In this document: in pieces, positions 1-64,000 of the stretch | How positions within the stretch are numbered: the first letter of the stretch is position 1 | Layout: every line of letters begins with the position of its first letter | The notes under the pieces: model-generated | Database searches by the model: none | Seen by the model: the letters and a program-made list of their open reading frames with translations, nothing else | Told to the model about the DNA's origin: nothing | Translations under genes and position numbers: made by a program | Origin: Alcanivorax jadensis T9 | GTDB taxonomy: Bacteria; Pseudomonadota; Gammaproteobacteria; Pseudomonadales; Alcanivoracaceae | Assembly: GCF_000756655.1 (NCBI RefSeq) | Contig: NZ_ARXU01000001.1 | Span: 372,001-436,000, forward strand | Reading direction: 5' to 3' | Length of the DNA stretch: 64,000 nt

Positions 1-1
1 G

Positions 2-178
2 GACAAACTGATACGCCAGCGGGATGTGCACGGTGCCCGTGAACTAATGCAAACGCTGGTGATTTCCATCTCCCCCGACAGCCCGGTTTACCCGGCACTG
101 CAAAGCCGCCACCGGCTACTGAAGCGCCTGGAAGGCAACGAGCGGGACACCGTATTCCAGGCCGCATCCAGCCCCTGA
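2..178 (+). CDS. C-terminal fragment of an unrecognised protein (5' end outside window)
   Basis: An open frame enters from the left edge and runs 58 codons to a TGA at 176-178. The residues are hydrophilic and probably helical (for example ARELMQTLV and RHRLLKRLEG). I see no domain signature and cannot name it. The next gene, on the opposite strand, ends 19 bases further on, so the two are convergent. The frame is plausible as coding from its composition, but only the tail is visible. Confidence 0.5.
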   Translation, partial: DKLIRQRDVHGARELMQTLVISISPDSPVYPALQSRHRLLKRLEGNERDTVFQAASSP

Positions 179-197
179 TGCCACAACAGCACGGGCG

Positions 198-764
198 TCA
201 GTCGTCTTTCAGCGACAGATGGCTGATGTCCGGTGCCACCGGCATTTCCTCCGCTTTTTTCTGCCCCAGCACTTCCCCCGGCTGAGCCATAGTCAAGTGA
301 TCCACGTCCGGCGCAGGCGGAGGAGCGACCTTTTCCCTGTTATCAATTTCCGCCCCCACTTCCGCCACCGAGAAGGCCCCGGAAAAACCGGTTCCCCCGG
401 TGCGGATGGTGCCCACCGTTTCCAGCTCGCCAGACGAGGGTTCTGTCGGTTCGCGACTGTCCGGGGCCGGAGACGCTGCGCGGGATTCGGGTGCCGGCGC
501 AGATGCACCAGCGGATGCCTGGACGGGATCGGCTACCGGCCGCAGTTCACACTCTGCGCCGGCCTGTTTCAGCACTGCGCGGAATTTCATGGCGGTGGCC
601 TGGTCGGCATCTTTCTTTAACACCACCGGCTGCCCGGAAAACAATTTCTCCACCCGGGCGGCATCCATCTTGAAGATTTTTCCCAGGTTGCTTTTTACCG
701 TCGCAAGGTCCGACCCTTTCACCAGCTGACCGGTAAAGACGATATGGAAACGGGCATCGGCCAT
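198..764 (-). CDS. Conserved hypothetical protein with small N-terminal domain and Pro/Ala-rich tail
   Basis: 188 aa. Residues 1-75 form a compact domain (MADARFHIVFTGQLV, then FSGQPVVLKKDADQATAMKF) of a type I have seen at the N-terminus of uncharacterised gammaproteobacterial proteins. The pattern of a lysine-rich FKMDAARVEKLF helix followed by a short strand suggests a small alpha/beta fold. Residues 80-188 are low-complexity, rich in Pro, Ala, Ser and Glu, and probably disordered. There is no signal peptide or membrane segment. The gene is convergent with the fragment at the left edge and lies downstream of, and on the same strand as, the GMC oxidoreductase. Function unknown. Confidence 0.7.
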   Translation of the reverse strand: MADARFHIVFTGQLVKGSDLATVKSNLGKIFKMDAARVEKLFSGQPVVLKKDADQATAMKFRAVLKQAGAECELRPVADPVQASAGASAPAPESRAASPAPDSREPTEPSSGELETVGTIRTGGTGFSGAFSVAEVGAEIDNREKVAPPPAPDVDHLTMAQPGEVLGQKKAEEMPVAPDISHLSLKDD

Positions 765-898
765 TATGGATTCCTCTCTGATTCTCTACTGACTACCAAG
801 GTATCGTAGCCGCCAATGAGCAGCACGCCTGTCTTGCTGAAAACCCGCAAAATGCACGGTGTTCCGTCTCGCATAAAGTATGTGGCATGAAGCGAACC

Positions 899-2479
899 TC
901 AACCCATTTCACTGGCGGCATACTCGGCCAGTGCGGCGATGGTCCGTGACGGGTTCAAACCCAGCGCCCGTGGCACCATGGCGCCATCAATCACAAACAG
1001 ATTGGGATAGTTGAACACTTCTCCCCGGTGGTCTACCACGCCCTGCTCCACAGAATCTGCCATATTGCAGCCGCCCAGCGGGTGCGGGGTCACCAAATCC
1101 TTGAACCAGTCCCAGGTGGCCGGCGTCATCGGATCACCGCCGGTCGCAGCGGTCAGCGACAGATGGCGGTCTGCCAGGCCCTGTACCGCCTTTTCCGCCT
1201 TGCGATAGTCCCAATCCAGTTTCAAGCGGTCTTTCTTCCAGGGCCAGTACCAGCGACGGCCCAGATAGAAACGGCCACCGGGATCGTCCATGGCCTGCCC
1301 GAACCAGGGCATCATCCTGGCAAAGGGATCACTGCTCTCTCCATACTTGAGCATGGCAGCACCCAGCCGAGTATTGGCGAAGCGGGGATCCTTGCCCAGT
1401 CGCTCCATCCAGCTGCCGAGAATATCGGGCACGCCGCCATCTTCCACAAAATAACGAGCGCCACCATCTTCACCATCCAGGTAATCAATGGCGCTGGTAA
1501 TGGTCGGCCCCCGTGTGGGAGAAATCTGGCGCTCCTCATAAAATGCCATGGTGGCGAAGTCACCATTGCAGGACCAGTTGTGGCCAAGCTTGCGACTCAG
1601 TTTCGGCAGGGTCTTGTACTGATCCCGGCAGCGCAGTAACAGTTCAGTAGAGCCCATGGAACCGGCAGCCACGATCACCTTTTCCGCCTTGAAACGGCGC
1701 CAGCAATGGCTGTCCAGGTCCCTGGCCAGCACTTCATAACCGCCGCCTTCCAGGGCACGAATGGTGCGCACATGATGCAGGGGACGGACATCAGCACCGG
1801 CATTCTCCGCCGCCGCCAAGTAATTCAGATCTAGGGTATTCTTGGCCTGCACCGGGCAGCCCAGATCGCAGTTACCACAATGCACGCAGGTGCCCTGGGT
1901 TTTGCCCTGAGGGTTTACCCAGGTCTGGCTGTGGCCATAGGAGTATGGATCATCCCGTTGTGGGCTCCAGTCGGGATCAAAGGTGATCGCCTGGGGCACA
2001 ATACGAAACCGGTCACCGGCCCCGACGGCGTCAGCCCCTTCCTTCATCAGATGGGTTCGCGGGGTCCATTGATTGCCCGGCAGTTCCTGCACATTGAGCA
2101 TGACGCCAGTGGTAGTGTAATGGGGCTTGAGCGTGACGTAATCGATGGCCTCCGGCCACCCCTGGGCAAAGGCCTCCGGCTTGGCCTCAATGCTGACATT
2201 GGCGTAGATCAGGGAGCCACCGCCCACCCCAGCGCCCATGGCAACACTCATGTCGCCGAAGTAGCGAAAATCGATCCAGCCGTTCTGTTTTTCCGGTTCG
2301 TCTTCATCCCAGAACCAATCGCGCTGGGACACCGATGGGTAATCGTCCGACAACCAGCGCCGCCCCCGTTCCAACACCACCACCCGACTTCCCTTCTCCG
2401 CAATCCGGCAGGCCATCACCGAGCCGCCAAAGCCGCTGCCGATGATCAGGACATCCACATTTTCCATCCTCTCCCCCAA
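899..2479 (-). CDS. GMC-family FAD oxidoreductase with ferredoxin-like cysteine motif (cholesterol-oxidase-like)
   Basis: 526 aa; the start could equally be the second Met (residue 5), which gives MENVDVLIIGSGFGGS. Residues 7-35 are an FAD-binding Rossmann motif (GSGFGG, then VVVLERG). A central motif CVHCGNCDLGCP has the spacing C-x2-C-x2-C-x3-C-P typical of a 4Fe-4S ligand set. The C-terminal part has HPLGGC and the closing GMC segment with NPSRTIAALAEY. Proteins of this architecture are annotated as cholesterol-oxidase-like GMC oxidoreductases that oxidise an alcohol group on a hydrophobic substrate; the actual substrate cannot be read from sequence. No signal peptide, so cytoplasmic or peripheral to the inner membrane. 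The RHH regulator gene is divergent from it. Confidence 0.85.
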   Translation of the reverse strand: MGERMENVDVLIIGSGFGGSVMACRIAEKGSRVVVLERGRRWLSDDYPSVSQRDWFWDEDEPEKQNGWIDFRYFGDMSVAMGAGVGGGSLIYANVSIEAKPEAFAQGWPEAIDYVTLKPHYTTTGVMLNVQELPGNQWTPRTHLMKEGADAVGAGDRFRIVPQAITFDPDWSPQRDDPYSYGHSQTWVNPQGKTQGTCVHCGNCDLGCPVQAKNTLDLNYLAAAENAGADVRPLHHVRTIRALEGGGYEVLARDLDSHCWRRFKAEKVIVAAGSMGSTELLLRCRDQYKTLPKLSRKLGHNWSCNGDFATMAFYEERQISPTRGPTITSAIDYLDGEDGGARYFVEDGGVPDILGSWMERLGKDPRFANTRLGAAMLKYGESSDPFARMMPWFGQAMDDPGGRFYLGRRWYWPWKKDRLKLDWDYRKAEKAVQGLADRHLSLTAATGGDPMTPATWDWFKDLVTPHPLGGCNMADSVEQGVVDHRGEVFNYPNLFVIDGAMVPRALGLNPSRTIAALAEYAASEMG

Positions 2480-2618
2480 CCCCTGTTCTTATCGTTGCCT
2501 TTGCGACAACGCTTTTTTAATCAAGGTTTTGCACTATAAAATTAACTGCCAATCCTGTCTATTTGCAGCACTTTCCAGTAATCTGGCGACTGTCTTCGCC
2601 GGCCTCATTGCAGCACCC

Positions 2619-2876
2619 ATGGAACAGATCGATTTCGTCACTATTGAAGAGCAGCAGCGCCCCCGCAAGCGTAACGGTGCCGCTCGTAAACCCGGTCCGA
2701 AGAAAGCCGCGAAGCCGCAGCGCCCGGGAGCCGTGCGTGATGGCTACCGCCGGCTCACTGCCGATATACCCGCCGATCTGCACAAACGCCTGAAAATGCA
2801 GGCCCTGATGGAAGACCGCTCCGTCACCGAACTGATCGTGCAAGCCGCCGAGTGTTTTTTGCGCAATCGAGATTAA
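2619..2876 (+). CDS. Small ribbon-helix-helix DNA-binding protein
   Basis: 85 aa from the ATG at 2619. The frame stays open upstream to 2442, but that part overlaps the 5' end of the divergent GMC gene and reads as noise. Residues 1-40 are basic (Lys/Arg/Pro rich). Residues 43-85 match the Arc/ParG type of ribbon-helix-helix: a short strand (YRRLTADIP), helix A (DLHKRLKMQALMED), the turn RSVTEL, and helix B (IVQAAECFL). Such proteins bind DNA as dimers through the paired strand and act as repressors or partition accessory factors. No ParA or toxin gene is adjacent, so a stand-alone regulator is likelier. The Shine-Dalgarno is weak, so the start is only probable. Confidence 0.7.
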   Translation: MEQIDFVTIEEQQRPRKRNGAARKPGPKKAAKPQRPGAVRDGYRRLTADIPADLHKRLKMQALMEDRSVTELIVQAAECFLRNRD

Positions 2877-3051
2877 CCCGCAGCACATCCGTTAAGCATT
2901 TCTCTCTCGCGTTATTCAAGCATTGTCCGCGCTTCCTCGCATGTTGGCTGATGCCGCGTTTCACCTTCATGCAACCGTCACCCACCTGTCATTGATCCGC
3001 ACTGATACAGCCGCATGCTCGGTCCTGACGCTACCGCTGAAGGAGCTCGCT

Positions 3052-4125
3052 ATGGCTGTGGATTTGTTTCTGTTGGGGTGCGCCCTGATCTTCGGGGCAG
3101 GCTTTCGCTTTCTGTTCCGTCATCTGCCGGAAGAGCGCTGGCAATTCGTGGCTTCGTTACCGCTGAAAAAAAACCATGACGGCTCCTGGCAGGGTTTGAA
3201 CCTGACCTTCTACGGGCTCTTTACCGGTATCGCCGGCGGGCTCGGCGTTACCTGCTTTATTCTGCTGACTGCTTCCGCCGGTGTGTCGCTGGGCACGGCA
3301 CTGCTGCTGACCCTCGGGATACTGGCAATCTGCCTGCCCGCCGCCAAGATCATTGCCACCGTGGTGGAAAAAAACCGCCATGGCTTCACCGTCGGCGGTG
3401 CCAGCTTTGTCGGCATTATTATCGCCCCGCTGTTCCTGTGGCTGGCGGACCTGGCCAGCCAGCACTGGTGGCAGACTGCCTTACCGATTCTGCCCATGCT
3501 GGCCGCCATGTCGATTGCCTATGTACTGGGTGAAGGCATTGGACGGCTGGCCTGTATCAGCTTCGGCTGTTGCTACGGCAAGGCCCTGCGCCATTCACCG
3601 CGCTGGGCCCAACGCCTGTTCTGTACCCTGAATCATGTGTTTATCGGCAAGACCAAGAAGATTGCCTTTGCCGGGGAAATGGAAGCGGTAAAAGTGATCC
3701 CCATCCAGGCGGTCACCTGTGTGGTTTATACCGCGCTCGCGCTGGTCTGTAGTGCCCTCTTCTTCCACAGCCAATTTGCCCTGGCCTTTGCCCTGAGCCT
3801 GGTAGGAAGTCAGTTGTGGCGGGTATATTCGGAAACGTTGCGGGCGGACTATCGTGGCGGCAGCAGACTGTTCTCGGTATACCAGATGATGGCGTTGCTG
3901 GCCGCGCTCTATGGGATTGCCATCAGTCTGATCCTGCCTGCCCATGGGGGCCTGGCGGCGGATCTTGCTGCCGGCCTGGGAGCCCTCTGGTCACCGGGGG
4001 TTATTCTCAGCCTGCAGATCATCACCGTGGCCATGTTCTTCTTCTCCGGCACCAGCACCATCACCACCGGCGAACTACGCTTCGGCCTGGCCGCAGACTG
4101 GCGCAGCCAGGCGGGAGGAGAATAG
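3052..4125 (+). CDS. Polytopic membrane protein, Lgt-like (prolipoprotein diacylglyceryl transferase superfamily)
   Basis: 357 aa. The ATG at 3052 (MAVDLFLLG) is chosen because AAGGAG lies 7-12 bases upstream; the open frame extends back to 2923 without a ribosome site. At least seven hydrophobic segments are visible. Residues ~165-190 contain GEGIGRLACISFGCCYGK, reminiscent of the G-R-x-G/C-x-x-x-G-C-C-x-G segment of Lgt-related proteins. True Lgt is usually under 300 aa and has an H-G-G-L motif that I do not see, so this is a divergent relative and not the housekeeping enzyme. It may act on a lipid-linked substrate in the inner membrane; function otherwise unknown. It is convergent with modC, separated only by a nested palindrome. 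Confidence 0.65.
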   Translation: MAVDLFLLGCALIFGAGFRFLFRHLPEERWQFVASLPLKKNHDGSWQGLNLTFYGLFTGIAGGLGVTCFILLTASAGVSLGTALLLTLGILAICLPAAKIIATVVEKNRHGFTVGGASFVGIIIAPLFLWLADLASQHWWQTALPILPMLAAMSIAYVLGEGIGRLACISFGCCYGKALRHSPRWAQRLFCTLNHVFIGKTKKIAFAGEMEAVKVIPIQAVTCVVYTALALVCSALFFHSQFALAFALSLVGSQLWRVYSETLRADYRGGSRLFSVYQMMALLAALYGIAISLILPAHGGLAADLAAGLGALWSPGVILSLQIITVAMFFFSGTSTITTGELRFGLAADWRSQAGGE

Positions 4126-4130
4126 CCTCT

Positions 4131-4256
4131 AGCTGCAAGCTACAACGCGATTGAAGGTTCTGTTTATTTTGAGAGCAAGAGGCCGCGCCCAAAGTTTGGG
4201 AGCGGCCTCTTGCGTTGAAAACACGCAAACCCATGCTCGCGTTATAGCTTGTAGCT
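4131..4256. repeat. Nested palindromic element between convergent genes (copy 1)
   Basis: Outer arms at 4131-4149 and 4238-4256 pair at 17 of 19 positions (AGCTGCAAGCTACAACGCG against its complement). Each arm is built from 7-base units (AGCTGCA, AGCTACA) ending in ACGCG. The inner arms at 4175-4186 and 4202-4213 are a perfect 12-bp inverted repeat (GCAAGAGGCCGC), and inside them CCCAAA pairs with TTTGGG. The element fills the whole gap between the Lgt-like gene and modC and touches the modC stop codon. It probably terminates transcription in both directions. A second copy with the same layout lies at 44041-44181. Confidence 0.8.
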
Positions 4257-5305
4257 TATCCCAACGCCACCGCCTTCACCTGCGCATAAAGCCGCGCACC
4301 GGGGAACACCTCAAGCTCCCGGGCGGAGCGGCTGGAGATGCGGGCGAGCAAACGCTGATCCCCCAGAGCCAGCTGTACCACAGCCTGTCCCGGCCCTACT
4401 TCGCGCAAGGCTGCCACCTGCACCGGATGGATATTAAGAATGCTGGAATCCTGCGGCGCCTGGCGGCACAGGCTCACATCCCGGGCGGCAATGCGAAGGC
4501 GTACCGGCTCTTCGCCAGACACCGGCTGCGCCGCCGGTAGCCAGAATGTCTGTTGTGCAACGGTCACCGCCTGCAGATGATCCCGGTTGTCGTAATCTCC
4601 CAGTTCACCGTACAGCAAGGCCGTGGCATCGCCACGCTGGGCCAACGGGCCATCCAGCCGTGCCAGTTCTTCGTGAGCCTTGCCTCTGGCCACGATGCGT
4701 CCCTGCTCCATCAGCCAGACCTGTCGCGACAGGGTCAGCAACTCATCCAGATCATGGGTGACATAAATCACCGGCACCTTCCTGGCGATATCGCTGATCA
4801 TCTTCAGCAATTCCTGCTTGTGGCCGTGATCCAGAGCTGACAGGGGTTCATCCAGTAACAGTAGTTGCGGCCCGGCCAGTAACGCTCGAGCCAGCGCCAC
4901 CCGCTGAGCCTCACCCCCGGAAAGTGTCTCCACGGAACGCCCCAGCAAATCCTCAATACGCGCCTGACTTACCACGCTGTCCAGGTCCCATGCTGCTCCC
5001 CGACGTTTCACCACATAGTCCAGATTGCCGCGCACACTCAAATGGCGAAACAGGGTCGGCTCCTGAAACATCATGCCCAGGGGGCGCTGCCATGGCGGCA
5101 GCGTGACGTCGTCGGTTTGCCAGAGCTGGTCACCGAAGCGAATCTCGCCATCGCAATCCTGAAGCCCGGCCAGCATTCGCAACAACGTACTTTTACCGGA
5201 CCCGGAAGGGCCGAACAGGACCGTCACACCATTGGCAGCAAGCTGCGCCTGCGCCTGCAAACGGCACGACCCCACCTGGCCGGACAGGGAGAATGCCAGA
5301 CTCAT
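4256..5305 (-). CDS. modC: Molybdate ABC transporter, ATP-binding protein ModC
   Basis: 349 aa from the ATG at 5305, which overlaps the modB stop as ATGA; the longer frame to 5353 lies inside modB. It hydrolyses ATP to drive molybdate uptake through ModB. Visible motifs are the Walker [10 protein letters not shown], the ABC signature LSGGEAQR, the Walker [13 protein letters not shown] and the switch His in YVTHD. The C-terminal ~130 residues form a TOBE/Mop-type domain that binds oxyanion in this subfamily, which separates ModC from sulfate and spermidine ATPases. It is the last gene of modABC; molybdenum would feed molybdopterin enzymes. Confidence 0.95.
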
Positions 5306-6000
5306 GGCATCACCCCGGTGTTCTGCTTGCGTTGCCAGCGAAACAGGGCCCACAGCATTAACACCGACGCCACCAACAGCACCGCCGCCAACCGATGCGC
5401 ACTGGCGTAGTCCCCGGCCTCTACATGCTCATAGAGAGCCACTGAGGCCACCCGGGTTTCCCCGGCCAGGCTGCCGCCGATCATCAGCACCACACCAAAT
5501 TCCCCGAGGGTATGGGCAATACCGAGAATCACAGCACTGGCATAGCCATGTCGGGCCTGGGGAATCACCAGCGAGAAAAAACGGTCCATGGGACGGGCCC
5601 CAGAGACCGCCGCCATATCCAGTTGCCGTGGCTCAATGGCCGCAAAGGCATTCTTGAGAGGTTGCAGAACAAAGGGCAGCGAATAGACCAGCGAACCGAT
5701 CACCAGGCCGGTAAAGCTGAACGCCAGAGAGCGGGCACCGCCCCATTGCGCCAGCCAGCCGCCCGGGCCACTCGGTCCCAGCCCGATCAGAAGATAAAAC
5801 CCCAATACCGACGGCGGCAACACCAGGGGCAGTGCCAGCAAGGCTTCCAGTAGCGCCTGCCCCGGCAAGCGACGCCGGGCCAGCCACCAGGCCAGCGGCG
5901 TACATACCACAAGCAGGATGAGGGTGGTAACCACCGCCAGTTTGACCCCGACCCACAGGGCCAGCCAGTCGCCATCACTCAACATCATCGGCGACCTCAT
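5302..6000 (-). CDS. modB: Molybdate ABC transporter permease ModB
   Basis: 232 aa, the usual length for ModB. About five to six membrane helices are visible. The EAA loop, which docks onto ModC, is recognisable as [22 protein letters not shown] around residues 150-170. A start at MRSPMM overlaps the 3' end of modA by 26 bases; Met5 or Met6 (5988 or 5985) would be equally possible and would shorten the overlap. The overlaps on both sides indicate a translationally coupled modABC operon in the inner membrane. Confidence 0.93.
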
Positions 6001-6712
6001 CGGTGCGATAACCCAGACTGCGTATCATTTCCTGAGCCTCGCCAGAAAACAGAAAATCGTAGAAATGCTGTGCTGCAGGCATACCCCTCAGCACACCACC
6101 CTGCTGACGTATTAGTGGATAGAGCGCGTCGGGAATACGCCACTGTCGCCCTCCCTGGTCCTGGACCTGGCTTAACCCCACAAAGGCAGCCTCTGCGGCG
6201 CCACTATGGGCAAAGTGATAGCTCTGCGCCACATTCTCTGCCTGTACCAGGGTCACCGAATCCGGAAGTGGAAATTGTTGCAGCACTGCCTCGGCGGCTT
6301 CGCCATAGGGTGCGGTACGGGCATTGGCCATGGCCACGGGGGTCACCATGCCGGCCACCAGTGAGGAGCCATCGAGAACGGCTCCGGCATCCGGAGACCA
6401 TAGCACCAGCCTGCCAATGGCATAGGTGCGCACTGTGCCAGCCTGAATCCACCCTTCGGAAGCAAGCTCCTGCGGCCGCCGAGCATCGGCAGCCAGGAAA
6501 ATATCGTAGGGCGCCCCCTGGCGAATCTGGGCCGCCAGTTTGCCGGTGGAGCCAACCGTGATCTGGATGTCTGCCCGCGGGTATTGCTGGTGATAACGCT
6601 GGACCAGTTGTTTCAATGGGGAGGAAAAATTGGCAGAAACAGCAACCTGCACGGGCTCAGCCCCTGCGATGGTGGAGGCCAACGCCAACAGGCTGACAAG
6701 CAAACACTTCAT
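5975..6712 (-). CDS. modA: Periplasmic molybdate-binding protein ModA
   Basis: 245 aa with a clear Sec signal peptide (MKCLLVSLLALASTIAGA, cleavage near residue 18). The mature part starts VQVAVSANFSSPLK, which matches the A-A-x-S/N oxyanion-contacting segment of ModA. Further family segments are GSTGKLAAQI, APYDIFLAAD and the YAIGRLVLWS strand. It captures molybdate (or tungstate) in the periplasm and delivers it to ModB. It is the first gene of modABC. The 107 bases upstream hold no ModE-type palindrome that I can see, so regulation cannot be stated. Confidence 0.94.
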   Translation of the reverse strand: MKCLLVSLLALASTIAGAEPVQVAVSANFSSPLKQLVQRYHQQYPRADIQITVGSTGKLAAQIRQGAPYDIFLAADARRPQELASEGWIQAGTVRTYAIGRLVLWSPDAGAVLDGSSLVAGMVTPVAMANARTAPYGEAAEAVLQQFPLPDSVTLVQAENVAQSYHFAHSGAAEAAFVGLSQVQDQGGRQWRIPDALYPLIRQQGGVLRGMPAAQHFYDFLFSGEAQEMIRSLGYRTDEVADDVE

Positions 6713-6819
6713 GGAAGCTCCACGACCACATCCGATGAGCGCCAGTCTAACCCGAATCCGTCACGCCATGGATGAGAGAAGCGCCAACAGTTCGCTAACG
6801 CTGGGGATAACCTTGATTC

Positions 6820-7770
6820 TCAGGACGGCTTGCGGGGGTTCTGGCCACGATGTTGGCGACCCCGGGCGCGGGCCAGTTCTATCTGCTTCTGGCGTTCGGC
6901 GAAACGCGCCTTCTGCTCTGGAGATGACTCGTCGTAGCACTTGGGACAAGAGACGCCAAGCTGGAATTTTTCCGATGCTTTTTCGTCGTCATTAATGGGA
7001 CGACGGCAGGCATGGCACTGGTCGAATTCGCCAGGATTGAGATCGTGATCGACGGTGACTCTTTCGTCGAAGACAAAACATTCGCCTTCCCACAGGGAGT
7101 CTTCCTTGGGCATCTCTTCCAGATATTTGAGGATGCCGCCCTTCAGGTGATAGACCTCATCAAAGCCCTGCTCTTTCAGGTAGGCAGTGGATTTTTCACA
7201 ACGAATCCCGCCAGTGCAGAACATGGCCACTTTCTTGTGTTTGGCCGGGTCCAGCGTGTCTTTCACATAGTCAGGAAACTCACGAAAAGTGCGGGTTTCC
7301 GGATTGATGGCGCCCTTGAAGGTGCCCACTTCCACTTCGTAATCGTTACGGGTATCGATCAGGAGGGTTTCCGGATCACTGATCACCGCATTCCATTCTT
7401 CCGGGCTCAGGTAAGTCCCCACGGTGCGGTTGGGATCGATCCCCTCCACGCCCATGGTGACGATTTCCTTCTTGAGTTTGACCTTGGTGCGCAGGAAGGG
7501 ATGCTCGTCGTGGAAGGATTCCTTGTGCTCCAGATCCGCCAGTCGCGGATCCTCACGGAGCCAGCCAAGCACCGTATCAATGCCGGACCGTGGCCCGGAG
7601 ATGGTGCCGTTGATGCCTTCCCCGGCCAGCAACAGAGTGCCGCGCACATCCTGCGCCAGCATCAGCGCCAGCAGTGGCTCACGCAACTGCTCGAAATCAC
7701 CCAGACGGACAAACTTGTACAGGGCAGCAACGACAATGCTGTCCGACCTTTCCACTTTATGCTGACTCAC
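6820..7770 (-). CDS. trhO: tRNA uridine(34) hydroxylase TrhO (rhodanese family, YceA)
   Basis: 316 aa. TrhO makes 5-hydroxyuridine at position 34 of certain tRNAs using O2. The N-terminal ~100 residues are the acylphosphatase-like domain ([14 protein letters not shown]). The rhodanese domain spans ~120-215, with its active-site loop [10 protein letters not shown] at Cys185-Cys191. The C-terminal region has two CxxC pairs (CHAC, CPKC), usual for this family and probably metal binding, and a basic tail. The start overlaps the bolA stop by four bases (ATGA), so the two are co-translated. Length and motifs are typical. Confidence 0.92.
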
Positions 7771-8099
7771 GCCTTGAACTCCGGATCATGCTTGCTGCCG
7801 CCAAGACAGTCAGGAGATTCACTCACCTCGCCGCCTTTGGCCTGCCACTCCGCCACGGTATAGGTATGTAGCGCCAGTGCATGCACCGGGCCCGCCAGCT
7901 CGTCGGCCAGCACCTTGTAAAGCATCTGGTGGCGTCGTACCGGCAACATGCCGTCGAAGGCATCACTCACCAGCACCAGCTTGAAGTGGGTTTCCGAATT
8001 GGGCGGCACACTGTGTTTGTGGCTTTCGTTTTCCAGAGCCAAATGTGCCACAGGGACGGCCTCGGAAACCTTGCGCTCGATCAATGTTGCTACGCTCAT
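7767..8099 (-). CDS. bolA: BolA family protein
   Basis: 110 aa from the ATG at 8099 ([10 protein letters not shown]); a GTG four codons upstream has no better ribosome site. The BolA fold is visible as the helix IERKVSEAV, the strand [10 protein letters not shown], then [32 protein letters not shown] and the strand [10 protein letters not shown]. The conserved His pair in ESHKH can take part in 2Fe-2S sharing with a monothiol glutaredoxin. BolA proteins influence cell shape and iron-sulfur trafficking. It is the first gene of a two-gene unit with trhO. Confidence 0.88.
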
Positions 8100-8240
8100 G
8101 CCACTCACCACTCTTACTCACCCACATCCAAAATGTCGCAGATCACAACCAGTATAGCGCGGCACCGGGGCTGCGCGGGGGCGGTATTCTACGCGCTTTG
8201 GGTGATTCTGAGAAATGTCCGGCGGTCGGACACCACCCCC

Positions 8241-9764
8241 TTACTTCGGGACGGGAATGATGGTTTCCCAGAGGGCTTCGGCAGCATCATCCAGCAAACC
8301 GGCCATCTCATCGCCCGGTCCCAGCTGGCGCACCTGCCGCCCGACGGACCAGCCCTGCCAGCCTGGATCATCGCCGTGGGCAAACGCCCCCCAGGCATCC
8401 TGCACCTGTCGGGACAGGGCTCTGGCCGCATCACCGCCGCCGGTGAAATAAATTCCCGCCGGAGTATCGGTGACACCAAACACAAAGGGCACATCCACCA
8501 CATGGCAGGCCCCCAGCGGCAAGCCAAAGGGCTCGCTCTGCCAGGTGAACTGGAATCCCCAGCAATCCGGATTGTGACGGCTCTGGGCATCCAGCAAACG
8601 TACCGTGGGCACCCGGAACAGACGATCGGATTCCATGGCTGAAAACACGTCCAGCGGACTGCGGCGGGGGGCCGCCTTGACCGTGGTGCGGTAATAATCG
8701 AACGCCCGGGCACCATTGCCCGGCAGCCCCCGTTCAAAGCGACGCTGGATTTCCTGATCATCCACGTCCCGCACGGATGCCATTTTTACTGTTCCGGCCA
8801 GCACCCCGGCGTACTGGAAAAAGTGGTATTCATCCTGGCAGACTCCGGCCAGCAGCCGCTTGTCCGCGGCAGCGCCGGCGGCAATGGCTTCTATCGGTAG
8901 CTGCGGCAACAGATCCCCATCCACCATGGGCAGAAAATTCATGGCGAACTGTGGGGTTGTCGTGCGCAGGCCGCGGTCCACCAGCACTTTTACCGCCTGA
9001 TTCTGGGCCTTGATCCAGTCTTTGTCGGAGCAGTCGCGCAGCCTCTCTGCGGCACTGCCTTCGCCGGGCAGAGCGGCCACAAAGGCATCGGTGACCTTGC
9101 GGACCTGTTCCGGCGCCAGAACAAAATCTGCCGCGCCGGACTGGACAATGGCAGCGTGGAACAGCGATGCCGCCCGCGGGCATGCCAGTAGCGCACAGAC
9201 ACTGAAGCCACCCGCGGATTCCCCGAATACGGTGACCCGATCGGCATCACCGGTAAAACCGCTAATGTTTTCCTGCACCCACTCCAGGGCTGCCACCTGA
9301 TCCCGCAGCCCCAGATTGCTGTCGGCCTGAAGCTCCGACGCCACCGCCGTGAAATCGGCAAAGCCCATGGCCCCCAGTCGATAGGCCGCATTCACCACCA
9401 CCACCTTCTGGCTACGGGCCAGTTCCGCACCGTTATACAGAGGCTGGGAAATGGAGCCGGCCAGATAGGCACCGCCATGGAACCAGACCATCACCGGAAA
9501 GGGCCCCTCTCCCTCAGGAACCCAAATATTCAGGTACAGACAGTCTTCACTGGACTCGTGAACTCCCATCAACGGGTTCTTCATCTGTAGCGAGGGCTGG
9601 GGATATTGATCCGCCGTCACCTGATTATCAGCGTCCGGCAACGGCCGGGGCGCCTTGAAGCGATGCTCACCCAGCGGCGGCAAGGCAAACGGAATGCCTC
9701 TGTATTCGGTGACACCATTACTGGCAAGTCCTTGATAGTGGCCCTGGCGAATCACTGCTGACAT
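8241..9764 (-). CDS. Type B carboxylesterase/lipase (para-nitrobenzyl-esterase-like)
   Basis: 507 aa from the ATG at 9764, which has AAGGA upstream; the frame to 9914 is a non-coding extension. It is an alpha/beta-hydrolase of the esterase type B family, cutting carboxylic esters. The sequence shows the oxyanion-hole segment VWFHGGAY near residue 95, the family signature EDCLYLNIW (73-81), and the nucleophile elbow FGESAGG with Ser183. The acid and His of the triad should fall near residues 300 and 410; CHVVDVPFVF is the His candidate. No signal peptide, so intracellular. Natural substrate unknown. Confidence 0.9.
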   Translation of the reverse strand: MSAVIRQGHYQGLASNGVTEYRGIPFALPPLGEHRFKAPRPLPDADNQVTADQYPQPSLQMKNPLMGVHESSEDCLYLNIWVPEGEGPFPVMVWFHGGAYLAGSISQPLYNGAELARSQKVVVVNAAYRLGAMGFADFTAVASELQADSNLGLRDQVAALEWVQENISGFTGDADRVTVFGESAGGFSVCALLACPRAASLFHAAIVQSGAADFVLAPEQVRKVTDAFVAALPGEGSAAERLRDCSDKDWIKAQNQAVKVLVDRGLRTTTPQFAMNFLPMVDGDLLPQLPIEAIAAGAAADKRLLAGVCQDEYHFFQYAGVLAGTVKMASVRDVDDQEIQRRFERGLPGNGARAFDYYRTTVKAAPRRSPLDVFSAMESDRLFRVPTVRLLDAQSRHNPDCWGFQFTWQSEPFGLPLGACHVVDVPFVFGVTDTPAGIYFTGGGDAARALSRQVQDAWGAFAHGDDPGWQGWSVGRQVRQLGPGDEMAGLLDDAAEALWETIIPVPK

Positions 9765-10041
9765 GGATGGATCCTTTTCTGATTTCTGTCCGACAACCCT
9801 GCCGCGCCCAACGTGTTTCATTCGCCGGGAAATGGTTCTGCAGACGCCACGGTGGCTGAGCCCGCACAGGGGGGATGTAGACCTTAGCAAATTACCTACT
9901 GATGAGTAGGCCAAACCTCGTGTTTAATTGTTAGACAACATAAACAACACTGTCAGAATCCTGACTTACACTTGTTCACGCCCTCGCAGCCACCGCCAGA
10001 GGGCTTTGCTAATCCATTTTTTCTACGGAGGGAAGCCCCCT

Positions 10042-10395
10042 ATGAGCAACGCTACGATCGAGCAACTCAACGAGCGCTATGAACAAGTTACCACCGAAGC
10101 CAAAGCGGCTCTGGAAAAACTGAACACCGCCGTACGTGGTGCTTACACCCGTCTGGAAGAAAACGGCACTGAGCTGTTCCAGACCCTGGTGAAAACTGGC
10201 GAGAAGCGTCAGAAAGCCGTGGCCAAGCCACAGAAAAAAACTACTGCCAAGAAGCAGCCGTCCCAGCTGGACGAAGTGCGAGGCAAGGTTGCTTCCGCTT
10301 TGGGTCTGCCCACCCGTGATGAGGTAGAAGCCCTGAACAAGAAGTTGGCCACCCTGACTCGCAAGGTCAACAAGCTGGCCAAAGAAGCGAAGTAA
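10042..10395 (+). CDS. Phasin-like polyhydroxyalkanoate granule-associated protein
   Basis: 117 aa from the ATG at 10042, preceded by GGAGGGA; the upstream open frame is not coding. Residues 1-60 are a long amphipathic helix (IEQLNERYEQVTTEAKAAL). Residues 60-80 are Lys/Thr/Ala-rich (KKTTAKKQ). The tail has LGLPTRDEVEALNKKLATL, the segment found at the ends of PhaF/PhaI-type phasins and probably a coiled coil. Phasins coat storage granules and, in the PhaF type, link them to DNA through a basic region. The gene stands alone between the esterase and the AraC regulator. Confidence 0.7.
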   Translation: MSNATIEQLNERYEQVTTEAKAALEKLNTAVRGAYTRLEENGTELFQTLVKTGEKRQKAVAKPQKKTTAKKQPSQLDEVRGKVASALGLPTRDEVEALNKKLATLTRKVNKLAKEAK

Positions 10396-10412
10396 TCGCT
10401 TTTTGCCAGTCT

Positions 10413-10435
10413 CAGGGGCGGTACCGCCGCCCCTG
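10413..10435 (+). terminator. GC-rich hairpin after the phasin-like gene
   Basis: A perfect 9-bp stem (CAGGGGCGG paired with CCGCCCCTG) around a 5-base loop starts 18 bases after the phasin stop. It is followed by a pyrimidine-rich stretch (CTCTCTCCTCTTT) and no clean T run, so termination may be partial. Confidence 0.55.
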
Positions 10436-10530
10436 CTCTCTCCTCTTTGTCTCACCTGAACCGTTGACTTCCCCGCCCGCCTCTCGTTATCTAGTAGCCT
10501 CCGCAGATAACAAAAACGACGCGAGCCAAG

Positions 10531-11583
10531 ATGTCCGCCAGCCTGTCTTCTTCACTGAAATTACGTACCGTCGCCCCTTTCTGGCTTGAGTTCCTGCTGG
10601 ATGCCGCCCTGCGTGCCGGTGTCGATCTGAGTGGTGCCCTGGTGGATCTGGGTATCAGCAACGACGATCTGGAAAACCCCCAGTCCCGCATTGCCATGAC
10701 GGTTGAGAACCAGCTACTCAAGCAGGCTATGCAGAAGAGCGGTGATCCGCTTTTCGGTCTGCACATGGGCGAAGGCATCCGCCCGCGCTTCATAGGCGAG
10801 CTCGGCTATGCCAGCATGTCCAGCGCCACCCTCGGTGACGCCATCGAGCTGATGATCCCCTTTACCAAGGTCACCAGTGAATGTGCCCAGCTGCGCTTCG
10901 AGTGGCGTGACAAGTCCCTGTGGCTGATCTGGGAAAGCGACCTGGAAGACCTGGCCACGTATCCGGCTCGCATAGATGCCAACTTCGCCGGCGCCATCAC
11001 TTACGGCCGCTGGCTGATCGGCAAGGAAATGTCGCCGGCCAGGGTGCTGTTTCGCCACCCACCACAGGGCGAGGAGCAGGAATACCAGCGCATCTTCCGC
11101 TGTGAGGTCGCCTTCGAGCAGCCGCAGAATGCCATCGTCCTCGATGCCAGCCTGCTGGACCTGCCGCTGCGCGATGCAGACCCGGAAATGCACAAGGTGG
11201 CACGTTCTCGCATGCAGCGGGCGGTCACCCAGTACCATGCCCGCGACAATCTGCTGGAACAGGTACGCCTGGAGATTCAAAAACGCCTGCAGCAGGGGGT
11301 CCCGCAACTGGAACCTATCGCCGACCAATTAGGCATCAAGCCCTGGACCCTGCGCCGCCAGTTACGATCAGAAAACACGGATTTCTCCAGCCTGCTGGAA
11401 GATGAACGCCGCCGCCTTGCCTGTGACTGGTTATTGCACAGCGACCGCTCGGTAAACCAGATCGCTCTGGATCTGGGCTATTCGGAACAAAGCGCTTTCA
11501 ATCGGGCCTTCAAACGCTGGTTCGGCGTCACCCCGGTGCACTACCGGGAACAGCAAGGTAGCGCGTTATCCCCCGACCATTGA
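10531..11583 (+). CDS. AraC-family transcriptional regulator with arabinose-binding-type N-terminal domain
   Basis: 350 aa. Residues ~20-210 match the long N-terminal domain of the OruR/ArgR-like AraC subgroup (FLLDAALRAGVDLSG, GDPLFGLHMGE, FIGELGYASMSSATLGDAI), which senses an unknown ligand. Residues ~235-345 are the two helix-turn-helix motifs: LEPIADQLGIKPWTLRRQL and the signature ending in DLGYSEQSAFNRAFKRWFG. Regulators of this type often control catabolic or lipid genes nearby; the candidates here are the phasin-like gene and the convergent flavoprotein gene. It ends inside the 3' end of that flavoprotein gene, with an 18-base convergent overlap. Confidence 0.88.
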   Translation: MSASLSSSLKLRTVAPFWLEFLLDAALRAGVDLSGALVDLGISNDDLENPQSRIAMTVENQLLKQAMQKSGDPLFGLHMGEGIRPRFIGELGYASMSSATLGDAIELMIPFTKVTSECAQLRFEWRDKSLWLIWESDLEDLATYPARIDANFAGAITYGRWLIGKEMSPARVLFRHPPQGEEQEYQRIFRCEVAFEQPQNAIVLDASLLDLPLRDADPEMHKVARSRMQRAVTQYHARDNLLEQVRLEIQKRLQQGVPQLEPIADQLGIKPWTLRRQLRSENTDFSSLLEDERRRLACDWLLHSDRSVNQIALDLGYSEQSAFNRAFKRWFGVTPVHYREQQGSALSPDH

Positions 11584-12651
11584 TGCGCCGCGCCAGCGGC
11601 GCTTGCACTGGCCCAGCGTAAGCCCACGGGCAAACCCCTCCACCAGGGTCTCCCCCAGATTGCCCTGCAGCATGCGGGTGGACAGAGGCATCAACGGGTA
11701 GAACAGCCGCGCCAGCTGCTCTACCGTCGCCATCTCTTCCCGCCAGCCCGCCAACCACCCGGAGTAGCTCGCCAGTTGCCCGGCAAGAATCGCCTGGGCG
11801 GCCAGCTGGCCGCTGAGAACGGCGCCATAAATCCCTTCTCCCAGCAACGCTTCGGTACAACCGGCCGCATCACCGGCAAACAGGATTCTCCCCTGACACA
11901 AACGGGCCAGTGGCAGCCAGGTGCCCAGCGGGTAGCCCTGCACCCCCGAGGGACGGACGCCCAGCTGTTGCTGACTGTAGCGATCAAGCTGCTCACGGCC
12001 CGGCGAGGCTATTCCCTGACGCCACACGTAAAGCCCTACGTTGACATGATCGCCCTTGGGAAATAGCCAGCCGTAGCCACCTTTGATTGCCGCAAAATCC
12101 AGTGTCATGCCCGGATACCAGGAGAGCTGCTCCCGGGGCACACATCCCTCGATAGCCACGGCGCCGCCATAACGGCACTCCCCCAACAGCTTGCGTACCG
12201 GGCTGTGGGCGCCATCGGCAGCAATCACTGCGCTGGCCTGAAAGCGCTCGCCCTCACGGGTGGTCAGGGTGACAGAGCGGCCATCCTGCCGCAGGGTCTG
12301 AATCCCCCGGGTTTCGGCAAAGCTGGCTCCCTGCTCCTGGGCCTGTTGGCGACAGAACGCATCCAGTTCGGCACGTTCGGTCATCACGCAGAAGGGGCTG
12401 GCAGCTTGCAAAGCCTGACTACCGGCAGGAAAGCGACCTACCCACAACGTGGACACCACTTCCCGAACCACCGGGGCGATGGAAAACCGGTAGCGATTCA
12501 GGGTCTTCGCCGTCACTCCACCAGCACAGGGTTTGCCCTGCCCGGCAGGCCGTGACAGGACCAGCACACGCTGCCCCGCCGCCGCCAGGTCCCAGGCGGC
12601 GGCACAACCGGCCTGGCCGGCGCCAACCACCACCACATCCCATTTCGTCAT
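11566..12651 (-). CDS. FAD-dependent oxidoreductase, geranylgeranyl-reductase family
   Basis: 361 aa. The N-terminal FAD motif is VVVGAGQAGCAAAWDLA (residues 7-23), followed by the PCAGG segment (residues ~42-46) that marks the geranylgeranyl-reductase branch of the PHBH-like flavoproteins. Later come the second nucleotide motif AVIAADGAHSPVRKLL and the FAD ribityl motif GRILFAGDAAGCTEALLGEGI. Enzymes of this branch reduce isoprenoid double bonds or act on other lipids; the substrate here is unknown. It is convergent and overlapping with the AraC regulator, and divergent from mdh, whose promoter lies in the shared 186-base upstream region. Confidence 0.82.
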   Translation of the reverse strand: MTKWDVVVVGAGQAGCAAAWDLAAAGQRVLVLSRPAGQGKPCAGGVTAKTLNRYRFSIAPVVREVVSTLWVGRFPAGSQALQAASPFCVMTERAELDAFCRQQAQEQGASFAETRGIQTLRQDGRSVTLTTREGERFQASAVIAADGAHSPVRKLLGECRYGGAVAIEGCVPREQLSWYPGMTLDFAAIKGGYGWLFPKGDHVNVGLYVWRQGIASPGREQLDRYSQQQLGVRPSGVQGYPLGTWLPLARLCQGRILFAGDAAGCTEALLGEGIYGAVLSGQLAAQAILAGQLASYSGWLAGWREEMATVEQLARLFYPLMPLSTRMLQGNLGETLVEGFARGLTLGQCKRRWRGASMVGG

Positions 12652-12725
12652 TCATTGCCTCGTGTCAAATCAGTTCGCTCCGGCTCAAGACCTCGGTCCA
12701 AGTATGAATAGGCCTTTGCTTCCTT

Positions 12726-12731
12726 TATAAT
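12726..12731 (+). promoter_or_regulatory. Consensus -10 box upstream of mdh
   Basis: A perfect TATAAT lies 106 bases before the mdh start. The -35 region 17 bases upstream is poor (TATGAA), so only the -10 element is well supported. It would give a leader of about 100 bases. Confidence 0.55.
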
Positions 12732-12837
12732 GCGCCCCGTCCGGGACCCCTGACCCATGGCGGAATTCGCCATTGCTCAGTGGCTCCCCTGGTTTCAGCC
12801 CCATAAGTTCTCCCGAATTAAAGCTAGGAGATTGTTA

Positions 12838-13818
12838 ATGAAAGCACCCGTACGCGTAGCCGTTACCGGCGCCGCTGGCCAAATCAGCTATTCCCTGCTG
12901 TTCCGTATCGCCTCCGGCGACATGCTCGGCAAAGACCAGCCCATTATTCTGCAACTGCTGGAAATCACCCCGGCCATGGAAGCCCTGAAAGGCGTTATCA
13001 TGGAACTGGAAGATGGTGCTTTCCCGCTGGTCGCCGGCATCGTTGGCACCGACGATGCCAACGTGGCCTTCAAGGACGCCAACTACGCGTTGCTGGTTGG
13101 TGCTCGTCCGCGTGGTCCAGGCATGGAGCGTAAAGATCTGCTGGAAGCCAATGCAGCAATCTTCTCAGCCCAGGGCAAAGCCATCAACGACAACGCCAGC
13201 AAAGACATCAAGGTGCTGGTTGTCGGTAACCCGGCCAACACCAATGCCCTGATTGCCCAGCGCAATGCGCCGGACATCAACCCGCGTCAGTTTACTGCCA
13301 TGACCCGCCTGGACCACAACCGTGGCATGGCGCAACTGGCCAACAAACTGGGCAAGACGGTCAACGACATCACCAAGATGACCATCTGGGGCAACCACTC
13401 TTCCACCCAGTACCCGGACCTGCACCATTGCGAAGTGGACGGCAAGGTAGCCATCGACCAGGTTGAGCAAGACTGGTACGAAGGCACCTACATTCCGGAA
13501 GTACAGCAGCGTGGTGCCGCCATCATCAAGGCCCGCGGCGCATCTTCTGCTGCTTCCGCTGGCTCCGCAGCTGTTGATCACATGCGTTCCTGGGCCCTCG
13601 GTACTGCCGACGGTGACTGGGTTTCCATGGGCATCTACAGCGACGGTTCCTACGGCATCCAGGAAGGCCTGATCTACTCCTTCCCCTGCACTTGCAAGGA
13701 TGGCGACTGGAGCATCGTTCAGGGTCTGGAAGTGAACGATTTCTCCCGTGGCAAGATGGAAGCCACCGAGAAGGAACTGGCGGAAGAACGTGACGCCGTT
13801 TCCCACCTGCTGCCGTAA
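12838..13818 (+). CDS. mdh: NAD-dependent malate dehydrogenase
   Basis: 326 aa. The ATG at 12838 is preceded by TAGGAG; the frame upstream to 12757 lacks a ribosome site. It interconverts malate and oxaloacetate in the TCA cycle. The NAD site is [15 protein letters not shown] (residues 7-21). The catalytic segments are the substrate Arg pair in [15 protein letters not shown], the Asp-Arg of TRLDHNR, and the proton-relay His in [11 protein letters not shown] near residue 187. Length and motifs match the 325-330 aa dimeric type of cytosolic-like MDH, not the ~312 aa E. coli type. A strong promoter box and a textbook terminator suggest a single-gene, highly expressed unit. Confidence 0.96.
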
Positions 13819-13833
13819 GGTTTCGCAGGCATG

Positions 13834-13863
13834 AAAAAGGGGCTCTCCGGAGCCCCTTTTTTT
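13834..13863 (+). terminator. Rho-independent terminator of mdh
   Basis: A-rich left flank, stem GGGGCTC-TCCG-GAGCCCC, then seven T. The A and T tracts make it functional in both directions, so it also serves the convergent DUF805 gene. Confidence 0.92.
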
Positions 13864-13889
13864 ATGGTCAATGTATGCAGCGCTATTGC

Positions 13890-14480
13890 TCAGTAGTCGT
13901 AGTCGTACTGCATTTCAGAAGCAGCTTGGGCACGCTCCACATATTGGTTGTAGGCCGGCACGGCCACTGCCATCAGTACGCCGATGTACCCCACGAACAA
14001 CACCGCCACCACAACAAAAGCCGCTACCACACCGCCGCTGTTGGCAACCGGTTTGGGCCCGAATTTGTTCGGTCCCTTGGTGCCCGGCATGAAGATCAAC
14101 AGCAACCCCATGATCAGGTTCACAATGGGAACCAGAAATAACAGCACAAACCAACCGCTGGCATTGATGTCATTCAAGCGGCGAATTGCATAGATCACCG
14201 TCATCACCAGAATAAACAGCATCACGACCATGGCCAGGAAGCCCAGCAGCATCGTGGCCCCGGAATTGGCAGAAGCGCTGTCAAAGCCGCCCATGATTGC
14301 CGCCAGAATGCCACCCACAATAGCAATCGCCAGGTAGGAGAGCATGGTCAAACCGAAGGCATAGACGACGTAGCGCATTCGGCCGATACGACCTGATGCG
14401 GCAAAGAATTTTGGCTGATAGCGCTCATCAACTTTGGCGATACAAACATCCGCCGATGGAGCTTGGTAAGGCTGGTTCAT
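13890..14480 (-). CDS. DUF805 family inner-membrane protein
   Basis: 196 aa from the ATG at 14480 (MNQPYQAPSAD, the usual start of DUF805 proteins). The frame continues upstream to 14552 through a poly-G run that would encode Gly-Gly-Gly-Gly. Residues ~25-50 contain FFAASGRIGRMRYVVYA, the hallmark F-x-x-x-G-R-x-x-R of DUF805. Four membrane helices follow, plus the segment AIRRLNDINASGWFVLL and then LLIFMPGTKGPNKFGPKP, all typical. An extra C-terminal helix ends in an acidic/Tyr tail. Function unknown. The 12-base poly-G run ending two bases before the ATG replaces the ribosome-binding site. Confidence 0.82.
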   Translation of the reverse strand: MNQPYQAPSADVCIAKVDERYQPKFFAASGRIGRMRYVVYAFGLTMLSYLAIAIVGGILAAIMGGFDSASANSGATMLLGFLAMVVMLFILVMTVIYAIRRLNDINASGWFVLLFLVPIVNLIMGLLLIFMPGTKGPNKFGPKPVANSGGVVAAFVVVAVLFVGYIGVLMAVAVPAYNQYVERAQAASEMQYDYDY

Positions 14481-14481
14481 G

Positions 14482-14493
14482 CCCCCCCCCCCC
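14482..14493 (-). repeat. 12-base poly-G tract directly upstream of the DUF805 start codon
   Basis: Twelve C on the + strand (twelve G in the mRNA), separated from the ATG by one C. The tract follows AA, so the effective Shine-Dalgarno is AAGGGG merged with the run. Gain or loss of a G would change spacing, or change the frame if translation starts further upstream at 14552 or 14534. Confidence 0.85.
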
Positions 14494-14646
14494 TTGCGAT
14501 AGTGATTACTGATGAAAAGGTCAGCCTCTGTCATTGCTGCTACTTCCTGCAATAGCTCAGAGAAAGAGCCGAACAGAGAACTGCAACTTCGAATCTAGGT
14601 ATTAGCTGTACCTTCCTGGAGCCGGCAGCCGGCCACTGTTGATTCC

Positions 14647-15057
14647 TTACAGGGTGTGCTTGCGACTGAAATCATCCATCGCCCGCAGTAGATCGCGACG
14701 GCTGATCTGACCGACAAGCTTACCCTTGTCCACCACCGGAAGACGACGCCGGTGATCGGCAATAAAGATTTCTGCCGCATCCAGTATTGAGCTATCCGGA
14801 GAGATAGTCTGAGGGTCTTGGGTCATGTACTCGGCAACCGAGCCAATTTCTGTTTCATGGTAGCTGGCCTGCAAAGCGCCCTTGAGACAGTCTGACTCGG
14901 AAAAAACCCCTACCAAACTTCCTGAATCATCCACCACTGGGGCACCGGAAATCCGGTTCTCCAGGAGGATACGAATGGAATCATTGACCGAAACATGAGG
15001 TTTCAGGGTAACCAGGTTGCGGGTCATGTAATCGGCAACCCGAATGGACTTCAGCAT
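14647..15057 (-). CDS. CBS-domain-pair protein
   Basis: 136 aa from the ATG at 15057 (MLKSIRVADYM). The upstream extension in the same frame overlaps the region before the divergent DUF6316 gene and lacks a ribosome site. It has two CBS motifs: residues ~8-65 (VADYMTRNLVTL, then ISGAPVVDDSGSLVGVFSESDCLK) and ~75-130 (VAEYMTQDPQTI, then RRRLPVVDKGKLVGQISRRDLLRAM). CBS pairs bind adenosine nucleotides and sense energy state. With no attached domain, this one probably regulates a partner protein. It sits back to back with the DUF6316 gene. Confidence 0.88.
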   Translation of the reverse strand: MLKSIRVADYMTRNLVTLKPHVSVNDSIRILLENRISGAPVVDDSGSLVGVFSESDCLKGALQASYHETEIGSVAEYMTQDPQTISPDSSILDAAEIFIADHRRRLPVVDKGKLVGQISRRDLLRAMDDFSRKHTL

Positions 15058-15230
15058 GAGAGAGAACTTTCCTGTGTATCGGACCGAAATAGGCCAATCG
15101 TTCCTTTTATAACAGATATTGCTCTGATCACCACGGACTCTGTTTAGCCTCTGAACGACGAATGGCTGTAGATGCAAACAGTTACGCAATGTTACCTTTT
15201 GAAAAGACTTATATGCAAAAAGGGAATTTT

Positions 15231-15443
15231 ATGAAAGTCAGAGCCGAAGACATGGAAGCAAAGACGTGGTTTCGCAGCGATCGTTTTTTCAACGAAGGGG
15301 GACGTTGGTTCTTTTCGACCCGGGAGAATACCGTTGAAGGCCCTTTTGATACCCACTGGGAGGCAGAACAAGAATTGATGATGTATATCCGCGATATGCA
15401 AGCAAAAGCGTCATTTGGGCTAGCACCAGAAATCCGCGTCTGA
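15231..15443 (+). CDS. Small DUF6316-type conserved protein
   Basis: 70 aa from the ATG at 15231, with AAAAAGGGAA about 5 bases before it. The core is TWFRSDRFFNEGGRWFFSTREN followed by EGPF and a helix (WEAEQELMMYIRDM). I recognise this as the short family of unknown function found in Pseudomonas, Alcanivorax and relatives; the WFRSxRF and WFFxTREN segments are its signature. Soluble, no cofactor motif. It is divergent from the CBS gene and convergent with rraA, with a hairpin between. Confidence 0.7.
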   Translation: MKVRAEDMEAKTWFRSDRFFNEGGRWFFSTRENTVEGPFDTHWEAEQELMMYIRDMQAKASFGLAPEIRV

Positions 15444-15444
15444 G

Positions 15445-15467
15445 AGCTGCCCTCTATCAGGGCAGCT
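15445..15467. terminator. Hairpin between the DUF6316 gene and rraA
   Basis: A 9-bp perfect stem, AGCTGCCCT-CTATC-AGGGCAGCT, in the 36-base gap between two convergent genes. It lacks a clear T run on either side, so it may only weakly terminate or may protect 3' ends. Confidence 0.5.
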
Positions 15468-15479
15468 TACAAAGATGGG

Positions 15480-15962
15480 TTACAGCAACGCGTGGCGCGA
15501 GGTAATAATGCCGTTGTTATCCGCGTACACATACTCCCCCGGGTGAAAGGTCACGCCACCAAAAGTGATGTCGATATTGAGCTGCCCTTCATCGCGGCGC
15601 ACGGATTTGATCGGCACGCAGCCCAGGGTGACAACACCGATATCCAGCTTGGCCAGCTCATCCACATCGCGGCATGCGCCATAGATGATCACCCCTTCCC
15701 AGCCATTCTTGACCGCGTTCTCGGCAATCATGTCACCGATCAGGGCATTGCGCAGGCTACCGCCACCGTCGACCACCAGCACTTTCCCTTTGCCGTCAGT
15801 GGCCAGGTGCTCCTTGACGCGGCTGTTGTCCTCGAAGCATTTCACTGTCACCACTTCCCCACCAAAGGCACTGCGCCCACCGTAGCTGAACCAGTTATGG
15901 CCGGTTACCACAGACACGCTGTCGGCATTCTCATCACAGAGATCGCAGGTCACAAAGGTCAT
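15480..15962 (-). CDS. rraA: Ribonuclease E activity regulator RraA
   Basis: 160 aa, the usual size. RraA binds RNase E as a trimeric ring and inhibits mRNA decay; some relatives are aldolases. The family segments are all present: [20 protein letters not shown], the glycine loop [33 protein letters not shown] and the closing [18 protein letters not shown]. The retained G-x-x-R-D and D-G-G-G elements are shared with the aldolase relatives, so a secondary catalytic role cannot be excluded. It is transcribed alone after the NAD(P)-binding protein gene (75-base gap). Confidence 0.92.
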
Positions 15963-16037
15963 ACTGACTCCTTAAAACAGTAGTGAGAAAGGTGTTCCAG
16001 GGTGGCGGCCAGATTCGCGCCCTTGCATCCAACTCCC

Positions 16038-16733
16038 CTATTCGCCTTTCACTTCTCGTGGGTTACGGAACTTGCCGGCAAACACCAGAAAATCCCGGTA
16101 GCGTAGTTTGTAAAGACCGGTCTGCGGCCCCTCAAGGGCCATGCCTACCATGGCATCCGCCACCTTCTGGCTGTCAACTGGCAGCCAATGGGCATCAGTC
16201 CAGCGGGTTAGCGGCTCGATCACGCGATTGAAGATATTACCCCAGTCCTCAGCCGGCCGCCGGTCATTTCGCTGCCCGCGCAGCAGGGAGGGCTGGAGGA
16301 TGGCCAGTAACGGCAATTCCAGTTTAACCAGCGCTTTTTCCATCTGGCCTTTTACCCGGGCATAAAAAAACGGAGAGCGGGCGTTGGCATTGACGGCCGA
16401 CACCACCAGAAAACGCTGCACGCCGGCGCGCAGGGCCATCTGCCCGGCCAGTACCACCAGATCATGGTCCACATGACGGAAGTCTTGCCGGGACCCGGCC
16501 TTCTTCATGGTCGTGCCCAGGCAGCAAAACACATCATCTACCTGAAAATACGACTGGCAGGCTTCCATCTTATCCAGATCAACCACCTGAACATCCAGTT
16601 TGGGATGCTCTATGGAAAGGGGTCGACGGCAAAGTACCCGTACCTGTTCGTACTCATCACTTTCCAGCAGATTGGCAAGACAGTCGTTACCGACCAGTCC
16701 GGTGGCCCCCAGCAGCAAGGCTTTTCTTGTCAT
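16038..16733 (-). CDS. NAD(P)-binding Rossmann protein (HTATIP2/NmrA-like)
   Basis: 231 aa. The dinucleotide motif GATGLVGNDCL is at residues 8-18. VFCCLGTTMKKAGS and FRHVDHDLVVLAGQMALRAGV follow, then VSAVNANARSPFFYARVKGQME, which holds the Tyr-x-x-x-Lys of an atypical SDR. This is the pattern of HTATIP2-like bacterial oxidoreductases, whose substrates are unknown. Its ATG overlaps the stop codon of the hybrid kinase by four bases, so it is the downstream gene of a coupled pair. Confidence 0.8.
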   Translation of the reverse strand: MTRKALLLGATGLVGNDCLANLLESDEYEQVRVLCRRPLSIEHPKLDVQVVDLDKMEACQSYFQVDDVFCCLGTTMKKAGSRQDFRHVDHDLVVLAGQMALRAGVQRFLVVSAVNANARSPFFYARVKGQMEKALVKLELPLLAILQPSLLRGQRNDRRPAEDWGNIFNRVIEPLTRWTDAHWLPVDSQKVADAMVGMALEGPQTGLYKLRYRDFLVFAGKFRNPREVKGE

Positions 16734-18943
16734 TCATCATCCTCATCAAGATCCGGCTCCGCAGGCAACCAGCGCCGTAGAACCGTTTCCAGTGCGTCCA
16801 GATGCACCGGTTTCGCCAGAAAATCATCCATTCCCGCCGCCAGACAACGCGCTTGCACGCCTTCCGCCGTGTTGGCGGTAATCGCCACAACCGGTGTACG
16901 CGCTCCATCGTTCTGCTTCTCGCGATCGCGCAGCCGCCGGGTCACTTCAAACCCGTCCATTTCCGGCATCATGCAATCCATCAGGATCAGATCAAACCCT
17001 TCCTGGTTCACCAGGGCCAGTGCTGTTTCCCCATTACTGACGGTTTTCACCTGATAACCCAGCTTGCTCAGCATGCCCCGAGTCACCAATTGGTTGACCT
17101 CGTTATCTTCGACCAGCATCAGCCGGAACTGCTTGCGCCGCTGGCGCTCCTCACGGGTCTGCATGGGCGCATCGCCGACCGGTTGCTGACGCTGCAGGCC
17201 CACCAGGCGAGCCAGGGCATTGCGCAGACTGCGGCGATGGGCCGGGCGCACCACCACCACCAGTTCGTGTTTGTCGATCAGCTTCTGCACCGCCGGGGTA
17301 CCGCGCTCTTCGATAGTGGCCAGCAGCACCAACCGCACCGGTCGCAGGGAAGGATCTTCCAGCACGTTGCGGCACAGGTTCAGGGCCAGTTCCGGCCGCG
17401 TCCAGGTATCCACCAGTAGCAGATCAAAATCGCTGTGTTCACGGTGGCCGGCCCGCAGGGCCTGCAACGCATGGTCATAGCCCTGGGCGGAGGAACACTG
17501 ACAACCAAGCGTCTCGAGCTCTTCCTGCAGGCAGGCTACGGTACCGGAGGCGGCGCCCACTACCACGGCCTCGGCGCCATCAAGGGCTCGTATCAGATCC
17601 TGGGCTTCGCGCATGTCCGGCTGCATCTGCACCGGCACGGTGAACCAGAAGGTGGAGCCCTCTCCAGGTACGCTCTCGGCGCCCAGAGTGCCTCCCATGG
17701 CATCAATCAGGCCCTTGCAGACCAGCAGGCCGAAGCCGGTATGGCGGCTGCTGTAGACATCCTGGCCCTCTTCGATAAAGCGGTCCTGGAACAGGTGGCG
17801 CAGGGTTTCCGGATCCATTCCCGAGCCCTGGTCGCTGAGCCGCACCCTCAACACACCGTTGCTTTCGCTTTCCACGGTAAAATCTACGTCGAGGCGGATC
17901 TCGCCGTTATCACTGAATTTGATGGCATTGCTGAACAGGTTGTTGAGCACCTGCATGAGGCGCTCACGGTCGCCGCGAATGCGTTTGGGGAGCAACCGGT
18001 CGATCACACAGGTAAGTTCCAGCCCCGTGGTCTGAGCCATGGGGCCGAAGGCTTCCAGCGCCTGCTCAATGGCAGTGCGGAAATCAAAGAACTCGGAATT
18101 GAGAGTGACCCGCCGGGACAGGATGCGGGAATAATCGAGTACGTCATCAATCAGCGACAACAGCAGCTTGCCGCTACGCCCGGCTACTTGCAGGTAATCC
18201 TTCTGCTCATCATCCAGACGGGTATCTTCCAGCAGGGACATCATTCCCATGAGGGAATTCATCGGCGTGCGCAGTTCGTGGGCCAGGCGGTAGACCAGAC
18301 TGAGCTGCACCTCCGTGCTACTGCGCACTGGTTGCTGACTGCTGCTTTCGCCCCGTCCGCGGCGTTCGCGGGTCATGGCATGCCAGAAGGTTTCATACTG
18401 GCCGCGATAGAGCCGGAACAGGTAGAACGCATAGATGCTGATCATGATCGCGATCACCCAGTCGTGCAGCGACCCGGTGATCAGCAGTACCAGCACGGTG
18501 GGCAGGAACATCAGCACGATATACGCCTGACGCACCCGCAGACCGGCCATCCAGGAGCTACCCAGGGCCGTAGTGACACCGACGTTATAAAGCAGTACCG
18601 CGAAGAAGTTGAAACCGGAGCCAAGTCGCCAGGCCAGCCAGGCCGGCAGGATACCCCACAGCAGGGCATGCATGGCCAAACCTGCGCCAAACAGCTTGCG
18701 CCAGCGTGCCGGCCCCGAGCCGTAGAGGGCATCGAAACGGGCAACCAGCCATAGTCGATAGGCGGTGACAGCCAGAACGGCCCCGCCTCCGATGAGCGCT
18801 TCGAGTTCGAAACTCTGATAGACCTGCCCCCAGGCAAAAACCAGGGCATAAATCAGAAGGGCCGCCAACACCCCCATCAGGGAGTTCTTGGCGGCCCCGT
18901 AATCGACGCGCTTGAGAACCTTTCGATCTTTCTTGTATGACAC
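16730..18943 (-). CDS. Hybrid sensor histidine kinase/response regulator
   Basis: 737 aa. Residues ~20-175 carry about six membrane helices with almost no periplasmic loop, so sensing is probably within or at the membrane. The HisKA domain has the phospho-acceptor His222 in LAHELRTPMNSL. The ATPase domain follows with NLFSNAIKFSDNG, DQGSGM, TGFGLLVCKGLIDAMGG and a G2-like EGSTFWF. Residues ~450-570 look like a degenerate receiver: it keeps LLLVDTW but lacks the acidic pair and the Lys. The final receiver (~615-725) is intact, with VEDNEVNQ, the phospho-Asp in LMDCMMPEMDGF, and KPVHLDAL. The output is unknown. The MMPL exporter gene ends 38 bases before it on the same strand. Confidence 0.93.
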   Translation of the reverse strand: MSYKKDRKVLKRVDYGAAKNSLMGVLAALLIYALVFAWGQVYQSFELEALIGGGAVLAVTAYRLWLVARFDALYGSGPARWRKLFGAGLAMHALLWGILPAWLAWRLGSGFNFFAVLLYNVGVTTALGSSWMAGLRVRQAYIVLMFLPTVLVLLITGSLHDWVIAIMISIYAFYLFRLYRGQYETFWHAMTRERRGRGESSSQQPVRSSTEVQLSLVYRLAHELRTPMNSLMGMMSLLEDTRLDDEQKDYLQVAGRSGKLLLSLIDDVLDYSRILSRRVTLNSEFFDFRTAIEQALEAFGPMAQTTGLELTCVIDRLLPKRIRGDRERLMQVLNNLFSNAIKFSDNGEIRLDVDFTVESESNGVLRVRLSDQGSGMDPETLRHLFQDRFIEEGQDVYSSRHTGFGLLVCKGLIDAMGGTLGAESVPGEGSTFWFTVPVQMQPDMREAQDLIRALDGAEAVVVGAASGTVACLQEELETLGCQCSSAQGYDHALQALRAGHREHSDFDLLLVDTWTRPELALNLCRNVLEDPSLRPVRLVLLATIEERGTPAVQKLIDKHELVVVVRPAHRRSLRNALARLVGLQRQQPVGDAPMQTREERQRRKQFRLMLVEDNEVNQLVTRGMLSKLGYQVKTVSNGETALALVNQEGFDLILMDCMMPEMDGFEVTRRLRDREKQNDGARTPVVAITANTAEGVQARCLAAGMDDFLAKPVHLDALETVLRRWLPAEPDLDEDDE

Positions 18944-18981
18944 TGTGTCGTGTTCCGTGGAACCTGATTGGACGTGTCGCG

Positions 18982-21297
18982 CTACGTTAGCACTGCTTTT
19001 CCGGGCTGGCTACTCCGCCGCGCACGATCCAGGGCAATCAGTAACGGTACAAAGAAGAAAAAGTCCACAAACAGCGCCATGGCAATGGTGATCGCCGATA
19101 GCAACCCCATGCTGGCATTGGGATAGAAGTGGCTAGTGCCAATAATCGCGAAATTGGCCACCAGCACCACGGAGGTGGCTACCAAGGCCACTCCCACGGT
19201 CCGGAAAGCATAGTCCACGGCTTTCTCCGTATTCAGGCCCAGCTCCCGTTTGGCACGCACATACTTGCTGAGAAAGTGCACCGTATCGTCCACCACGATC
19301 CCCAGGGTCATACAGGCCACCACCGATACCGCCAGACCGATTTCGCCATTGATCAGCCCCCAGAGACCAAACGCCATGGCCGCCGGCAACAGGTTGGGAA
19401 TCAACGACAACAGACCATAGCGAACCGAGCGAAGTGCGAAGATCAGCAATAGCGAGACACTGATCAGTGCGATCAGGGCGCCGCCCAGCATGCTTTCGAT
19501 ATTACGCATGGTGACCCGGCCGAACAGGATATCCATGCCTGTCCCTTTGGTTTGCATGGCCGCGGGCCAGTTATCCTGCATCCACTGCTCAACCCGGTCG
19601 TTGAAATCCAGCACCGGCTTTGAGCCGATGTTTTCCAGTACCACGATGGCGCGAGCCTGGCGCTTGTCGATATCGAGCTGGTCTTCCAGTCCCAGCCCCT
19701 GGGGCAGGGACAACTCGTACAACAGTGTGTACTGGGAAATCAGTTCCCGGGAGTCCGGAATGCGATAGTAAGCAGGGTCACCGCCGTGCAAGTCCCGGTT
19801 AAGGCGTTTGATCACATTGGTATAGGAGGTGGCGTAGACCACTTCATCCTGCTGCTCCAGCCAGGTCATCAGATCATCAAGATGCTGAAGATATTCTGGC
19901 TCCATGGTGCCGCCGGACTCACCGGAGGGAACCGCATAATCAATACGGTGCATGCCGGTCATTTCCGACATGGCAAAATCGTTGACCCGCCTTACCTCGA
20001 AGGTCTCGTCAAAGTATTCGTTGAACACATCGTTGGTACGGTTAAGCCCCACGCTCGCCGTCAACACCACGACGACAACCGACATGCCTGCCAGCCAGCG
20101 CTTGTAATGACGGCTGAGATGACCGGCCAGTGCGCTCATCCAGGGGGCATAATCACGCTGTCTGCCCGGCTCGATGCGGTGCGGCAACAGCATCACGAGC
20201 GCCGGCAGCAGCAGTACCGAGAACACAAAGGCCAGCAGCACCCCGATCAGTACTACATTGCCCAGCGCCCGGAACGGTTGTGATTCGGAAAAATTGAGAA
20301 TGGCAAAGCCGATCGCCGTTGTCAGGCTGGTCAACCAGATTGGTTGCAGATTGATACGCAGGCTTTCAAGCAGCGCCGGCGTCTTGGCAATTCCCTGCAG
20401 ACGCTCATGCCGATAGCTGGCGAGAAGATGCACGGAATCCGCCACCGCCAGGGTCAGGATCATGGCCGGCGCCATACCCACGATGGGCGAGAACTCGATA
20501 CCCAGCCACATGGCAATCCCCATGGCCGAGGCAATCGAGAAGGCGATCACCACCACGGTCACCGCCACAAACATGGCACTACGCAGGATCAGCCAGAGAC
20601 ACAGCAGCATTACCAAAAATGCAAGTGGCAGCGTGGTCGCCATGGACTGCTCCGTGGCTTCAGCAGAGGCCTGGGAGAACACCACGGTACCGGTCACCAT
20701 GAATTCGATGTCCGGGTATTGCTCACCATAGGCCCGCGCCATTTCCCGGGCGGCGGCAGTGATTTCCGGGGCCTCGGTATTGCCCTCCCCCATGGTGACC
20801 GTGGCAACCACCCCGGCCACATGCCCCTTGTCCGAGACGAGTCGGCCGACCAGCGCGGGCTCGTTCAGGGCGATCTCACGGGCTTGCTCGATATCCTCCG
20901 CCGACATGGTAAGCGCATCTTCCACCAGTGGGGCCACAAAGAGGTCATCGCCCTCCACTTCCGTGTGCTGAAAGTTGGTCAGCGAGTCCACCCGGGTGGA
21001 ATGTGGCAACGTCCAGGCATCATCGGTCAGGGCTTCAATGGCCGCCAGCGTTTGCGGTTCAAACACCCGGTCGTTTTTCGGATGCACCACAAACAACACC
21101 ATCTCGTTGGCAGTGAAGCTGTCTTCCAGGGACACAAAGCGCTTGAAGTCCGGGTTCTCTTCCGTGAAGAAAATTCGTGGATCGTTGTTGTTATGGAAGT
21201 GGCTCATGCCACCGGCCATGGCAAGGCACAGGCCCGTGCAGGCCAGCAGTACCCACACCGGATGTGTCACCACCCAGCGACTCCATGCGTCTTTCAT
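18982..21297 (-). CDS. RND-superfamily transporter, MMPL type
   Basis: 771 aa. One membrane helix near residues 13-30, a large periplasmic loop (~35-215), then five helices (~220-370). The pattern repeats: a second N-helix near 395, a second loop to ~610, and five final helices to ~755. This two-fold 6+6 layout, about 770-800 aa long, is the MMPL/HpnN-like branch of RND proteins. These export lipids or hydrophobic compounds with proton drive. The segment VVACMTLGIVVDDTVHFLSKY holds the paired acidic residues of the second half. No fusion or outer-membrane partner gene is adjacent. The start lies 82 bases from a LiuR-type palindrome. Confidence 0.88.
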   Translation of the reverse strand: MKDAWSRWVVTHPVWVLLACTGLCLAMAGGMSHFHNNNDPRIFFTEENPDFKRFVSLEDSFTANEMVLFVVHPKNDRVFEPQTLAAIEALTDDAWTLPHSTRVDSLTNFQHTEVEGDDLFVAPLVEDALTMSAEDIEQAREIALNEPALVGRLVSDKGHVAGVVATVTMGEGNTEAPEITAAAREMARAYGEQYPDIEFMVTGTVVFSQASAEATEQSMATTLPLAFLVMLLCLWLILRSAMFVAVTVVVIAFSIASAMGIAMWLGIEFSPIVGMAPAMILTLAVADSVHLLASYRHERLQGIAKTPALLESLRINLQPIWLTSLTTAIGFAILNFSESQPFRALGNVVLIGVLLAFVFSVLLLPALVMLLPHRIEPGRQRDYAPWMSALAGHLSRHYKRWLAGMSVVVVVLTASVGLNRTNDVFNEYFDETFEVRRVNDFAMSEMTGMHRIDYAVPSGESGGTMEPEYLQHLDDLMTWLEQQDEVVYATSYTNVIKRLNRDLHGGDPAYYRIPDSRELISQYTLLYELSLPQGLGLEDQLDIDKRQARAIVVLENIGSKPVLDFNDRVEQWMQDNWPAAMQTKGTGMDILFGRVTMRNIESMLGGALIALISVSLLLIFALRSVRYGLLSLIPNLLPAAMAFGLWGLINGEIGLAVSVVACMTLGIVVDDTVHFLSKYVRAKRELGLNTEKAVDYAFRTVGVALVATSVVLVANFAIIGTSHFYPNASMGLLSAITIAMALFVDFFFFVPLLIALDRARRSSQPGKAVLT

Positions 21298-21378
21298 GCG
21301 TATCCCCCTTATTCGGTAGCCGCAGTCTAGGCAGGGGTAAACACTGTGTCACGGACCGAAAGGGCCAAAATCAGATAC

Positions 21379-21394
21379 TTTACGTTAACGTAAA
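21379..21394. promoter_or_regulatory. Probable LiuR operator, perfect 16-bp palindrome
   Basis: TTTACGTTAACGTAAA is fully symmetric and ends 19 bases before the liuR start. Known LiuR-binding sites in gammaproteobacteria are palindromes of the ACGTnnACGT kind. The site could also affect the divergent MMPL exporter gene, which starts at 21297. Confidence 0.8.
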
Positions 21395-21413
21395 CTTCCC
21401 CTACTCTTTTACC

Positions 21414-21812
21414 ATGAGCAAAAAACAGACCTACAGCATCGGCGAGCTGGCCCGGGAATTTGATGTCACCACCCGCACCATCCGCTTTTACGAAGACCAG
21501 GGCCTGGTAGCCCCGGAGCGCCGCGGGCAGACAAGGGTCTACACCCCCGCCGACCGGGTCACCCTGAAACTGATTCTGCGTGGCAAGCGCCTGGGCTTCT
21601 CGCTGGCCGAATCCCGCGAACTGATCGGCATGTACCAGCCACAAAGCGACAATCGCAGCCAGTTGCTCGCCTTACAGGAAAAAATTCACCAGCGCCGCGT
21701 ACAGCTTGATCAGCAACTGCGTGATATCCAGCTACTGCACCAGGAACTGGATAACGCAGAACAACGCTGCCTGGAAAGTCTTAACCAACTGGAGTCCAAG
21801 GAAAATGTTTAA
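21414..21812 (+). CDS. liuR: MerR-family regulator of leucine/isovalerate catabolism, LiuR
   Basis: 132 aa from the ATG at 21414. The winged helix at residues 5-70 contains [30 protein letters not shown], the classic MerR start. The C-terminal helix (residues 80-130) is a coiled-coil dimer arm. No metal-binding cysteines follow, which fits the LiuR rather than the metal-responsive MerR type. It is the first gene before liuABCD and its 3' end overlaps liuA by eight bases. Autoregulation through the palindrome just upstream is expected. LiuR-type proteins usually repress until a branched-chain acyl-CoA intermediate builds up. Confidence 0.9.
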
Positions 21813-22968
21813 CAGCACCTTCAACTTCCACCTGGGCGAAACCATTGACGCCTTGCGTGATACGGCCCGCGCCTTCGCCCAGAAGGAAATCGCTCCCATT
21901 GCCGCCGAGATCGACCGCAGTAACGAGTTCCCCCTGGAGATGTGGAAGAAGATGGGTGATCTGGGTCTTCTTGGAATCACTGCCGGCGAAGAATACGGCG
22001 GCGCCAATATGGGCTATCTGGCCCACACCATCGTGGTGGAAGAGATTTCCCGCGCCTCTGCCTCCATCGGCTTGTCCTACGGCGCCCATTCCAATCTGTG
22101 TGTCAACCAGATTGCCATCAACGGCAGCGCTGAGCAGAAAGACAAGTACCTGCCCAAACTGATCAGCGGCGAGCACATCGGCGCTCTGGCCATGAGCGAG
22201 CCCGGCGCCGGCTCTGATGTAGTGAGCATGAAACTGCGCGCCGAAAAGAAAGGCGACCGCTACATCCTCAATGGCAACAAGATGTGGATCACCAACGGCC
22301 CTGACGCCCACACCTACGTAATTTATGCGAAGACTGATACCAGCGCGGGCCCCCGTGGCATTACGGCTTTCATCGTCGAGCGTGACTTCCCCGGTTTCTC
22401 CCGGGCCCAGAAGCTGGACAAGCTGGGTATGCGTGGCTCCAACACCTGCGAGCTGGTGTTTGAAAACTGCGAAGTCCCCGCCGAGAACATCCTTGGCAAG
22501 GAAAATGAGGGCGTAAAGGTACTGATGAGCGGCTTGGACTATGAGCGCACCATTCTGTCCGGTGGTCCGGTGGGCGTGATGCAGGCCTGCATGGATGAGG
22601 TGGTGCCCTACATCCATGAACGCAAACAATTCGGCCAGGCCATCGGCGAATTCCAGCTGATGCAGGGCAAGATCGCCGACATGTACGTGATGCTCAACAC
22701 CAGCCGCAGCTATCTCTATCACGTGGCCCAGGCCTGCGACCGCGGTGGAACCAACCGCAAGGATGCCGCCGGCGTGATTCTCTACTGCGCCGAGAACGCG
22801 ACAAAAATGGCCCTGGAAGCGATCCAGACCCTGGGCGGCAACGGCTACATCAATGATTACAACACCGGCCGACTGCTGCGTGACGCCAAGCTATATGAAA
22901 TCGGCGCCGGCACCAGTGAAATTCGTCGCATGCTGATCGGTCGCGAGCTGTTTAACGAGACCGCCTGA
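21805..22968 (+). CDS. liuA: Isovaleryl-CoA dehydrogenase
   Basis: 387 aa from the ATG at 21805. It oxidises isovaleryl-CoA to 3-methylcrotonyl-CoA with FAD and passes electrons to ETF. The acyl-CoA dehydrogenase signatures are [16 protein letters not shown] and the closing [33 protein letters not shown]. The catalytic base of isovaleryl-CoA dehydrogenases lies in the central region ([11 protein letters not shown], Glu), not in the C-terminal helix used by short- and medium-chain enzymes; here the Glu is present in DYERTI, which supports this assignment. Overlap with liuR shows a coupled operon. Confidence 0.93.
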
Positions 22969-22991
22969 CCAGGCCAGCAAAAGAAATTTTC

Positions 22992-23056
22992 ACCACAGAG
23001 GGCACAGAGTTCACTGAGGAAAACCTGGTCTCTGTGTGCTCTGTGACCTCTGTGGT
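22992..23056. repeat. Intergenic CACAGAG-type palindrome between liuA and liuB
   Basis: ACCACAGAGGGCACAGAG on the left pairs imperfectly with CTCTGTG-TGCTCTGTGACCTCTGTGGT on the right. Similar ACCACAGAGGCACAGAG palindromes are widespread intergenic repeats in environmental bacteria. Here the repeat lies inside an operon and may change the liuA:liuB mRNA ratio by folding. Confidence 0.75.
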
Positions 23057-23081
23057 AAGAAACGGTTTTTGCGAGACTCCT

Positions 23082-24689
<1,608 letters not shown>

Positions 24690-24746
24690 CGGGGACGCTT
24701 GTACGCAGGCACGCTTCACGCAACATGCTAAAACCTGGAGCAGGAT

Positions 24747-25520
24747 ATGAGTGTAACAACACAGATCGAAGGCCCGGTGGCCCGCATTACGCTGGACAAT
24801 CCGGACAAGCGCAACGCCTTCGACGACACCATTATCGCCTCTCTCACCGATGCGTTTGAACACGTCGGGAGCGATGACAGCGTGCGCGTTGTGGTGTTGC
24901 AGGCCGCCGGTAACCATTTTTCTGCCGGCGCCGATCTCAACTGGATGCGCGCCATGGGCAAGCTGGATGCGCAACAGAACCGGGATGATGCACTGAAACT
25001 GGCGCGGCTGATGCAGGCCATCGACCAAAGTCCCAAACCTGTCATCGCCCGGGTGCAGGGTGCCGCCTTCGGAGGCGCTCTGGGTCTGATCTGCGCCGCT
25101 GACATGGCGGTGGCTGCCGACAATGCCCGCTTCTGTCTCAGCGAGGTGAAGTTGGGCATCGTACCGGCTGTGATCAGCCCCTATGTGGTCCGCGCCATGG
25201 GCGCCCGCCAGGCCAATCGCTATTTCATGACCGCTGAGGTCATTCCTGCCAGCAAGGCGGTCGCTCTTGGGCTTGCCCACGAAGTGGTACCGGAAAATGA
25301 ACTGGATGAGGCAGTTAACACCCTCACCAGCGCCCTGCTCAGCGCCGCCCCCCGGGCCCAGATCGCGGCACGCAATCTGATCGCCCGCGTCAGCGACGGC
25401 CCTATTGATCAGAGCATGCTCAACGACACCGCCGACCTCATCGCCAAGCTGCGTACCAGCGAAGAAGGCCAGGAAGGGCTGAGTGCCTTTCTGGAAAAAC
25501 GAAGCCCAAATTGGATCTGA
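24747..25520 (+). CDS. liuC: 3-Methylglutaconyl-CoA hydratase (enoyl-CoA hydratase family)
   Basis: 257 aa with AGGA in the ribosome site. It hydrates 3-methylglutaconyl-CoA to HMG-CoA. Crotonase-fold landmarks are the first oxyanion strand HFSAGADLNWMR, the second IARVQGAAFGGALGLICAADMAVA, and the catalytic region FCLSEVKLGIVPAVISPYVV. The role is set mainly by position between liuB and liuD; without this context a generic enoyl-CoA hydratase would be the safe name. Confidence 0.9.
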   Translation: MSVTTQIEGPVARITLDNPDKRNAFDDTIIASLTDAFEHVGSDDSVRVVVLQAAGNHFSAGADLNWMRAMGKLDAQQNRDDALKLARLMQAIDQSPKPVIARVQGAAFGGALGLICAADMAVAADNARFCLSEVKLGIVPAVISPYVVRAMGARQANRYFMTAEVIPASKAVALGLAHEVVPENELDEAVNTLTSALLSAAPRAQIAARNLIARVSDGPIDQSMLNDTADLIAKLRTSEEGQEGLSAFLEKRSPNWI

Positions 25521-25528
25521 TCCACTAT

Positions 25529-25595
25529 CCGTAGGAGCGCCCCTGGCGGCGCGATAACCCATGCCGGAATCGCGCCGCCAGCGACGCTCCTACGG
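25529..25595. repeat. REP-like palindrome between liuC and liuD
   Basis: CCGTAGGAGCG on the left pairs with CGCTCCTACGG on the right. Between them GGCGGCGCGAT pairs with ATCGCGCCGCC around a short loop. The same sequence recurs at 41354-41419. The shape resembles Pseudomonas-type REP elements. Its position inside an operon suggests a role in mRNA stability rather than termination. Confidence 0.85.
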
Positions 25596-25613
25596 CAGGA
25601 CAAAGGCAACAAC

Positions 25614-27563
25614 ATGGCACAGATAAAAAAACTCCTGATCGCCAACCGTGGCGAAATTGCCCGGCGCATTATCCGCACCTGCCGTCAGCAAGGCATCGCT
25701 ACCGTGGCGGTCTACTCGGAAGCGGATGCCACCCTGCCCCATGTGCGTGAAGCGGATCAGGCGGTCTGCCTGGGCCCGGCACCAGCGCGGGAAAGCTACC
25801 TGGTGATCGACAAGGTCATCGCTGCCGCCAAAGATACCGGCGCCGATGCCATTCACCCGGGTTACGGATTCCTTTCCGAGAACACCGCCTTTGCCGCCGC
25901 CTGCGAAAACGCCGGCATCATTTTTGTCGGCCCCAATGCCCGCGCCATCGAGGTCATGGGCGACAAGGCCGCCGCCCGGCAATTGATGGCGACCAGCGGC
26001 GTACCGGTATTGCCCGGTTTCGATGAAGAAGGCGCCAGTGATGACGACCTGGTTCGCGCCAGCGAGCAGGTGGGTTTCCCGCTACTGATCAAGGCCGTAG
26101 CCGGTGGTGGTGGCAAAGGTATGCGTGTGGTCAACAGCGCCAGCGAGTTCACCGAAGCACTGGCGGCGGCACGCCGCGAAGCCAGCGGCGCCTTCGGCGA
26201 TGACCGGGTGCTACTGGAACGCTATCTGCCCACCGCTCGCCACGTAGAAGTGCAGGTATTCGCCGACAATCACGGCAATGCCGTGCACCTTTTCGAGCGC
26301 GACTGTTCGGTACAGCGCCGCCATCAAAAAATCATTGAAGAAGCGCCGGCACCGGGACTGGACGAGGCCACCCGGGAAGCCTTCGGCCACGCCGCCGTTC
26401 AGGCCGCCAAGGCTATTGATTACCGTGGTGCCGGTACCGTCGAGTTCCTTTACGGTCCCGATGGCCAGTTCTACTTCATGGAAATGAACACCCGTCTGCA
26501 AGTGGAACACCCGGTGACGGAGATGATCACCGGCGAGGATCTGGTGGCCTGGCAGCTCGCAGTCGCCGCTGGCGAACCATTATCCAAGGCACAGGGTCAC
26601 ATCACACGCCATGGCCACGCCATGGAAGTGCGGCTGTATGCGGAAAATCCGGAACAGGGCTTCCTGCCCTCCTCCGGTCTGCTCAGCCACCTGCGCTGGC
26701 CCCATGAGGTGGCCCGGGTGGATGCTGGTTATGAGAATGGCGACCGGGTGGACGATCATTACGATCCCATGATCGCCAAGTTGATCTGCCATGGTGCGTC
26801 TCGCAATGAGGCCCGCCAGAAACTGATCACTGCTCTGGAAGCCCTGGAACTGACCGGCATCCATCACAACGCTCCCTTCCTGCACCGGGTGCTCAACGAC
26901 GATGCCTTTGCCGGTGGCGAACTGGATACCCGTCTTCTGGAACACCGCCCGCAACTGCTGGAGGCCAACGGGACTGATCCAGCGCTGCTGGCCCTGGCCG
27001 CCAGCCAGGTATTCGCCGCCAACAACGCCAGCAGTTCCCCCTGGCAAAGCCTGCAGGGCTGGCGGCCGCTGGGCAGGCGTTTCCGGCAGACGCTACTTCA
27101 AGTCGATGGCGACCTGGTAACCGTTCGCGAGCAGGACGGCTGTGCCGCCGTGGGCGACCAACAAGCGCCTCTCAGTGCCACTCTCACGGATCACGACATC
27201 ACCCTGCATTGGGGAAACCTTGGTCTGCGCGCACGCCATGCCCGCAAAGGTGATCACACCCTGCTGTTGTTCGTGGCCGGTCAGGCCCATGCGGTCACAT
27301 TGAACCCCAGCCGTGAGAGTGCCCGGCACGACGAAGAAGCCGGCTTCATCGCGCCCATGAGCGGCACTATCGTGGCCCTGCACGTGTCGGCCGGCGATAC
27401 CGTTGCTGCTGGCGATGCGGTGATTACACTGGAGGCCATGAAGATGGAGCACACCCTGCGCGCTACGGTGCCGGGGACAGTGCATGACTTTCATGTGGCA
27501 GCCGGCGACAGCGTCAGCGAAGGCACCCTGCTGGTGGAATTTGAAGAAACCGCTGACGACTGA
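25614..27563 (+). CDS. liuD: 3-Methylcrotonyl-CoA carboxylase, biotin-containing (alpha) subunit
   Basis: 649 aa. Biotin carboxylase domain at residues 1-450: LLIANRGEIARRI at the start, the ATP-grasp glycine loop AGGGGKGMRVV, and the carboxylase signatures YLPTARHVEVQVFADN and MEMNTRLQVEHPVTEMITG. A linker domain follows. The biotinyl domain at residues ~575-645 has the attachment Lys in EAMKMEHT. With LiuB it carboxylates 3-methylcrotonyl-CoA. It follows liuC after a REP-like palindrome. Confidence 0.95.
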   Translation: MAQIKKLLIANRGEIARRIIRTCRQQGIATVAVYSEADATLPHVREADQAVCLGPAPARESYLVIDKVIAAAKDTGADAIHPGYGFLSENTAFAAACENAGIIFVGPNARAIEVMGDKAAARQLMATSGVPVLPGFDEEGASDDDLVRASEQVGFPLLIKAVAGGGGKGMRVVNSASEFTEALAAARREASGAFGDDRVLLERYLPTARHVEVQVFADNHGNAVHLFERDCSVQRRHQKIIEEAPAPGLDEATREAFGHAAVQAAKAIDYRGAGTVEFLYGPDGQFYFMEMNTRLQVEHPVTEMITGEDLVAWQLAVAAGEPLSKAQGHITRHGHAMEVRLYAENPEQGFLPSSGLLSHLRWPHEVARVDAGYENGDRVDDHYDPMIAKLICHGASRNEARQKLITALEALELTGIHHNAPFLHRVLNDDAFAGGELDTRLLEHRPQLLEANGTDPALLALAASQVFAANNASSSPWQSLQGWRPLGRRFRQTLLQVDGDLVTVREQDGCAAVGDQQAPLSATLTDHDITLHWGNLGLRARHARKGDHTLLLFVAGQAHAVTLNPSRESARHDEEAGFIAPMSGTIVALHVSAGDTVAAGDAVITLEAMKMEHTLRATVPGTVHDFHVAAGDSVSEGTLLVEFEETADD

Positions 27564-27565
27564 CA

Positions 27566-27587
27566 ATCGCGGCCTTTCGGCCGCGAT
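27566..27587 (+). terminator. Hairpin after liuD
   Basis: ATCGCGGCC-TTTC-GGCCGCGAT is a perfect 9-bp stem right after the stop codon. It is not followed by T residues, so it may leave read-through to the ligase gene 60 bases further on. Confidence 0.5.
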
Positions 27588-27649
27588 GACCAACCTGATT
27601 GAAACCGCCGGACACCTGCTGCCGGACACCAGACCCTTGGGAGAACACA

Positions 27650-29590
27650 ATGGCCGCACCGCTTTGGCAACCGGGTGAAGCACAACAGAACAGCCGACTG
27701 GCCAGATTCTGGGAACAGGCCCGCCACCACAGTGGCCAGCCGCTGGACGACTACAATGCCCTGCATGCCTGGTCAGTGGAGCAACCGGAGGCATTCTGGC
27801 AACAGGTGTGGGACTTCTGTGGTCTGGTGGGTGAGCCCGGCAACACCGTACTCACCCGCCGCGACCGTTTCCAGGACACCCGCTGGTTTCCGCAAGCAAC
27901 GCTGAACTATGCGGAAAACCTGTTACACCGCAACGATACTCACCCGGCCCTGATCAGCGTGCTGGAAGACGGCACCCGCACCGAGGTCAGTTACGCCGGC
28001 CTGCGTGTAGCCGCCGGCAAGGTGGCTGCCCAATTGCAGGCTGCCGGCGTTAAACCTGGCGACCGGGTCGCCGGCTTCATGCCAAATCGTATTGAGACGG
28101 TGATCGCCGCCCTGGGTGCTGCCTGGATCGGCGCGGTATGGTCATCCTGTTCGCCGGACTTTGGCGTATCCGGCGTGCTGGACCGCTTCGGCCAGATCGA
28201 ACCCACCGTGCTGCTAGCCTGTGATGGCTATCACTACAACGGCAAATGGATCGACCTGGGCGAGCGAATCGACGCCCTGCATGATGCCCTGAAACCGGCA
28301 TTGATGGTGGTGGTGCCCGGCAAGGGCAACAGTACACCGGTGCGACGGGCACTCATCTGGCAAACCTGGCTCGACAGTGCCGGGCCGGCACCGGACTTCG
28401 CCGCACTGCCGTTCAATCATCCGCTGTTCATTCTCTATTCTTCCGGCACCACCGGGCAGCCCAAATGCATCGTTCATGGCGCCGGCGGCACCCTGCTGCA
28501 GCAGACCAAGGAATTGCAGCTGCATGCGGACGTGGGCGCAGATGACACCCTGTTCTATTTCACCACATGCGGCTGGATGATGTGGAACTGGTTGCTGTGT
28601 GGTCTGCATACCGGTGCCACCCTGGTGCTCTACGATGGCAACCCGGCCTACCCGAACACCGCCCGGCTGTTCGATCTGGTGGATGACGAAGCCATTACCC
28701 ATTTCGGAACCAGCGCCAAGTTCATCCAGGCTGTGGAAAAATCCGGCCTCAAGCCCCGCGAAAGCCATGATCTCGCCACCCTGCGCACGCTCTTCTCAAC
28801 CGGCTCCCCCTTGCTCCACGAGAGTTATGACTATCTCTATGAGCAGGTGAAAGCGAATCTGCTGGTCAGCTCCATTTCCGGCGGTACCGATATTATTTCC
28901 TGCTTTGCTCTCGGCAATCCGTTGCTGCCGGTCTACCGCGGCGAATTGCAGTGCCCAGGCCTGGGCATGGACGTGGCCGTGTTTGACGACGACGGCGAAC
29001 CGCTGGCGGACAGCAAGGGCGAACTGGTGTGTCGACAGCCCTTCCCTTGCTGCCCGATACAGTTCTGGAACGACCCGGATGGCAGCCGTTTCCACAAGGC
29101 TTACTTCGCACGTTTTGACGGCGTCTGGGCCCATGGGGATTACGCCCAGCTGGTGCCCCATGAGCAACACTGCGGGCTGATCATTCACGGCCGTTCCGAT
29201 GCAGTGCTCAACCCAGGCGGCGTTCGCATCGGCACAGCAGAAATCTACCGTCAGGTGGAAACCCTGGATGCGATCCGTGAAGCCATTGTGGTCGGCCAGG
29301 AGTGGCAAGGGGATGTGCGCGTAGTGCTGTTTGTGGTGCTGGCCGATGGCGTCGATCTCAGCGAGGCACTACAGACGCGAATCCGCAAAGCGATCCGTGA
29401 AGGTGCCACGCCCCGCCATGTCCCGGCGGTGATTGCCGAGGTGCCGGAAATTCCACGCACGGTCAGCGGCAAAATTGTCGAACTGGCAGTCCGGGAAGTG
29501 ATCCACGGGCGCCCGGTAACCAACCGCAATGCCCTGGCCAATCCGCAGGCACTTGAACATTTCTCCGACCGCCCTGAGCTGGCAAACTGA
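27650..29590 (+). CDS. Acetoacetate-CoA ligase (acetoacetyl-CoA synthetase)
   Basis: 646 aa from the ATG at 27650, preceded by TTGGGAGA. It activates acetoacetate to acetoacetyl-CoA with ATP. As an ANL-superfamily adenylating enzyme it shows ILYSSGTTGQPKCIVHG (P-loop-like), TTCGWMMWNWLL, SGGTDIISCFALGNP (the A5-type motif of this subfamily) and the C-terminal Lys in RTVSGKIVELAVREV. It occupies the place where HMG-CoA lyase (liuE) sits in several liu operons. Leucine breakdown ends in acetoacetate, so the linkage makes metabolic sense. Confidence 0.92.
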   Translation: MAAPLWQPGEAQQNSRLARFWEQARHHSGQPLDDYNALHAWSVEQPEAFWQQVWDFCGLVGEPGNTVLTRRDRFQDTRWFPQATLNYAENLLHRNDTHPALISVLEDGTRTEVSYAGLRVAAGKVAAQLQAAGVKPGDRVAGFMPNRIETVIAALGAAWIGAVWSSCSPDFGVSGVLDRFGQIEPTVLLACDGYHYNGKWIDLGERIDALHDALKPALMVVVPGKGNSTPVRRALIWQTWLDSAGPAPDFAALPFNHPLFILYSSGTTGQPKCIVHGAGGTLLQQTKELQLHADVGADDTLFYFTTCGWMMWNWLLCGLHTGATLVLYDGNPAYPNTARLFDLVDDEAITHFGTSAKFIQAVEKSGLKPRESHDLATLRTLFSTGSPLLHESYDYLYEQVKANLLVSSISGGTDIISCFALGNPLLPVYRGELQCPGLGMDVAVFDDDGEPLADSKGELVCRQPFPCCPIQFWNDPDGSRFHKAYFARFDGVWAHGDYAQLVPHEQHCGLIIHGRSDAVLNPGGVRIGTAEIYRQVETLDAIREAIVVGQEWQGDVRVVLFVVLADGVDLSEALQTRIRKAIREGATPRHVPAVIAEVPEIPRTVSGKIVELAVREVIHGRPVTNRNALANPQALEHFSDRPELAN

Positions 29591-29595
29591 CCACC

Positions 29596-29629
29596 CGTTT
29601 ACCGGGCCATTGACGGCCCGGTTTAAACG
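29596..29629 (+). terminator. Hairpin terminator after the acetoacetate-CoA ligase
   Basis: CGTTTACCGGGCC pairs with GGCCCGGTTTAAACG around ATTGAC. A weak T tract (GTTTAAA) lies in the right arm. It closes the liu transcript, six bases after the stop codon. Confidence 0.65.
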
Positions 29630-29668
29630 CGCATCATGTAGGCTTGTACCGGCCCAGTGATGTAAAAC

Positions 29669-30943
29669 ATGAAGAATAATAAACGCTTGCCGACGTTGAC
29701 GGCCGCCCTGCTATTTCCTCTCCTGGCCCTGTCAGGTCCTTTGCACGCCCAGATCATTACGCTTACCGGCGACACCTTCAAAGTCCTGCATGGAAAGCAG
29801 AGCGGGCTCTATTCGTTCTTCACCATGCAAGATGGGCGCCTGGCGCCCGTGCCTCATCAATGGGTGCAATGGTCGGAACAGGGTTACCCCTATTTCGAAG
29901 AAGATGACAGCACCAGTCCGGTTGGCGACCCCCTCCGGATTGATGCCGAGGATCGCCTGCTGCTGCGCTTTGAAGATGGTGGAAAGCCCCTTGGCGGCCC
30001 GGTCACCGAACAGGTGGCCGCAGAACTGGCCGTGGAACAAGATGGCGAAACCCGTTACTTCTACCTGATCAAGAACGCATACCTGCAGAGTACCGATCGC
30101 TACGTGCAGTTCGACCCGCAGTCCATGACAATCAAAAGTACCGACTATGCACTGAGCATGGCAGACGGCAACCTGTTCAACTGGAGCGACTTTTATTTTC
30201 GCGGCTTTGAGGGCGAAAACGGTGAGCGCCAGAGCATTCTCGATACCCTCAAACTACGCCTCAGTGCCGGCCTGTTCGGAGAAAACAACAGGATCACCCT
30301 GAACAACAACAACCTGGATCCCAAGGTAAAACAGGTCATCAATGGTCCGCTGGCAGCGCTGGTTTACGCGTCCACTTCGGTAACCGTTGCCAAGGTACCC
30401 GTGCTGCGCATCAACAATTATTTTCTGGTGATGCCCAAACAGATGGAGATCCATAGTCGCTTTACCTTGCCCGGCATCGCCGAAACTGTAGTGAAGCGCC
30501 CGGCACTGGATATTTCCCTGGACGGCAACGGCCTCTATGACAGTCAACTGATGACCAGTTGGACCGGCAATCATGTGGCGGTTACTGACGGCCGTTTGTC
30601 CGATGCCGAAAAGGCCATGCTCGACAAGCCCCTTGAGGGTGACAACTGGATCTGGTTCAGCACCGGCCGTGGTTTTGATTTGCTCGCCCAGCTGGCTTTC
30701 CTGAAGGGCTTTGATACCCCTGCCCGTCTGCTCTACCAGGATGATGCTTCGCTGGCCAATGACCCGGAGCGTTTTCCTGGCCAGCTTCCCAATGTGGGCT
30801 TTTCACTGACGGACATCCCTTTTGGTCAGGAGTTTTATTTTGTTACCCGGCTGTTCTACAGCAAGGACAGCCAGGGGCTTACGCCCGGCAACTATGCCCG
30901 CCAGCAACTGGATGAGCCGAGCGCCAGCCTGAAAATGGAATAA
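29669..30943 (+). CDS. Exported protein of unknown function upstream of an Omp85-type barrel
   Basis: 424 aa. A clear Sec signal peptide ends near residue 27 (LLALSGPLHA, then QIITL). The mature protein is mixed alpha/beta, without cysteine pairs, membrane helices or a catalytic motif that I recognise. Short features are SGLYSFFTMQDGRLAPVPHQWVQW near the start and DNWIWFSTGRGFDLLAQLAFLKGF late in the chain. It reads as a periplasmic or outer-membrane-exposed protein. The next gene encodes an Omp85-like barrel and starts 1 or 88 bases after the stop, which suggests joint function. I cannot assign it to a family. Confidence 0.75.
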   Translation: MKNNKRLPTLTAALLFPLLALSGPLHAQIITLTGDTFKVLHGKQSGLYSFFTMQDGRLAPVPHQWVQWSEQGYPYFEEDDSTSPVGDPLRIDAEDRLLLRFEDGGKPLGGPVTEQVAAELAVEQDGETRYFYLIKNAYLQSTDRYVQFDPQSMTIKSTDYALSMADGNLFNWSDFYFRGFEGENGERQSILDTLKLRLSAGLFGENNRITLNNNNLDPKVKQVINGPLAALVYASTSVTVAKVPVLRINNYFLVMPKQMEIHSRFTLPGIAETVVKRPALDISLDGNGLYDSQLMTSWTGNHVAVTDGRLSDAEKAMLDKPLEGDNWIWFSTGRGFDLLAQLAFLKGFDTPARLLYQDDASLANDPERFPGQLPNVGFSLTDIPFGQEFYFVTRLFYSKDSQGLTPGNYARQQLDEPSASLKME

Positions 30944-31031
30944 CATGAAAGAGTGCGAGGTACGGCAGAAAACTTGTCATTCCCGCCGTAGGCTTTGTAG
31001 AGTAAAAGCTCTCCCGGTCAGGCGTTCGTTC

Positions 31032-32744
31032 ATGCAGGCACTGTGTCCCGGTACGCAGCGGCAACAACTCTCCCGGGCCGGGTTTGGCATTTCCTGGCTG
31101 ACGGCAACGCTGTTGTTGTGGCCCTTACCAGGCTTGGCATCCCCGCCCACTGTGGAAAGCTGTGAGCTTGTCTACGAAGACGGGGATCCGGCCCTGTTTG
31201 AATTTGTCGAGACCCGCCAGAAAGTGGATTTCAGTCGTTACCAAGGGCGCCCTATCGGCAAGATCCACTACAGCGTGCTTCCCATCTTCAATGAAAACGA
31301 TCCGGCAGAAGATAACTGGCTCTATCGAACCGCTAATTTTTTGCATATAGAAACCCGTAAGACGACCCTTGAGAAACAAATGATCCTGACGAGCGGTGAA
31401 CCGCTGGATAGAGATCATCTCAGGGAAAATGAACGACTTTTGCGCAGTAACGACTATCTTGTCGATGCGATGATCGTGCCCCACAGGGTGTGTGCGGATC
31501 ACATTGACTTGCTGGTAGTAACGCGGGATGTATGGACCTTTTCGCCATCTACCTCGGCATCACGTTCTGGCGGTGAGACCAGCACCAGTGCCGGGTTTAC
31601 GGAAAGTAACTTGTTGGGCAGCGGCCAGCGAGTCGCCGCGGGCTACTTCGATGACGCCGATCGCAGCGGCCACTTTTTCAGTTATCGTAACCCCCTACTG
31701 CCCGCACGGATGCAACTGAATCTTAGCTATACCAACGCCAGTGATGGTGAATCCCTCTCCGGCGGCCTAATACGCCCTTTCTATCAGCTGGACAGCCGCT
31801 GGTCCGGTGGCGTTGACATACAGCGAGAGAACCTACTCGAACGCATCGAAGTCAACGGTCAGACCGTCAATCGCTTTCGGCAGGAAGATAGCCGTTACGA
31901 AGCCTTTGTGGGTTGGTCACCGGGTGTCCAGGAGCAAGCCATTGTCCGCTGGCGGCTAGGGATAACCGACGAGGAGGAACGCTTCAGCGCGGTTCCCGAC
32001 GAAACCACCTCGCTGCCCGAGGACGAGCGCCGCGTTTACCCTTCGATATCCGTGGAGTATCAGGAGAACCAACATCTGGTAGCCTCAAACCTAAACCGCG
32101 CCCAACGTCAGGAAGACATTCGCCTGGGCTGGTATCACTTTGCGCGAATGGGGCATGCCAGCAAAGCGCTTGGCAGTAATGCCGAGTCTGTCATTTTCAA
32201 TTTCAGCACCAGCAATACCCGCTTTATCCGCAAGCACCATTTGTTTCGCAGTGGATTGTCTGCGAGTGGCCGCTATCAAGACGATGACTTTGTCAGCACC
32301 TACTATGGGGGCAACCTCAGTTATTATTATTTCCTTAACCAGAACAACCGCTGGTTTGCCCGTCTGAATGTGAATGCCGGCCGCAATTTGCGCCAGGACG
32401 AACAACTCACGATCGGAGGCAACGACAACTTGCGCGGCTACCCCACGGACTATCAGCGGGGTGACCGGCGCTGGGTGTTGTCCGTCGAACGACGCCGCTT
32501 TACCAATTGGCAGATTTTCAACCTGGCCTATGTGGGCGGTGCTGTATATGTGGATGCTGGGCAAGCTTGGGAGCAAGGCCAACCCCGCGGTAGCACTCTG
32601 GCAAACGCGGGGCTGGGATTGCGTCTCAGCCCCAGCAAGTTCCGCGTGGATCGGGTGCTTCACCTGGATGTGGCAGCACCACTGGTGAACCAGGATGAAG
32701 TGGACGATGTCCAGCTCATCGTTACAGGAAGAGTGGATTTCTAG
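31032..32744 (+). CDS. Omp85-superfamily outer-membrane beta-barrel protein (surface antigen D15-like)
   Basis: 570 aa from the ATG at 31032. This start gives a signal peptide with hydrophobic core WLTATLLLWPLPGLA and cleavage before SPP. An ATG at 30945, one base after the previous stop, would add 29 basic residues in front and is less likely but possible. Residues ~60-160 fit one or at most two short POTRA-like domains (LDRDHLRENERLLRSNDYL). The remaining ~400 residues are amphipathic strands, with GGNDNLRGYPTDYQRG, the L6-loop R-G-Y/F motif of the Omp85 family, and a C-terminal Phe. It is shorter than BamA (about 800 aa, five POTRA). Substrate unknown. Confidence 0.8.
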   Translation: MQALCPGTQRQQLSRAGFGISWLTATLLLWPLPGLASPPTVESCELVYEDGDPALFEFVETRQKVDFSRYQGRPIGKIHYSVLPIFNENDPAEDNWLYRTANFLHIETRKTTLEKQMILTSGEPLDRDHLRENERLLRSNDYLVDAMIVPHRVCADHIDLLVVTRDVWTFSPSTSASRSGGETSTSAGFTESNLLGSGQRVAAGYFDDADRSGHFFSYRNPLLPARMQLNLSYTNASDGESLSGGLIRPFYQLDSRWSGGVDIQRENLLERIEVNGQTVNRFRQEDSRYEAFVGWSPGVQEQAIVRWRLGITDEEERFSAVPDETTSLPEDERRVYPSISVEYQENQHLVASNLNRAQRQEDIRLGWYHFARMGHASKALGSNAESVIFNFSTSNTRFIRKHHLFRSGLSASGRYQDDDFVSTYYGGNLSYYYFLNQNNRWFARLNVNAGRNLRQDEQLTIGGNDNLRGYPTDYQRGDRRWVLSVERRRFTNWQIFNLAYVGGAVYVDAGQAWEQGQPRGSTLANAGLGLRLSPSKFRVDRVLHLDVAAPLVNQDEVDDVQLIVTGRVDF

Positions 32745-32811
32745 CGGTAACGCCTGAAGCTGAGCAGCGTCAGAACGCCTTTAACCCAACAAGCCTTTCG
32801 TGATTTTTAAC

Positions 32812-32845
32812 ACCTGACATTTTGATGCGTCAGGTTTCTTTTTTA
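32812..32845 (+). terminator. Rho-independent terminator after the Omp85-type gene
   Basis: ACCTGAC pairs with GTCAGGT around a 10-base loop and is followed by TTTCTTTTTTA. It lies just before the 3' end of the convergent DUF465 gene. Confidence 0.8.
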
Positions 32846-32848
32846 TCT

Positions 32849-33088
32849 TTAACCATTATTAAGACGATGGTACACCTCATCCTTTAATCGAATACGCTCC
32901 CGCTTCAAACGTTCCATATCAAGGTCTGCAATCGGGCTCTCACGCATTTCCAGGCCCCGTATCTGCTTGTCCAGCTTGTCGTGCTCCATCACCAGCGTCT
33001 TGAAACCGGGATCATTGCTCACCAGTTCGTCAATCTTCTGGCGCTGATCCGGAAATTCATGGTGGATGCTGTGATTCTCTCCCAACAT
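32849..33088 (-). CDS. Small DUF465/YdcH-type coiled-coil protein
   Basis: 79 aa from the ATG at 33088 (MLGENHSIHHEFP), chosen because AAAGGAG is about 9 bases upstream; an in-frame ATG two codons earlier is too close to it. The sequence matches the DUF465 family: an N-terminal His/Glu segment, FPDQRQKIDELVSNDPGFKTLV, then a helical hairpin with LDKQIRGLE and ERLKRERIRLKDEVYHRL. These ~75-80 aa proteins are widespread in Proteobacteria, helical and of unknown function. Stand-alone gene. Confidence 0.82.
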   Translation of the reverse strand: MLGENHSIHHEFPDQRQKIDELVSNDPGFKTLVMEHDKLDKQIRGLEMRESPIADLDMERLKRERIRLKDEVYHRLNNG

Positions 33089-33237
33089 GGACATTTCTCC
33101 TTTGCGGTAACGTTCAGTAACCCGGCAAGGGCTACGTCTCACTCTCCGACACAAAAAACTGCGCCACTGTTCCCGTACATCATTAAATCACCACATTTCC
33201 TGATTAGATTCAATCAGGCAGGCCCGTAGGATGAATA

Positions 33238-33472
33238 GGGAGCCTCTGAATCACTCCTTGCATGCTCAGTCTTCCTGGCTGGCTCTCCCCTTCGGCCAAG
33301 GTGTAAAGAGCGGCGAGATTTTGAAGGTGTCCCCCCAAAGGGGATTGAGATATGTCCATCCGTCGGCTCTGCACCTTCAAGACGCAACAACGAGTGCGGG
33401 CCAGCCAGGAAGACCCGGAGGGCGGGGTCTGAAGGGCACGCTGAGTACGCAAGGAGTGATTCAGAGACTCCC
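33238..33472. mobile_element. MITE-like element, copy A (235 bp, 24-bp terminal inverted repeats)
   Basis: Terminal inverted repeats at 33238-33261 and 33449-33472 agree at 23 of 24 positions (GGGAGCCTCTGAATCACTCC, then TTGC). Internally GCCAGCCAGGAAGAC and its complement form a second pairing layer. There is no ORF of its own. It is homologous, in reverse orientation, to the element at 61495-61760. It lies in the 455-base gap 33089-33543 between the DUF465 and DUF2236 genes; the rest of that gap shows no other feature apart from the ribosome site of the latter. No target duplication is evident. Confidence 0.75.
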
Positions 33473-33543
33473 CAGAGCGCTACGTTGTCACCGGGCAGCT
33501 CGGTGGTAGTTGGAGACCCACACTGCACAAAGGAGGCGTGCAC

Positions 33544-34488
33544 ATGGCGTTACCGCAATTACTGACCCGCGACCATATCCAGGCCGGCCTGTTCCAGGCC
33601 AGCGAACAATGCTATCAGCCCGATGCGGGCCTGTTCGGCCCCGGCTCCATCTGCTGGCAGCTGATGCGCGAGAACCTCACCTCCCTGGCACACGGTCGAG
33701 TGGTACTGTTGGCCCTGGCGGACAGTCGTCTGTCCCAGTTACTGGCGGATTCCCATGACCTGGTACAACGGCTTCAGCACACCCAGGTATTCATGCTGAA
33801 ACTGGTGTTCGGCAACCTGGACCAGGCCTTGCTGACACTGGACAGCCCACGCATGCGACGCAAGACACTGTTCGACGTGGATGACAGTGAAACCCTGCTG
33901 TATGCGCTGACGGCCTGGATGGATTCCTGCCTGACGGTGTACCAGGAGATCATCGAGCCGCTGAATACCGCCCACCAGGAACGGTTGTTCGAGGAAACCA
34001 TGTTGCTGGCGCAGGTCATGGGAATTCCCGAAAGTCGGCGACCGGCAGACTGGCACGCCCATCAGCGCTGGTGGAAGCGTCGCCTCAACCACCATGGCCC
34101 GATCAGTGATCGACGCCGCCAGCTGGGCCACAACCTGATCCGCGAGCAGGGCTACCCGGGGCGACTGCCCTATGGCCCCTACCTGCCGCTGGCCTCTTTC
34201 CAGATCCCCGAACACCTGAGACAGACATTCCGGTTACCGCAAACCGGGCTGGACAGCCACCGCGCCTACCAGAAGCACCTGAACCGGCTAATGGACATCA
34301 CCCGCCGGCTGCCACCGCGATTGCGCTTTCAGCCTGCCTATCACGAAGCCAGCCAGCGTCTGGGGGGCCGGGCTCGCGCCGATCTGGCGACCCGGTTGCT
34401 GAATCGATGGTGGACCGGAGAAAGCGATCTGGTGAGCAGTGGCTGGTCGATCCCGAAAGTGGACCGGCTACCCAGCGTGAGTTATTGA
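33544..34488 (+). CDS. DUF2236 (MpaB/latex-clearing-like) family protein
   Basis: 314 aa from the ATG at 33544, with AAAGGAGG 7 bases upstream. A GTG two codons earlier sits too near the ribosome site. The pattern of FGPGSICWQLMRE near residue 28, then LLYALTAWMDSCLTVYQEIIEPL (~119-141) and the helical C-terminal part matches the DUF2236 fold, which includes haem-dependent rubber oxygenases and fungal MpaB. The usual W-V-H-A at the start of the central helix reads Y-A-L-T here, so the haem-ligand His of that position appears to be missing. It may have lost or changed the redox function. No signal peptide. Confidence 0.65.
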   Translation: MALPQLLTRDHIQAGLFQASEQCYQPDAGLFGPGSICWQLMRENLTSLAHGRVVLLALADSRLSQLLADSHDLVQRLQHTQVFMLKLVFGNLDQALLTLDSPRMRRKTLFDVDDSETLLYALTAWMDSCLTVYQEIIEPLNTAHQERLFEETMLLAQVMGIPESRRPADWHAHQRWWKRRLNHHGPISDRRRQLGHNLIREQGYPGRLPYGPYLPLASFQIPEHLRQTFRLPQTGLDSHRAYQKHLNRLMDITRRLPPRLRFQPAYHEASQRLGGRARADLATRLLNRWWTGESDLVSSGWSIPKVDRLPSVSY

Positions 34489-34527
34489 AGAAACGCAAAA
34501 GCCCCACGCGGCACGCGGCGGATAACC

Positions 34528-34605
34528 GTTGGAGCTTTGCTTGCAAAGCGAAGGATCAAAGCAACCTCCTCGCTGGAAAATTCGCTTTGCAAGCAAAGCT
34601 CCAAC
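34528..34605. repeat. Perfect 25-bp inverted repeat, REP-like, between convergent genes
   Basis: GTTGGAGCTTTGCTTGCAAA plus GCGAA at 34528-34552 is exactly complementary to 34581-34605, with a 28-base loop. Each arm is itself a partial palindrome (GCTTTGCTTGCAAAGC). The 5' GTTGGAGC resembles the GTAGGAGC of the REP-like elements at 25529 and 41354. It probably acts as a bidirectional transcription barrier. Confidence 0.85.
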
Positions 34606-34633
34606 AGTGGGTGTCTTTCGTGTTGTGGGCCGC

Positions 34634-35452
34634 CTATTTAAAACCGCGGTTATCCTTGATCATGTCGTAAGCCTTACTGATTTCCGCGGTTTTCTCGGTG
34701 GCCATGCGGATCATCTCGTCCGGCACCCCTTTCGCCGCCAACTTGTCCGGATGATGTTCGCTCATCAGCTTGCGGTAGGCCTTCTTGATTTCCTGGTTGG
34801 ACGCAGACTCACTAACACCCAGCACCTTATAAGCTTGTCCCAGGGATGGCCGCGATGGACCGGCAGAGCTCTGCCCGCCTCGATAGGCACCGCCAGCACC
34901 AGAGAACTGGGCCTGGGCCAGCAGCATGTTGAGAATCTGCTGAAACTGGGCCCGCGGCACACCCAGCCCTTCGGCAACCCGAACCAGAATTTCTTCTTCC
35001 GCCTCGTGGATCTCACCGTCCGCCAGGGCTACTTGCAGCAGGACTTCAAGCAATACCAGTATCAGTTGCTTGCGGTGTTTTACCGTACTCGCGAATTCAG
35101 CGACGGTTGCATCAAGAGGGAAGTCAGCCTCTTTACCACGATTGAACAGGGCAATGGCTTCAGCGCGCTGTTCCTCGTTGAGCTTCATGCGATCCATCAC
35201 TGCCCGGGCCTGGGCGATTTCATCCTCGCTGACCCGGCCATCCGCCTTGGCCAGATGGCCCATGATGGAAAACACCGTATCAAACAGGGCCTTCTGCACT
35301 TCCGCCTGCTGCGGGCGAACGTTCTGGACCTGGGCGGCGCCTTTGTCGAGCATGTGCCCGATCAACACCCCGATACCCAGGCCGATGGGCCCTCCCACCA
35401 GCATCCCCAGCAGGCCGAGAATAATTTTGCCGCCCCAGTTAAGTTGCATCAT
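34634..35452 (-). CDS. djlA: Membrane-anchored DnaJ-type co-chaperone DjlA
   Basis: 272 aa. Residues ~8-32 form a single Gly-rich membrane helix (ILGLLGMLVGGPIGLGIGVL), as in E. coli DjlA. Residues ~50-170 are a TerB-like acidic helical domain (HLAKADGRVSEDEI, then LADGEIHEAEEEIL). A Gly/Ser linker leads to the C-terminal J domain at ~200-270 with the HPD tripeptide in SEHHPDKLAAKG that stimulates DnaK. It follows hyi after three bases and is probably the last gene of the glxR-hyi-djlA transcript. Membrane topology would place the J domain in the cytoplasm. Confidence 0.94.
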   Translation of the reverse strand: MMQLNWGGKIILGLLGMLVGGPIGLGIGVLIGHMLDKGAAQVQNVRPQQAEVQKALFDTVFSIMGHLAKADGRVSEDEIAQARAVMDRMKLNEEQRAEAIALFNRGKEADFPLDATVAEFASTVKHRKQLILVLLEVLLQVALADGEIHEAEEEILVRVAEGLGVPRAQFQQILNMLLAQAQFSGAGGAYRGGQSSAGPSRPSLGQAYKVLGVSESASNQEIKKAYRKLMSEHHPDKLAAKGVPDEMIRMATEKTAEISKAYDMIKDNRGFK

Positions 35453-35455
35453 TAA

Positions 35456-36238
35456 TCAGTTAATCCGTGGTCTGAACCAGCCAAGACTGGTTTCGGTGTC
35501 CTGTTGCGGACGATACTCCGCACTGACCCAGCCCTGATAATCAAGCGCATCAAGGTGGGCAAACACCCTATCAAAATGAATTTCGCCGGTACCCGGTTCA
35601 TGGCGTCCCGGATTATCGGCAAACTGAATATGTCCTATATGGGGACAAAGTCGCGAAAGGGAACGGCACAGATCCCCCTCCATGATTTGCATATGGTAGA
35701 GATCGAACTGGAACCGGATATTCTCCCGCCCCGCTGCCTCGATGACCGTCATGGCAGCAAGAGACGTATCAACAAAGAACCCCGGCATGTCCACTTTCGA
35801 GTTAATCGCTTCCACCGTCAGGGTCATTCCTTTCGCCGCCAGCAGATCAGCGGCAAAACGCAGGTTTTCCACCAGGGTCTGGAACGCCACATCAGCAGGC
35901 AGAGACTCCGGCCGAATGCCCGCCAGGCAATTCATCCGCGGGCAATCCAGCACCTCGGCATACTCCAGGGCCTGAAACACCCCTTCGCGAAACTCCTCCA
36001 CCCGGTCCGGCAGGCAGGCAATACCGCGCTCACCGGCCTGCCAGTCCCCTGGCGGCAGATTGAACAGTACCTGGGTCAGATGATGCTGTTGCAGCTTTTC
36101 CGCCAAGCTCGACGCCGGCCAGTCATAGGGAAACAGATATTCCACACCCTGAAAGCCAGCGTCAGCAGCGGCGGCAAAGCGGTCCAGAAACGGCAACTCG
36201 GTGAACAGCAGGGAAAGATTGGCGGCAAAGCGTGGCAT
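35456..36238 (-). CDS. hyi: Hydroxypyruvate isomerase (TIM-barrel sugar isomerase family)
   Basis: 260 aa. It interconverts hydroxypyruvate and tartronate semialdehyde. The family starts are visible: RFAANLSLLFTELPFLDRF, GFQGVEYLFPYDW, LFNLPPGDWQAGERG. The metal/catalytic Glu residues fall in TLTVEAINSKVDMPGFFV and the final WVSAEYRP, with Asp/His in FQFDLYHMQIMEGD and GHIQFADNPGRHEPGTGEI. The start overlaps the glxR stop by one base (TGATG), so both are coupled. The glyoxylate carboligase that normally supplies the pathway is not in this window. Confidence 0.93.
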   Translation of the reverse strand: MPRFAANLSLLFTELPFLDRFAAAADAGFQGVEYLFPYDWPASSLAEKLQQHHLTQVLFNLPPGDWQAGERGIACLPDRVEEFREGVFQALEYAEVLDCPRMNCLAGIRPESLPADVAFQTLVENLRFAADLLAAKGMTLTVEAINSKVDMPGFFVDTSLAAMTVIEAAGRENIRFQFDLYHMQIMEGDLCRSLSRLCPHIGHIQFADNPGRHEPGTGEIHFDRVFAHLDALDYQGWVSAEYRPQQDTETSLGWFRPRIN

Positions 36239-37137
36239 CAGTGTTCCTCGTCAGCATTGCCTAGTCGGACGCCATTGAGCCGCTCCAGTTCCAGCAACAG
36301 GCCACTGTGATCCACCTCGCCGTTGCCGCTGGCGAGCAATGCCCGGTATTGCTCGAACACCCGCTGACTGAGCGGCAATGTCAGGCCTTCACTACGGGCC
36401 TCATCCAGGATCATGCGCAGATCCTTGAGCTGAATCCGCGCCGGTGCACCGGGCTCGAAATTGCGCTGCAGCATACGCTCACCATGCTGTTCGAGAATCT
36501 TGCTGCCGGCAAAACCGCCCAGCAGGGCCTCACGAACCTTTTCCGGCCGTGCCCCACCCCTGGCTGCCAGCAACAGGGCTTCCGACACCGCGCCAATGGT
36601 GATGCCGACAATGGCCTGATTGGCGAGCTTGGCCAGCTGACCGCTACCCACCGGGCCGATATGCGTCACGATGCCCATGGGTTGAAGTACCTCAGCGGCA
36701 CGCACGAAACTCTCGTCGCCACCGCCGGCCATAATCGACAGGGTCCCTGCTTCCGCACCCCGGGTTCCCCCGGACACCGGCGCATCCAGATAAGCCCCGC
36801 CTTGCGCCTCCACCAACGTCCCATGACGGCGGGCCATGGCCGGCTCGATGGAGCTCATGTCGATCACCAGCGCACCCTGGCGAAGCTGGTTAATGGCACC
36901 ACTCTGATAGAGCACCTGGTCCACGACTGTGCCGTTTTCCAGCATGGTGATCACCACATCCGCCTCGGCAACAGCCTCCGCCGGACTGGCAGCTAGACGC
37001 GCACGGTCGGACAAGGCTTGCGCCTTTTCCGGGGTCCGGTTCCAGAGAGTCAGGGAAAAACCAGCATCCAGCAGACGGGCCGCCATGGGGGCGCCCATCA
37101 AGCCGATGCCGAGAAAACTGATTTTGGTTTGTGACAT
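36238..37137 (-). CDS. glxR: 2-Hydroxy-3-oxopropionate (tartronate semialdehyde) reductase
   Basis: 299 aa from the ATG at 37137 (MSQTKISFLGIGLMG); a GTG eight codons upstream is less likely. A 3-hydroxyisobutyrate-dehydrogenase-family member: NAD(P) site FLGIGLMGAPMAARLLDAG, substrate loop DAPVSGGTRGAEAGTLSIM, and the catalytic Lys segment GSGQLAKLANQAIVG. It reduces tartronate semialdehyde to glycerate. A 3-hydroxyisobutyrate dehydrogenase role (valine breakdown) is the alternative; coupling with hyi favours the glyoxylate/glycerate function. Confidence 0.85.
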   Translation of the reverse strand: MSQTKISFLGIGLMGAPMAARLLDAGFSLTLWNRTPEKAQALSDRARLAASPAEAVAEADVVITMLENGTVVDQVLYQSGAINQLRQGALVIDMSSIEPAMARRHGTLVEAQGGAYLDAPVSGGTRGAEAGTLSIMAGGGDESFVRAAEVLQPMGIVTHIGPVGSGQLAKLANQAIVGITIGAVSEALLLAARGGARPEKVREALLGGFAGSKILEQHGERMLQRNFEPGAPARIQLKDLRMILDEARSEGLTLPLSQRVFEQYRALLASGNGEVDHSGLLLELERLNGVRLGNADEEH

Positions 37138-37285
37138 GGCAGTACCGCTTTCACGCACCACAGCGCCAAAGGCGCTCGGGACAGGGGAATCTCTGGAGCG
37201 CCAGAATATCGACGCTCCAGAAAGAGGCAGAGGTAATTATTCCTGATTCTGACCTATTAGACACGCCCACACGCCAGTAAAAGCG

Positions 37286-39199
37286 CTATGCCTGTTGCCT
37301 GCTACCCCGCAACCACAACACGACGCCCAGTATTACCGCGATCATCTGCGCTACCACGCCTTGCAACGTAGGGAAGACACCCAACCATTCAATGGTGGGA
37401 ACGCCCAGATAAAACGCGCTCAATACGCCCGCCTCCTGCAGGGCGGCAATGCCGCGGCCAAGCAGTACCACCGACAACACCAGCAATACCAGACTGGTTA
37501 CCCGGAAGAACAGGCCAAGAGGCAGCTTCATGCCAATACGGAAGAACAGGAAGCAGACCACAGCCAGCCCCAGAACGGCCGCTGCGATTCCATAGAAAAG
37601 GAAGGCCTGAGTCACCATCGTCACCTGACTCCACAGCGCCTGATAGAACAGGATCGTTTCGAAGATTTCCCGGTAAACGGAGATAAAGGCAACGAACGTC
37701 AACACCCAGACCGTACCACTGCCCAGAGCATCATCTACCTTGCTACGGATATAGCCCATCCATTTCTGACTATTGCTGTTGCTGTGCATCCAGAAGCCTA
37801 CGTAGAACAGGATCAGGGCAGCAACGACGCCCGCCACCCCTTCCGTCATTTCCCGGGAAGCGCCGCTGAACGTGACCAGCGAATTGGCCGCATACCAAGT
37901 CAGCCCGCCGGCTACCAGAGCAGCAATCCAGCCCAGATGAATATGACGGGTGGCGCTTACCGCGTTGGCCTTGCGGGTAAAGGTCAGCAGAGCCGCCACC
38001 ACTAACAGGGCTTCAAGCCCTTCACGGAACAGAATGAAAAAGCTGGCAGAGAAGGTTGCCGCAGGGCTCAGGCCATCCCCGGACAGGGCATCCGCCGCCT
38101 TCGACAGGGAGGCCCGCGCCGCTGTCACTCGCTCGCTCACCGTATCCGCCGCTCGGTTACGATCGATGGCTTCACGCACCGCCATGAAATCCGCTTCGGC
38201 CACACGCATAAGGTCCCCATCCACTGCCGCAAGCTGCTGTTCGATCATCTCGAAGCCGTCCAGATAGGCGGACAGGGCAGCGGCCCGGGCCGCCTGACGA
38301 TCACCGCTGCGGTAGGCGCTTTCGGCTTCCTGCAGGCGTTCATCACTCAGGGCTATATAGCGGTTTTTGTTGAACAACGCAGACGGCTCCCGGCGCAGAT
38401 ACCCCAGGGCCGCATAGGCCTGTTCGCCCTGCTCTTTCAACACATCTTCCGGCGCCTGGGCCAGCAGGGTATCCAGCGTCAGTGATGTCTTCATGCCGGG
38501 GATCTGGTTGAAAGCTGTCTTGCCGGTTTCTGCCATCTCATCGCTGACCGCTTTGGCTCCCACGAAGAACGCCAGCGCCCAGCGGTCTTTGTCACTGAGG
38601 GTATCGCTGTAAGCGCCCATACCGGTGCCATCCACTCCCTGGGTGATGGTGGTATGCAGGCCCAGCAACGAGCGCCCGTTGTAGCGGGTGACTTCCGTAA
38701 AGTTGGTGGGAGCCGGTTCCAACGCCGCGCCAGCAGGTCCATCACCCCGGCCTTCGGCGCCATGGCAGGCGGCACATTGGGTTTGATACAGCTCGGCGGC
38801 GCGCTCAAGATCCGGTGCCGCTTTTGGCGACACCGGGATGCCGTAGACGGTGACCAGGGTGGCACGAATAGACTGGGTCAGTTCTTTGATACGGGGTTCC
38901 ACGGCCTTGTCGATCACCGCCCTTTGCAGGGCATCCGCCTTATCCTGCAAGTCTTGCTTGCCATCAGCGGCAGGTAGCTGAGCCACCCCCTGCGCCAACA
39001 GGGCCGTAAACTCTTCCATCTCGGCGTATTCTTCCGGGCTGACGATATCGCCATCCACCACGGCATTGATGTAATCCGCCCCGACGTACTCCACCAACTG
39101 CACCAGAGCAGTCTGGTTGCTGGCAAACGCAGGCGAATTAAGGAAGAAGATCGAGATCAGAACAGCGGCGAGGCGCACCGGGATGGGAACAGCAGCCAT
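37286..39199 (-). CDS. Cytochrome c-fused FTR1-family iron permease
   Basis: 637 aa from the ATG at 39199, giving a signal peptide (VRLAAVLISIFFLNSPAFAS). The frame runs back to 39241, but that segment overlaps a Fur-like site. Residues ~115-220 are a cytochrome c domain with haem motif CAACHG and a downstream axial Met candidate (GMGAYSDTLSD). Residues ~240-375 are a helical linker. Residues ~385-630 are about seven membrane helices with two R-E-x-x-E iron-transport motifs: FREGLEALL and YREIFETILF. Such proteins probably oxidise Fe(II) and pass Fe(III) across the inner membrane. The gene is alone, with the Tag-like gene upstream. Confidence 0.88.
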   Translation of the reverse strand: MAAVPIPVRLAAVLISIFFLNSPAFASNQTALVQLVEYVGADYINAVVDGDIVSPEEYAEMEEFTALLAQGVAQLPAADGKQDLQDKADALQRAVIDKAVEPRIKELTQSIRATLVTVYGIPVSPKAAPDLERAAELYQTQCAACHGAEGRGDGPAGAALEPAPTNFTEVTRYNGRSLLGLHTTITQGVDGTGMGAYSDTLSDKDRWALAFFVGAKAVSDEMAETGKTAFNQIPGMKTSLTLDTLLAQAPEDVLKEQGEQAYAALGYLRREPSALFNKNRYIALSDERLQEAESAYRSGDRQAARAAALSAYLDGFEMIEQQLAAVDGDLMRVAEADFMAVREAIDRNRAADTVSERVTAARASLSKAADALSGDGLSPAATFSASFFILFREGLEALLVVAALLTFTRKANAVSATRHIHLGWIAALVAGGLTWYAANSLVTFSGASREMTEGVAGVVAALILFYVGFWMHSNSNSQKWMGYIRSKVDDALGSGTVWVLTFVAFISVYREIFETILFYQALWSQVTMVTQAFLFYGIAAAVLGLAVVCFLFFRIGMKLPLGLFFRVTSLVLLVLSVVLLGRGIAALQEAGVLSAFYLGVPTIEWLGVFPTLQGVVAQMIAVILGVVLWLRGSRQQA

Positions 39200-39230
39200 G
39201 AAATGAATCCAGTTCAATGTGAAAAGGAGA

Positions 39231-39247
39231 GTCATTATCATTTATCT
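39231..39247. promoter_or_regulatory. Fur-box-like sequence upstream of the FTR1 gene
   Basis: GTCATTATCATTTATCT carries overlapping ATTATC/ATTTATC hexamers, as in the consensus GATAATGATAATCATTATC. It ends about 30 bases before the preferred start at 39199 and would give iron-repressed expression. It is an imperfect match seen by eye. Confidence 0.5.
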
Positions 39248-39291
39248 GAGTAAACCCATCAAGGCCGACCCTACACCGACGCCCCTGCACA

Positions 39292-39960
39292 TCAGCCGAT
39301 CGTAAAAGCCAACACCTTACTGATATGGGCCTGGGGCCAGCCACTCTCCTGCTGCCAGACATTGAACGCCGCCTGAGCAGACCGCTGGTCACGCTGGCTG
39401 GCCGGGGGTTTGTCGATGATATTCTGGGCCTTCAAGGCAGCAATCACATCACCGGTGGGGTACCAGGTATCACGGCCCACCATGCGCAGGAAGGCGGCTC
39501 CGGAGTTACCACCCAGTTGTTTACCGCGCTTTTTGAGCAGCAGCCACATTCCCACGGTGTCATCCGCCGGCCAATCCGCCAGCCAGTTGCCAACACTGCC
39601 GTACTCCTCGGCCAGATCCAGCACCAGCTGAGCATTATGGCGAATGGCTTTCATCTTGCCCCAGTGGCGAATCAGGCGCGTGTCCTGCATGCGCTCGTCC
39701 AGCATGCTATCCGGCATCAGCACCAGCTTTTCCGGATCGAAACCGAAAAAAGCATCCTCGAACGCCGGCCATTTGTTGTCCACCAGGGAATGCTTGAGCC
39801 CGGCCCGGAAAATGCGCCGGGTCAACGCCGAAAAGTAGAACGCATCATCACGGTTGCGCAAAAGCCCGGCATCCGCCACGCCAGGCAGTTCCGCCTTGAT
39901 CGCTTTTAAAGACCCCTTGCGGTTTACCGCCAGGGCCAACAAATCCTTGAATGGGGTCAC
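39292..39960 (-). CDS. DNA-3-methyladenine glycosylase I (Tag)-like protein
   Basis: 222 aa. The segments FYFSALTRRIFRAGLKH, NKWPAFEDAFFGFDPEKLVLMPD and RLIRHWGKMKAIRHNAQLVLDLAEEYGS follow the helix pattern of the Tag family (HhH-GPD-related base excision glycosylase). The zinc-binding N-terminal Cys and C-terminal His/Cys set of canonical Tag is not obvious, and the protein is about 35 residues longer than the usual ~187. I therefore call it Tag-like. It is divergent from alaA and upstream, on the same strand, of the FTR1 permease gene. Confidence 0.7.
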   Translation of the reverse strand: MTPFKDLLALAVNRKGSLKAIKAELPGVADAGLLRNRDDAFYFSALTRRIFRAGLKHSLVDNKWPAFEDAFFGFDPEKLVLMPDSMLDERMQDTRLIRHWGKMKAIRHNAQLVLDLAEEYGSVGNWLADWPADDTVGMWLLLKKRGKQLGGNSGAAFLRMVGRDTWYPTGDVIAALKAQNIIDKPPASQRDQRSAQAAFNVWQQESGWPQAHISKVLAFTIG

Positions 39961-40099
39961 GCTCTGCTCCGGTTGCGTTTTGTTTCTAGTAACTCGATAA
40001 CTGGATCCGCGATGCAGTCACGGATTCAGGTCGATATACAGTAATTTGGGGACATTGTAGAATCAGCCTCTTGGCTCTATCCAATTCAACGGGACCGGC

Positions 40100-41329
40100 A
40101 TGACCATCGACCAATACCACGTCAACAAATCCGACAAACTGCGCGGTGTATGTTACGACATTCGCGGCCCGGTGCTGCGTGAAGCCCATCGCCTGGAAGA
40201 CGAAGGTCACCGGGTGATCAAGCTGAACATCGGCAATCCTGCGCCCTTCGGCTTCGAGGCACCGGAAGAGCTGCTTCAGGACGTGATCAGCAACCTGCCG
40301 GATTCCACCGGGTACTGCCACTCCAAGGGTCTGTTCCCGGCCCGCAAGGCAGTGATGCAGTATACCCAGACCAAGGGCATCGAAGGCGTCACCGTAGATG
40401 ATGTGATCATCGGCAATGGCGTGTCCGAGCTGATTGTCATGTCCATGCAGGCCTTGCTCAACAGCGGCGATGAAGTGCTGTTGCCGGCACCGGACTACCC
40501 CCTGTGGACCGCTGCCGTGCGCATGTCCGGCGGCACCCCGGTGCACTACCTGTGTGATGAACAGCAAGACTGGCAACCGTCACTGGAAGATATTCGTGCC
40601 AAGGTGAACAAGAACACCAAGGCCCTGGTGATCATCAACCCGAACAACCCCACCGGCGCCAACTACGAGCCGGCCATGCTGCAGGAGTTGTTGCAGATTG
40701 CCCGGGAAAACAACCTGATCGTGTTCGCCGACGAGATCTACGACAAGATCCTCTACGACGGCGAGGTGCATACGTCCATCGCATCCATGGCCGACGATCT
40801 TCTGTTCATCACGTTCAACGGCCTGTCCAAAAATTATCGCGCTGCTGGTTTCCGCGCTGGCTGGATGGTGATATCAGGTGCTAAACACCGGGCAGAGAGC
40901 TATATCGAAGGGCTCGATATGCTGGCCAGCATGCGCCTGTGCGCCAACGTACCCAGCCAGCATGCCATCCAGACTGCTCTGGGCGGCTACCAGAGCATCG
41001 GCGATCTGGTGTTGCCCACCGGGCGCCTGGGACGCCAGCGGGATCTGGCCTGGGAAATGCTCGATTCCATTCCCGGAGTCAGTTGCGTCAAACCCAAATC
41101 CGCCCTGTATCTATTCCCGAAACTGGACCCGAAGGTGTTCCCGTTTGAAGACGATGAAGCCTTTGCACTGGATCTACTGCGCGAAGAAAAGGTCCTGATC
41201 GTTCAGGGTACCGCCTTCAACTGGCCAAACCCGGATCACTTCCGCGTGGTGTTCTTGCCCCGGGTGGATGACCTGGAAGATTCCATCGGCCGCATTGCCC
41301 GTTATCTGGATCGGGTACGAAAAAAATAA
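40100..41329 (+). CDS. alaA: Alanine/glutamate-pyruvate aminotransferase AlaA
   Basis: 409 aa, the usual length of AlaA. It makes alanine from pyruvate with glutamate as amino donor, using PLP. As a class I aminotransferase, it has IIGNGVSELIVMSMQALLN, the DYPLWTAAV substrate segment, IINPNNPTGANYE, the Asp/Tyr of FADEIYDKILYD, and the Schiff-base Lys in FNGLSKNYRAAGFRAGWM. The N-terminal KLNIGNPAPFGFEAP is diagnostic of the AlaA branch. It is followed by a REP-like palindrome. Confidence 0.93.
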   Translation: MTIDQYHVNKSDKLRGVCYDIRGPVLREAHRLEDEGHRVIKLNIGNPAPFGFEAPEELLQDVISNLPDSTGYCHSKGLFPARKAVMQYTQTKGIEGVTVDDVIIGNGVSELIVMSMQALLNSGDEVLLPAPDYPLWTAAVRMSGGTPVHYLCDEQQDWQPSLEDIRAKVNKNTKALVIINPNNPTGANYEPAMLQELLQIARENNLIVFADEIYDKILYDGEVHTSIASMADDLLFITFNGLSKNYRAAGFRAGWMVISGAKHRAESYIEGLDMLASMRLCANVPSQHAIQTALGGYQSIGDLVLPTGRLGRQRDLAWEMLDSIPGVSCVKPKSALYLFPKLDPKVFPFEDDEAFALDLLREEKVLIVQGTAFNWPNPDHFRVVFLPRVDDLEDSIGRIARYLDRVRKK

Positions 41330-41353
41330 CAGGGATTGATTCCCGAACCGACT

Positions 41354-41419
41354 TGCAGAAGCGTCGCTGGCGGCGCGATTCCAGGCGTTAGTGATCGCGC
41401 CGCCAGCGACGCTCCTGCA
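41354..41419. repeat. REP-like palindrome downstream of alaA (copy 2)
   Basis: TGCAG, then AAGCGTCGCTGGCGGCGCGAT, pairs with ATCGCGCCGCCAGCGACGCT, then CCTGCA. The core GCGTCGCTGGCGGCGCGAT is nearly the same as in the copy at 25529-25595. It ends 22 bases before the next start codon. Confidence 0.85.
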
Positions 41420-41440
41420 TTTGCTTTCAAAGAGCCGCCC

Positions 41441-41956
41441 ATGTCACACCTGCACATCGACGACTTCAGCCACGACGTTGCCCGCATCCTCATGCAGGCT
41501 TACATGAGCTTCCCGCGCCCCGGCGCGCTGTACGTGGAAGACATTATCGGTCCTACGGAAGTGGACGATGTGGGCTTGCACAGCAGCCGTCACATGGCCT
41601 GCCTGGGCGCCATGCTGTGGCTGGCAGAGGAAGGGTTGCTGCGTTATCAGGCGACCATCTTTCAGGAAGGTATTGAGCAGTCCGTGCTGACCAACAAGGC
41701 TTTTGTATTGTTGACCGCCATCAGTGAGCTGCGCTTTGACAACACCGATCCGTCACTACCCGCCACCGTCAAGCACGAGAAAGCGACACTCGCCGAGCAG
41801 TTCCTGCAGGCCATCCGTGCTCAGGATTCAGTGCGTACCACAGCGGTAGTGCGTTATCTGCTGTCACGAAATCCGGAGCCGGTACAGGCCGAAGAATTTG
41901 CCGATCTGCTCAAGCATGATGACAACCCGCATGTCGTCACCGAAGACGGCTTCTAA
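41441..41956 (+). CDS. Conserved hypothetical protein, helical, no known domain
   Basis: 171 aa from the ATG at 41441 (MSHLHIDDFSHDVARIL). The frame upstream runs through the REP-like palindrome and is not coding. The sequence suggests a winged-helix-like or all-helical soluble fold: FPRPGALYVEDIIGPTEVDDVGL near residue 25, then ACLGAMLWLAEEGLLRYQATIFQEGIEQSVLT, which is typical of a small helical bundle with a strand pair. No cofactor or catalytic motif. It is followed by an 85-bp palindromic repeat. I do not recognise the family. Confidence 0.7.
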   Translation: MSHLHIDDFSHDVARILMQAYMSFPRPGALYVEDIIGPTEVDDVGLHSSRHMACLGAMLWLAEEGLLRYQATIFQEGIEQSVLTNKAFVLLTAISELRFDNTDPSLPATVKHEKATLAEQFLQAIRAQDSVRTTAVVRYLLSRNPEPVQAEEFADLLKHDDNPHVVTEDGF

Positions 41957-41975
41957 ACCTCGTACGTTGCCGCTA

Positions 41976-42060
41976 CGTAGGTTGCACAGAGCCTAAGGCG
42001 AACTGCACCGATCTGGCGTTGGGATGGTGCAGTTCGCCTTAGGCTCAGTGCACCCTACGG
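41976..42060. repeat. Dispersed palindromic element, GTGCAGTTCGCC type (copy 1)
   Basis: GAGCCTAAGGCGAACTGCACC pairs with GGTGCAGTTCGCCTTAGGCTC around ~16 bases, flanked by further pairing of CGTAGGTTGCAC with GTGCACCCTACG. The same element lies at 57067-57147. It is between convergent genes here. Confidence 0.85.
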
Positions 42061-42082
42061 TGGCTATTGCAAATGCAGGAGA

Positions 42083-43015
42083 TCAGCTATCGAGCTCCGC
42101 CGGCCGCCGGTAGTGGTAGTGCACCGTCTTCAGCGCAGGCTCCCCGGCTTCATCAAACCCCGGCGCTCCCGGTAAACGCCCTGCCAGCTCTGCTCCCGGC
42201 AAATTCTCCTCCACACAAGCTTCCAGCCAGCCATAATCCAGCCAGGGCGCATTCACACAGGCAAGAATCTCCGCCTGCGGCGCCAGCAGTTTGTGCAGCT
42301 TCTTCAGCAGCTTCGGGTAGTCCTTTTCCACCATGAAACTGCCTTTCTGGGCGCTGGGAGGATCAATCACGATGATGTCGTAACGGCCCAGACTGTGCAG
42401 TTTTTTCCAACTTCGGAAAATGTTGTGCGGCAGATAATGCACCTTGGCATCCTTGAACCCGTTGAGTCCATGATTCTGCTGTCCCAGTCTGAGTGCCGGG
42501 TCGGAGAGATCAATATTCACCACCGATTCAGCACCGCCGGCCAAGGCCGCAACGGAAAAACTGCAGGTAAAACTGAACAGGTTGAGGACTTTCTTGCCCT
42601 CGGCACGCTCACGAATCCAGCGCCGACCTTGAGCCATATCGGCAAAGAAACCCAGATTCTGTCCGCGCTGGAAATCCAGCTTGTAGACCAGCCCGTCTTC
42701 CTCTGCCAACGGCGACTCGGGCAGTTGGCCGCACACCAGCACATTCTCCGCTTGGCCATCATAGCGATGCTGAACGACCAGGGTGTCACAGCCCAGGGCG
42801 ACCAGTGCGGCTGTCAGGCTGGCTTCCAGCGCCTGCAGGATGGCATCGTCCTGGGCCCGGAATACCGTGGCCACCAGCACCGGTGCAAAACAGTCAATAG
42901 TCAGCCATTCCAGAGCCGGCACGGTTTTCCCCCGGCCATGAAAAAGGCGGTGCCGGGTCGGCGTGGAGGGAACCAGATAAGGGGCAAGCAGGTCTGACAG
43001 TTCGGTGAGTTGCAT
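42083..43015 (-). CDS. Class I SAM-dependent rRNA-methyltransferase-like protein (RlmI/RlmK type)
   Basis: 310 aa from the ATG at 43015 (MQLTELSDLLAP); upstream extension overlaps the htpX promoter region. The methyltransferase core has motif I VLNLFSFTCSFSVAALAGGA, the acidic loop VVNIDLSDPALRLGQQNHGLNG and motif IV IIVIDPPSAQKGSF. An N-terminal part includes VYKLDFQRGQNLGFFADMAQGRRWI, which closely matches the D-x-x-x-G-Q-x-x-G-x-F-x-D segment before the core of 23S rRNA cytosine/guanine methyltransferases. The PUA domain of RlmI is absent. The target base is unknown. Confidence 0.82.
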   Translation of the reverse strand: MQLTELSDLLAPYLVPSTPTRHRLFHGRGKTVPALEWLTIDCFAPVLVATVFRAQDDAILQALEASLTAALVALGCDTLVVQHRYDGQAENVLVCGQLPESPLAEEDGLVYKLDFQRGQNLGFFADMAQGRRWIRERAEGKKVLNLFSFTCSFSVAALAGGAESVVNIDLSDPALRLGQQNHGLNGFKDAKVHYLPHNIFRSWKKLHSLGRYDIIVIDPPSAQKGSFMVEKDYPKLLKKLHKLLAPQAEILACVNAPWLDYGWLEACVEENLPGAELAGRLPGAPGFDEAGEPALKTVHYHYRRPAELDS

Positions 43016-43073
43016 AGGATCGGAAAGGCAGTGATAGAGACGTGGCAGGATGCAATTTTGCCACGCAGTATAC

Positions 43074-43101
43074 CTTGCCTTCCCCTCCTTCGCCCCCATA
43101 C
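43074..43101 (+). promoter_or_regulatory. Sigma32-like (heat-shock) promoter for htpX
   Basis: CTTGCCT, 13 bases, CCCCATAC. This fits the sigma32 consensus CTTGAAA-N(11-16)-CCCCATnT well. It ends 35 bases before the htpX ATG. htpX is a heat- and envelope-stress gene in E. coli, so the match is meaningful. Confidence 0.65.
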
Positions 43102-43136
43102 TTGGCATTTCCGATGACACGTGGAGACAACCGACG

Positions 43137-44033
43137 ATGATGCGCATTGCGCTTTATCTGCTGACCAACATGGCGGTGATTGTGGTCGCCAGCATTACCC
43201 TGAGTCTGCTCGGGGTGAATTCCTATTTTGCCGCCAGTGGCTCGGGGCTGGACCTGACCAGCCTGCTGATCTTCAGTGCGGTGTTTGGCTTTGCCGGCTC
43301 GCTGATTTCCCTGTTGATTTCCAAGCCCATGGCCAAATGGTCTGCGCGGGTAAAGATCATCGAGCAGCCCGGCAACGATGCCGAACGATGGCTGTTACAG
43401 ACAGTGAAAGAGCTGTCTGGCAAGGCGGGGATCAAAATGCCTGAAGTGGGTATTTTCCCGGCCCAGCAATCCAACGCCTTTGCCACCGGCTGGAACAAGA
43501 ATGCCGCCCTGGTAGCGGTGTCCCAGGGCCTGCTGACCCGTTTCCGCCCGGAAGAAGTGCGCGCGGTACTGGCCCACGAGATCGGCCATGTGGCCAACGG
43601 CGACATGGTCACCCTGAGCCTGGTCCAGGGGGTGGTAAATACCTTCGTGATCTTTGCCGCCCGCGTTGTCGGCTATGTGGTGGACAGCTTCATGCGCCGT
43701 GACGGCGGGGGCGGTCTGGGATTCGGTTACTACATCGTGGTAATCGTGGCGGAAATCATCTTCGGCATCGCCGCCAGCGCCATCGTCATGTGGTTCTCCC
43801 GCTTCCGGGAATACCGGGCCGATGTGGCAGGCGCGCAGCTGGCAGAGCGTCGTGACATGATCTCTGCCCTGCAACGGCTGAAAGCAGAATCACAGATGCC
43901 CAACCAGATGCCGGATACCCTGGTGGCCTTCGGTATCAACTCCGGCCTGGCCAAAGGCTTCAAGGCCCTTTTCGCCTCCCACCCGCCGCTGGATGATCGT
44001 ATTGCAGCATTGCAGGAGAAGCGGCACGGGTGA
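43137..44033 (+). CDS. htpX: Membrane zinc metalloprotease HtpX
   Basis: 298 aa from the ATG at 43137 (GTGGAGAC upstream); the next ATG at 43140 is equally usable. HtpX degrades damaged inner-membrane proteins alongside FtsH. Two N-terminal membrane helices (~5-25, ~35-55), the zinc motif [12 protein letters not shown] near residue 143, two further helices (~155-215), and the third zinc ligand Glu in [15 protein letters not shown]. The C-terminus keeps [16 protein letters not shown] sigma32-like promoter lies upstream and a nested palindrome downstream. Confidence 0.95.
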
Positions 44034-44040
44034 GAGTTAA

Positions 44041-44181
44041 AATTGACAGTTGATAGTGGACAGTTGACAGCCACGCGAGAGAGGTTGTCTTTGTTCAAAA
44101 AGGAAGAGGCCGCGTATAAAGACTGGACGCGGCCTCTTCCTTTTGAGTAACCAACATTCGGGGACGCGTAGCTGTCAACTG
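44041..44181. repeat. Nested palindromic element between convergent genes (copy 2)
   Basis: The outer arms at 44061-44077 (CAGTTGACAGCCACGCG) and 44165-44181 pair at 16 of 17 positions. The left flank holds tandem 7-base units (TGACAGT, TGATAGT, GGACAGT, TGACAGC). The inner arms at 44098-44114 and 44128-44144 are a perfect 17-bp inverted repeat (AAAAGGAAGAGGCCGCG) ending in T4 on each strand. The layout ACGCG, ~20 bases, AAGAGGCCGCG is shared with the copy at 4131-4256. The right arm runs into the 3' end of the ATP-NAD-kinase-family gene. Confidence 0.82.
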
Positions 44182-45314
44182 TTAACTGCCTCAGTGCTTA
44201 CCCGATACAACACCTGATCCTCATAGCCGGTCGTCACCGGCCACAGACCACACAACTCCCGGTCGAGCGCTGCATCACCGGTGTCCACCAGCAGCGGCCG
44301 CCCTTCCAGGGTCTTCAGTTTGGTGCGGGTAGCAAGGATCTGGATGTTGTCCTTGCCCAGGCGGCGAATCAGGGCCGGGCTGAATTGCTGGTTGCCACGA
44401 CCGAACAGGTGCCCTTGTCCGCCGATCACGGTGATCACCGCTCTGGCCGGCGCATCACCGATCTGCTCCAGCAGCGCCCGCGCGCCCAGATCCCGGCCGA
44501 CCACTTCCTGGTTGTAGACGAGATCCACACCCAGCAGCGTGTTCTCCAGGCCCAGTTGTTCCATGACCACGGCCACCGTAGAACCGGAGCCCATCAGGTA
44601 AAAGGTATCGTCTTCCAGGCTGTCCGCTATCCAGGCGGCCACTTCGGTGACCACCAGATCTTCCACTTCCCGGCCGCCACACTTTACCTGCTGCAGGTAG
44701 CGGGCTTCGGCAGGGACCTGGAGCTCACCATAATGGCGAGCACGGACCACACCCTCGCGGAAAGCGTCCTCATCGATATCCCGTACCTCCGCCAGTTCCA
44801 GCCCGACCAGCTCGCCGCCAGCCAGCTCTGCCAGCAGGCTGCCGGCGGCTTCCGGGTTGATGGCATAGACTGCGGAATGCATCTTGCACCCGGCGGGAAC
44901 GCCCAAAACCGGCGTCCCCTGCCCCAGCGCATCGACCAGATCCCGGGCAGTGCCGTCACCGCCGGCGAACAGGATCATCTCCGCACCTGCGCCTTTCAGA
45001 GCCTCTGCCGCCCTGCGGGTGTCCTGTGGACCACTGGGCATGGCGGATTGGCCGATGACCTGACAGGACAGTCCGGCCTCCCGGCAGCTTGTTTCCCCCA
45101 TCTCGCCGGCCCAGGTCAGTACGGTCAGGTTTTGCGCGTCGGCAAGCGCCTTCAGCGCGCGTGTCATGCGGGCCGGCGCCTGGGGCTCGGCACCGCGTCG
45201 CAGCGCTTCGGCACGGGTTTCCTCGCCATCGCTACCCTTCAGTGCCACGCTGCCACCGAGCCCCGCGTAGGGATTTACCAGAACACCGAGACAGAGACTT
45301 TCGTCGACTTTCAT
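44175..45314 (-). CDS. ATP-NAD kinase-family protein (COG3199 type)
   Basis: 379 aa from the ATG at 45314 (MKVDESLCLG); the first Met at 45356 has no ribosome site. The start segment LGVLVNPYAGLGGSVALKG and the motif FAGGDGTARDLVDAL are those of the diacylglycerol/NAD-kinase fold, where GGDGT binds ATP phosphate. Further family segments are GVPAGCKMHSAVYAI, YLMGSGSTVAVVMEQLG, LLGVDLVYN, and VIGGQGHLFGRGNQQFSP. This branch is annotated as ATP-NAD kinase-like; the true substrate is unknown. It is divergent from the PA1571-type gene. Confidence 0.85.
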   Translation of the reverse strand: MKVDESLCLGVLVNPYAGLGGSVALKGSDGEETRAEALRRGAEPQAPARMTRALKALADAQNLTVLTWAGEMGETSCREAGLSCQVIGQSAMPSGPQDTRRAAEALKGAGAEMILFAGGDGTARDLVDALGQGTPVLGVPAGCKMHSAVYAINPEAAGSLLAELAGGELVGLELAEVRDIDEDAFREGVVRARHYGELQVPAEARYLQQVKCGGREVEDLVVTEVAAWIADSLEDDTFYLMGSGSTVAVVMEQLGLENTLLGVDLVYNQEVVGRDLGARALLEQIGDAPARAVITVIGGQGHLFGRGNQQFSPALIRRLGKDNIQILATRTKLKTLEGRPLLVDTGDAALDRELCGLWPVTTGYEDQVLYRVSTEAVNS

Positions 45315-45411
45315 AAAGCGGTCATATCCAGATACAAAAATGGCATTGCTGTCCACGGTGGGCAGCGCCTAAATAAACGACTCAATCATGCAGACTCAAA
45401 GGGATGCAGCC

Positions 45412-45588
45412 ATGAACCTCGACAGCCAGCAACCCGGCAAGAATTTCCACGGTGGCGCCATCATTGATGAGCAGGGACGGGAAGTTCCCATCACCGAAGC
45501 CATGATCCAGCAAGCATTTCAGCGCCTTGAAAAAAGCGGTCAGCCCCCTGCCCAGCCGTTCACGCCGGCGCAAAAAGCCGGCGCATGA
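45412..45588 (+). CDS. Short PA1571-type conserved protein
   Basis: 58 aa from the ATG at 45412, with AAAGGGA about 8 bases upstream; an in-frame ATG at 45388 has no such site. The core [23 protein letters not shown] is nearly invariant in a small family seen in Pseudomonas and relatives. The rest is Pro/Gln-rich. Function unknown. The 3' end overlaps the 3' end of pdxB by 29 bases (convergent). Confidence 0.72.
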
Positions 45589-46675
45589 TCGGCTGCCAGG
45601 GCGCAGCAATATCCCCCTGGTAATGCCAGTCATGGAGCTCGTGGCGCAACGGGTATTCCTTGCGCAGCCGGTCAAATGCCTTGCCAGGATCCGCTGAGGC
45701 AAGGCTGTCACCGAGCCGCCTGTGATCCTCAGATAACTGATACGCTATCTGCAACACCTTGAGCAAATCCTCCTCGCTCGCCACCGGCTGCGTGATGATC
45801 TCATTGCTTGCCGACACCGGCGCCGGTTGTGCGGTGACTCCAAGCCAGTCACAGAACGCTTGATAGAGCATCTGGGTCCCCTTGAGCTTGCCCTCAGCGC
45901 TATAGCCGGCAATATGCGGTGAGCCGAGCAGGACCTGCCGGAATAACGCGGGCGGCACCAGTGGCTCGGTTTCCCACACATCCAGAATGGTGGCCGGGCC
46001 CCGGCCCGCATCAAGCTCCGCCAGCAAAGCCTGATTGTCGATCACCGGCCCCCGGCAGGTATTGATCAGCATCTGCGACGAAGACAGCCGTGACAGACGG
46101 CCCGCATCCAGCAGATGGCGGGTGGCATGATTCCCACTGTCTGTCAGTGGCACATGCAAGCTGATCAGGTCCGCATCAAGCATGGCATCCAGCGGTTCCA
46201 GTTCGTAGGGGCCCTCATAGCCCTGTTCCTCCAGTGGCGGATCACAGGCTCGCACGGACATGCCCAGATCGGACAACCAGTAGGCCACCCGGTGCCCTAC
46301 ATTGCCCAGTCCCACCACCGCCGCCGTTGCCCCCAGCGGGGAACGATTGCCAGCCTGACAGAGCCGCAGCACTGCCTGCAGCACATATTCCGCCACGGCA
46401 CGGGCATTGCAGCCCGGCGCGTGGGCAAAGCGGATGCCCAGCTCCTGCAGGTAGCCGAGATCCACGTGATCCGTACCGATGGTAGCCGAGCCCACAAAAC
46501 GTACCCGGGATCCTGCCAGCAACCTGGCATCCACCCGGGTCACCGACCGCACCAGCAACACCTCGGCGTCACCCAGCTGCTGTCGGGTCAGGCTTCGACC
46601 ATCCACCCGGGTCACGGTGCCCATGGCGTCAAAGGCTTCCAGTCCCGGCATGTTGGCATCGGCAATGATCTGCAT
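45560..46675 (-). CDS. pdxB: Erythronate-4-phosphate dehydrogenase
   Basis: 371 aa. It oxidises 4-phosphoerythronate in the DXP-dependent vitamin B6 pathway. It belongs to the D-2-hydroxyacid dehydrogenases: [13 protein letters not shown], the NAD motif [19 protein letters not shown], and the catalytic Arg, Glu and His in [25 protein letters not shown] and [13 protein letters not shown]. The N-terminal start [15 protein letters not shown] and the extra C-terminal ~80-residue dimer domain distinguish PdxB from SerA. The upstream neighbour is a fructosamine-kinase-family gene ending 11 bases before it. Confidence 0.94.
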
Positions 46676-46686
46676 CGCGTTTCCTG

Positions 46687-47547
46687 TCAGCGGGTGTTCA
46701 GCAAGCGGCGGGCGGTGTCATCCACTGCCCGGGCATACTGACCACCGAAAAGATTGTAGTGATTCAGCCAGTGATACAGGTCGTACACGGGCCAGGCCTG
46801 ATATCGCAATGAAGCGGGACACTCCGACTGATAACCCTGATAGAACGCCGCCGGCACAGCGCCAAACAGATTCAACATGGCCAGATCCACCTGTGGGTCG
46901 CCATGATAACAGGCCGGATCGTAGAACACCGGCTCCCCGTTCACCTGCCCCAGATTGCCTTGCCACAGATCACCGTGGACCAGGGCACAAGGTGGCCGGG
47001 CAGGCAGCCAGCGGTCCAGCTGTTCAATCACCTGGCCGATGCGCTCCGCGGCCGCCGGCGGCAAGCCCTGCTGCCGGGCCCGCTGCAGTTGAGGCGCCAA
47101 CCTTTCGCTGGCAAAAAAGGCGCGCCAGTCACTATGGCCCGCGTTGCTTTGCAGGCTGGCACCGATAAAGTTGTTCGGGTGGCTTCCATAACCGGCTCGC
47201 CCCTGGATCCGGTGCAAACGGGCCAGCGCTGCCCCGGCAGCCATCCAGTCACGATTCCCCGACAGGGGTTCGATGGACAGATACTCCAGGATCAATACCC
47301 CGCCTGCGCTGGCACCGTAATAGTGGATAACCCTGGGCACCCTCAATCTTTCCGACAGTGCTTGCAGCCCGAGAGATTCCGCTTCAAGCAAATGCTGATT
47401 GCGATGCTGTTTAACGAAATAACGACTCGCTCCGTTATCAATAACCCCGCTAAGAGCCGTATCTCCGCCCGCCGCCGGAGTCAGGGTCCAATCACCCTCT
47501 AGGCCAGCCTGATTAAGGCTCTGCTGCAGCAGTACTGGTAATTTCAT
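46687..47547 (-). CDS. Fructosamine/ketosamine-3-kinase family protein
   Basis: 286 aa from the ATG at 47547. A TTG at 47556 may be the true start, since AAGGAG lies six bases before it but 15 before the ATG. The protein kinase-like fold has SRYFVKQHR (ATP-binding Lys), a central LEYLSIEPL, and the catalytic loop [16 protein letters not shown] with Asp and Asn, then [17 protein letters not shown] (metal Asp). These enzymes phosphorylate sugar adducts on proteins and so remove them. It precedes pdxB by 11 bases and is probably co-transcribed with it. Confidence 0.85.
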
Positions 47548-47624
47548 ATCAATCAAGTGAAACTCCTTGACTATAGAAGCCACCAAAATCGGCTCTCACG
47601 GCCAATAATGACTGACTGTTCCCC

Positions 47625-47653
47625 TTGATTTAAGGCATTCTTCTGATTACAAC
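47625..47653 (+). promoter_or_regulatory. Possible promoter of the envelope-machine operon
   Basis: TTGATT, 17 bases, TACAAC. Each box matches four of six consensus bases. It lies 60 bases before the first gene of the TPR/ExbBD cluster and is the best candidate in the gap. Confidence 0.3.
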
Positions 47654-47713
47654 TAGGCACTACGCCAGCCGGTTTACCGGCCAATAACAACAACACAAAG
47701 CGATCGCCACCCC

Positions 47714-48232
47714 ATGAAAGCACTCTTGCCCCTGTGCGGCGCCTTCCTTGTCGGCCTATGTACGGTCGCCAGCGGCGCCGATGACGATGGTCTGTCCGAG
47801 CAGATCCGCCAGCTGAAAAGCGAAGCCCTGGACCTGAACCGGGATCTCACCCTGCTCGAGCAGGAGCTCCTCTATGCCAGCCCGCAAACCAGCATCTTTG
47901 TCTCCGTGGATGTGGGCACTCCGATTCGCCTGGTCGATGTGAATCTAACCATTGATGGTGAACACGTGGGTTACCATTTTTACACTGACCAGGAATTCGA
48001 GGCCCTCACCAAGGGCGGCATCCAACGTCTCTACACCGGCAATCTGGCCAGTGGCCGCCATGTCATGGAAGCCACCATCACCGGCTATGATCCGCTAGGC
48101 AAGGATTACCAGAAAAGCACCAGTTATACCTTCACCAAGGGGGCCGGCAAAAAAATGGTGGAGATGCAGGTGGTGGACGACCTGAACAAGCAGCAGCACA
48201 AGTTTGAATTCCGTGAGTGGAATCAGCAATGA
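47714..48232 (+). CDS. Periplasmic protein, first gene of the TPR/ExbBD/AgmX cluster
   Basis: 172 aa. A signal peptide is seen (LLPLCGAFLVGLCTVASGA, cleavage near 22). A short coiled-coil (EQIRQLKSEALDLNRDLTLLEQELLYA) follows, then an immunoglobulin-like beta domain: IFVSVDVGTPIRLVDVNLTIDGEHV, RLYTGNLASGRHVMEATITGY. I do not recognise the family. It overlaps the next gene by four bases (ATGA), so it is translationally coupled to the machine and is likely a periplasmic component of it. Confidence 0.78.
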   Translation: MKALLPLCGAFLVGLCTVASGADDDGLSEQIRQLKSEALDLNRDLTLLEQELLYASPQTSIFVSVDVGTPIRLVDVNLTIDGEHVGYHFYTDQEFEALTKGGIQRLYTGNLASGRHVMEATITGYDPLGKDYQKSTSYTFTKGAGKKMVEMQVVDDLNKQQHKFEFREWNQQ

Positions 48233-50145
48233 CACAGGTGCGGCGAAAACGATGGCTGGTCGCGGCGTGCCTCGCCACCCTGTTGTCCCCCGCCCAGGCG
48301 GCAAAAGTCGAATTCTTCGATGATTTCAACGAAGGTCCGATACCTCTTGGCGAAGAGGAACACCGCTACCTGGCTTTTGGCGAGGTCATGTTCGACTACT
48401 ACCGTCATGCCAACTTTAATGCCATCAATACCCTGCTGGTCAATCAGGAGCAGGCGCTATTCAACGAAAATACCGATTACGCAGAGCTTTTACTTGGCGA
48501 CCTCTATGTGACCTATGGTCTGCCGGGCAAGGCAGAGGTCATCTTCAACCGCCTGCTGGAGAAGGACATTCTTAGCCGCACCCGGGCCCAGACCTGGCTG
48601 CACAAGGCGGCTCTGCATTATCGCGAAGGCAATCTGGCAGAAGCGGCCATGATTCTAGACGGCGACAATGTAGATGGGCTGGACTCGGCTGACGACGCCC
48701 GCCGACGTCTCATGCTGGCCAATATCTTCATGGCCGAGGAAGACTTCGCTGGTGCTCTGGATTATCTGCATTCTGTTCCCCTGAGCACGGATGAAGGCCG
48801 CTACGCCACTTACAACATGGGTGTGGCATTGATTCGCGGCGGTCATCGCGAACAGGGGGTTGCCCTGCTGAAATCTTTACTGGAAGCCGGCGGCAGTTCT
48901 GACCAGGCTCTCGCCCTGCGCGATCGGGCCGCTCTGGCCTCCGGTTTGACCGAGTTGAGAGAAGGAAAACTGCAAAGTGCCCGTGCAGACCTGCGCCAGG
49001 TTCGCAGTGACGGCCCCTTCTCCGAAGATGCCCTACTCGCCCTTGGACTGGCCAATTACCGGGCCGGGGAGGTAAAACGCGCCCTGCCACTGTGGCTGGA
49101 AGCGGTACGCCGCAACAGCAGCCACCCCTCTGTGCAGGAAGCGCTCATGCTAGCTCCCCGTGCCTACGAAGAGCTCGGTGGTCTGCCCCAGGCCCTAGCC
49201 GGCTATCAGTATGCCGCTTCGGAATACCGTCAGGCATTGAAAGACATCCAGCAGACCATCGACAACATCACCAAACCTGGTTGGTCGGAAGCCTTGTTAC
49301 CGGAAGACCGCAACCAGGCCGGCCTACTGCCAGCCAACAGTGGCGATCTCGCCCAGGGCAATGAACTCTCCTATCTCTACAAACTGTTTTCCAGCAACGC
49401 CTTTGCCCAACGTTTCGAGCACTACCGGCAGATTCACCAGATCAAGACCATGGTGGAGCAATGGCAGCAGTCACTGCCCGCGCTTCAGGAAACCTATCAA
49501 ATCCAGCAGCAAAGCCTGACCCGCAACCTTCCGCATGTCCGCGCTGAAATGACTCGTCACATGGGCCGGCAGGAGCAACTGGCCTTGGCTAGCGACAGGG
49601 TATCCTCAGCGATCCCCAATTTTGTCGACATGAGCAAACCGCAAGACGTGGCCACCCCCGAACAGGCCATCATGTGGAAGAAAGTGGATGCCATGGCTCG
49701 CCAGTTCGGCACCTTACCCGGCTCCAGTCATGCCAATGCCCTTCGCTTACGCAAGGTACGCGGCCTGTTGTTGTGGGATATTGCTCACCAGTCGATAGAA
49801 CAACGGCAAAAACAGGAGCAAGCTGCTACCCAATTACGAGAAGAAAGCAGTGTTCTGGGCGAACGAATTGCTGCCGTACAACAGCAGATACGGGATGCCA
49901 CCCTGCGCACCCGGGACGACCTGGGCCAGAGACTGGCCGGGCAGACCCAACGAATTGACAACATAAAGCGTCTTACCGAAGACACCCTTGAGGCTCTGGA
50001 AAAGAGCATGCAGGCCGATGCCCTTGCGCTTCTACTGGCCAACCAGCAGAAACTGGCAGACCAGTTGGCCGAGGCACATCTGGCCGTCGCCCGCCTGCAG
50101 GACACTTCGGCATCTGACGGCAGCAAACAGAGGACAGGATCGTGA
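48229..50145 (+). CDS. Periplasmic TPR and coiled-coil protein
   Basis: 638 aa from the ATG at 48229 within the ATGA overlap. The signal peptide is basic, then LVAACLATLLSPAQA. Residues ~60-330 carry degenerate TPR helices (GDLYVTYGLPGKAEVIFNRLLEKD, ALLALGLANYRAGEVKRALPLWL). Residues ~400-630 are long coiled-coils (IEQRQKQEQAATQLREESS, then LEKSMQADALALLL). No catalytic motif. It is a scaffold-like component that probably spans periplasmic distance. It ends in a four-base overlap with the next gene. Confidence 0.85.
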   Translation: MTQVRRKRWLVAACLATLLSPAQAAKVEFFDDFNEGPIPLGEEEHRYLAFGEVMFDYYRHANFNAINTLLVNQEQALFNENTDYAELLLGDLYVTYGLPGKAEVIFNRLLEKDILSRTRAQTWLHKAALHYREGNLAEAAMILDGDNVDGLDSADDARRRLMLANIFMAEEDFAGALDYLHSVPLSTDEGRYATYNMGVALIRGGHREQGVALLKSLLEAGGSSDQALALRDRAALASGLTELREGKLQSARADLRQVRSDGPFSEDALLALGLANYRAGEVKRALPLWLEAVRRNSSHPSVQEALMLAPRAYEELGGLPQALAGYQYAASEYRQALKDIQQTIDNITKPGWSEALLPEDRNQAGLLPANSGDLAQGNELSYLYKLFSSNAFAQRFEHYRQIHQIKTMVEQWQQSLPALQETYQIQQQSLTRNLPHVRAEMTRHMGRQEQLALASDRVSSAIPNFVDMSKPQDVATPEQAIMWKKVDAMARQFGTLPGSSHANALRLRKVRGLLLWDIAHQSIEQRQKQEQAATQLREESSVLGERIAAVQQQIRDATLRTRDDLGQRLAGQTQRIDNIKRLTEDTLEALEKSMQADALALLLANQQKLADQLAEAHLAVARLQDTSASDGSKQRTGS

Positions 50146-53087
50146 ACCGATTTCGCCTGCATGGGCTGGCAGCCGCAATCATTGCTCTTGGCGGCTGCGC
50201 GTCTGCACCGCAGAACGGCACACTGGAGCAACAGGCCCGCTTCGGGGGAACCACCCTGGCGGATCTGGAAGGCACCGACATCATCATTGAAGAGCAGCAA
50301 CTGGAAAGCGCCAGCACCCAGGATGCACTCAACAGCTACCGGCAGGCAGCTGAGCTGTTCGACGACCCGGAACGTCGAGCCAAAACGCTCCGTCGTATGG
50401 CGGACCTGGCCTTGTCTTCTGCCACCGAACAGGAAATGGGTATTGAAGACGCCGATAACCAGCGTCTCGAACAAAAAGTGGACAAACTCGTCTACGACAA
50501 TGCCATGGAGCAGGTGAACACTACAACGGATAACGAACGAAAACTGGCGCTGCTGGATCTGGCCGGCACCATGGCGCCATCTATGGCCGATAAGGACGTG
50601 AATTACAACACCGCCATCTCCCTTTATCAGGAACTGCTCAACAGCACCAGCGATCCGGATCAACGCGCGGAAGCCTATTACCTGTTGTCCAAGGCCTACG
50701 CCATGGATGGCAACCTGGAACAGGCCCGCGCCAGCCTTGACACCCTGGTGGAGCAGTACCCGAACAGCGAATGGGCCCTGGAATCCCAGTTCCGTCGGGG
50801 TGAAATGCTGTTCTCAGACGGCGATTATGACTATGCGGAAAAAGCCTACGCTGACGTCATCAATCGCGGCGCCAATAATGAATTCTACAGCCAGGCGCTC
50901 TACAAGCATGGCTGGAGTCATTACAAACTGGGCGACTACGAGCTGGCCCAAGCCAGCTTCTTTACCTTGCTGGACACGTTGAATGGCGCCAGTGAGCTTA
51001 ATGACGACACCAGCATGGAGAACAAACTGTTCGCCGATACCCAGCGCGTGGTGAGCCTGGCGTTCAGTAACCTGGATGGCCCGCAGTCGGTGAAAACGTG
51101 GTTTGCTCGCAACGGCAAGCGGGACTACGAACCGGAAATCTACCGCTCCCTGGGCCAGGTCTACCTGAGCCAGGAACGCTTCCGCGATGCAGCAGAAGCC
51201 TTCGACATGTTTGTCCAGGTGTACCCGAATTCCACCCTGGCGCCGGAATTCTCTAGTCTGCAGATCGACGCCTACCAGAAAGGTGGCTTCCCTACCCTGG
51301 TGTTGCCGGCCAAGGAAAAATTTATTCAGCATTATGGGATAAACAGCGATTACTGGGGCCGCCATCCCGATATTCGTGAAGAGTATGTCTCGCTGCTCAA
51401 GGGTCATATTCTCGATCTGGCCGAATACCACCATGTGCTGGCCCAGAAATCCGGCAACCCGGCGGATTACCGCAACCCGGCGCGCTGGTACCAGGAATAC
51501 CTGGATACCCCTCCAGCCAGCGAAGACCAGGGCAAGGTCAATCACCGCTATGCGGAAGTGCTCTACGCCGCCGAGGATTACCCGGCCGCTATCAGTGAGT
51601 TTGAACGTACGGCATATCAGTACCAGGGCTATGAAAAAGGCGGTGATGCCGCCTTCAATGCCCTGGTAGCCTACCAGCAGATTCTCGACAGCAACCCGGA
51701 CGAGGAACAGGCAAGCCGTTGGCGGACAAAGAAAATCGCCAGCGCCCAGCAATACGGACAACGCTTCCCGGAACACCCGGAAGTGCCCAATGTATTGCAT
51801 GACACCGCCGAGGACCAACTGGCGCTGGGTGACGTGGAAGGCGCCGTGAAAACCGCCGGCATTCTGGTCAATCGACAGCCCCCCCCTTCCGCCGAGCTGA
51901 TGCGCTATGGCTGGGCCACCATTGCCAACGGCGAATTCGATCTTGGCCGTTTCAAGGTGGCCGAAATGGCTTACGGCAAACTGCTCGATATGCAGATGCC
52001 CGCTGAACAACGCGCGCAGTACCGGGAGAAACTGGCGGTCAGCATTTACCGTCAGGCCGAGCAGCAGCAGGAACAGGGTAACCTGGATATCGCCGCTGCC
52101 ACCTTCCTGCGTGTTGGCCAGGCCGTGCCGGAAGCGGCGGTTCGCAAGAATGCGGAATTCGATGCCGCCACCTTGTTCATCAACCAGGGCCGCAGCACCG
52201 ATGCCATCCCGGTTCTGGAAGCCTTCCGTCAGCGCTACCCCGATGATCCGCTCACTGACACCATCCCTGACAAGCTGGCCATTGCCTACGAGAAACAGGG
52301 CAACTACACCGCCGCTGCCGGCGAGCTACAGTTGATTGCTGCCAATTACAAAGGCGACGATCCCGAGCTCTCCCGCCAGGCGTTGTGGAAAGCAGCGGAA
52401 ATGCAGGACCGGGCAGAGCAGCCCCAGGCCTCCATTGCCCTCTACCAGCAGTACCTTCAGGAGTGGCCGCAACCCTACGATTTCCGCTCTGAAGCGCAAT
52501 TCCGGCTGGTAGAGCTGAACCGGAAAACCGGCAACAGCGAGCGAGAAAACCATTGGCTGCAACAACTGGTAACCAGCTACCGCCAAGCCGGCGGTGAAGC
52601 TAATGACCGGGTTGCCTGGCTGGCGGCCTACGCCAGCTTTACCCTGGCAGAACCCCACTTCGCGGAATTCAAACGCATTGCCCTTACGCAACCGCTGAAA
52701 ACCTCCCTGGCCGCCAAGACCGGAGTCATGAAAAAAGCCCTGGTGGATTACCAGGCAGTCGCTGACATCGGCGTCGCGGAATATGCCACCGCCGCCAACT
52801 ACAAGATCGGCGAAATGTACCGGGTACTGGCCCGCGACCTGATTGCCTCCGAACGCCCGAACGGGCTGGATGAACTTGAGCTCGAAGAGTACACCATGCT
52901 GCTGGAAGACAAGGCCTTCCCCTACGAGGACCAGGCCATCGACATCCTTATCGCCAATACCAATCTGGTCACCGACGATATTTATGACCAGTGGGTAAAG
53001 AAAAGCTTTGGCGCGCTGGCAGAATTGATCCCCGGCCGTTATGCGAAGTTTGAACAGGTAGAAAGCTATGTGGACATCATTTACTGA
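50142..53087 (+). CDS. Large TPR lipoprotein
   Basis: 981 aa. GTG start at 50142 in a GTGA overlap. The lipoprotein signal is LAAAIIALGGC with acylated Cys19; the following residue is Ala, so outer-membrane sorting is expected. At least ten TPR-like units are visible, for example YYLLSKAYAMDGNLEQARASL, ALYKHGWSHYKLGDYELAQA, and AIAYEKQGNYTAAAGELQ near residues 185, 250 and 705. The length and organisation match the large TPR components found next to TolQ/TolR-like motors. It is the largest protein of the cluster and probably its outer-membrane anchor. Confidence 0.87.
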   Translation: MNRFRLHGLAAAIIALGGCASAPQNGTLEQQARFGGTTLADLEGTDIIIEEQQLESASTQDALNSYRQAAELFDDPERRAKTLRRMADLALSSATEQEMGIEDADNQRLEQKVDKLVYDNAMEQVNTTTDNERKLALLDLAGTMAPSMADKDVNYNTAISLYQELLNSTSDPDQRAEAYYLLSKAYAMDGNLEQARASLDTLVEQYPNSEWALESQFRRGEMLFSDGDYDYAEKAYADVINRGANNEFYSQALYKHGWSHYKLGDYELAQASFFTLLDTLNGASELNDDTSMENKLFADTQRVVSLAFSNLDGPQSVKTWFARNGKRDYEPEIYRSLGQVYLSQERFRDAAEAFDMFVQVYPNSTLAPEFSSLQIDAYQKGGFPTLVLPAKEKFIQHYGINSDYWGRHPDIREEYVSLLKGHILDLAEYHHVLAQKSGNPADYRNPARWYQEYLDTPPASEDQGKVNHRYAEVLYAAEDYPAAISEFERTAYQYQGYEKGGDAAFNALVAYQQILDSNPDEEQASRWRTKKIASAQQYGQRFPEHPEVPNVLHDTAEDQLALGDVEGAVKTAGILVNRQPPPSAELMRYGWATIANGEFDLGRFKVAEMAYGKLLDMQMPAEQRAQYREKLAVSIYRQAEQQQEQGNLDIAAATFLRVGQAVPEAAVRKNAEFDAATLFINQGRSTDAIPVLEAFRQRYPDDPLTDTIPDKLAIAYEKQGNYTAAAGELQLIAANYKGDDPELSRQALWKAAEMQDRAEQPQASIALYQQYLQEWPQPYDFRSEAQFRLVELNRKTGNSERENHWLQQLVTSYRQAGGEANDRVAWLAAYASFTLAEPHFAEFKRIALTQPLKTSLAAKTGVMKKALVDYQAVADIGVAEYATAANYKIGEMYRVLARDLIASERPNGLDELELEEYTMLLEDKAFPYEDQAIDILIANTNLVTDDIYDQWVKKSFGALAELIPGRYAKFEQVESYVDIIY

Positions 53088-53820
53088 TCGCGGCCGCCTG
53101 GGCGCGGCCACCGCACTGCTCGCTGCCCTGGCGCTGTCAGGCTGTGCCAGCAAGGGCGGCATCGGGCTGGAGGGCTCCACCGAGGGCGGCACCAGCAAAT
53201 ACGAGCAACAGAAAGACGGTGGCGCTGCCGCCGACAGTGACGCCATTCATATTCCGCCGGTACCCCATGATCCCAAGGTGGAGAAGGTCGCCGAGCAGGC
53301 CATGGCGGAATATGCCCGTGCACTGCAGGCTCGAATGGCAGACAAAGACAAGCAAGCCCTGGTAATGTTCCGCTCCCTGGGTGAGCGTTTCCCGCAACTT
53401 TCCGGGCCTCAGCTCAATGTGGGTCTGATCTACATGGAACAGGAAGACTACGCCAAGGCACAACAGGCCTTCGAGCAATCCCTGGCCATCAACGATGCCA
53501 ACCCCTATGCCCACAACGGCCTTGGCCTGGCATTGCGTGAGCAGGGTCAGTTCGATGATGCCCGTATCCATTACGAGCGAGCGCTGGTTCTGGACCCGAA
53601 GTATGCTCGCGCTCATTTCAATCTGGCCGTTCTCGCCGAGCTCTACCTACAGGATCTGCACCTGGCACTGGAACATTTCAAGGCCTACCAGAACCTGCAG
53701 AAATTGCCGGATGAGAACGTGGCCAACTGGATTGTGGACCTGCAGCGCAGAGCCCCGGACGCCCCCAGCCAGCCAGTGGCGGACCAGAACGCCGGCAACA
53801 AAAATGGAGAGTTGAACTGA
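53068..53820 (+). CDS. TPR lipoprotein
   Basis: 250 aa, overlapping the preceding gene by 20 bases. The lipobox is ALALSGC (acylated Cys26) with Ala next, again pointing to the outer membrane. Residues ~75-215 hold three canonical TPRs: LNVGLIYMEQEDYAKAQQAFEQ, AHNGLGLALREQGQFDDARIHYERAL and AHFNLAVLAELYLQDLHLALEHF. The tail is Pro/Asn-rich. It resembles AglT-like TPR lipoproteins of Myxococcus in organisation; homology cannot be shown by eye. Confidence 0.88.
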   Translation: MWTSFTDRGRLGAATALLAALALSGCASKGGIGLEGSTEGGTSKYEQQKDGGAAADSDAIHIPPVPHDPKVEKVAEQAMAEYARALQARMADKDKQALVMFRSLGERFPQLSGPQLNVGLIYMEQEDYAKAQQAFEQSLAINDANPYAHNGLGLALREQGQFDDARIHYERALVLDPKYARAHFNLAVLAELYLQDLHLALEHFKAYQNLQKLPDENVANWIVDLQRRAPDAPSQPVADQNAGNKNGELN

Positions 53821-54107
53821 TGCGCCCTTTACTCGTGATCGCCGCTCTTGTGTGCGCCACAGTCAGCCACGCCGAAGGCGATGGCCAGGAAGCGTCCACC
53901 AATGTGATCGGCACCCAGGAAGCCCCCACGGTACTCAACGTGGTGCCCTGGAAGGACCGGGAGGTGAAGCTGGAGAAAAAAGACCCCACCTCTTCCCTGC
54001 TCAACAGGGTACTCGAACCCCTGGATCAGGAGGTGTTGATGCGGGAAATCGAGTATCACCAGCTTCTTAATCAGGAGCCGGATAACGATGATCTGTTCCT
54101 GAAATAG
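53820..54107 (+). CDS. Small exported protein of the TPR/ExbBD cluster
   Basis: 95 aa starting in a TGATG overlap with the previous gene. A signal peptide (LLVIAALVCATVSHA) leads to a short acidic/charged mature chain with no domain signature: NVVPWKDREVKLEKKDPTSSLLNRVLEPLDQEVL. It is too small to be an enzyme and likely a linker or modulator in the machine. The next gene starts 140 bases later, in the only sizeable gap of the cluster; I saw no promoter or terminator of note in that gap. Confidence 0.75.
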   Translation: MRPLLVIAALVCATVSHAEGDGQEASTNVIGTQEAPTVLNVVPWKDREVKLEKKDPTSSLLNRVLEPLDQEVLMREIEYHQLLNQEPDNDDLFLK

Positions 54108-54247
54108 CACATCAACCGATATCACTAGATGCGCCCGAGCCTTTTTTCTGATAAAAATTGGCGCTTGGGGGAAGGTGTAGCAGCCAGCAAGACGGCTTAG
54201 CTGCATGCGAAACAATAACACTAACAGGAATACCGCAGGAGAAGTCC

Positions 54248-54937
54248 ATGCCAACCACCACCGCCGCCCAGAATTCTGGCGTTGTCGAGACCGCTATTAC
54301 CTTCATTCAGGATGGCGGTTTCTTCATGTACCCCATTCTTGTCGTCCTGGCCCTGGGCCTTGCCCTGTCCCTGGAACGTATCATTTACCTTCAGGCCACC
54401 AAGGCAAAGAACCAGAAAACCTGGAAAGACGTCTATCCCCTGATCGCCAAGGGCCAGTTTCGCCAGGCGCTGGATGTGGTCAGCAGCAGTAACACCGGCA
54501 TGGCCAAAGTCATCGGCTACGGCCTGGAGCGCGCCAAGACAGCCAAGCGCCACGATGATATCGAACTGGCCATGGAAGAAGGCCTGATGGAAATCATCCC
54601 GCGTCTGGAGGCCCGGACTCCTTACATCGGCACCTTTGCCAACATTGCCACCCTGCTCGGCCTGCTGGGTACCATCCTCGGCCTGATCAGCGCCTTTACC
54701 GCAGTCGCCAGTGCTGACCCGGCACAGAAGGCCGATCTGCTTTCCGCCTCTATTTCCGTTGCCATGAATACCACCGCCTTCGGTCTGATTGCTGCCATTC
54801 CCATGCTGCTAGCCTTCGCCTTTATCAACGCCATGGCCGGCAAACTGGTGGATAGCATGGAAATGGCCTCGGTGAAATTCGTTAACGTCTTCCGCCAGGT
54901 TTCTGCCCAGCAAGAGCGCAAGAACGACGGCCAATAA
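54248..54937 (+). CDS. ExbB/TolQ/MotA-type proton channel subunit
   Basis: 229 aa from the ATG at 54248 (AGGAGA upstream). One membrane helix near residues 25-47 (FMYPILVVLALGLALSLERII), a large cytoplasmic loop (~50-135), then two helices (~140-165 and ~180-210). The MotA_TolQ_ExbB core YIGTFANIATLLGLLGTILGLISAF is fully present, as is NTTAFGLIAAIPMLLAFAF. Such proteins form a pentamer around two ExbD-type helices and conduct protons. The next two genes encode two ExbDs. Confidence 0.93.
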   Translation: MPTTTAAQNSGVVETAITFIQDGGFFMYPILVVLALGLALSLERIIYLQATKAKNQKTWKDVYPLIAKGQFRQALDVVSSSNTGMAKVIGYGLERAKTAKRHDDIELAMEEGLMEIIPRLEARTPYIGTFANIATLLGLLGTILGLISAFTAVASADPAQKADLLSASISVAMNTTAFGLIAAIPMLLAFAFINAMAGKLVDSMEMASVKFVNVFRQVSAQQERKNDGQ

Positions 54938-54980
54938 GCCGTAATTTCTTGTTTTCGCCAATCTGGTGTAAGGATCTGGT

Positions 54981-55511
54981 ATGCGATTTCGCAGACGACG
55001 TTCGCGCGACACCGATGTGGAACTGAACATCACTGCCTTTCTGAATCTGATGGTAGTGCTGATTCCTTTTCTGCTCATCAACGCGGTCTTCGCGCAGGTC
55101 TCTATCCTGCAGTTGAACTTGCCCGCGGTGAATGAGAGCAGTCCACCTTCGGAAGACGACGAAAAAGACAAACTGGTACTGGAAGTACTGATTTACGGTA
55201 ACCGCTATGAAGTAGTGGACCGCAACACCAGTGCCGTACTGAAAATTGTGGACAACAAGGGCGAAGATCATGACAGCGCCGCCCTGCATGATTATCTGGT
55301 GACCCTGAAAGAAAAGTTTCCCGAGGAAACCGCCATTACCCTGCTCTGTGAGGACGACACCCCTTATGAGGTGATGATCCACACCATGGACGCCGTGCGT
55401 CTGTACAACACAGAGATCAATGGCCAGACCATCAAGAAAGAGCTGTTCCCAAGCATCAGCATTGGTTCAGCGCCACAGGATCAGACTGGCAGTAACGGAG
55501 GTGACGCGTGA
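54981..55511 (+). CDS. ExbD/TolR-like protein 1 (lacks the channel Asp)
   Basis: 176 aa. A basic N-terminus precedes a single membrane helix at ~16-38 (ITAFLNLMVVLIPFLLINAVF), then a periplasmic domain of ~135 residues. The ExbD signature has an Asp in the helix (usually P-L/F-I-D-V-M). Here the aligned residue is Asn22 (AFLNLMVV). The periplasmic part has LVLEVLIYGNRYEV and the C-terminal helix YEVMIHTMDAVR of the family. It overlaps ExbD 2 by four bases. With ExbD 2 it would make a heterodimeric rotor in which only one helix carries the proton-binding acid. Confidence 0.88.
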   Translation: MRFRRRRSRDTDVELNITAFLNLMVVLIPFLLINAVFAQVSILQLNLPAVNESSPPSEDDEKDKLVLEVLIYGNRYEVVDRNTSAVLKIVDNKGEDHDSAALHDYLVTLKEKFPEETAITLLCEDDTPYEVMIHTMDAVRLYNTEINGQTIKKELFPSISIGSAPQDQTGSNGGDA

Positions 55512-56008
55512 AGAAATCCGCCCGCGCCCGCCGAATGGCCCGTCACCATGGCCGCCACAAGATGGTTGCCACACTGAACCTGACTTCACTGATGGATATC
55601 TTCACTATCCTGCTGATCTTCCTGCTGGTGAATAACAACAACGCCGCCAAACTACCGGAAGACCAAGATATTCAGCTACCGGAATCTACCGCACAGGAGC
55701 TGCCCAACGATGTCCTGATCATCCAGGTCAGCGCCACTAATGTGATTATCGATGGCCGTAAAATTGCCGATACTCAGGCAGTTAAAGTACAGGAAGAACG
55801 TACCGTCGATGCCCTGGTAGAAGAGCTGAAATTCCGTGCTTCCCGCGCTCTGGCGGTAAACCCGGAAGACGAGCGGGAAGTGATGATTCAGGCCGATCGG
55901 GATGTACCCTATGCCGTCATCAAGAAACTGATGCGCAGTTGCATGGAGACGCCCTACACCAAGGTCGCCTTTGCTGTCCTGAAAGTGGCAGAGGAGGAGT
56001 CTGAATGA
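55508..56008 (+). CDS. ExbD/TolR-like protein 2 (canonical channel Asp)
   Basis: 166 aa with GTG start at 55508. The basic N-terminus is followed by LNLTSLMDIFTILLIFLLV, in which Asp30 occupies the conserved proton-binding place of ExbD. The periplasmic domain has VLIIQVSATNVIIDGRKIAD, EVMIQADRDVPYAVIKKLMRSC. It is coupled by short overlaps to both ExbD 1 and the AgmX-like gene. Confidence 0.9.
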   Translation: MKKSARARRMARHHGRHKMVATLNLTSLMDIFTILLIFLLVNNNNAAKLPEDQDIQLPESTAQELPNDVLIIQVSATNVIIDGRKIADTQAVKVQEERTVDALVEELKFRASRALAVNPEDEREVMIQADRDVPYAVIKKLMRSCMETPYTKVAFAVLKVAEEESE

Positions 56009-56982
56009 CGCAGAACAATAACAACAAGCTGCGCATACTCATTGATGGCTCCCTGCCCTGGGACAAACAAGAGGGGGAAGACCGGCGCCTTTACGGCATC
56101 GTTATCATTCTGCTGATTCTGGCACTGCTGATGATGATCCTGGTGGAATCGGTCACCATTGAAAAACCTGACCCGCGGGAACAACAGGAAATCCCTGAAC
56201 GATTGGCACAACTGGTTCTCGAAAAACAAAAAGAGCCACCACCGCCTGAGCCCGAACCGGAGCCTGAACCCGAGGAGGAAGAACCGGAGGAAAAACCCGA
56301 GCCTGAAGAGCCGAAACCGGAACCCAAGCCAGAGCCTGAACCGAAACCGCGGCCTGCTGAAGTTCAACGGGAAGAGGCACGAGAAAAAGCCCAGGCACGA
56401 CTCGAAGAAGATCTGGGAGACTCCCTGGCCGGCTTGGATGATATTGGCCCATTGGTAGATTCAGGCGACAGTCTGCGCACCGGTGGTGATAGCGCCGCCA
56501 AGGCAGAACGTGATCTGATCGGCAAGCGTGCCGGCACAGGATCCGGCGGTGTAGCAACTGCCAGGGCATCCAGCGGCGGTGGCGGTGGCGGCACCTTGTC
56601 TGCAGGGACTGTGGGTGGCGGCAAGGTGGACAGCAAGATCGCCGAATCCGGTCAGGCAGCCAGCACAACGCGCAAGGGCAGCGATGGCAAGAGCCGTCGT
56701 ACCCAGGAGCAACTGCGCCGTGTATTCGACCGCTACGCTGGTAAATTCAACAGCCAGTACCAGCGTGCTCTGCGCAGCAACCCTGCCCTGCAAGGCACAG
56801 TGGTCCTCTATCTAGTTATCGCACCCAACGGCGATGTACAGGATGTGAAAGTGAAATCCAGCCAGCTGGGCGACAGCCAACTGGAAAGACGTATCACGCT
56901 GATTGCCAAAGGCATGAACTTTGGCGCTATGAATGTGGAAACCTGGAAGGGAGACTACAAGTTGAACTTCTTCCCCAACTGA
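56005..56982 (+). CDS. TonB-like energy transducer with AgmX/PglI-type C-terminal domain
   Basis: 325 aa. Residues ~30-51 form one membrane helix (YGIVIILLILALLMMILVES). Residues ~77-117 are a Pro-Glu-Lys-rich stretch (PEPEPEPEPE, then EKPEPEEPKPEPKPEPEPK), which spans the periplasm as in TonB. A Ser/Gly-rich spacer follows. The C-terminal ~95 residues (RRVFDRYAGKFNSQYQRALR, then VVLYLVIAPNGDVQDVKVKS and LERRITLIAKGMNFGAM) match the AgmX/PglI domain, a TonB-C relative. It is the last gene of the unit, closed by a strong terminator. Confidence 0.9.
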   Translation: MTQNNNNKLRILIDGSLPWDKQEGEDRRLYGIVIILLILALLMMILVESVTIEKPDPREQQEIPERLAQLVLEKQKEPPPPEPEPEPEPEEEEPEEKPEPEEPKPEPKPEPEPKPRPAEVQREEAREKAQARLEEDLGDSLAGLDDIGPLVDSGDSLRTGGDSAAKAERDLIGKRAGTGSGGVATARASSGGGGGGTLSAGTVGGGKVDSKIAESGQAASTTRKGSDGKSRRTQEQLRRVFDRYAGKFNSQYQRALRSNPALQGTVVLYLVIAPNGDVQDVKVKSSQLGDSQLERRITLIAKGMNFGAMNVETWKGDYKLNFFPN

Positions 56983-56996
56983 TCGTGATGGTCAGC

Positions 56997-57035
56997 CACA
57001 AAAAAGCCCGGCTCAAAAGGCCGGGCTTTTTTGTG
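56997..57035 (+). terminator. Rho-independent terminator of the envelope-machine operon
   Basis: CACAAAAAAGCCCGGC pairs perfectly with GCCGGGCTTTTTTGTG around TCAAAAG, 14 bases after the stop. A textbook bidirectional terminator. Confidence 0.93.
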
Positions 57036-57066
57036 ATGAGGACAACCTCGTCTTGGCTGTTAATGC

Positions 57067-57147
57067 GTAGGGTGCACTGAGCCTCAGGCGAACTGCACCG
57101 ATTCGGCGTTTGATGGTGCAGTTCGCCTTCGGCTCAGTGCACCCTAC
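57067..57147. repeat. Dispersed palindromic element, GTGCAGTTCGCC type (copy 2)
   Basis: GTAGGGTGCACTGAGCC pairs with GGCTCAGTGCACCCTAC at the ends. AGGCGAACTGCACC pairs with GGTGCAGTTCGCCT inside. It is very similar to the copy at 41976-42060 in arms and loop. It sits between the operon terminator and the convergent thioesterase gene. Confidence 0.85.
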
Positions 57148-57198
57148 CCTATCCTCCTCCCATTGGAGTGATTCCAGAGGGCAAAACGCGTTTGCCAG

Positions 57199-57630
57199 TC
57201 AGACGAGCTTTTCCAGCGCTTCCCTTAACGGCGCCGGGATCGATACCGGCCGGCCGCTTTGACGATTCACAAAAACATGCACCACAAAGCCCGTCGCCTT
57301 CGCCGGCCCTTCAGCGCCAAACAATGCCAGGCCGTAGCGCACAGAACTGTTGCCCAGCTTGTCCACCTTCATACCCACAGACAACGAGTCAGGGTACGCA
57401 GCGGCTTCCAGATAATCACAACCGGAGCTGACCACATAGGCGATATGCTCACCATCATGAATATCCAGTCCCCCCTGCTCGATCAGATAACGGTTGATGG
57501 TGGAATCAAAATAGCTGTAATAAACCACGTTATTTATATGGCCGTAGATGTCGTTATCGCTCCAGCGGCTATCCACCGGACAAAGATACCCATACTCATC
57601 ACGATCAGGCCGGTTGCCCTTCTCTGCCAT
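57199..57630 (-). CDS. Hot-dog fold acyl-CoA thioesterase (4HBT type)
   Basis: 143 aa from the ATG at 57630. Its A is also the last base of the alcohol dehydrogenase stop codon (TGATG), so the genes are coupled. The 4-hydroxybenzoyl-CoA-thioesterase signature is DSRWSDNDIYGHINNVVYYSYFD, with the catalytic Asp followed by Y-G-H-x-N-N. Later segments VGMKVDKLGNSSVRYGLALF and TGFVVHVFVNRQSGRPVSIP complete the fold. It cleaves an acyl-CoA thioester; the substrate is unknown. Confidence 0.88.
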   Translation of the reverse strand: MAEKGNRPDRDEYGYLCPVDSRWSDNDIYGHINNVVYYSYFDSTINRYLIEQGGLDIHDGEHIAYVVSSGCDYLEAAAYPDSLSVGMKVDKLGNSSVRYGLALFGAEGPAKATGFVVHVFVNRQSGRPVSIPAPLREALEKLV

Positions 57631-58787
57631 CAATACACCGCCTTGTAGATCGCCAGCGCATCGGCCTCGGAGACTTCCCGTGGGTTGTTGATCAGCAAAC
57701 GCTGCTGAAGCATGGCATCCGCTGCAAGAGTTTCCAGGCTGTCCTCGCTAACCCCGGCATCGCGCAGGCGTACCGGCAATCCAACCGCATTGATCAGGGA
57801 CTCCAGTGCCGCAATCAGTGCCTCGGCACCACCGCTGGCATCCGTGAAACGCTGATCACTGAGAATCGGCGCCAGCTCTGCATACAGGGGGGCGGCTACT
57901 GCAGCATTGAATTTCAGCACCTCCGGCATTACCAGCGAGTTGCTCAAGCCGTGGGGAATATGAAAATGCCCACCCAGCGGATAGGCCAACGCATGCACGG
58001 CGGCCACCGGAGCATTGGCAAACGCCTGGCCGGCCATCATTGCTCCCAACAAACAGGCTTCACGGGCCGCCAGGTTGCTGCCATCGTTTACAGCGGTCTC
58101 CAGGTTCCCGCCCAACAGGCGCAAGGCCTCTCGGGCCAGCATATCCGAATAGGGATTTTTCTTGTGGGCACTGGTGTACGCCTCAATGGCATGAACCATG
58201 GCATCCACACCGGTGGCAGCAGTCACATGGGCCGGCAGGCCAAGGGTCAGCTCTGCATCCAGCACGGCAAGATCCGGCAGCAGGGAGGGTGCCACCACAC
58301 CGGCCTTGGTGGTGGCCCCGGTAGTGACAATGGCGACAGGGGTCACTTCCGAGCCGGTCCCCGCCGTGGTCGGCACCTGTATCAACGGCAACCTTGGCCC
58401 CGTGGCCAAGCCCACCCCGTAGATATCCGACAGTTGCTGACTGGCATCCGGATGCGCCAGCAATGCCACCAGCTTGGCCACATCCATGGAGGAGCCGCCA
58501 CCGAATCCAATCACCAGGTCAGCTTTCGCCTCCCTCGCCTGCCGTGCAGCATCCAGCACAACAGTGTCTGCCGGATCCGCACTAACCTGATCAAAAATGG
58601 CCAGCGGCATACCGGCTTGACGAAAGCTGTCTTCCACCGGTCCAAGCAGTGGCGTGCTGCGAATACCCGGATCCGTGACCAGCAGTACCCGACTGGCGCC
58701 CCGCTCCTGACACAGCCCCGGCAGACGGCCGGCAGCGCCCGCCTCTACCAGCACACGATGGGTGGTTGCGAATTCGAAACCCGGCAT
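57630..58787 (-). CDS. Iron-containing alcohol dehydrogenase (type III)
   Basis: 385 aa, the usual length. NAD-binding segments are LVIGFGGGSSMDVAKLVALL and IQVPTTAGTGSEVTPVAIV. The metal set is an Asp and His in GVDAMVHAIEAY (Asp near 194, His near 198), and two His in AAVHALAYPLGGHFHIPHGLSNS. It would oxidise a primary alcohol or reduce an aldehyde with NAD(H). It is the first gene of a two-gene unit with the thioesterase and lies downstream, on the same strand, of the Tat/GMC pair. Confidence 0.92.
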   Translation of the reverse strand: MPGFEFATTHRVLVEAGAAGRLPGLCQERGASRVLLVTDPGIRSTPLLGPVEDSFRQAGMPLAIFDQVSADPADTVVLDAARQAREAKADLVIGFGGGSSMDVAKLVALLAHPDASQQLSDIYGVGLATGPRLPLIQVPTTAGTGSEVTPVAIVTTGATTKAGVVAPSLLPDLAVLDAELTLGLPAHVTAATGVDAMVHAIEAYTSAHKKNPYSDMLAREALRLLGGNLETAVNDGSNLAAREACLLGAMMAGQAFANAPVAAVHALAYPLGGHFHIPHGLSNSLVMPEVLKFNAAVAAPLYAELAPILSDQRFTDASGGAEALIAALESLINAVGLPVRLRDAGVSEDSLETLAADAMLQQRLLINNPREVSEADALAIYKAVY

Positions 58788-58939
58788 GATGACTCTCCTG
58801 AAATGACGTGCCGATTAGGGCATCAATGCTAGCACAGGCGGGGATGGGGAATGACGCCGTGGGAGCCGCGATTTACGTCGCGGCGGGATGCAGACAAGGT
58901 GCCGGAATTCCTCGGCTTTAGCTCAAGCCCCGGAATGCA

Positions 58940-59005
58940 AAGAGCGAGCTGAACGGAACGAGGTCATGCCGTCAGGCATGCCCTTGTTCCCTACAACTCG
59001 CTCTT
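58940..59005. repeat. Long imperfect hairpin downstream of the GMC gene
   Basis: AAGAGCGAG pairs with CTCGCTCTT at the base. GGAACGAGGTCATGCC pairs, with two mismatches, with GGCATGCCCTTGTTCC at the top. It starts 12 bases beyond the GMC stop codon. No T run follows on the minus strand. The remaining gap to the alcohol dehydrogenase start holds only a short GTGGGAGCCGCGATTTACGTCGCGG REP-like half, and nothing else that I can see. Confidence 0.65.
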
Positions 59006-59016
59006 CGTAACAGCGG

Positions 59017-60615
59017 TTAACCGATAAAGTAATTGTGCGCGTTCTCGTTGATCTGGTCGCTCACATACTGGGCCAGCGCCTGCACGGTCCACTGTATCGG
59101 AGCCGTCATGGGCTCGGGGATCAGGCTTGAATCTGCCACGAACAGACCTGCTGTGCCATACACCTGCCCTGTGGGAGCCACCACCGCCTGGTAGGGGTCA
59201 GCGCCCATACGGCAGGTGCCATGGGGGCTGAAGCTGTTGGCCCTGAAGGTGTACATGCCCTTGAGGCCGAAGTCCACCTTGTCCAGGGTTTCATCCAGCG
59301 CAAAGACCGAATCCACTTCCAGATTCTGGAAGGTGGGCATGTAGACTTTTTCCGCGCCGCCGGAGAAGAAGATACGCGCCGCCAGAGCAGCAGACGCCTT
59401 CATATTGTTGAACTCTTCCCGGTTCGGGTTCCAGTGAATGGTCTTGTCACCGCTATAGGCATCCCCGGACCATTCCACGTATCCCCTGCCCTGGTCCGTG
59501 CTGAAGGCATTCACCCCGGCGTAGTACTTGTAGTTCTTCATGAAGTCGATGTGGGCCTTGCCCGCCTTCATGTCACCCTGAGCCAGCAGCGATTCCGGCT
59601 CTGCCAACCCTGAGAAAATGGTAAAGCCATCGGTGCGGGTGAATTCATCCACCTGCACCCCGACCAGCGCCCCCCGGAAACCATACAAGGGCTCCTTGAA
59701 TTTACCCAGCACCTGGGTGAAGGGCTGAATCGACAGGTTACGACCCAGCTGACCGCTGCGATCTTCTATCTGACTACGCTGCATGATCAGCGGTGTATGA
59801 ATGGCGCCAGCGGCCAGTACCACCATATCCGCATCCACCTGCATGTCGGCTACGTGGGCGCCGCTGTCCGGGTCGGTAATACGCGCTTCCACGCCGCGGG
59901 CCCGACCATCACGGGTCAGCACACGTACCACTTCGGTATCCGAGAAGATCCGTGCGCCATGGGCGGCGGCCCAGGGCAAATGCGTCACCAGAGAGCTCAT
60001 TTTCCGGTCAGAAGGACACCCCGCCAGGCAGTGCCCGGTCAGCGCGCACTGCTTCACGTTGCGCTGGGCCGGTTTCCAGGAAAACTGCATTTTCTCGCAG
60101 CCCTGAATCACCTTGTGGGCACAGGCGTTGATCTCGTGGGCCTCGTTGATATGAATCTGCAACTGGTCTGCCACGCCATCCAGGTAGGGCCGGAATTTTT
60201 CTGCCGACAGATTCTCCAGGCCATACTGGCTCGCCCAGCCATCCAGCACCGCATCATCGGGCTCTTCCATCACGCAGGCACCGATCACCGTAGAGCCACC
60301 GACACAGGCGCCCTGGACAAAAATGATATCCGCAGTGGTATTTACCTGGCCGACCTGATCCTGATAGATCTTGGTCATGGTATCACCCAGGTGTTCGGTA
60401 AACTGGGAGCTGGGATAATAGCGGCCGGATTCCAGCACCAATACATCGCGACCGGCTTTGGCCATTTCATAGGCCACAATGGAACCGGCAGCACCAGAGC
60501 CCACTACCACCACATCGGTTTTCAGGGTGAAGCGTTTGCCCAGGTTTGCATCCAGGGCCACATCTTTTGCCTCGGTGACGGGGACACCGTCACGGGCGAC
60601 ACGTACAAAAGCCAT
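59017..60615 (-). CDS. GMC-family FAD dehydrogenase, partner of the upstream Tat subunit (pair 1)
   Basis: 532 aa, starting 11 bases after the Tat-subunit stop codon. The FAD motif is VVVGSGAAGSIVAYEMAKAG (residues ~36-55), then VQGACVGGSTVIGACVMEEP. A three-Cys segment CALTGHCLAGCPSDRK stands where the cholesterol-oxidase-like protein at 899-2479 has a 4-Cys motif. The C-terminal motif SPHGTCRMGADP with the following VADSSLIPEPMTAPIQWTVQALA is the GMC active-site end. By family context it oxidises an alcohol or sugar, with the Tat subunit as chaperone or export partner. No signal peptide of its own, so it may be exported piggy-back. Confidence 0.9.
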   Translation of the reverse strand: MAFVRVARDGVPVTEAKDVALDANLGKRFTLKTDVVVVGSGAAGSIVAYEMAKAGRDVLVLESGRYYPSSQFTEHLGDTMTKIYQDQVGQVNTTADIIFVQGACVGGSTVIGACVMEEPDDAVLDGWASQYGLENLSAEKFRPYLDGVADQLQIHINEAHEINACAHKVIQGCEKMQFSWKPAQRNVKQCALTGHCLAGCPSDRKMSSLVTHLPWAAAHGARIFSDTEVVRVLTRDGRARGVEARITDPDSGAHVADMQVDADMVVLAAGAIHTPLIMQRSQIEDRSGQLGRNLSIQPFTQVLGKFKEPLYGFRGALVGVQVDEFTRTDGFTIFSGLAEPESLLAQGDMKAGKAHIDFMKNYKYYAGVNAFSTDQGRGYVEWSGDAYSGDKTIHWNPNREEFNNMKASAALAARIFFSGGAEKVYMPTFQNLEVDSVFALDETLDKVDFGLKGMYTFRANSFSPHGTCRMGADPYQAVVAPTGQVYGTAGLFVADSSLIPEPMTAPIQWTVQALAQYVSDQINENAHNYFIG

Positions 60616-60626
60616 AATTCCCCCTG

Positions 60627-61223
60627 TCAGGCTCGCGGCAACGGTGCATTACCCAGACGCCGCACGCCCCACACTTCGGTCACCGGGCCATGGTATTCCA
60701 GCCCCGGCCAGGTGCGCTCATCACGCCAGTAATTCAATGCCACCAGGGCTTTCAGCGTGGTCATCAGACCACGCTCGAAGAACGATCCTTCCTGCATGGC
60801 GTTAACGTAATCGAGCGCCTTGTCGTCGGAGAGGGAGGTGAACTGGCTGAACTTGAAGCTGACCATGGGCCGGTTGTTGAACACCCAGATACCCAGGCCA
60901 AGCAACTCGCGGGTCTGCTGGGGCATGCGCTGGCTCATGGCGTCCACATTCTTGACCGTCGGCACGACCTCGGTACTGGATGGCAGCCCATAACTGGCGG
61001 TGGGTAACATGACCTCGGTCAGGCGGGTGATAACCCGGGCTTCGTCCTGGTTGAGGCTATGATATTGCAGCGCTTCAGGGGCATTTCGTCGCCCGAACAT
61101 ACTGGCACAACCGGAGGTAACTGCGGCGCTGGCGAGCACGGAGCTGCGCAGGAAACTGCGACGACTCAACGGCTCCAGACCGGCCAGAAAGCCGGGCAGC
61201 GGCGCACGCTTGTTGTTATTCAT
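60627..61223 (-). CDS. Tat-exported small subunit, gluconate 2-dehydrogenase subunit 3-like (pair 1)
   Basis: 198 aa. A twin-arginine signal is present: LSRRSFLRSSVLASAAVTSGC (SRRSFLR at 20-26), followed by a lipobox-like SGC, so it may be a Tat lipoprotein. The mature part has QDEARVITRLTEVMLPTA near residue 58 and then FVxxL-type helices, the pattern of the subunit 3 family. It usually partners a GMC flavoprotein, which follows here after 11 bases. The preceding gap 61224-61494 shows no other feature than this gene's own 5' region. Confidence 0.85.
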   Translation of the reverse strand: MNNNKRAPLPGFLAGLEPLSRRSFLRSSVLASAAVTSGCASMFGRRNAPEALQYHSLNQDEARVITRLTEVMLPTASYGLPSSTEVVPTVKNVDAMSQRMPQQTRELLGLGIWVFNNRPMVSFKFSQFTSLSDDKALDYVNAMQEGSFFERGLMTTLKALVALNYWRDERTWPGLEYHGPVTEVWGVRRLGNAPLPRA

Positions 61224-61494
61224 CTAACCCTCTCCTGGGCAGACCCTGTTCCTTTGGGTCCTTGTTGTTATTGGTGGAGCGGTAATTTCTAGTGACCTGT
61301 ATCCGTGGCTTCAGTGTGGATGCATGGCGCAAGAATTTGTTGTCACAGGCAATTTTCTGAAGAAGCGGCGTATCAGGCAATACGACCGACTGAAGAAAAT
61401 TGTCTGTGGCGGCAACGGCTTACGTCAGGCGCCGCGATGAGGCCACGGATGCAGGTCCCAGTCTATAACAAACCGTTACAAACGCCAAAGCCCT

Positions 61495-61760
61495 AGGGAG
61501 CCTCTGAATAACTCCTTGCGTACTCAGCGTGGCCTGAAGGGTGCAGCTGTTGTGTTTTGTCGCGACGGGCAGGGTGGTTCCCTTTCCTAGCGGCAAAGCG
61601 CAGCAGATGGGCCCTTCAGACCTCGCCCTCCGGGTCTTCCAGGCTGACTCGCACTCGTTGTTGCGCTTTTTCGATGGATGGACATACACCTTCAAAATCG
61701 CGCCTAGATTGCGAGCCAGCCTGAAAGACTGAGCATGCAAGGAGTTATTCAGAGGCTCCC
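61495..61760. mobile_element. MITE-like element, copy B (266 bp, 24-bp terminal inverted repeats)
   Basis: Terminal inverted repeats at 61495-61518 and 61737-61760 match perfectly (GGGAGCCTCTGAATAACTCC, then TTGC). The interior has no ORF of note and is homologous to the reverse complement of copy A (shared stretches include GTCTTCC and TGGATGGACATA). It lies in the 600-base gap 61224-61823 between the two Tat/GMC pairs. The remainder of the gap is AT-rich at 61255-61400, with no obvious gene. Confidence 0.8.
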
Positions 61761-61823
61761 TGGTGACCGGGAGCAACCGACATCCTGTCAGCCACCCCCA
61801 GGCAGGCTGTTGAAGGCACCGAA

Positions 61824-63362
61824 TCAGCCCATATGTCGGGCAATTCGAGTGGCCAGGGCGTAAACGGTAATCTGAGGGTTAACGATGATCGAGGTGGGTA
61901 ACAGGCTGGCATCGGCCACATAGAGGCCGGGTACATCATGGCTTTGGCCATTGGCGGCGACCACACTGTGGTCCGGGTCCGCCCCCATACGGCACGTACC
62001 CTGTGGATGGTAACTGACCATGCGCAGATGCTGGGGCTGGTTTTCCAGGCTGTCCACCTGGCTGTCAATATCGGCCTCGTTGCGGATAATCCGTTGATCG
62101 CTGGCAGGCACATAGACTTCGCTGGCACCAGCAGCGAGATGCAACCTGGCGGCAGCTTTCAATGCCCGTTGCATGGAGGGAAAGTCGGTATCACTGAGCT
62201 TGTAGTTGATCTTTTTACGCTCGCCATCCCATTCGATGCTGCCCACATTGTGATCGTGGATCAGCGTCACCAACCCGGCCAGATATTTGGCATTGGCCAT
62301 GTAATCCATGAACGGTTTTCCGGTGCCGGGTTCTGCGGCCATGGTTAGCTCTACCAGGCCAGCTCCGCCATCTTCCAGCACAAACCCACCCTTGTCCGGA
62401 TGCATAAACTCATCCACATAGACCCCCAGCATGGCACCCCGCCAGGGGTACACAGGTTCCGGGTATCGGGCTGGTACATACAGGGAGGGGTGGCAGGCAA
62501 AATTCTTGCCCACCTGCCCTGACCGGTTTGCCAAGCCGCTCTTGAGTAGCAACAAGGGGGTCTGCACTGCCCCGGCCGCCAGAATGACACGGGGCGCAGA
62601 CACCGACAGGGTTGCTGCCACGGTGCCGTCATGGCGGGTAATGATTGCCTCCACACCACATGCCTTACCCTCGCGGGTAACAATTTTTTCCACCCGTGTA
62701 TCCGCATATATCTGCGCCCCATGAGCTGCCGCCCAGGGCAGATAGGTCACCAGCATGGATTGTTTGCGCTCGGTCTTGCAGCCAGACAGGCAATGTCCGG
62801 TGAGGCCACACTGGCGAATATTGCGCTTAAGCGGTTTCACCGACCAGCCCAGTCGATTGGCACCAGCGCGAATCAGACGACCATGCCGGGGAATTTCATG
62901 CTCACCGTTATCGTGAACGGCCAGGTTCTTTTCCACTTCGTCGAAATACGGCGCCAGTTCGTCAACGGTGAGTTCACTCAGACCGAAATCCCGCTGCCAG
63001 TCCTGCAGAATAAAGTCCGGGGTTCGGAAACAGACACAGCCGTTGACTACCGTGGAGCCTCCCACACAGGCCCCTTGAAGCACCAGCAAATCGCCGTCGC
63101 TGTTACTCTGACTGCCATGATCCTGATAGAGGGTGTCCAGGCTGTCGGTGAAATTCTCGGTGAAGTCCTTGGAGGGCACATAAGGACCTGCCTCCAGCAC
63201 CAGCACTTTCATTCCCCGTTTGGCCAACTCATAGGCGCTGACTGCCCCACCAGCGCCAGACCCGACGATCACCACATCGGCTTCCAGCTGCAAATGGTCA
63301 CGGGTAACATCACTGGCCTGGTGGACTCGCAAGCCGGAAGCCTGCCATTTCACTTCGCTCAT
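61824..63362 (-). CDS. GMC-family FAD dehydrogenase (pair 2)
   Basis: 512 aa. Its ATG overlaps the preceding Tat-subunit stop by four bases. FAD motif VVIVGSGAGGAVSAYELAKRG (residues ~31-50), VQGACVGGS-type segment reading VLQGACVGGSTVVNGCVCF, the three-Cys segment CGLTGHCLSGCKTERK, and the closing SYHPQGTCRMGADP with VADASLLPTSIIVNPQITVYALA. It is a clear paralogue of the GMC protein of pair 1 with the same partner arrangement. The substrate is unknown; alcohols or sugars are usual for the family. Confidence 0.9.
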   Translation of the reverse strand: MSEVKWQASGLRVHQASDVTRDHLQLEADVVIVGSGAGGAVSAYELAKRGMKVLVLEAGPYVPSKDFTENFTDSLDTLYQDHGSQSNSDGDLLVLQGACVGGSTVVNGCVCFRTPDFILQDWQRDFGLSELTVDELAPYFDEVEKNLAVHDNGEHEIPRHGRLIRAGANRLGWSVKPLKRNIRQCGLTGHCLSGCKTERKQSMLVTYLPWAAAHGAQIYADTRVEKIVTREGKACGVEAIITRHDGTVAATLSVSAPRVILAAGAVQTPLLLLKSGLANRSGQVGKNFACHPSLYVPARYPEPVYPWRGAMLGVYVDEFMHPDKGGFVLEDGGAGLVELTMAAEPGTGKPFMDYMANAKYLAGLVTLIHDHNVGSIEWDGERKKINYKLSDTDFPSMQRALKAAARLHLAAGASEVYVPASDQRIIRNEADIDSQVDSLENQPQHLRMVSYHPQGTCRMGADPDHSVVAANGQSHDVPGLYVADASLLPTSIIVNPQITVYALATRIARHMG

Positions 63363-63988
63363 GCCCGCGCCTCCCCATCAGCAACACTGTCAGGCAGCGG
63401 TGCATTACCCAGGTATTCCAGCCCCCACTTGTCACTCACCGGTCCATCGAACTCCGTGGGTGGCCAGGTGGCGGAATCCTGCCAGTAGGCACTATAGACG
63501 AGCTGCTTGATAACCGTGGCCAGGGTCCGCTGGATCACATTGCCCTGGCCCCAACTATCGAAATAGGCCCGGGCATCGTCATCATTCAAATCGACAAACC
63601 GGCTGCCTCGAGTGAGCACCGCAGCGTTATCGAACAGACCCAGTCCGGCCGCCACCTCCTTTCGCGTCAGCGGGTGCAAATGCCCCAGCAGGGTTTGCAC
63701 ATTCTGCACCACTGGCACCTGCTCGCTTGGCAGCAGAGCGGTGCCGTCAACGGGCAACAACACTTGCCGTGCCCGGTTGAAGAGATGGTATTCCGCCTCG
63801 GACAGGCCTCGTACCCAGGCCGGAGCTTCCTGCTTGTCCAGTGGAGAACGGCGCAGCAGGGCAAAGCCCCCGGCGGCCACAGCCGCCACGCCTGCGGAGC
63901 CCAGCAGGCCCCATTTCAGAAACCGCCGGCGGGCCATGCCCTGTTGCCAGATAGCGGAAACCCGCCGCGCCTGAAGCTGGCTTTTCAT
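63359..63988 (-). CDS. Tat-exported small subunit, gluconate 2-dehydrogenase subunit 3-like (pair 2)
   Basis: 209 aa. The twin-arginine signal is MARRRFLKWGLLGSAGVAAVAAGGFALL with RRRFLK at ~20-25. The residue after the core is not Cys, so this one lacks the lipobox of pair 1. The mature part follows the same helical pattern (SEAEYHLFNRARQVLLPVDGTALL, then a C-terminal VSDKWGLEYLGNAPLPDS that resembles VWGVRRLGNAPLPRA in pair 1). The start codon is 12 bases from the window edge and its promoter is outside. Confidence 0.85.
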   Translation of the reverse strand: MKSQLQARRVSAIWQQGMARRRFLKWGLLGSAGVAAVAAGGFALLRRSPLDKQEAPAWVRGLSEAEYHLFNRARQVLLPVDGTALLPSEQVPVVQNVQTLLGHLHPLTRKEVAAGLGLFDNAAVLTRGSRFVDLNDDDARAYFDSWGQGNVIQRTLATVIKQLVYSAYWQDSATWPPTEFDGPVSDKWGLEYLGNAPLPDSVADGEARA

Positions 63989-64000
63989 GGTCTGTCCTCA

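Follow-up and report, generated by a model that had tools for sequence, protein, structure and literature searches.

The window, meaning the whole 64,000-nucleotide stretch of Alcanivorax jadensis DNA analysed here, contains nine plus-strand genes between positions 47714 and 56982, and the ORF listing places them where an initial annotation had described a trans-envelope machine. Overlaps of 1-20 nt, claimed for nearly all junctions, hold for six of the eight, while the other two are gapped, with 140 nt 5' of the ExbB gene and 43 nt 5' of the first ExbD gene. The predicted domain types were recovered as Pfam matches in the nine products (TPR repeats, MotA_ExbB and, twice, ExbD), and a TonB_C match in the TonB-like protein was sub-threshold. 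The "strong terminator" proved weaker than described: the candidate hairpin 3' of the last gene (57010-57027, plus strand, matched also on the minus strand) has a stem of only 5 bp, and such sites are near chance level (17 found, 11.4 expected).

The first five genes: exported and TPR proteins

The first gene (47714-48232) codes for an exported protein, X172, without a Pfam or NCBIfam match. It is predicted to form a coiled-coil-like helix (24-55) followed by beta strands; its single-sequence structure model was only fair (pLDDT 64) and retrieved no PDB match at E<=1e-3. X172 was found in 85 of the 92 loci compared. A diverged homologue lies in a third Myxococcus cluster (E 1.6e-5), and matches at E<=0.01 occur in seven of nine loci of the Myxococcus phylum. 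The second gene (48217-50145; alternative ATG start at 48229) encodes T642, an exported TPR/coiled-coil protein with Pfam TPR matches that is GltC type by position. Its family HMM matched the GltC-position ORF of a Myxococcus nfs-like cluster at E 2.9e-12, which partly reflects generic TPR similarity; other TPR ORFs gave E values as low as 4e-7, and position and size fit GltC.

Two putative TPR lipoproteins follow, signal peptides and lipoboxes of the operon products having been read by eye. T981 (50142-53087; 981 aa; Pfam TPR; lipobox LGGC) is of the GltD type: Cys19 is invariant in 12 aligned sequences, the window's included, and the family HMM matched six long GltD-position ORFs of Myxococcus clusters at E 8e-62 to 8e-86. 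T250 (53068-53820; 250 aa; lipobox LSGC) is of the GltE type, matching Myxococcus GltE-position ORFs by family HMM at E 2e-24 to 5e-37 and the NCBIfam model gliding_GltE at 4.1e-11 (42.5 bits, below the cut-off of 225). In two Myxococcus genomes that have a GltE above cut-off, the family HMMs picked out the ORFs at that place with 1.4e-64 and 7.5e-63 (GltD) and 2.2e-29 and 1.5e-31 (GltE). The lipobox pattern appeared in 71/92 T981 and 73/85 T250 sequences, counts that depend on guessed starts and are not taken as evidence. The fifth gene (53820-54107) encodes S95, a small exported protein assigned to the GltF position by size and place and found in 87 of the 92 loci. S95 and GltF are of similar size, occupy the same place and have a short motif, G-x4-P-x3-Y, in common; with the database size fixed at 1000, hmmsearch gave weak values of 0.028 for the third-cluster homologue and 2.9 for GltF, and the profile-profile alignment matched no more than the signal peptide, leaving S95-GltF homology without statistical support.

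Motor subunits and transducer

The sixth gene (54248-54937) encodes an ExbB/TolQ/AglR-type channel subunit (MotA_ExbB, 6.8e-26). The start was taken as the ATG at 54248, with the frame open from an upstream TTG at 54158. Both pore threonines are kept, T142 (54671-54673) and T176 (54773-54775), and these are conserved in 78/78 and 77/78 loci (one gap), respectively. Next come ExbD1 (54981-55511; ExbD, 3.6e-12) and ExbD2 (55508-56008; ExbD, 4.2e-19), which the trees assign to the AglQ and AglS types.

In these trees, which took in 30 of the 92 loci, ExbB shares a clade with AglR of M. xanthus (support 100/99), ExbD1 groups with AglQ (99/94; AglQ itself is a long branch) and ExbD2 with AglS (99/94). 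The motor clades stand apart from E. coli TolQR/ExbBD and from the Exb/Tol proteins of the same genome, and a second Myxococcus motor groups inside them. In each of three Myxococcus genomes the best two matches to the window's ExbB scored 3e-33 to 5e-32 and the next 2e-15 to 3e-14; the identity of AglQ was checked by its length (162) and an Asp at residue 28. Since the motor genes group with AglR/AglQ/AglS and away from the classical systems, the operon is, as judged from its sequence, a Glt/Agl-type machine other than a siderophore TonB system. The Agl-type kinship put forward in the initial annotation thereby gains support from the motor trees, the synteny of the TPR genes, the GltE-like T250 and the AgmX/PglI tail described below.

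The two ExbDs differ at the proton-binding position. ExbD2 carries the expected Asp (D30, codon 55595-55597), as does the AglS type in 76/76 loci, and ExbD1 has an Asn (N22, codon 55044-55046) at the position of AglQ Asp28, as does the AglQ type in 75/77 loci. In an alignment with the window's two ExbDs, Asp was present in all 15 other sequences as well as in the window's ExbD2. In Agl-Glt both MotB-like subunits have the Asp (PMC9389320), which we also saw in this alignment, and in M. xanthus AglQ, which is essential, a D28N exchange kills the motor. We found no description of the Asn in print, and a 2022 review lists AglQ/AglS heterodimer formation as not yet known (PMC9389320). Because Asp is confined to the AglS type and Asn is fixed in the AglQ type, the two subunits probably make up an axle that is obligately heterodimeric and asymmetric, with a single proton site. 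The same split of residues (Asn in 75/77, Asp in 76/76) would also be expected if ExbD1 were no part of the channel but a scaffold or regulator outside the pentamer, with ExbD2 forming a proton-conducting homodimer. We regard this arrangement as improbable, given that ExbD1 still matches ExbD, has a conserved TM segment and is encoded between ExbB and ExbD2, and that its M. xanthus counterpart is essential and has D28. It concerns the motor only and is compatible with the other explanations weighed below.

The last gene (56005-56982) encodes a TonB-like transducer. As the initial annotation had it, the protein ends in an AgmX/PglI domain (56701-56970; NF033768, 1.9e-15, 56.8 bits, above the NCBIfam cut-off of 40), the only over-cut-off match in the genome, with one other below cut-off on contig 16. 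The AgmX-like label therefore holds for the tail, but by position the protein corresponds to GltG without an FHA domain rather than to AgmX/GltJ: it matched the GltG equivalog model at 4.9e-13 (48.5 bits, below the cut-off of 650), and Pfam gave no FHA match in it. PDB sequence searches with this protein and with X172 returned nothing useful. The SxxxH motif was absent from the picked hydrophobic segment of the transducer in all 76 loci (0/76), the segment having been picked automatically and the TM missed in at least two loci (L016 and L068). Its absence was dropped as a mark of this transducer, as GltG-like and NfsG-like Myxococcus copies also lack it; the third-cluster Myxococcus copy has SLLLH.

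Conservation of the operon and its genomic companions

In 68 of the 92 loci compared, all of the same class, the nine genes lie on one strand and in the same order, and the arrangement is therefore more than a product of chance. By presence alone the nine occur in 69 of the 92, where one GltC-type match is a GltE-type ORF. The expectation that the TPR genes are conserved together with the ExbB and ExbD genes was borne out by synteny across these loci, and the core complex is present in 88 of 369 genomes sampled from the class, roughly one in four.

Luciano et al. 2011 (PMC3169522) had described a stand-alone gammaproteobacterial "core complex" of unknown function, whose Group B comprises gltD, E, G and C, aglR, Q and S, and one extra gene. 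The operon has the same seven gene types in a single stand-alone region, so that the machine is Agl-type as initially proposed but, as a kind, not new. It differs from Group B in that nine genes are conserved, X172 and S95 both being common, and the accessible part of the description mentions neither the AglQ-type Asn nor a barrel/redox module. The motor is orthologous to that of M. xanthus Agl-Glt by tree and gene order, and GltD-, GltE- and GltG-like parts are shared; the GltC- and GltF-like parts correspond by position. Differences from Agl-Glt are the missing Asp28 in the AglQ type, the lack of an FHA match in the GltG-like protein, and a single operon in place of three clusters. In the Myxococcus cluster taken as nfs, Agl-Nfs shows a similar gene order (barrel, C, D, E, F, G) and has the barrel family TIGR04565 in common, whereas here the motor is encoded inside the operon and the barrels apart.

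TIGR04565 matched over its cut-off in 56 of the 369 genomes. All 56 carry the GltD-type gene and core complex, 40 have a GltD-type gene within 25 kb of the barrel gene, and among near relatives the two occurred together in 23/23, all being raw genome counts not corrected for phylogeny. The nesting within core genomes is clean only under the curated cut-off; relaxing it to E<=0.001 gave matches in 111/369 genomes, some of them without the core. Conversely, an over-cut-off TIGR04565 is missing from 32 of the 88 core-complex genomes (16 have neither TIGR04565 nor DUF4266), and one, G003, has both operon types and no barrel; the barrel partner is therefore not universal. In the Myxococcus nfs-like cluster, an ORF lying upstream of the one at the GltC position matched TIGR04565 at 190 bits. 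The TIGR04565 barrels, in trans here, may correspond either to GltA/B or to NfsA/B.

The barrel gene adjoins a flavinylation/redox module (DUF3570, DUF4266, TlpA-like), and DUF3570 is present in 56/56 TIGR04565 genomes. In A. jadensis the module lies on contig 2, at about 40.0-46.0 kb, that is, on another contig than the operon, its genes ordered as they are directly upstream of a sister operon in other genomes of the genus (L017, L018); within the genus, in-cis copies lie beside the sister operon and not beside the window-type operon. The module resembles the ApbE/DUF3570/DUF4266/thioredoxin-like flavinylation clusters of Meheust et al. 2021 (PMC8238504) in having DUF3570, DUF4266, a TlpA-like protein and, in some loci, ApbE, and differs in its TIGR04565 barrels, an HZS-alpha-like lipoprotein and its tracking of the core complex. 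The main text of that paper makes no mention of ExbB, TPR or gliding, and we found no tie between TIGR04565 or the redox module and the core complex in print. DUF3570/DUF4266 clusters are not confined to core-complex genomes: 21 of the 90 genomes with DUF4266 lack the core.

Possible roles of the machine

Taken together, the operon probably encodes a machine driven by protons, spanning both membranes and related to the Myxococcus gliding motor. Homologous to the Agl motor, the AglR-type ExbB with one AglQ-type and one AglS-type ExbD would form a proton-driven inner-membrane motor of presumed activity and stoichiometry. Following the published Agl-Glt model, this motor would move the GltG-type TonB-like protein, whose AgmX/PglI domain would engage a periplasmic and outer-membrane scaffold, putatively made of X172, the GltC-like TPR protein, the GltD- and GltE-like lipoproteins and the GltF-like small protein. 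At the outer membrane the likely end is a barrel pair encoded on the other contig, TIGR04565 and an SH3-barrel protein, co-encoded with the TlpA-like protein, DUF4266, the HZS-alpha-like lipoprotein and DUF3570, in which one ApbE flavinylation substrate has been proven. Operon and module co-occur, and contact between them is presumed. We tentatively favour, at slightly less than even chances, an Agl/Glt-type force transducer with an asymmetric axle that acts on a redox-active outer-membrane surface complex, both partner and cargo being inferred; it would pull, assemble or move that complex, and gliding as such is not implied.

A less probable but substantial competitor is a machine that transports a polymer or adhesin at the surface, as do Agl-Nfs with the spore-coat polymer and Agl-Glt with adhesion complexes, the redox module being companion and not cargo. 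Agl-Nfs is reported to rotate a coat polymer, and the core to be a possible basal transport machinery (Wartel et al. 2013); in 16 of the 92 loci (clusters c7 and c13) a large secreted ORF directly follows the TonB-like gene. Against this, no giant is encoded beside the window's operon, the OmpA-domain partner of the giants has no homologue in the genome at E<=1e-20, and no polysaccharide genes were recognised among the recurrent neighbours of the loci, part of which were scanned. The orthology of the motor, GltD and GltE to the M. xanthus gliding machinery could suggest gliding or another surface motility in A. jadensis, which we consider very unlikely, the AglQ type carrying the very residue that paralyses M. 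xanthus. Least credible is a TonB-ExbBD uptake system or Tol-Pal duplicate. These systems share the MotA_ExbB, ExbD and TonB_C domains and the transducer design, and the nearest outside neighbour of the AglR group is an ExbB of this genome (contig 5; 94/80), yet the trees reject classical membership and place the operon in separate clades. The operon's two ExbDs are also unlike each other, the transducer TM yielded no SxxxH motif in 76 loci, and other exbD/tolR genes lie on contigs 5, 10 and 16. Pfam found no TolB/Pal domains among the nine products, and, in line with the initial annotation, none of the ORFs at 44000-60500 is receptor-sized, as judged by size alone.

The preferred reading, a force transducer acting on a redox complex, may extend to a large and mostly unstudied class of proton motors with a one-site axle that assemble or move a flavin redox apparatus (outer-membrane TIGR04565 barrels, DUF3570, DUF4266, TlpA-like), with a sister class handling giant repeat-rich surface proteins, a generalisation that we regard as doubtful. 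If true, a one-site axle would work where M. xanthus work predicts a dead motor, and mechanical trans-envelope work would be tied to extracytosolic electron transfer. For a core complex on record since 2011, the barrels and flavinylation module offer a first partner that can be put to the test; Asp having naturally given way to Asn in one of the two axle subunits, the operon also allows a direct test of how many proton sites are required in a 5:2-type motor, and of heterodimer formation between the AglQ and AglS types.

We found no description in print of the sister operon type with giant secreted proteins 3' of it. In the 15 of the 16 c7/c13 loci that were followed further, chosen because a large ORF began there, the giant spans 1,634-5,022 codons in 13 and is cut by the fetched end in two; DUF11-type repeats were clear in two of three giants scanned and weak in the third. 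A second long ORF follows in 13 of the 15 (1,718-1,826 codons in the six complete ones), and Pfam scans of two of these second ORFs showed a pair of OmpA stretches in either one.

A nine-gene operon and its kinship with Myxococcus motors

Nine genes lie head to tail on the + strand at 47714-56982, coding in order for an exported protein without known domain (X172), an exported TPR/coiled-coil protein (T642), two TPR lipoproteins (the 981-aa T981, and T250), a small exported protein (S95), ExbB, two ExbDs (ExbD1 and ExbD2) and a TonB-like protein with an AgmX/PglI C-terminal domain. Domain searches, including those for ExbB and the two ExbDs, agree with the make-up given in the initial annotation. 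Its description of overlapping genes before one strong shared terminator held in part: six of the eight junctions overlap by 1-20 nt, whereas gaps of 140 nt and 43 nt precede the ExbB and ExbD1 genes, respectively, and a terminator candidate is present after the operon but is weak in the scan. The sequence scan found no promoter-like site immediately 5' of the operon.

Named Myxococcus genomes were found via spore protein S, and their motors and glt/nfs-like clusters were extracted. The ExbB of the window matched two motors in each of three Myxococcus genomes at 3e-33 to 5e-32, the next matches lying at 2e-15 to 3e-14; one of the two motors is AglRQS, since its first ExbD has 162 residues with Asp at residue 28, matching the published AglQ. 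A tree built from 79 ExbD/TolR sequences, with ExbD1 and ExbD2 drawn from 30 loci, puts ExbD1 together with AglQ and the B1 subunit of the second motor (branch supports 99/94), and ExbD2 with AglS and its second-motor counterpart (99/94). Outside these groups (100/98) lie TolR and ExbD of E. coli, three copies from the window's own genome and six further Myxococcus copies, which argues against a classical ExbBD system, as had been anticipated. In the ExbB tree the window type joins AglR and its second-motor equivalent (100/99); an own-genome ExbB on contig 5 is the closest outside row (94/80). The proposed kinship with AglR, AglQ and AglS is thus borne out as motor orthology, with the branching inside the motor groups unsure because long branches were flagged (AglQ and the own contig-16 copies). 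Contig 16 holds a second set, in which two ExbD matches accompany an ExbB-like gene and a TonB-like one with AgmX/PglI below the cut-off (L159:4035-6238); about 17 kb from this set are DUF3570, DUF4266 and TlpA-like genes (L192).

HMMs of the TPR families detect the Myxococcus ORFs at the GltD and GltE positions, with the top scores going to a third cluster, which also holds a diverged X172 homologue (1.6e-5) and a GltF-like ORF. Immediately upstream of the X172-like gene of this cluster is an ORF that weakly matches a small GTPase (L055:2926-3591 and L060:17695-18546) and is reminiscent of MglA.

Conservation of the gene set

With T981 alone as query, 29 of the 37 genomes searched (relatives plus the window's own genome) gave matches, 26 with E below 1e-40 and three weakly, over the TPR stretch. 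A 12-row alignment, used at 1e-30, matched 88 of 369 genomes evenly drawn from the window's class (67 of 272 genera), and the same alignment matched 117 of 146 genomes in the phylum of M. xanthus. We took 71 further loci from part of the class matches and nine from the Myxococcus phylum (L132-L140); the class set comprises 92 loci (the window, L011-L030 and L061-L131).

All nine genes stand on one strand in the same order in 68 of these 92 loci, and the TPR genes are thus conserved together with the motor genes, the opposite of what the initial annotation said would refute its reading. Among the remaining 24, eight stop at a contig end, as judged by eye (L023, L027, L028, L067, L100, L102, L111, L121), X172, T642 or both are missing in six, and L093 has no true GltC-type (T642) match. 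Motor genes are missing without a contig end at nine loci (L085, L089, L090, L095, L115, L123, L125, L127, L128), and in eight of these nine the genome has a second match to T981; by analogy with Glt and Nfs, which share AglRQS, a single motor might serve both sets of structural genes. In L086, L091, L101 and L113 the GltC-like and GltD-like matches lie within a single long open reading frame, a possible fusion. A second, divergent operon occurs in eight genomes of the same genus and is absent from the window's genome.

This gammaproteobacterial "core complex" has been known since 2011, when it was described with its function left open (Luciano et al. 2011, PMC3169522), and it was later considered a possible basal transport machinery (Wartel et al. 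2013). The window's operon very probably encodes a force-generating machine of the Agl/Glt type, whose usual role is unlikely to be gliding. We found no published report of three features: the Asn axle, the company of a barrel/redox module, and a sister operon type with giant secreted proteins encoded after it.

The proton-carrying position in ExbD1 and ExbD2

At the position of the proton-carrying Asp of the ExbD/TolR family, ExbD1 has Asn in 75 of 77 loci (L114 has D and L122 S) and ExbD2 keeps D at all 76 loci, figures that are counts rather than independent events, many loci being related. Asp is present in every one of the 15 further sequences that were aligned to the window's pair (two from E. 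coli, three from the own genome, six Myxococcus Exb/Tol proteins, AglQ, AglS and the two of the second motor). Two of the Myxococcus-phylum loci L132-L140 have motor genes adjoining the cluster, one with D/D and one with N/D. The pore threonines of ExbB are kept in 78/78 and 77/78 sequences (one gap).

In M. xanthus, the D28N change in AglQ is reported to have abolished proton conductance, paralysed gliding and blocked sporulation (PMC3858216), and a 2022 review places Asp in both AglQ and AglS, describing their pairing as unknown (PMC9389320). A literature search with few subscription papers in reach found no report of Asn in an AglQ-type subunit. On the simplest reading of the residue pattern, ExbD1 and ExbD2 would be obligate partners in an AglQ/AglS-type heterodimer that has a single working proton site; a rival reading would locate ExbD1, the subunit with Asn, outside the pore. 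What we observe is the gene set and order, the motor orthology, the residue pattern and the co-occurrence; the motor activity and stoichiometry of the machine are predictions, its TonB-like protein would touch the lipoproteins, and the barrel/redox module would be its partner.

A barrel/redox module and downstream giant proteins

Near X172, mostly upstream, a recurrent set of genes was found in several families, each member in 6 to 22 of the 92 loci: an HZS-alpha-like/PD40 lipoprotein, an SH3 + barrel protein, a TIGR04565 barrel, a TlpA-like protein, DUF4266, DUF3570 and ApbE. TIGR04565 scored over its cut-off in 56 of the 369 genomes, spanning 31 family labels by hand count, and all 56 have the core complex (Fisher 1e-43, ignoring relatedness); at the looser E<=0.001 the matching genomes number 111, and some of them have no core. 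Over the window's genome and near relatives, the core is present in 23 of 23 barrel genomes. The reverse direction is looser, with 32 of the 88 core genomes having no barrel over cut-off. In 40 of the 56 genomes no more than 25 kb separates the barrel from the T981-type gene (no more than 10 kb in 28), and in 16 the two are on different contigs. DUF4266 genomes have the core in 69 of 90 cases, against 21.5 expected, and DUF3570 genomes in 73 of 95; DUF3570 is present in all 56 barrel genomes. By eye, barrel and DUF4266 are about 2 kb or less apart in 51 of the 56 (exceptions G056, G095, G106, G232 and G304).

Experiments showed that ApbE flavinylates one DUF3570 protein, and the cluster of DUF3570, DUF4266 and thioredoxin-like genes was regarded as a redox system whose role is uncertain (PMC8238504); the main text of that paper makes no mention of ExbB, TPR or gliding. 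Our literature searches found no published link between the core complex and the flavinylation/redox module. In the Myxococcus cluster taken to be nfs on the basis of gene order, an ORF upstream of the GltC position is a TIGR04565 member (190 bits). This makes it plausible that the barrel is the outer-membrane end called NfsA/B or GltA/B, a part that Luciano et al. (PMC3169522) placed in a group confined to Myxococcales and Bdellovibrionales.

In the window's genome, a single run on the - strand of contig 2 (about 40.0-46.0 kb; L193:9034-15043) encodes DUF3570, DUF4266, a TlpA-like protein, a TIGR04565 barrel, an SH3-barrel protein and an HZS-alpha-like lipoprotein, in the same order as at other loci; identity to the best copies elsewhere is 54-88%. 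This run showed no ApbE. Divergent ORFs that match PSD2 and Laminin_G lie beside it. Copies of the module in the same genus lie upstream of the sister operon (L017, L018, L022), and the module may therefore serve the sister operon, the window's operon or both. Because of this adjacency, the full statement, an Agl/Glt-type force machine with the barrel/redox module as its partner, is put forward tentatively, at slightly short of even chances.

In the sister operon type, seen at 16 of the 92 loci, a large secreted ORF begins directly 3' of the TonB-like gene. Of these 16, 15 loci selected for such an ORF were traced further, a number that gives no rate (L172-L185, L191); the stop-to-stop length of the ORF is 1,634-5,022 codons in 13 of them, and in two it is incomplete. 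A second long ORF follows in 13 loci; its six complete copies have 1,718-1,826 codons and a common C-terminal end, GYNF[ST]DFSDDLT. Scans of three giants gave strong DUF11-type repeats in two, together with SdrD- or isopeptide-type domains, and a weak result in the third. Two second ORFs have two Pfam OmpA stretches apiece, and another matches OmpA-like NCBIfam families. A search of the window's genome for the OmpA-domain protein found no homologue at 1e-20. In five other loci traced downstream, different genes occupy this place. A protein of 1,036-1,283 codons follows the TonB-like gene in L186-L188 and L082, the one in L082 having cyclic-nucleotide-binding and rhodanese domains.
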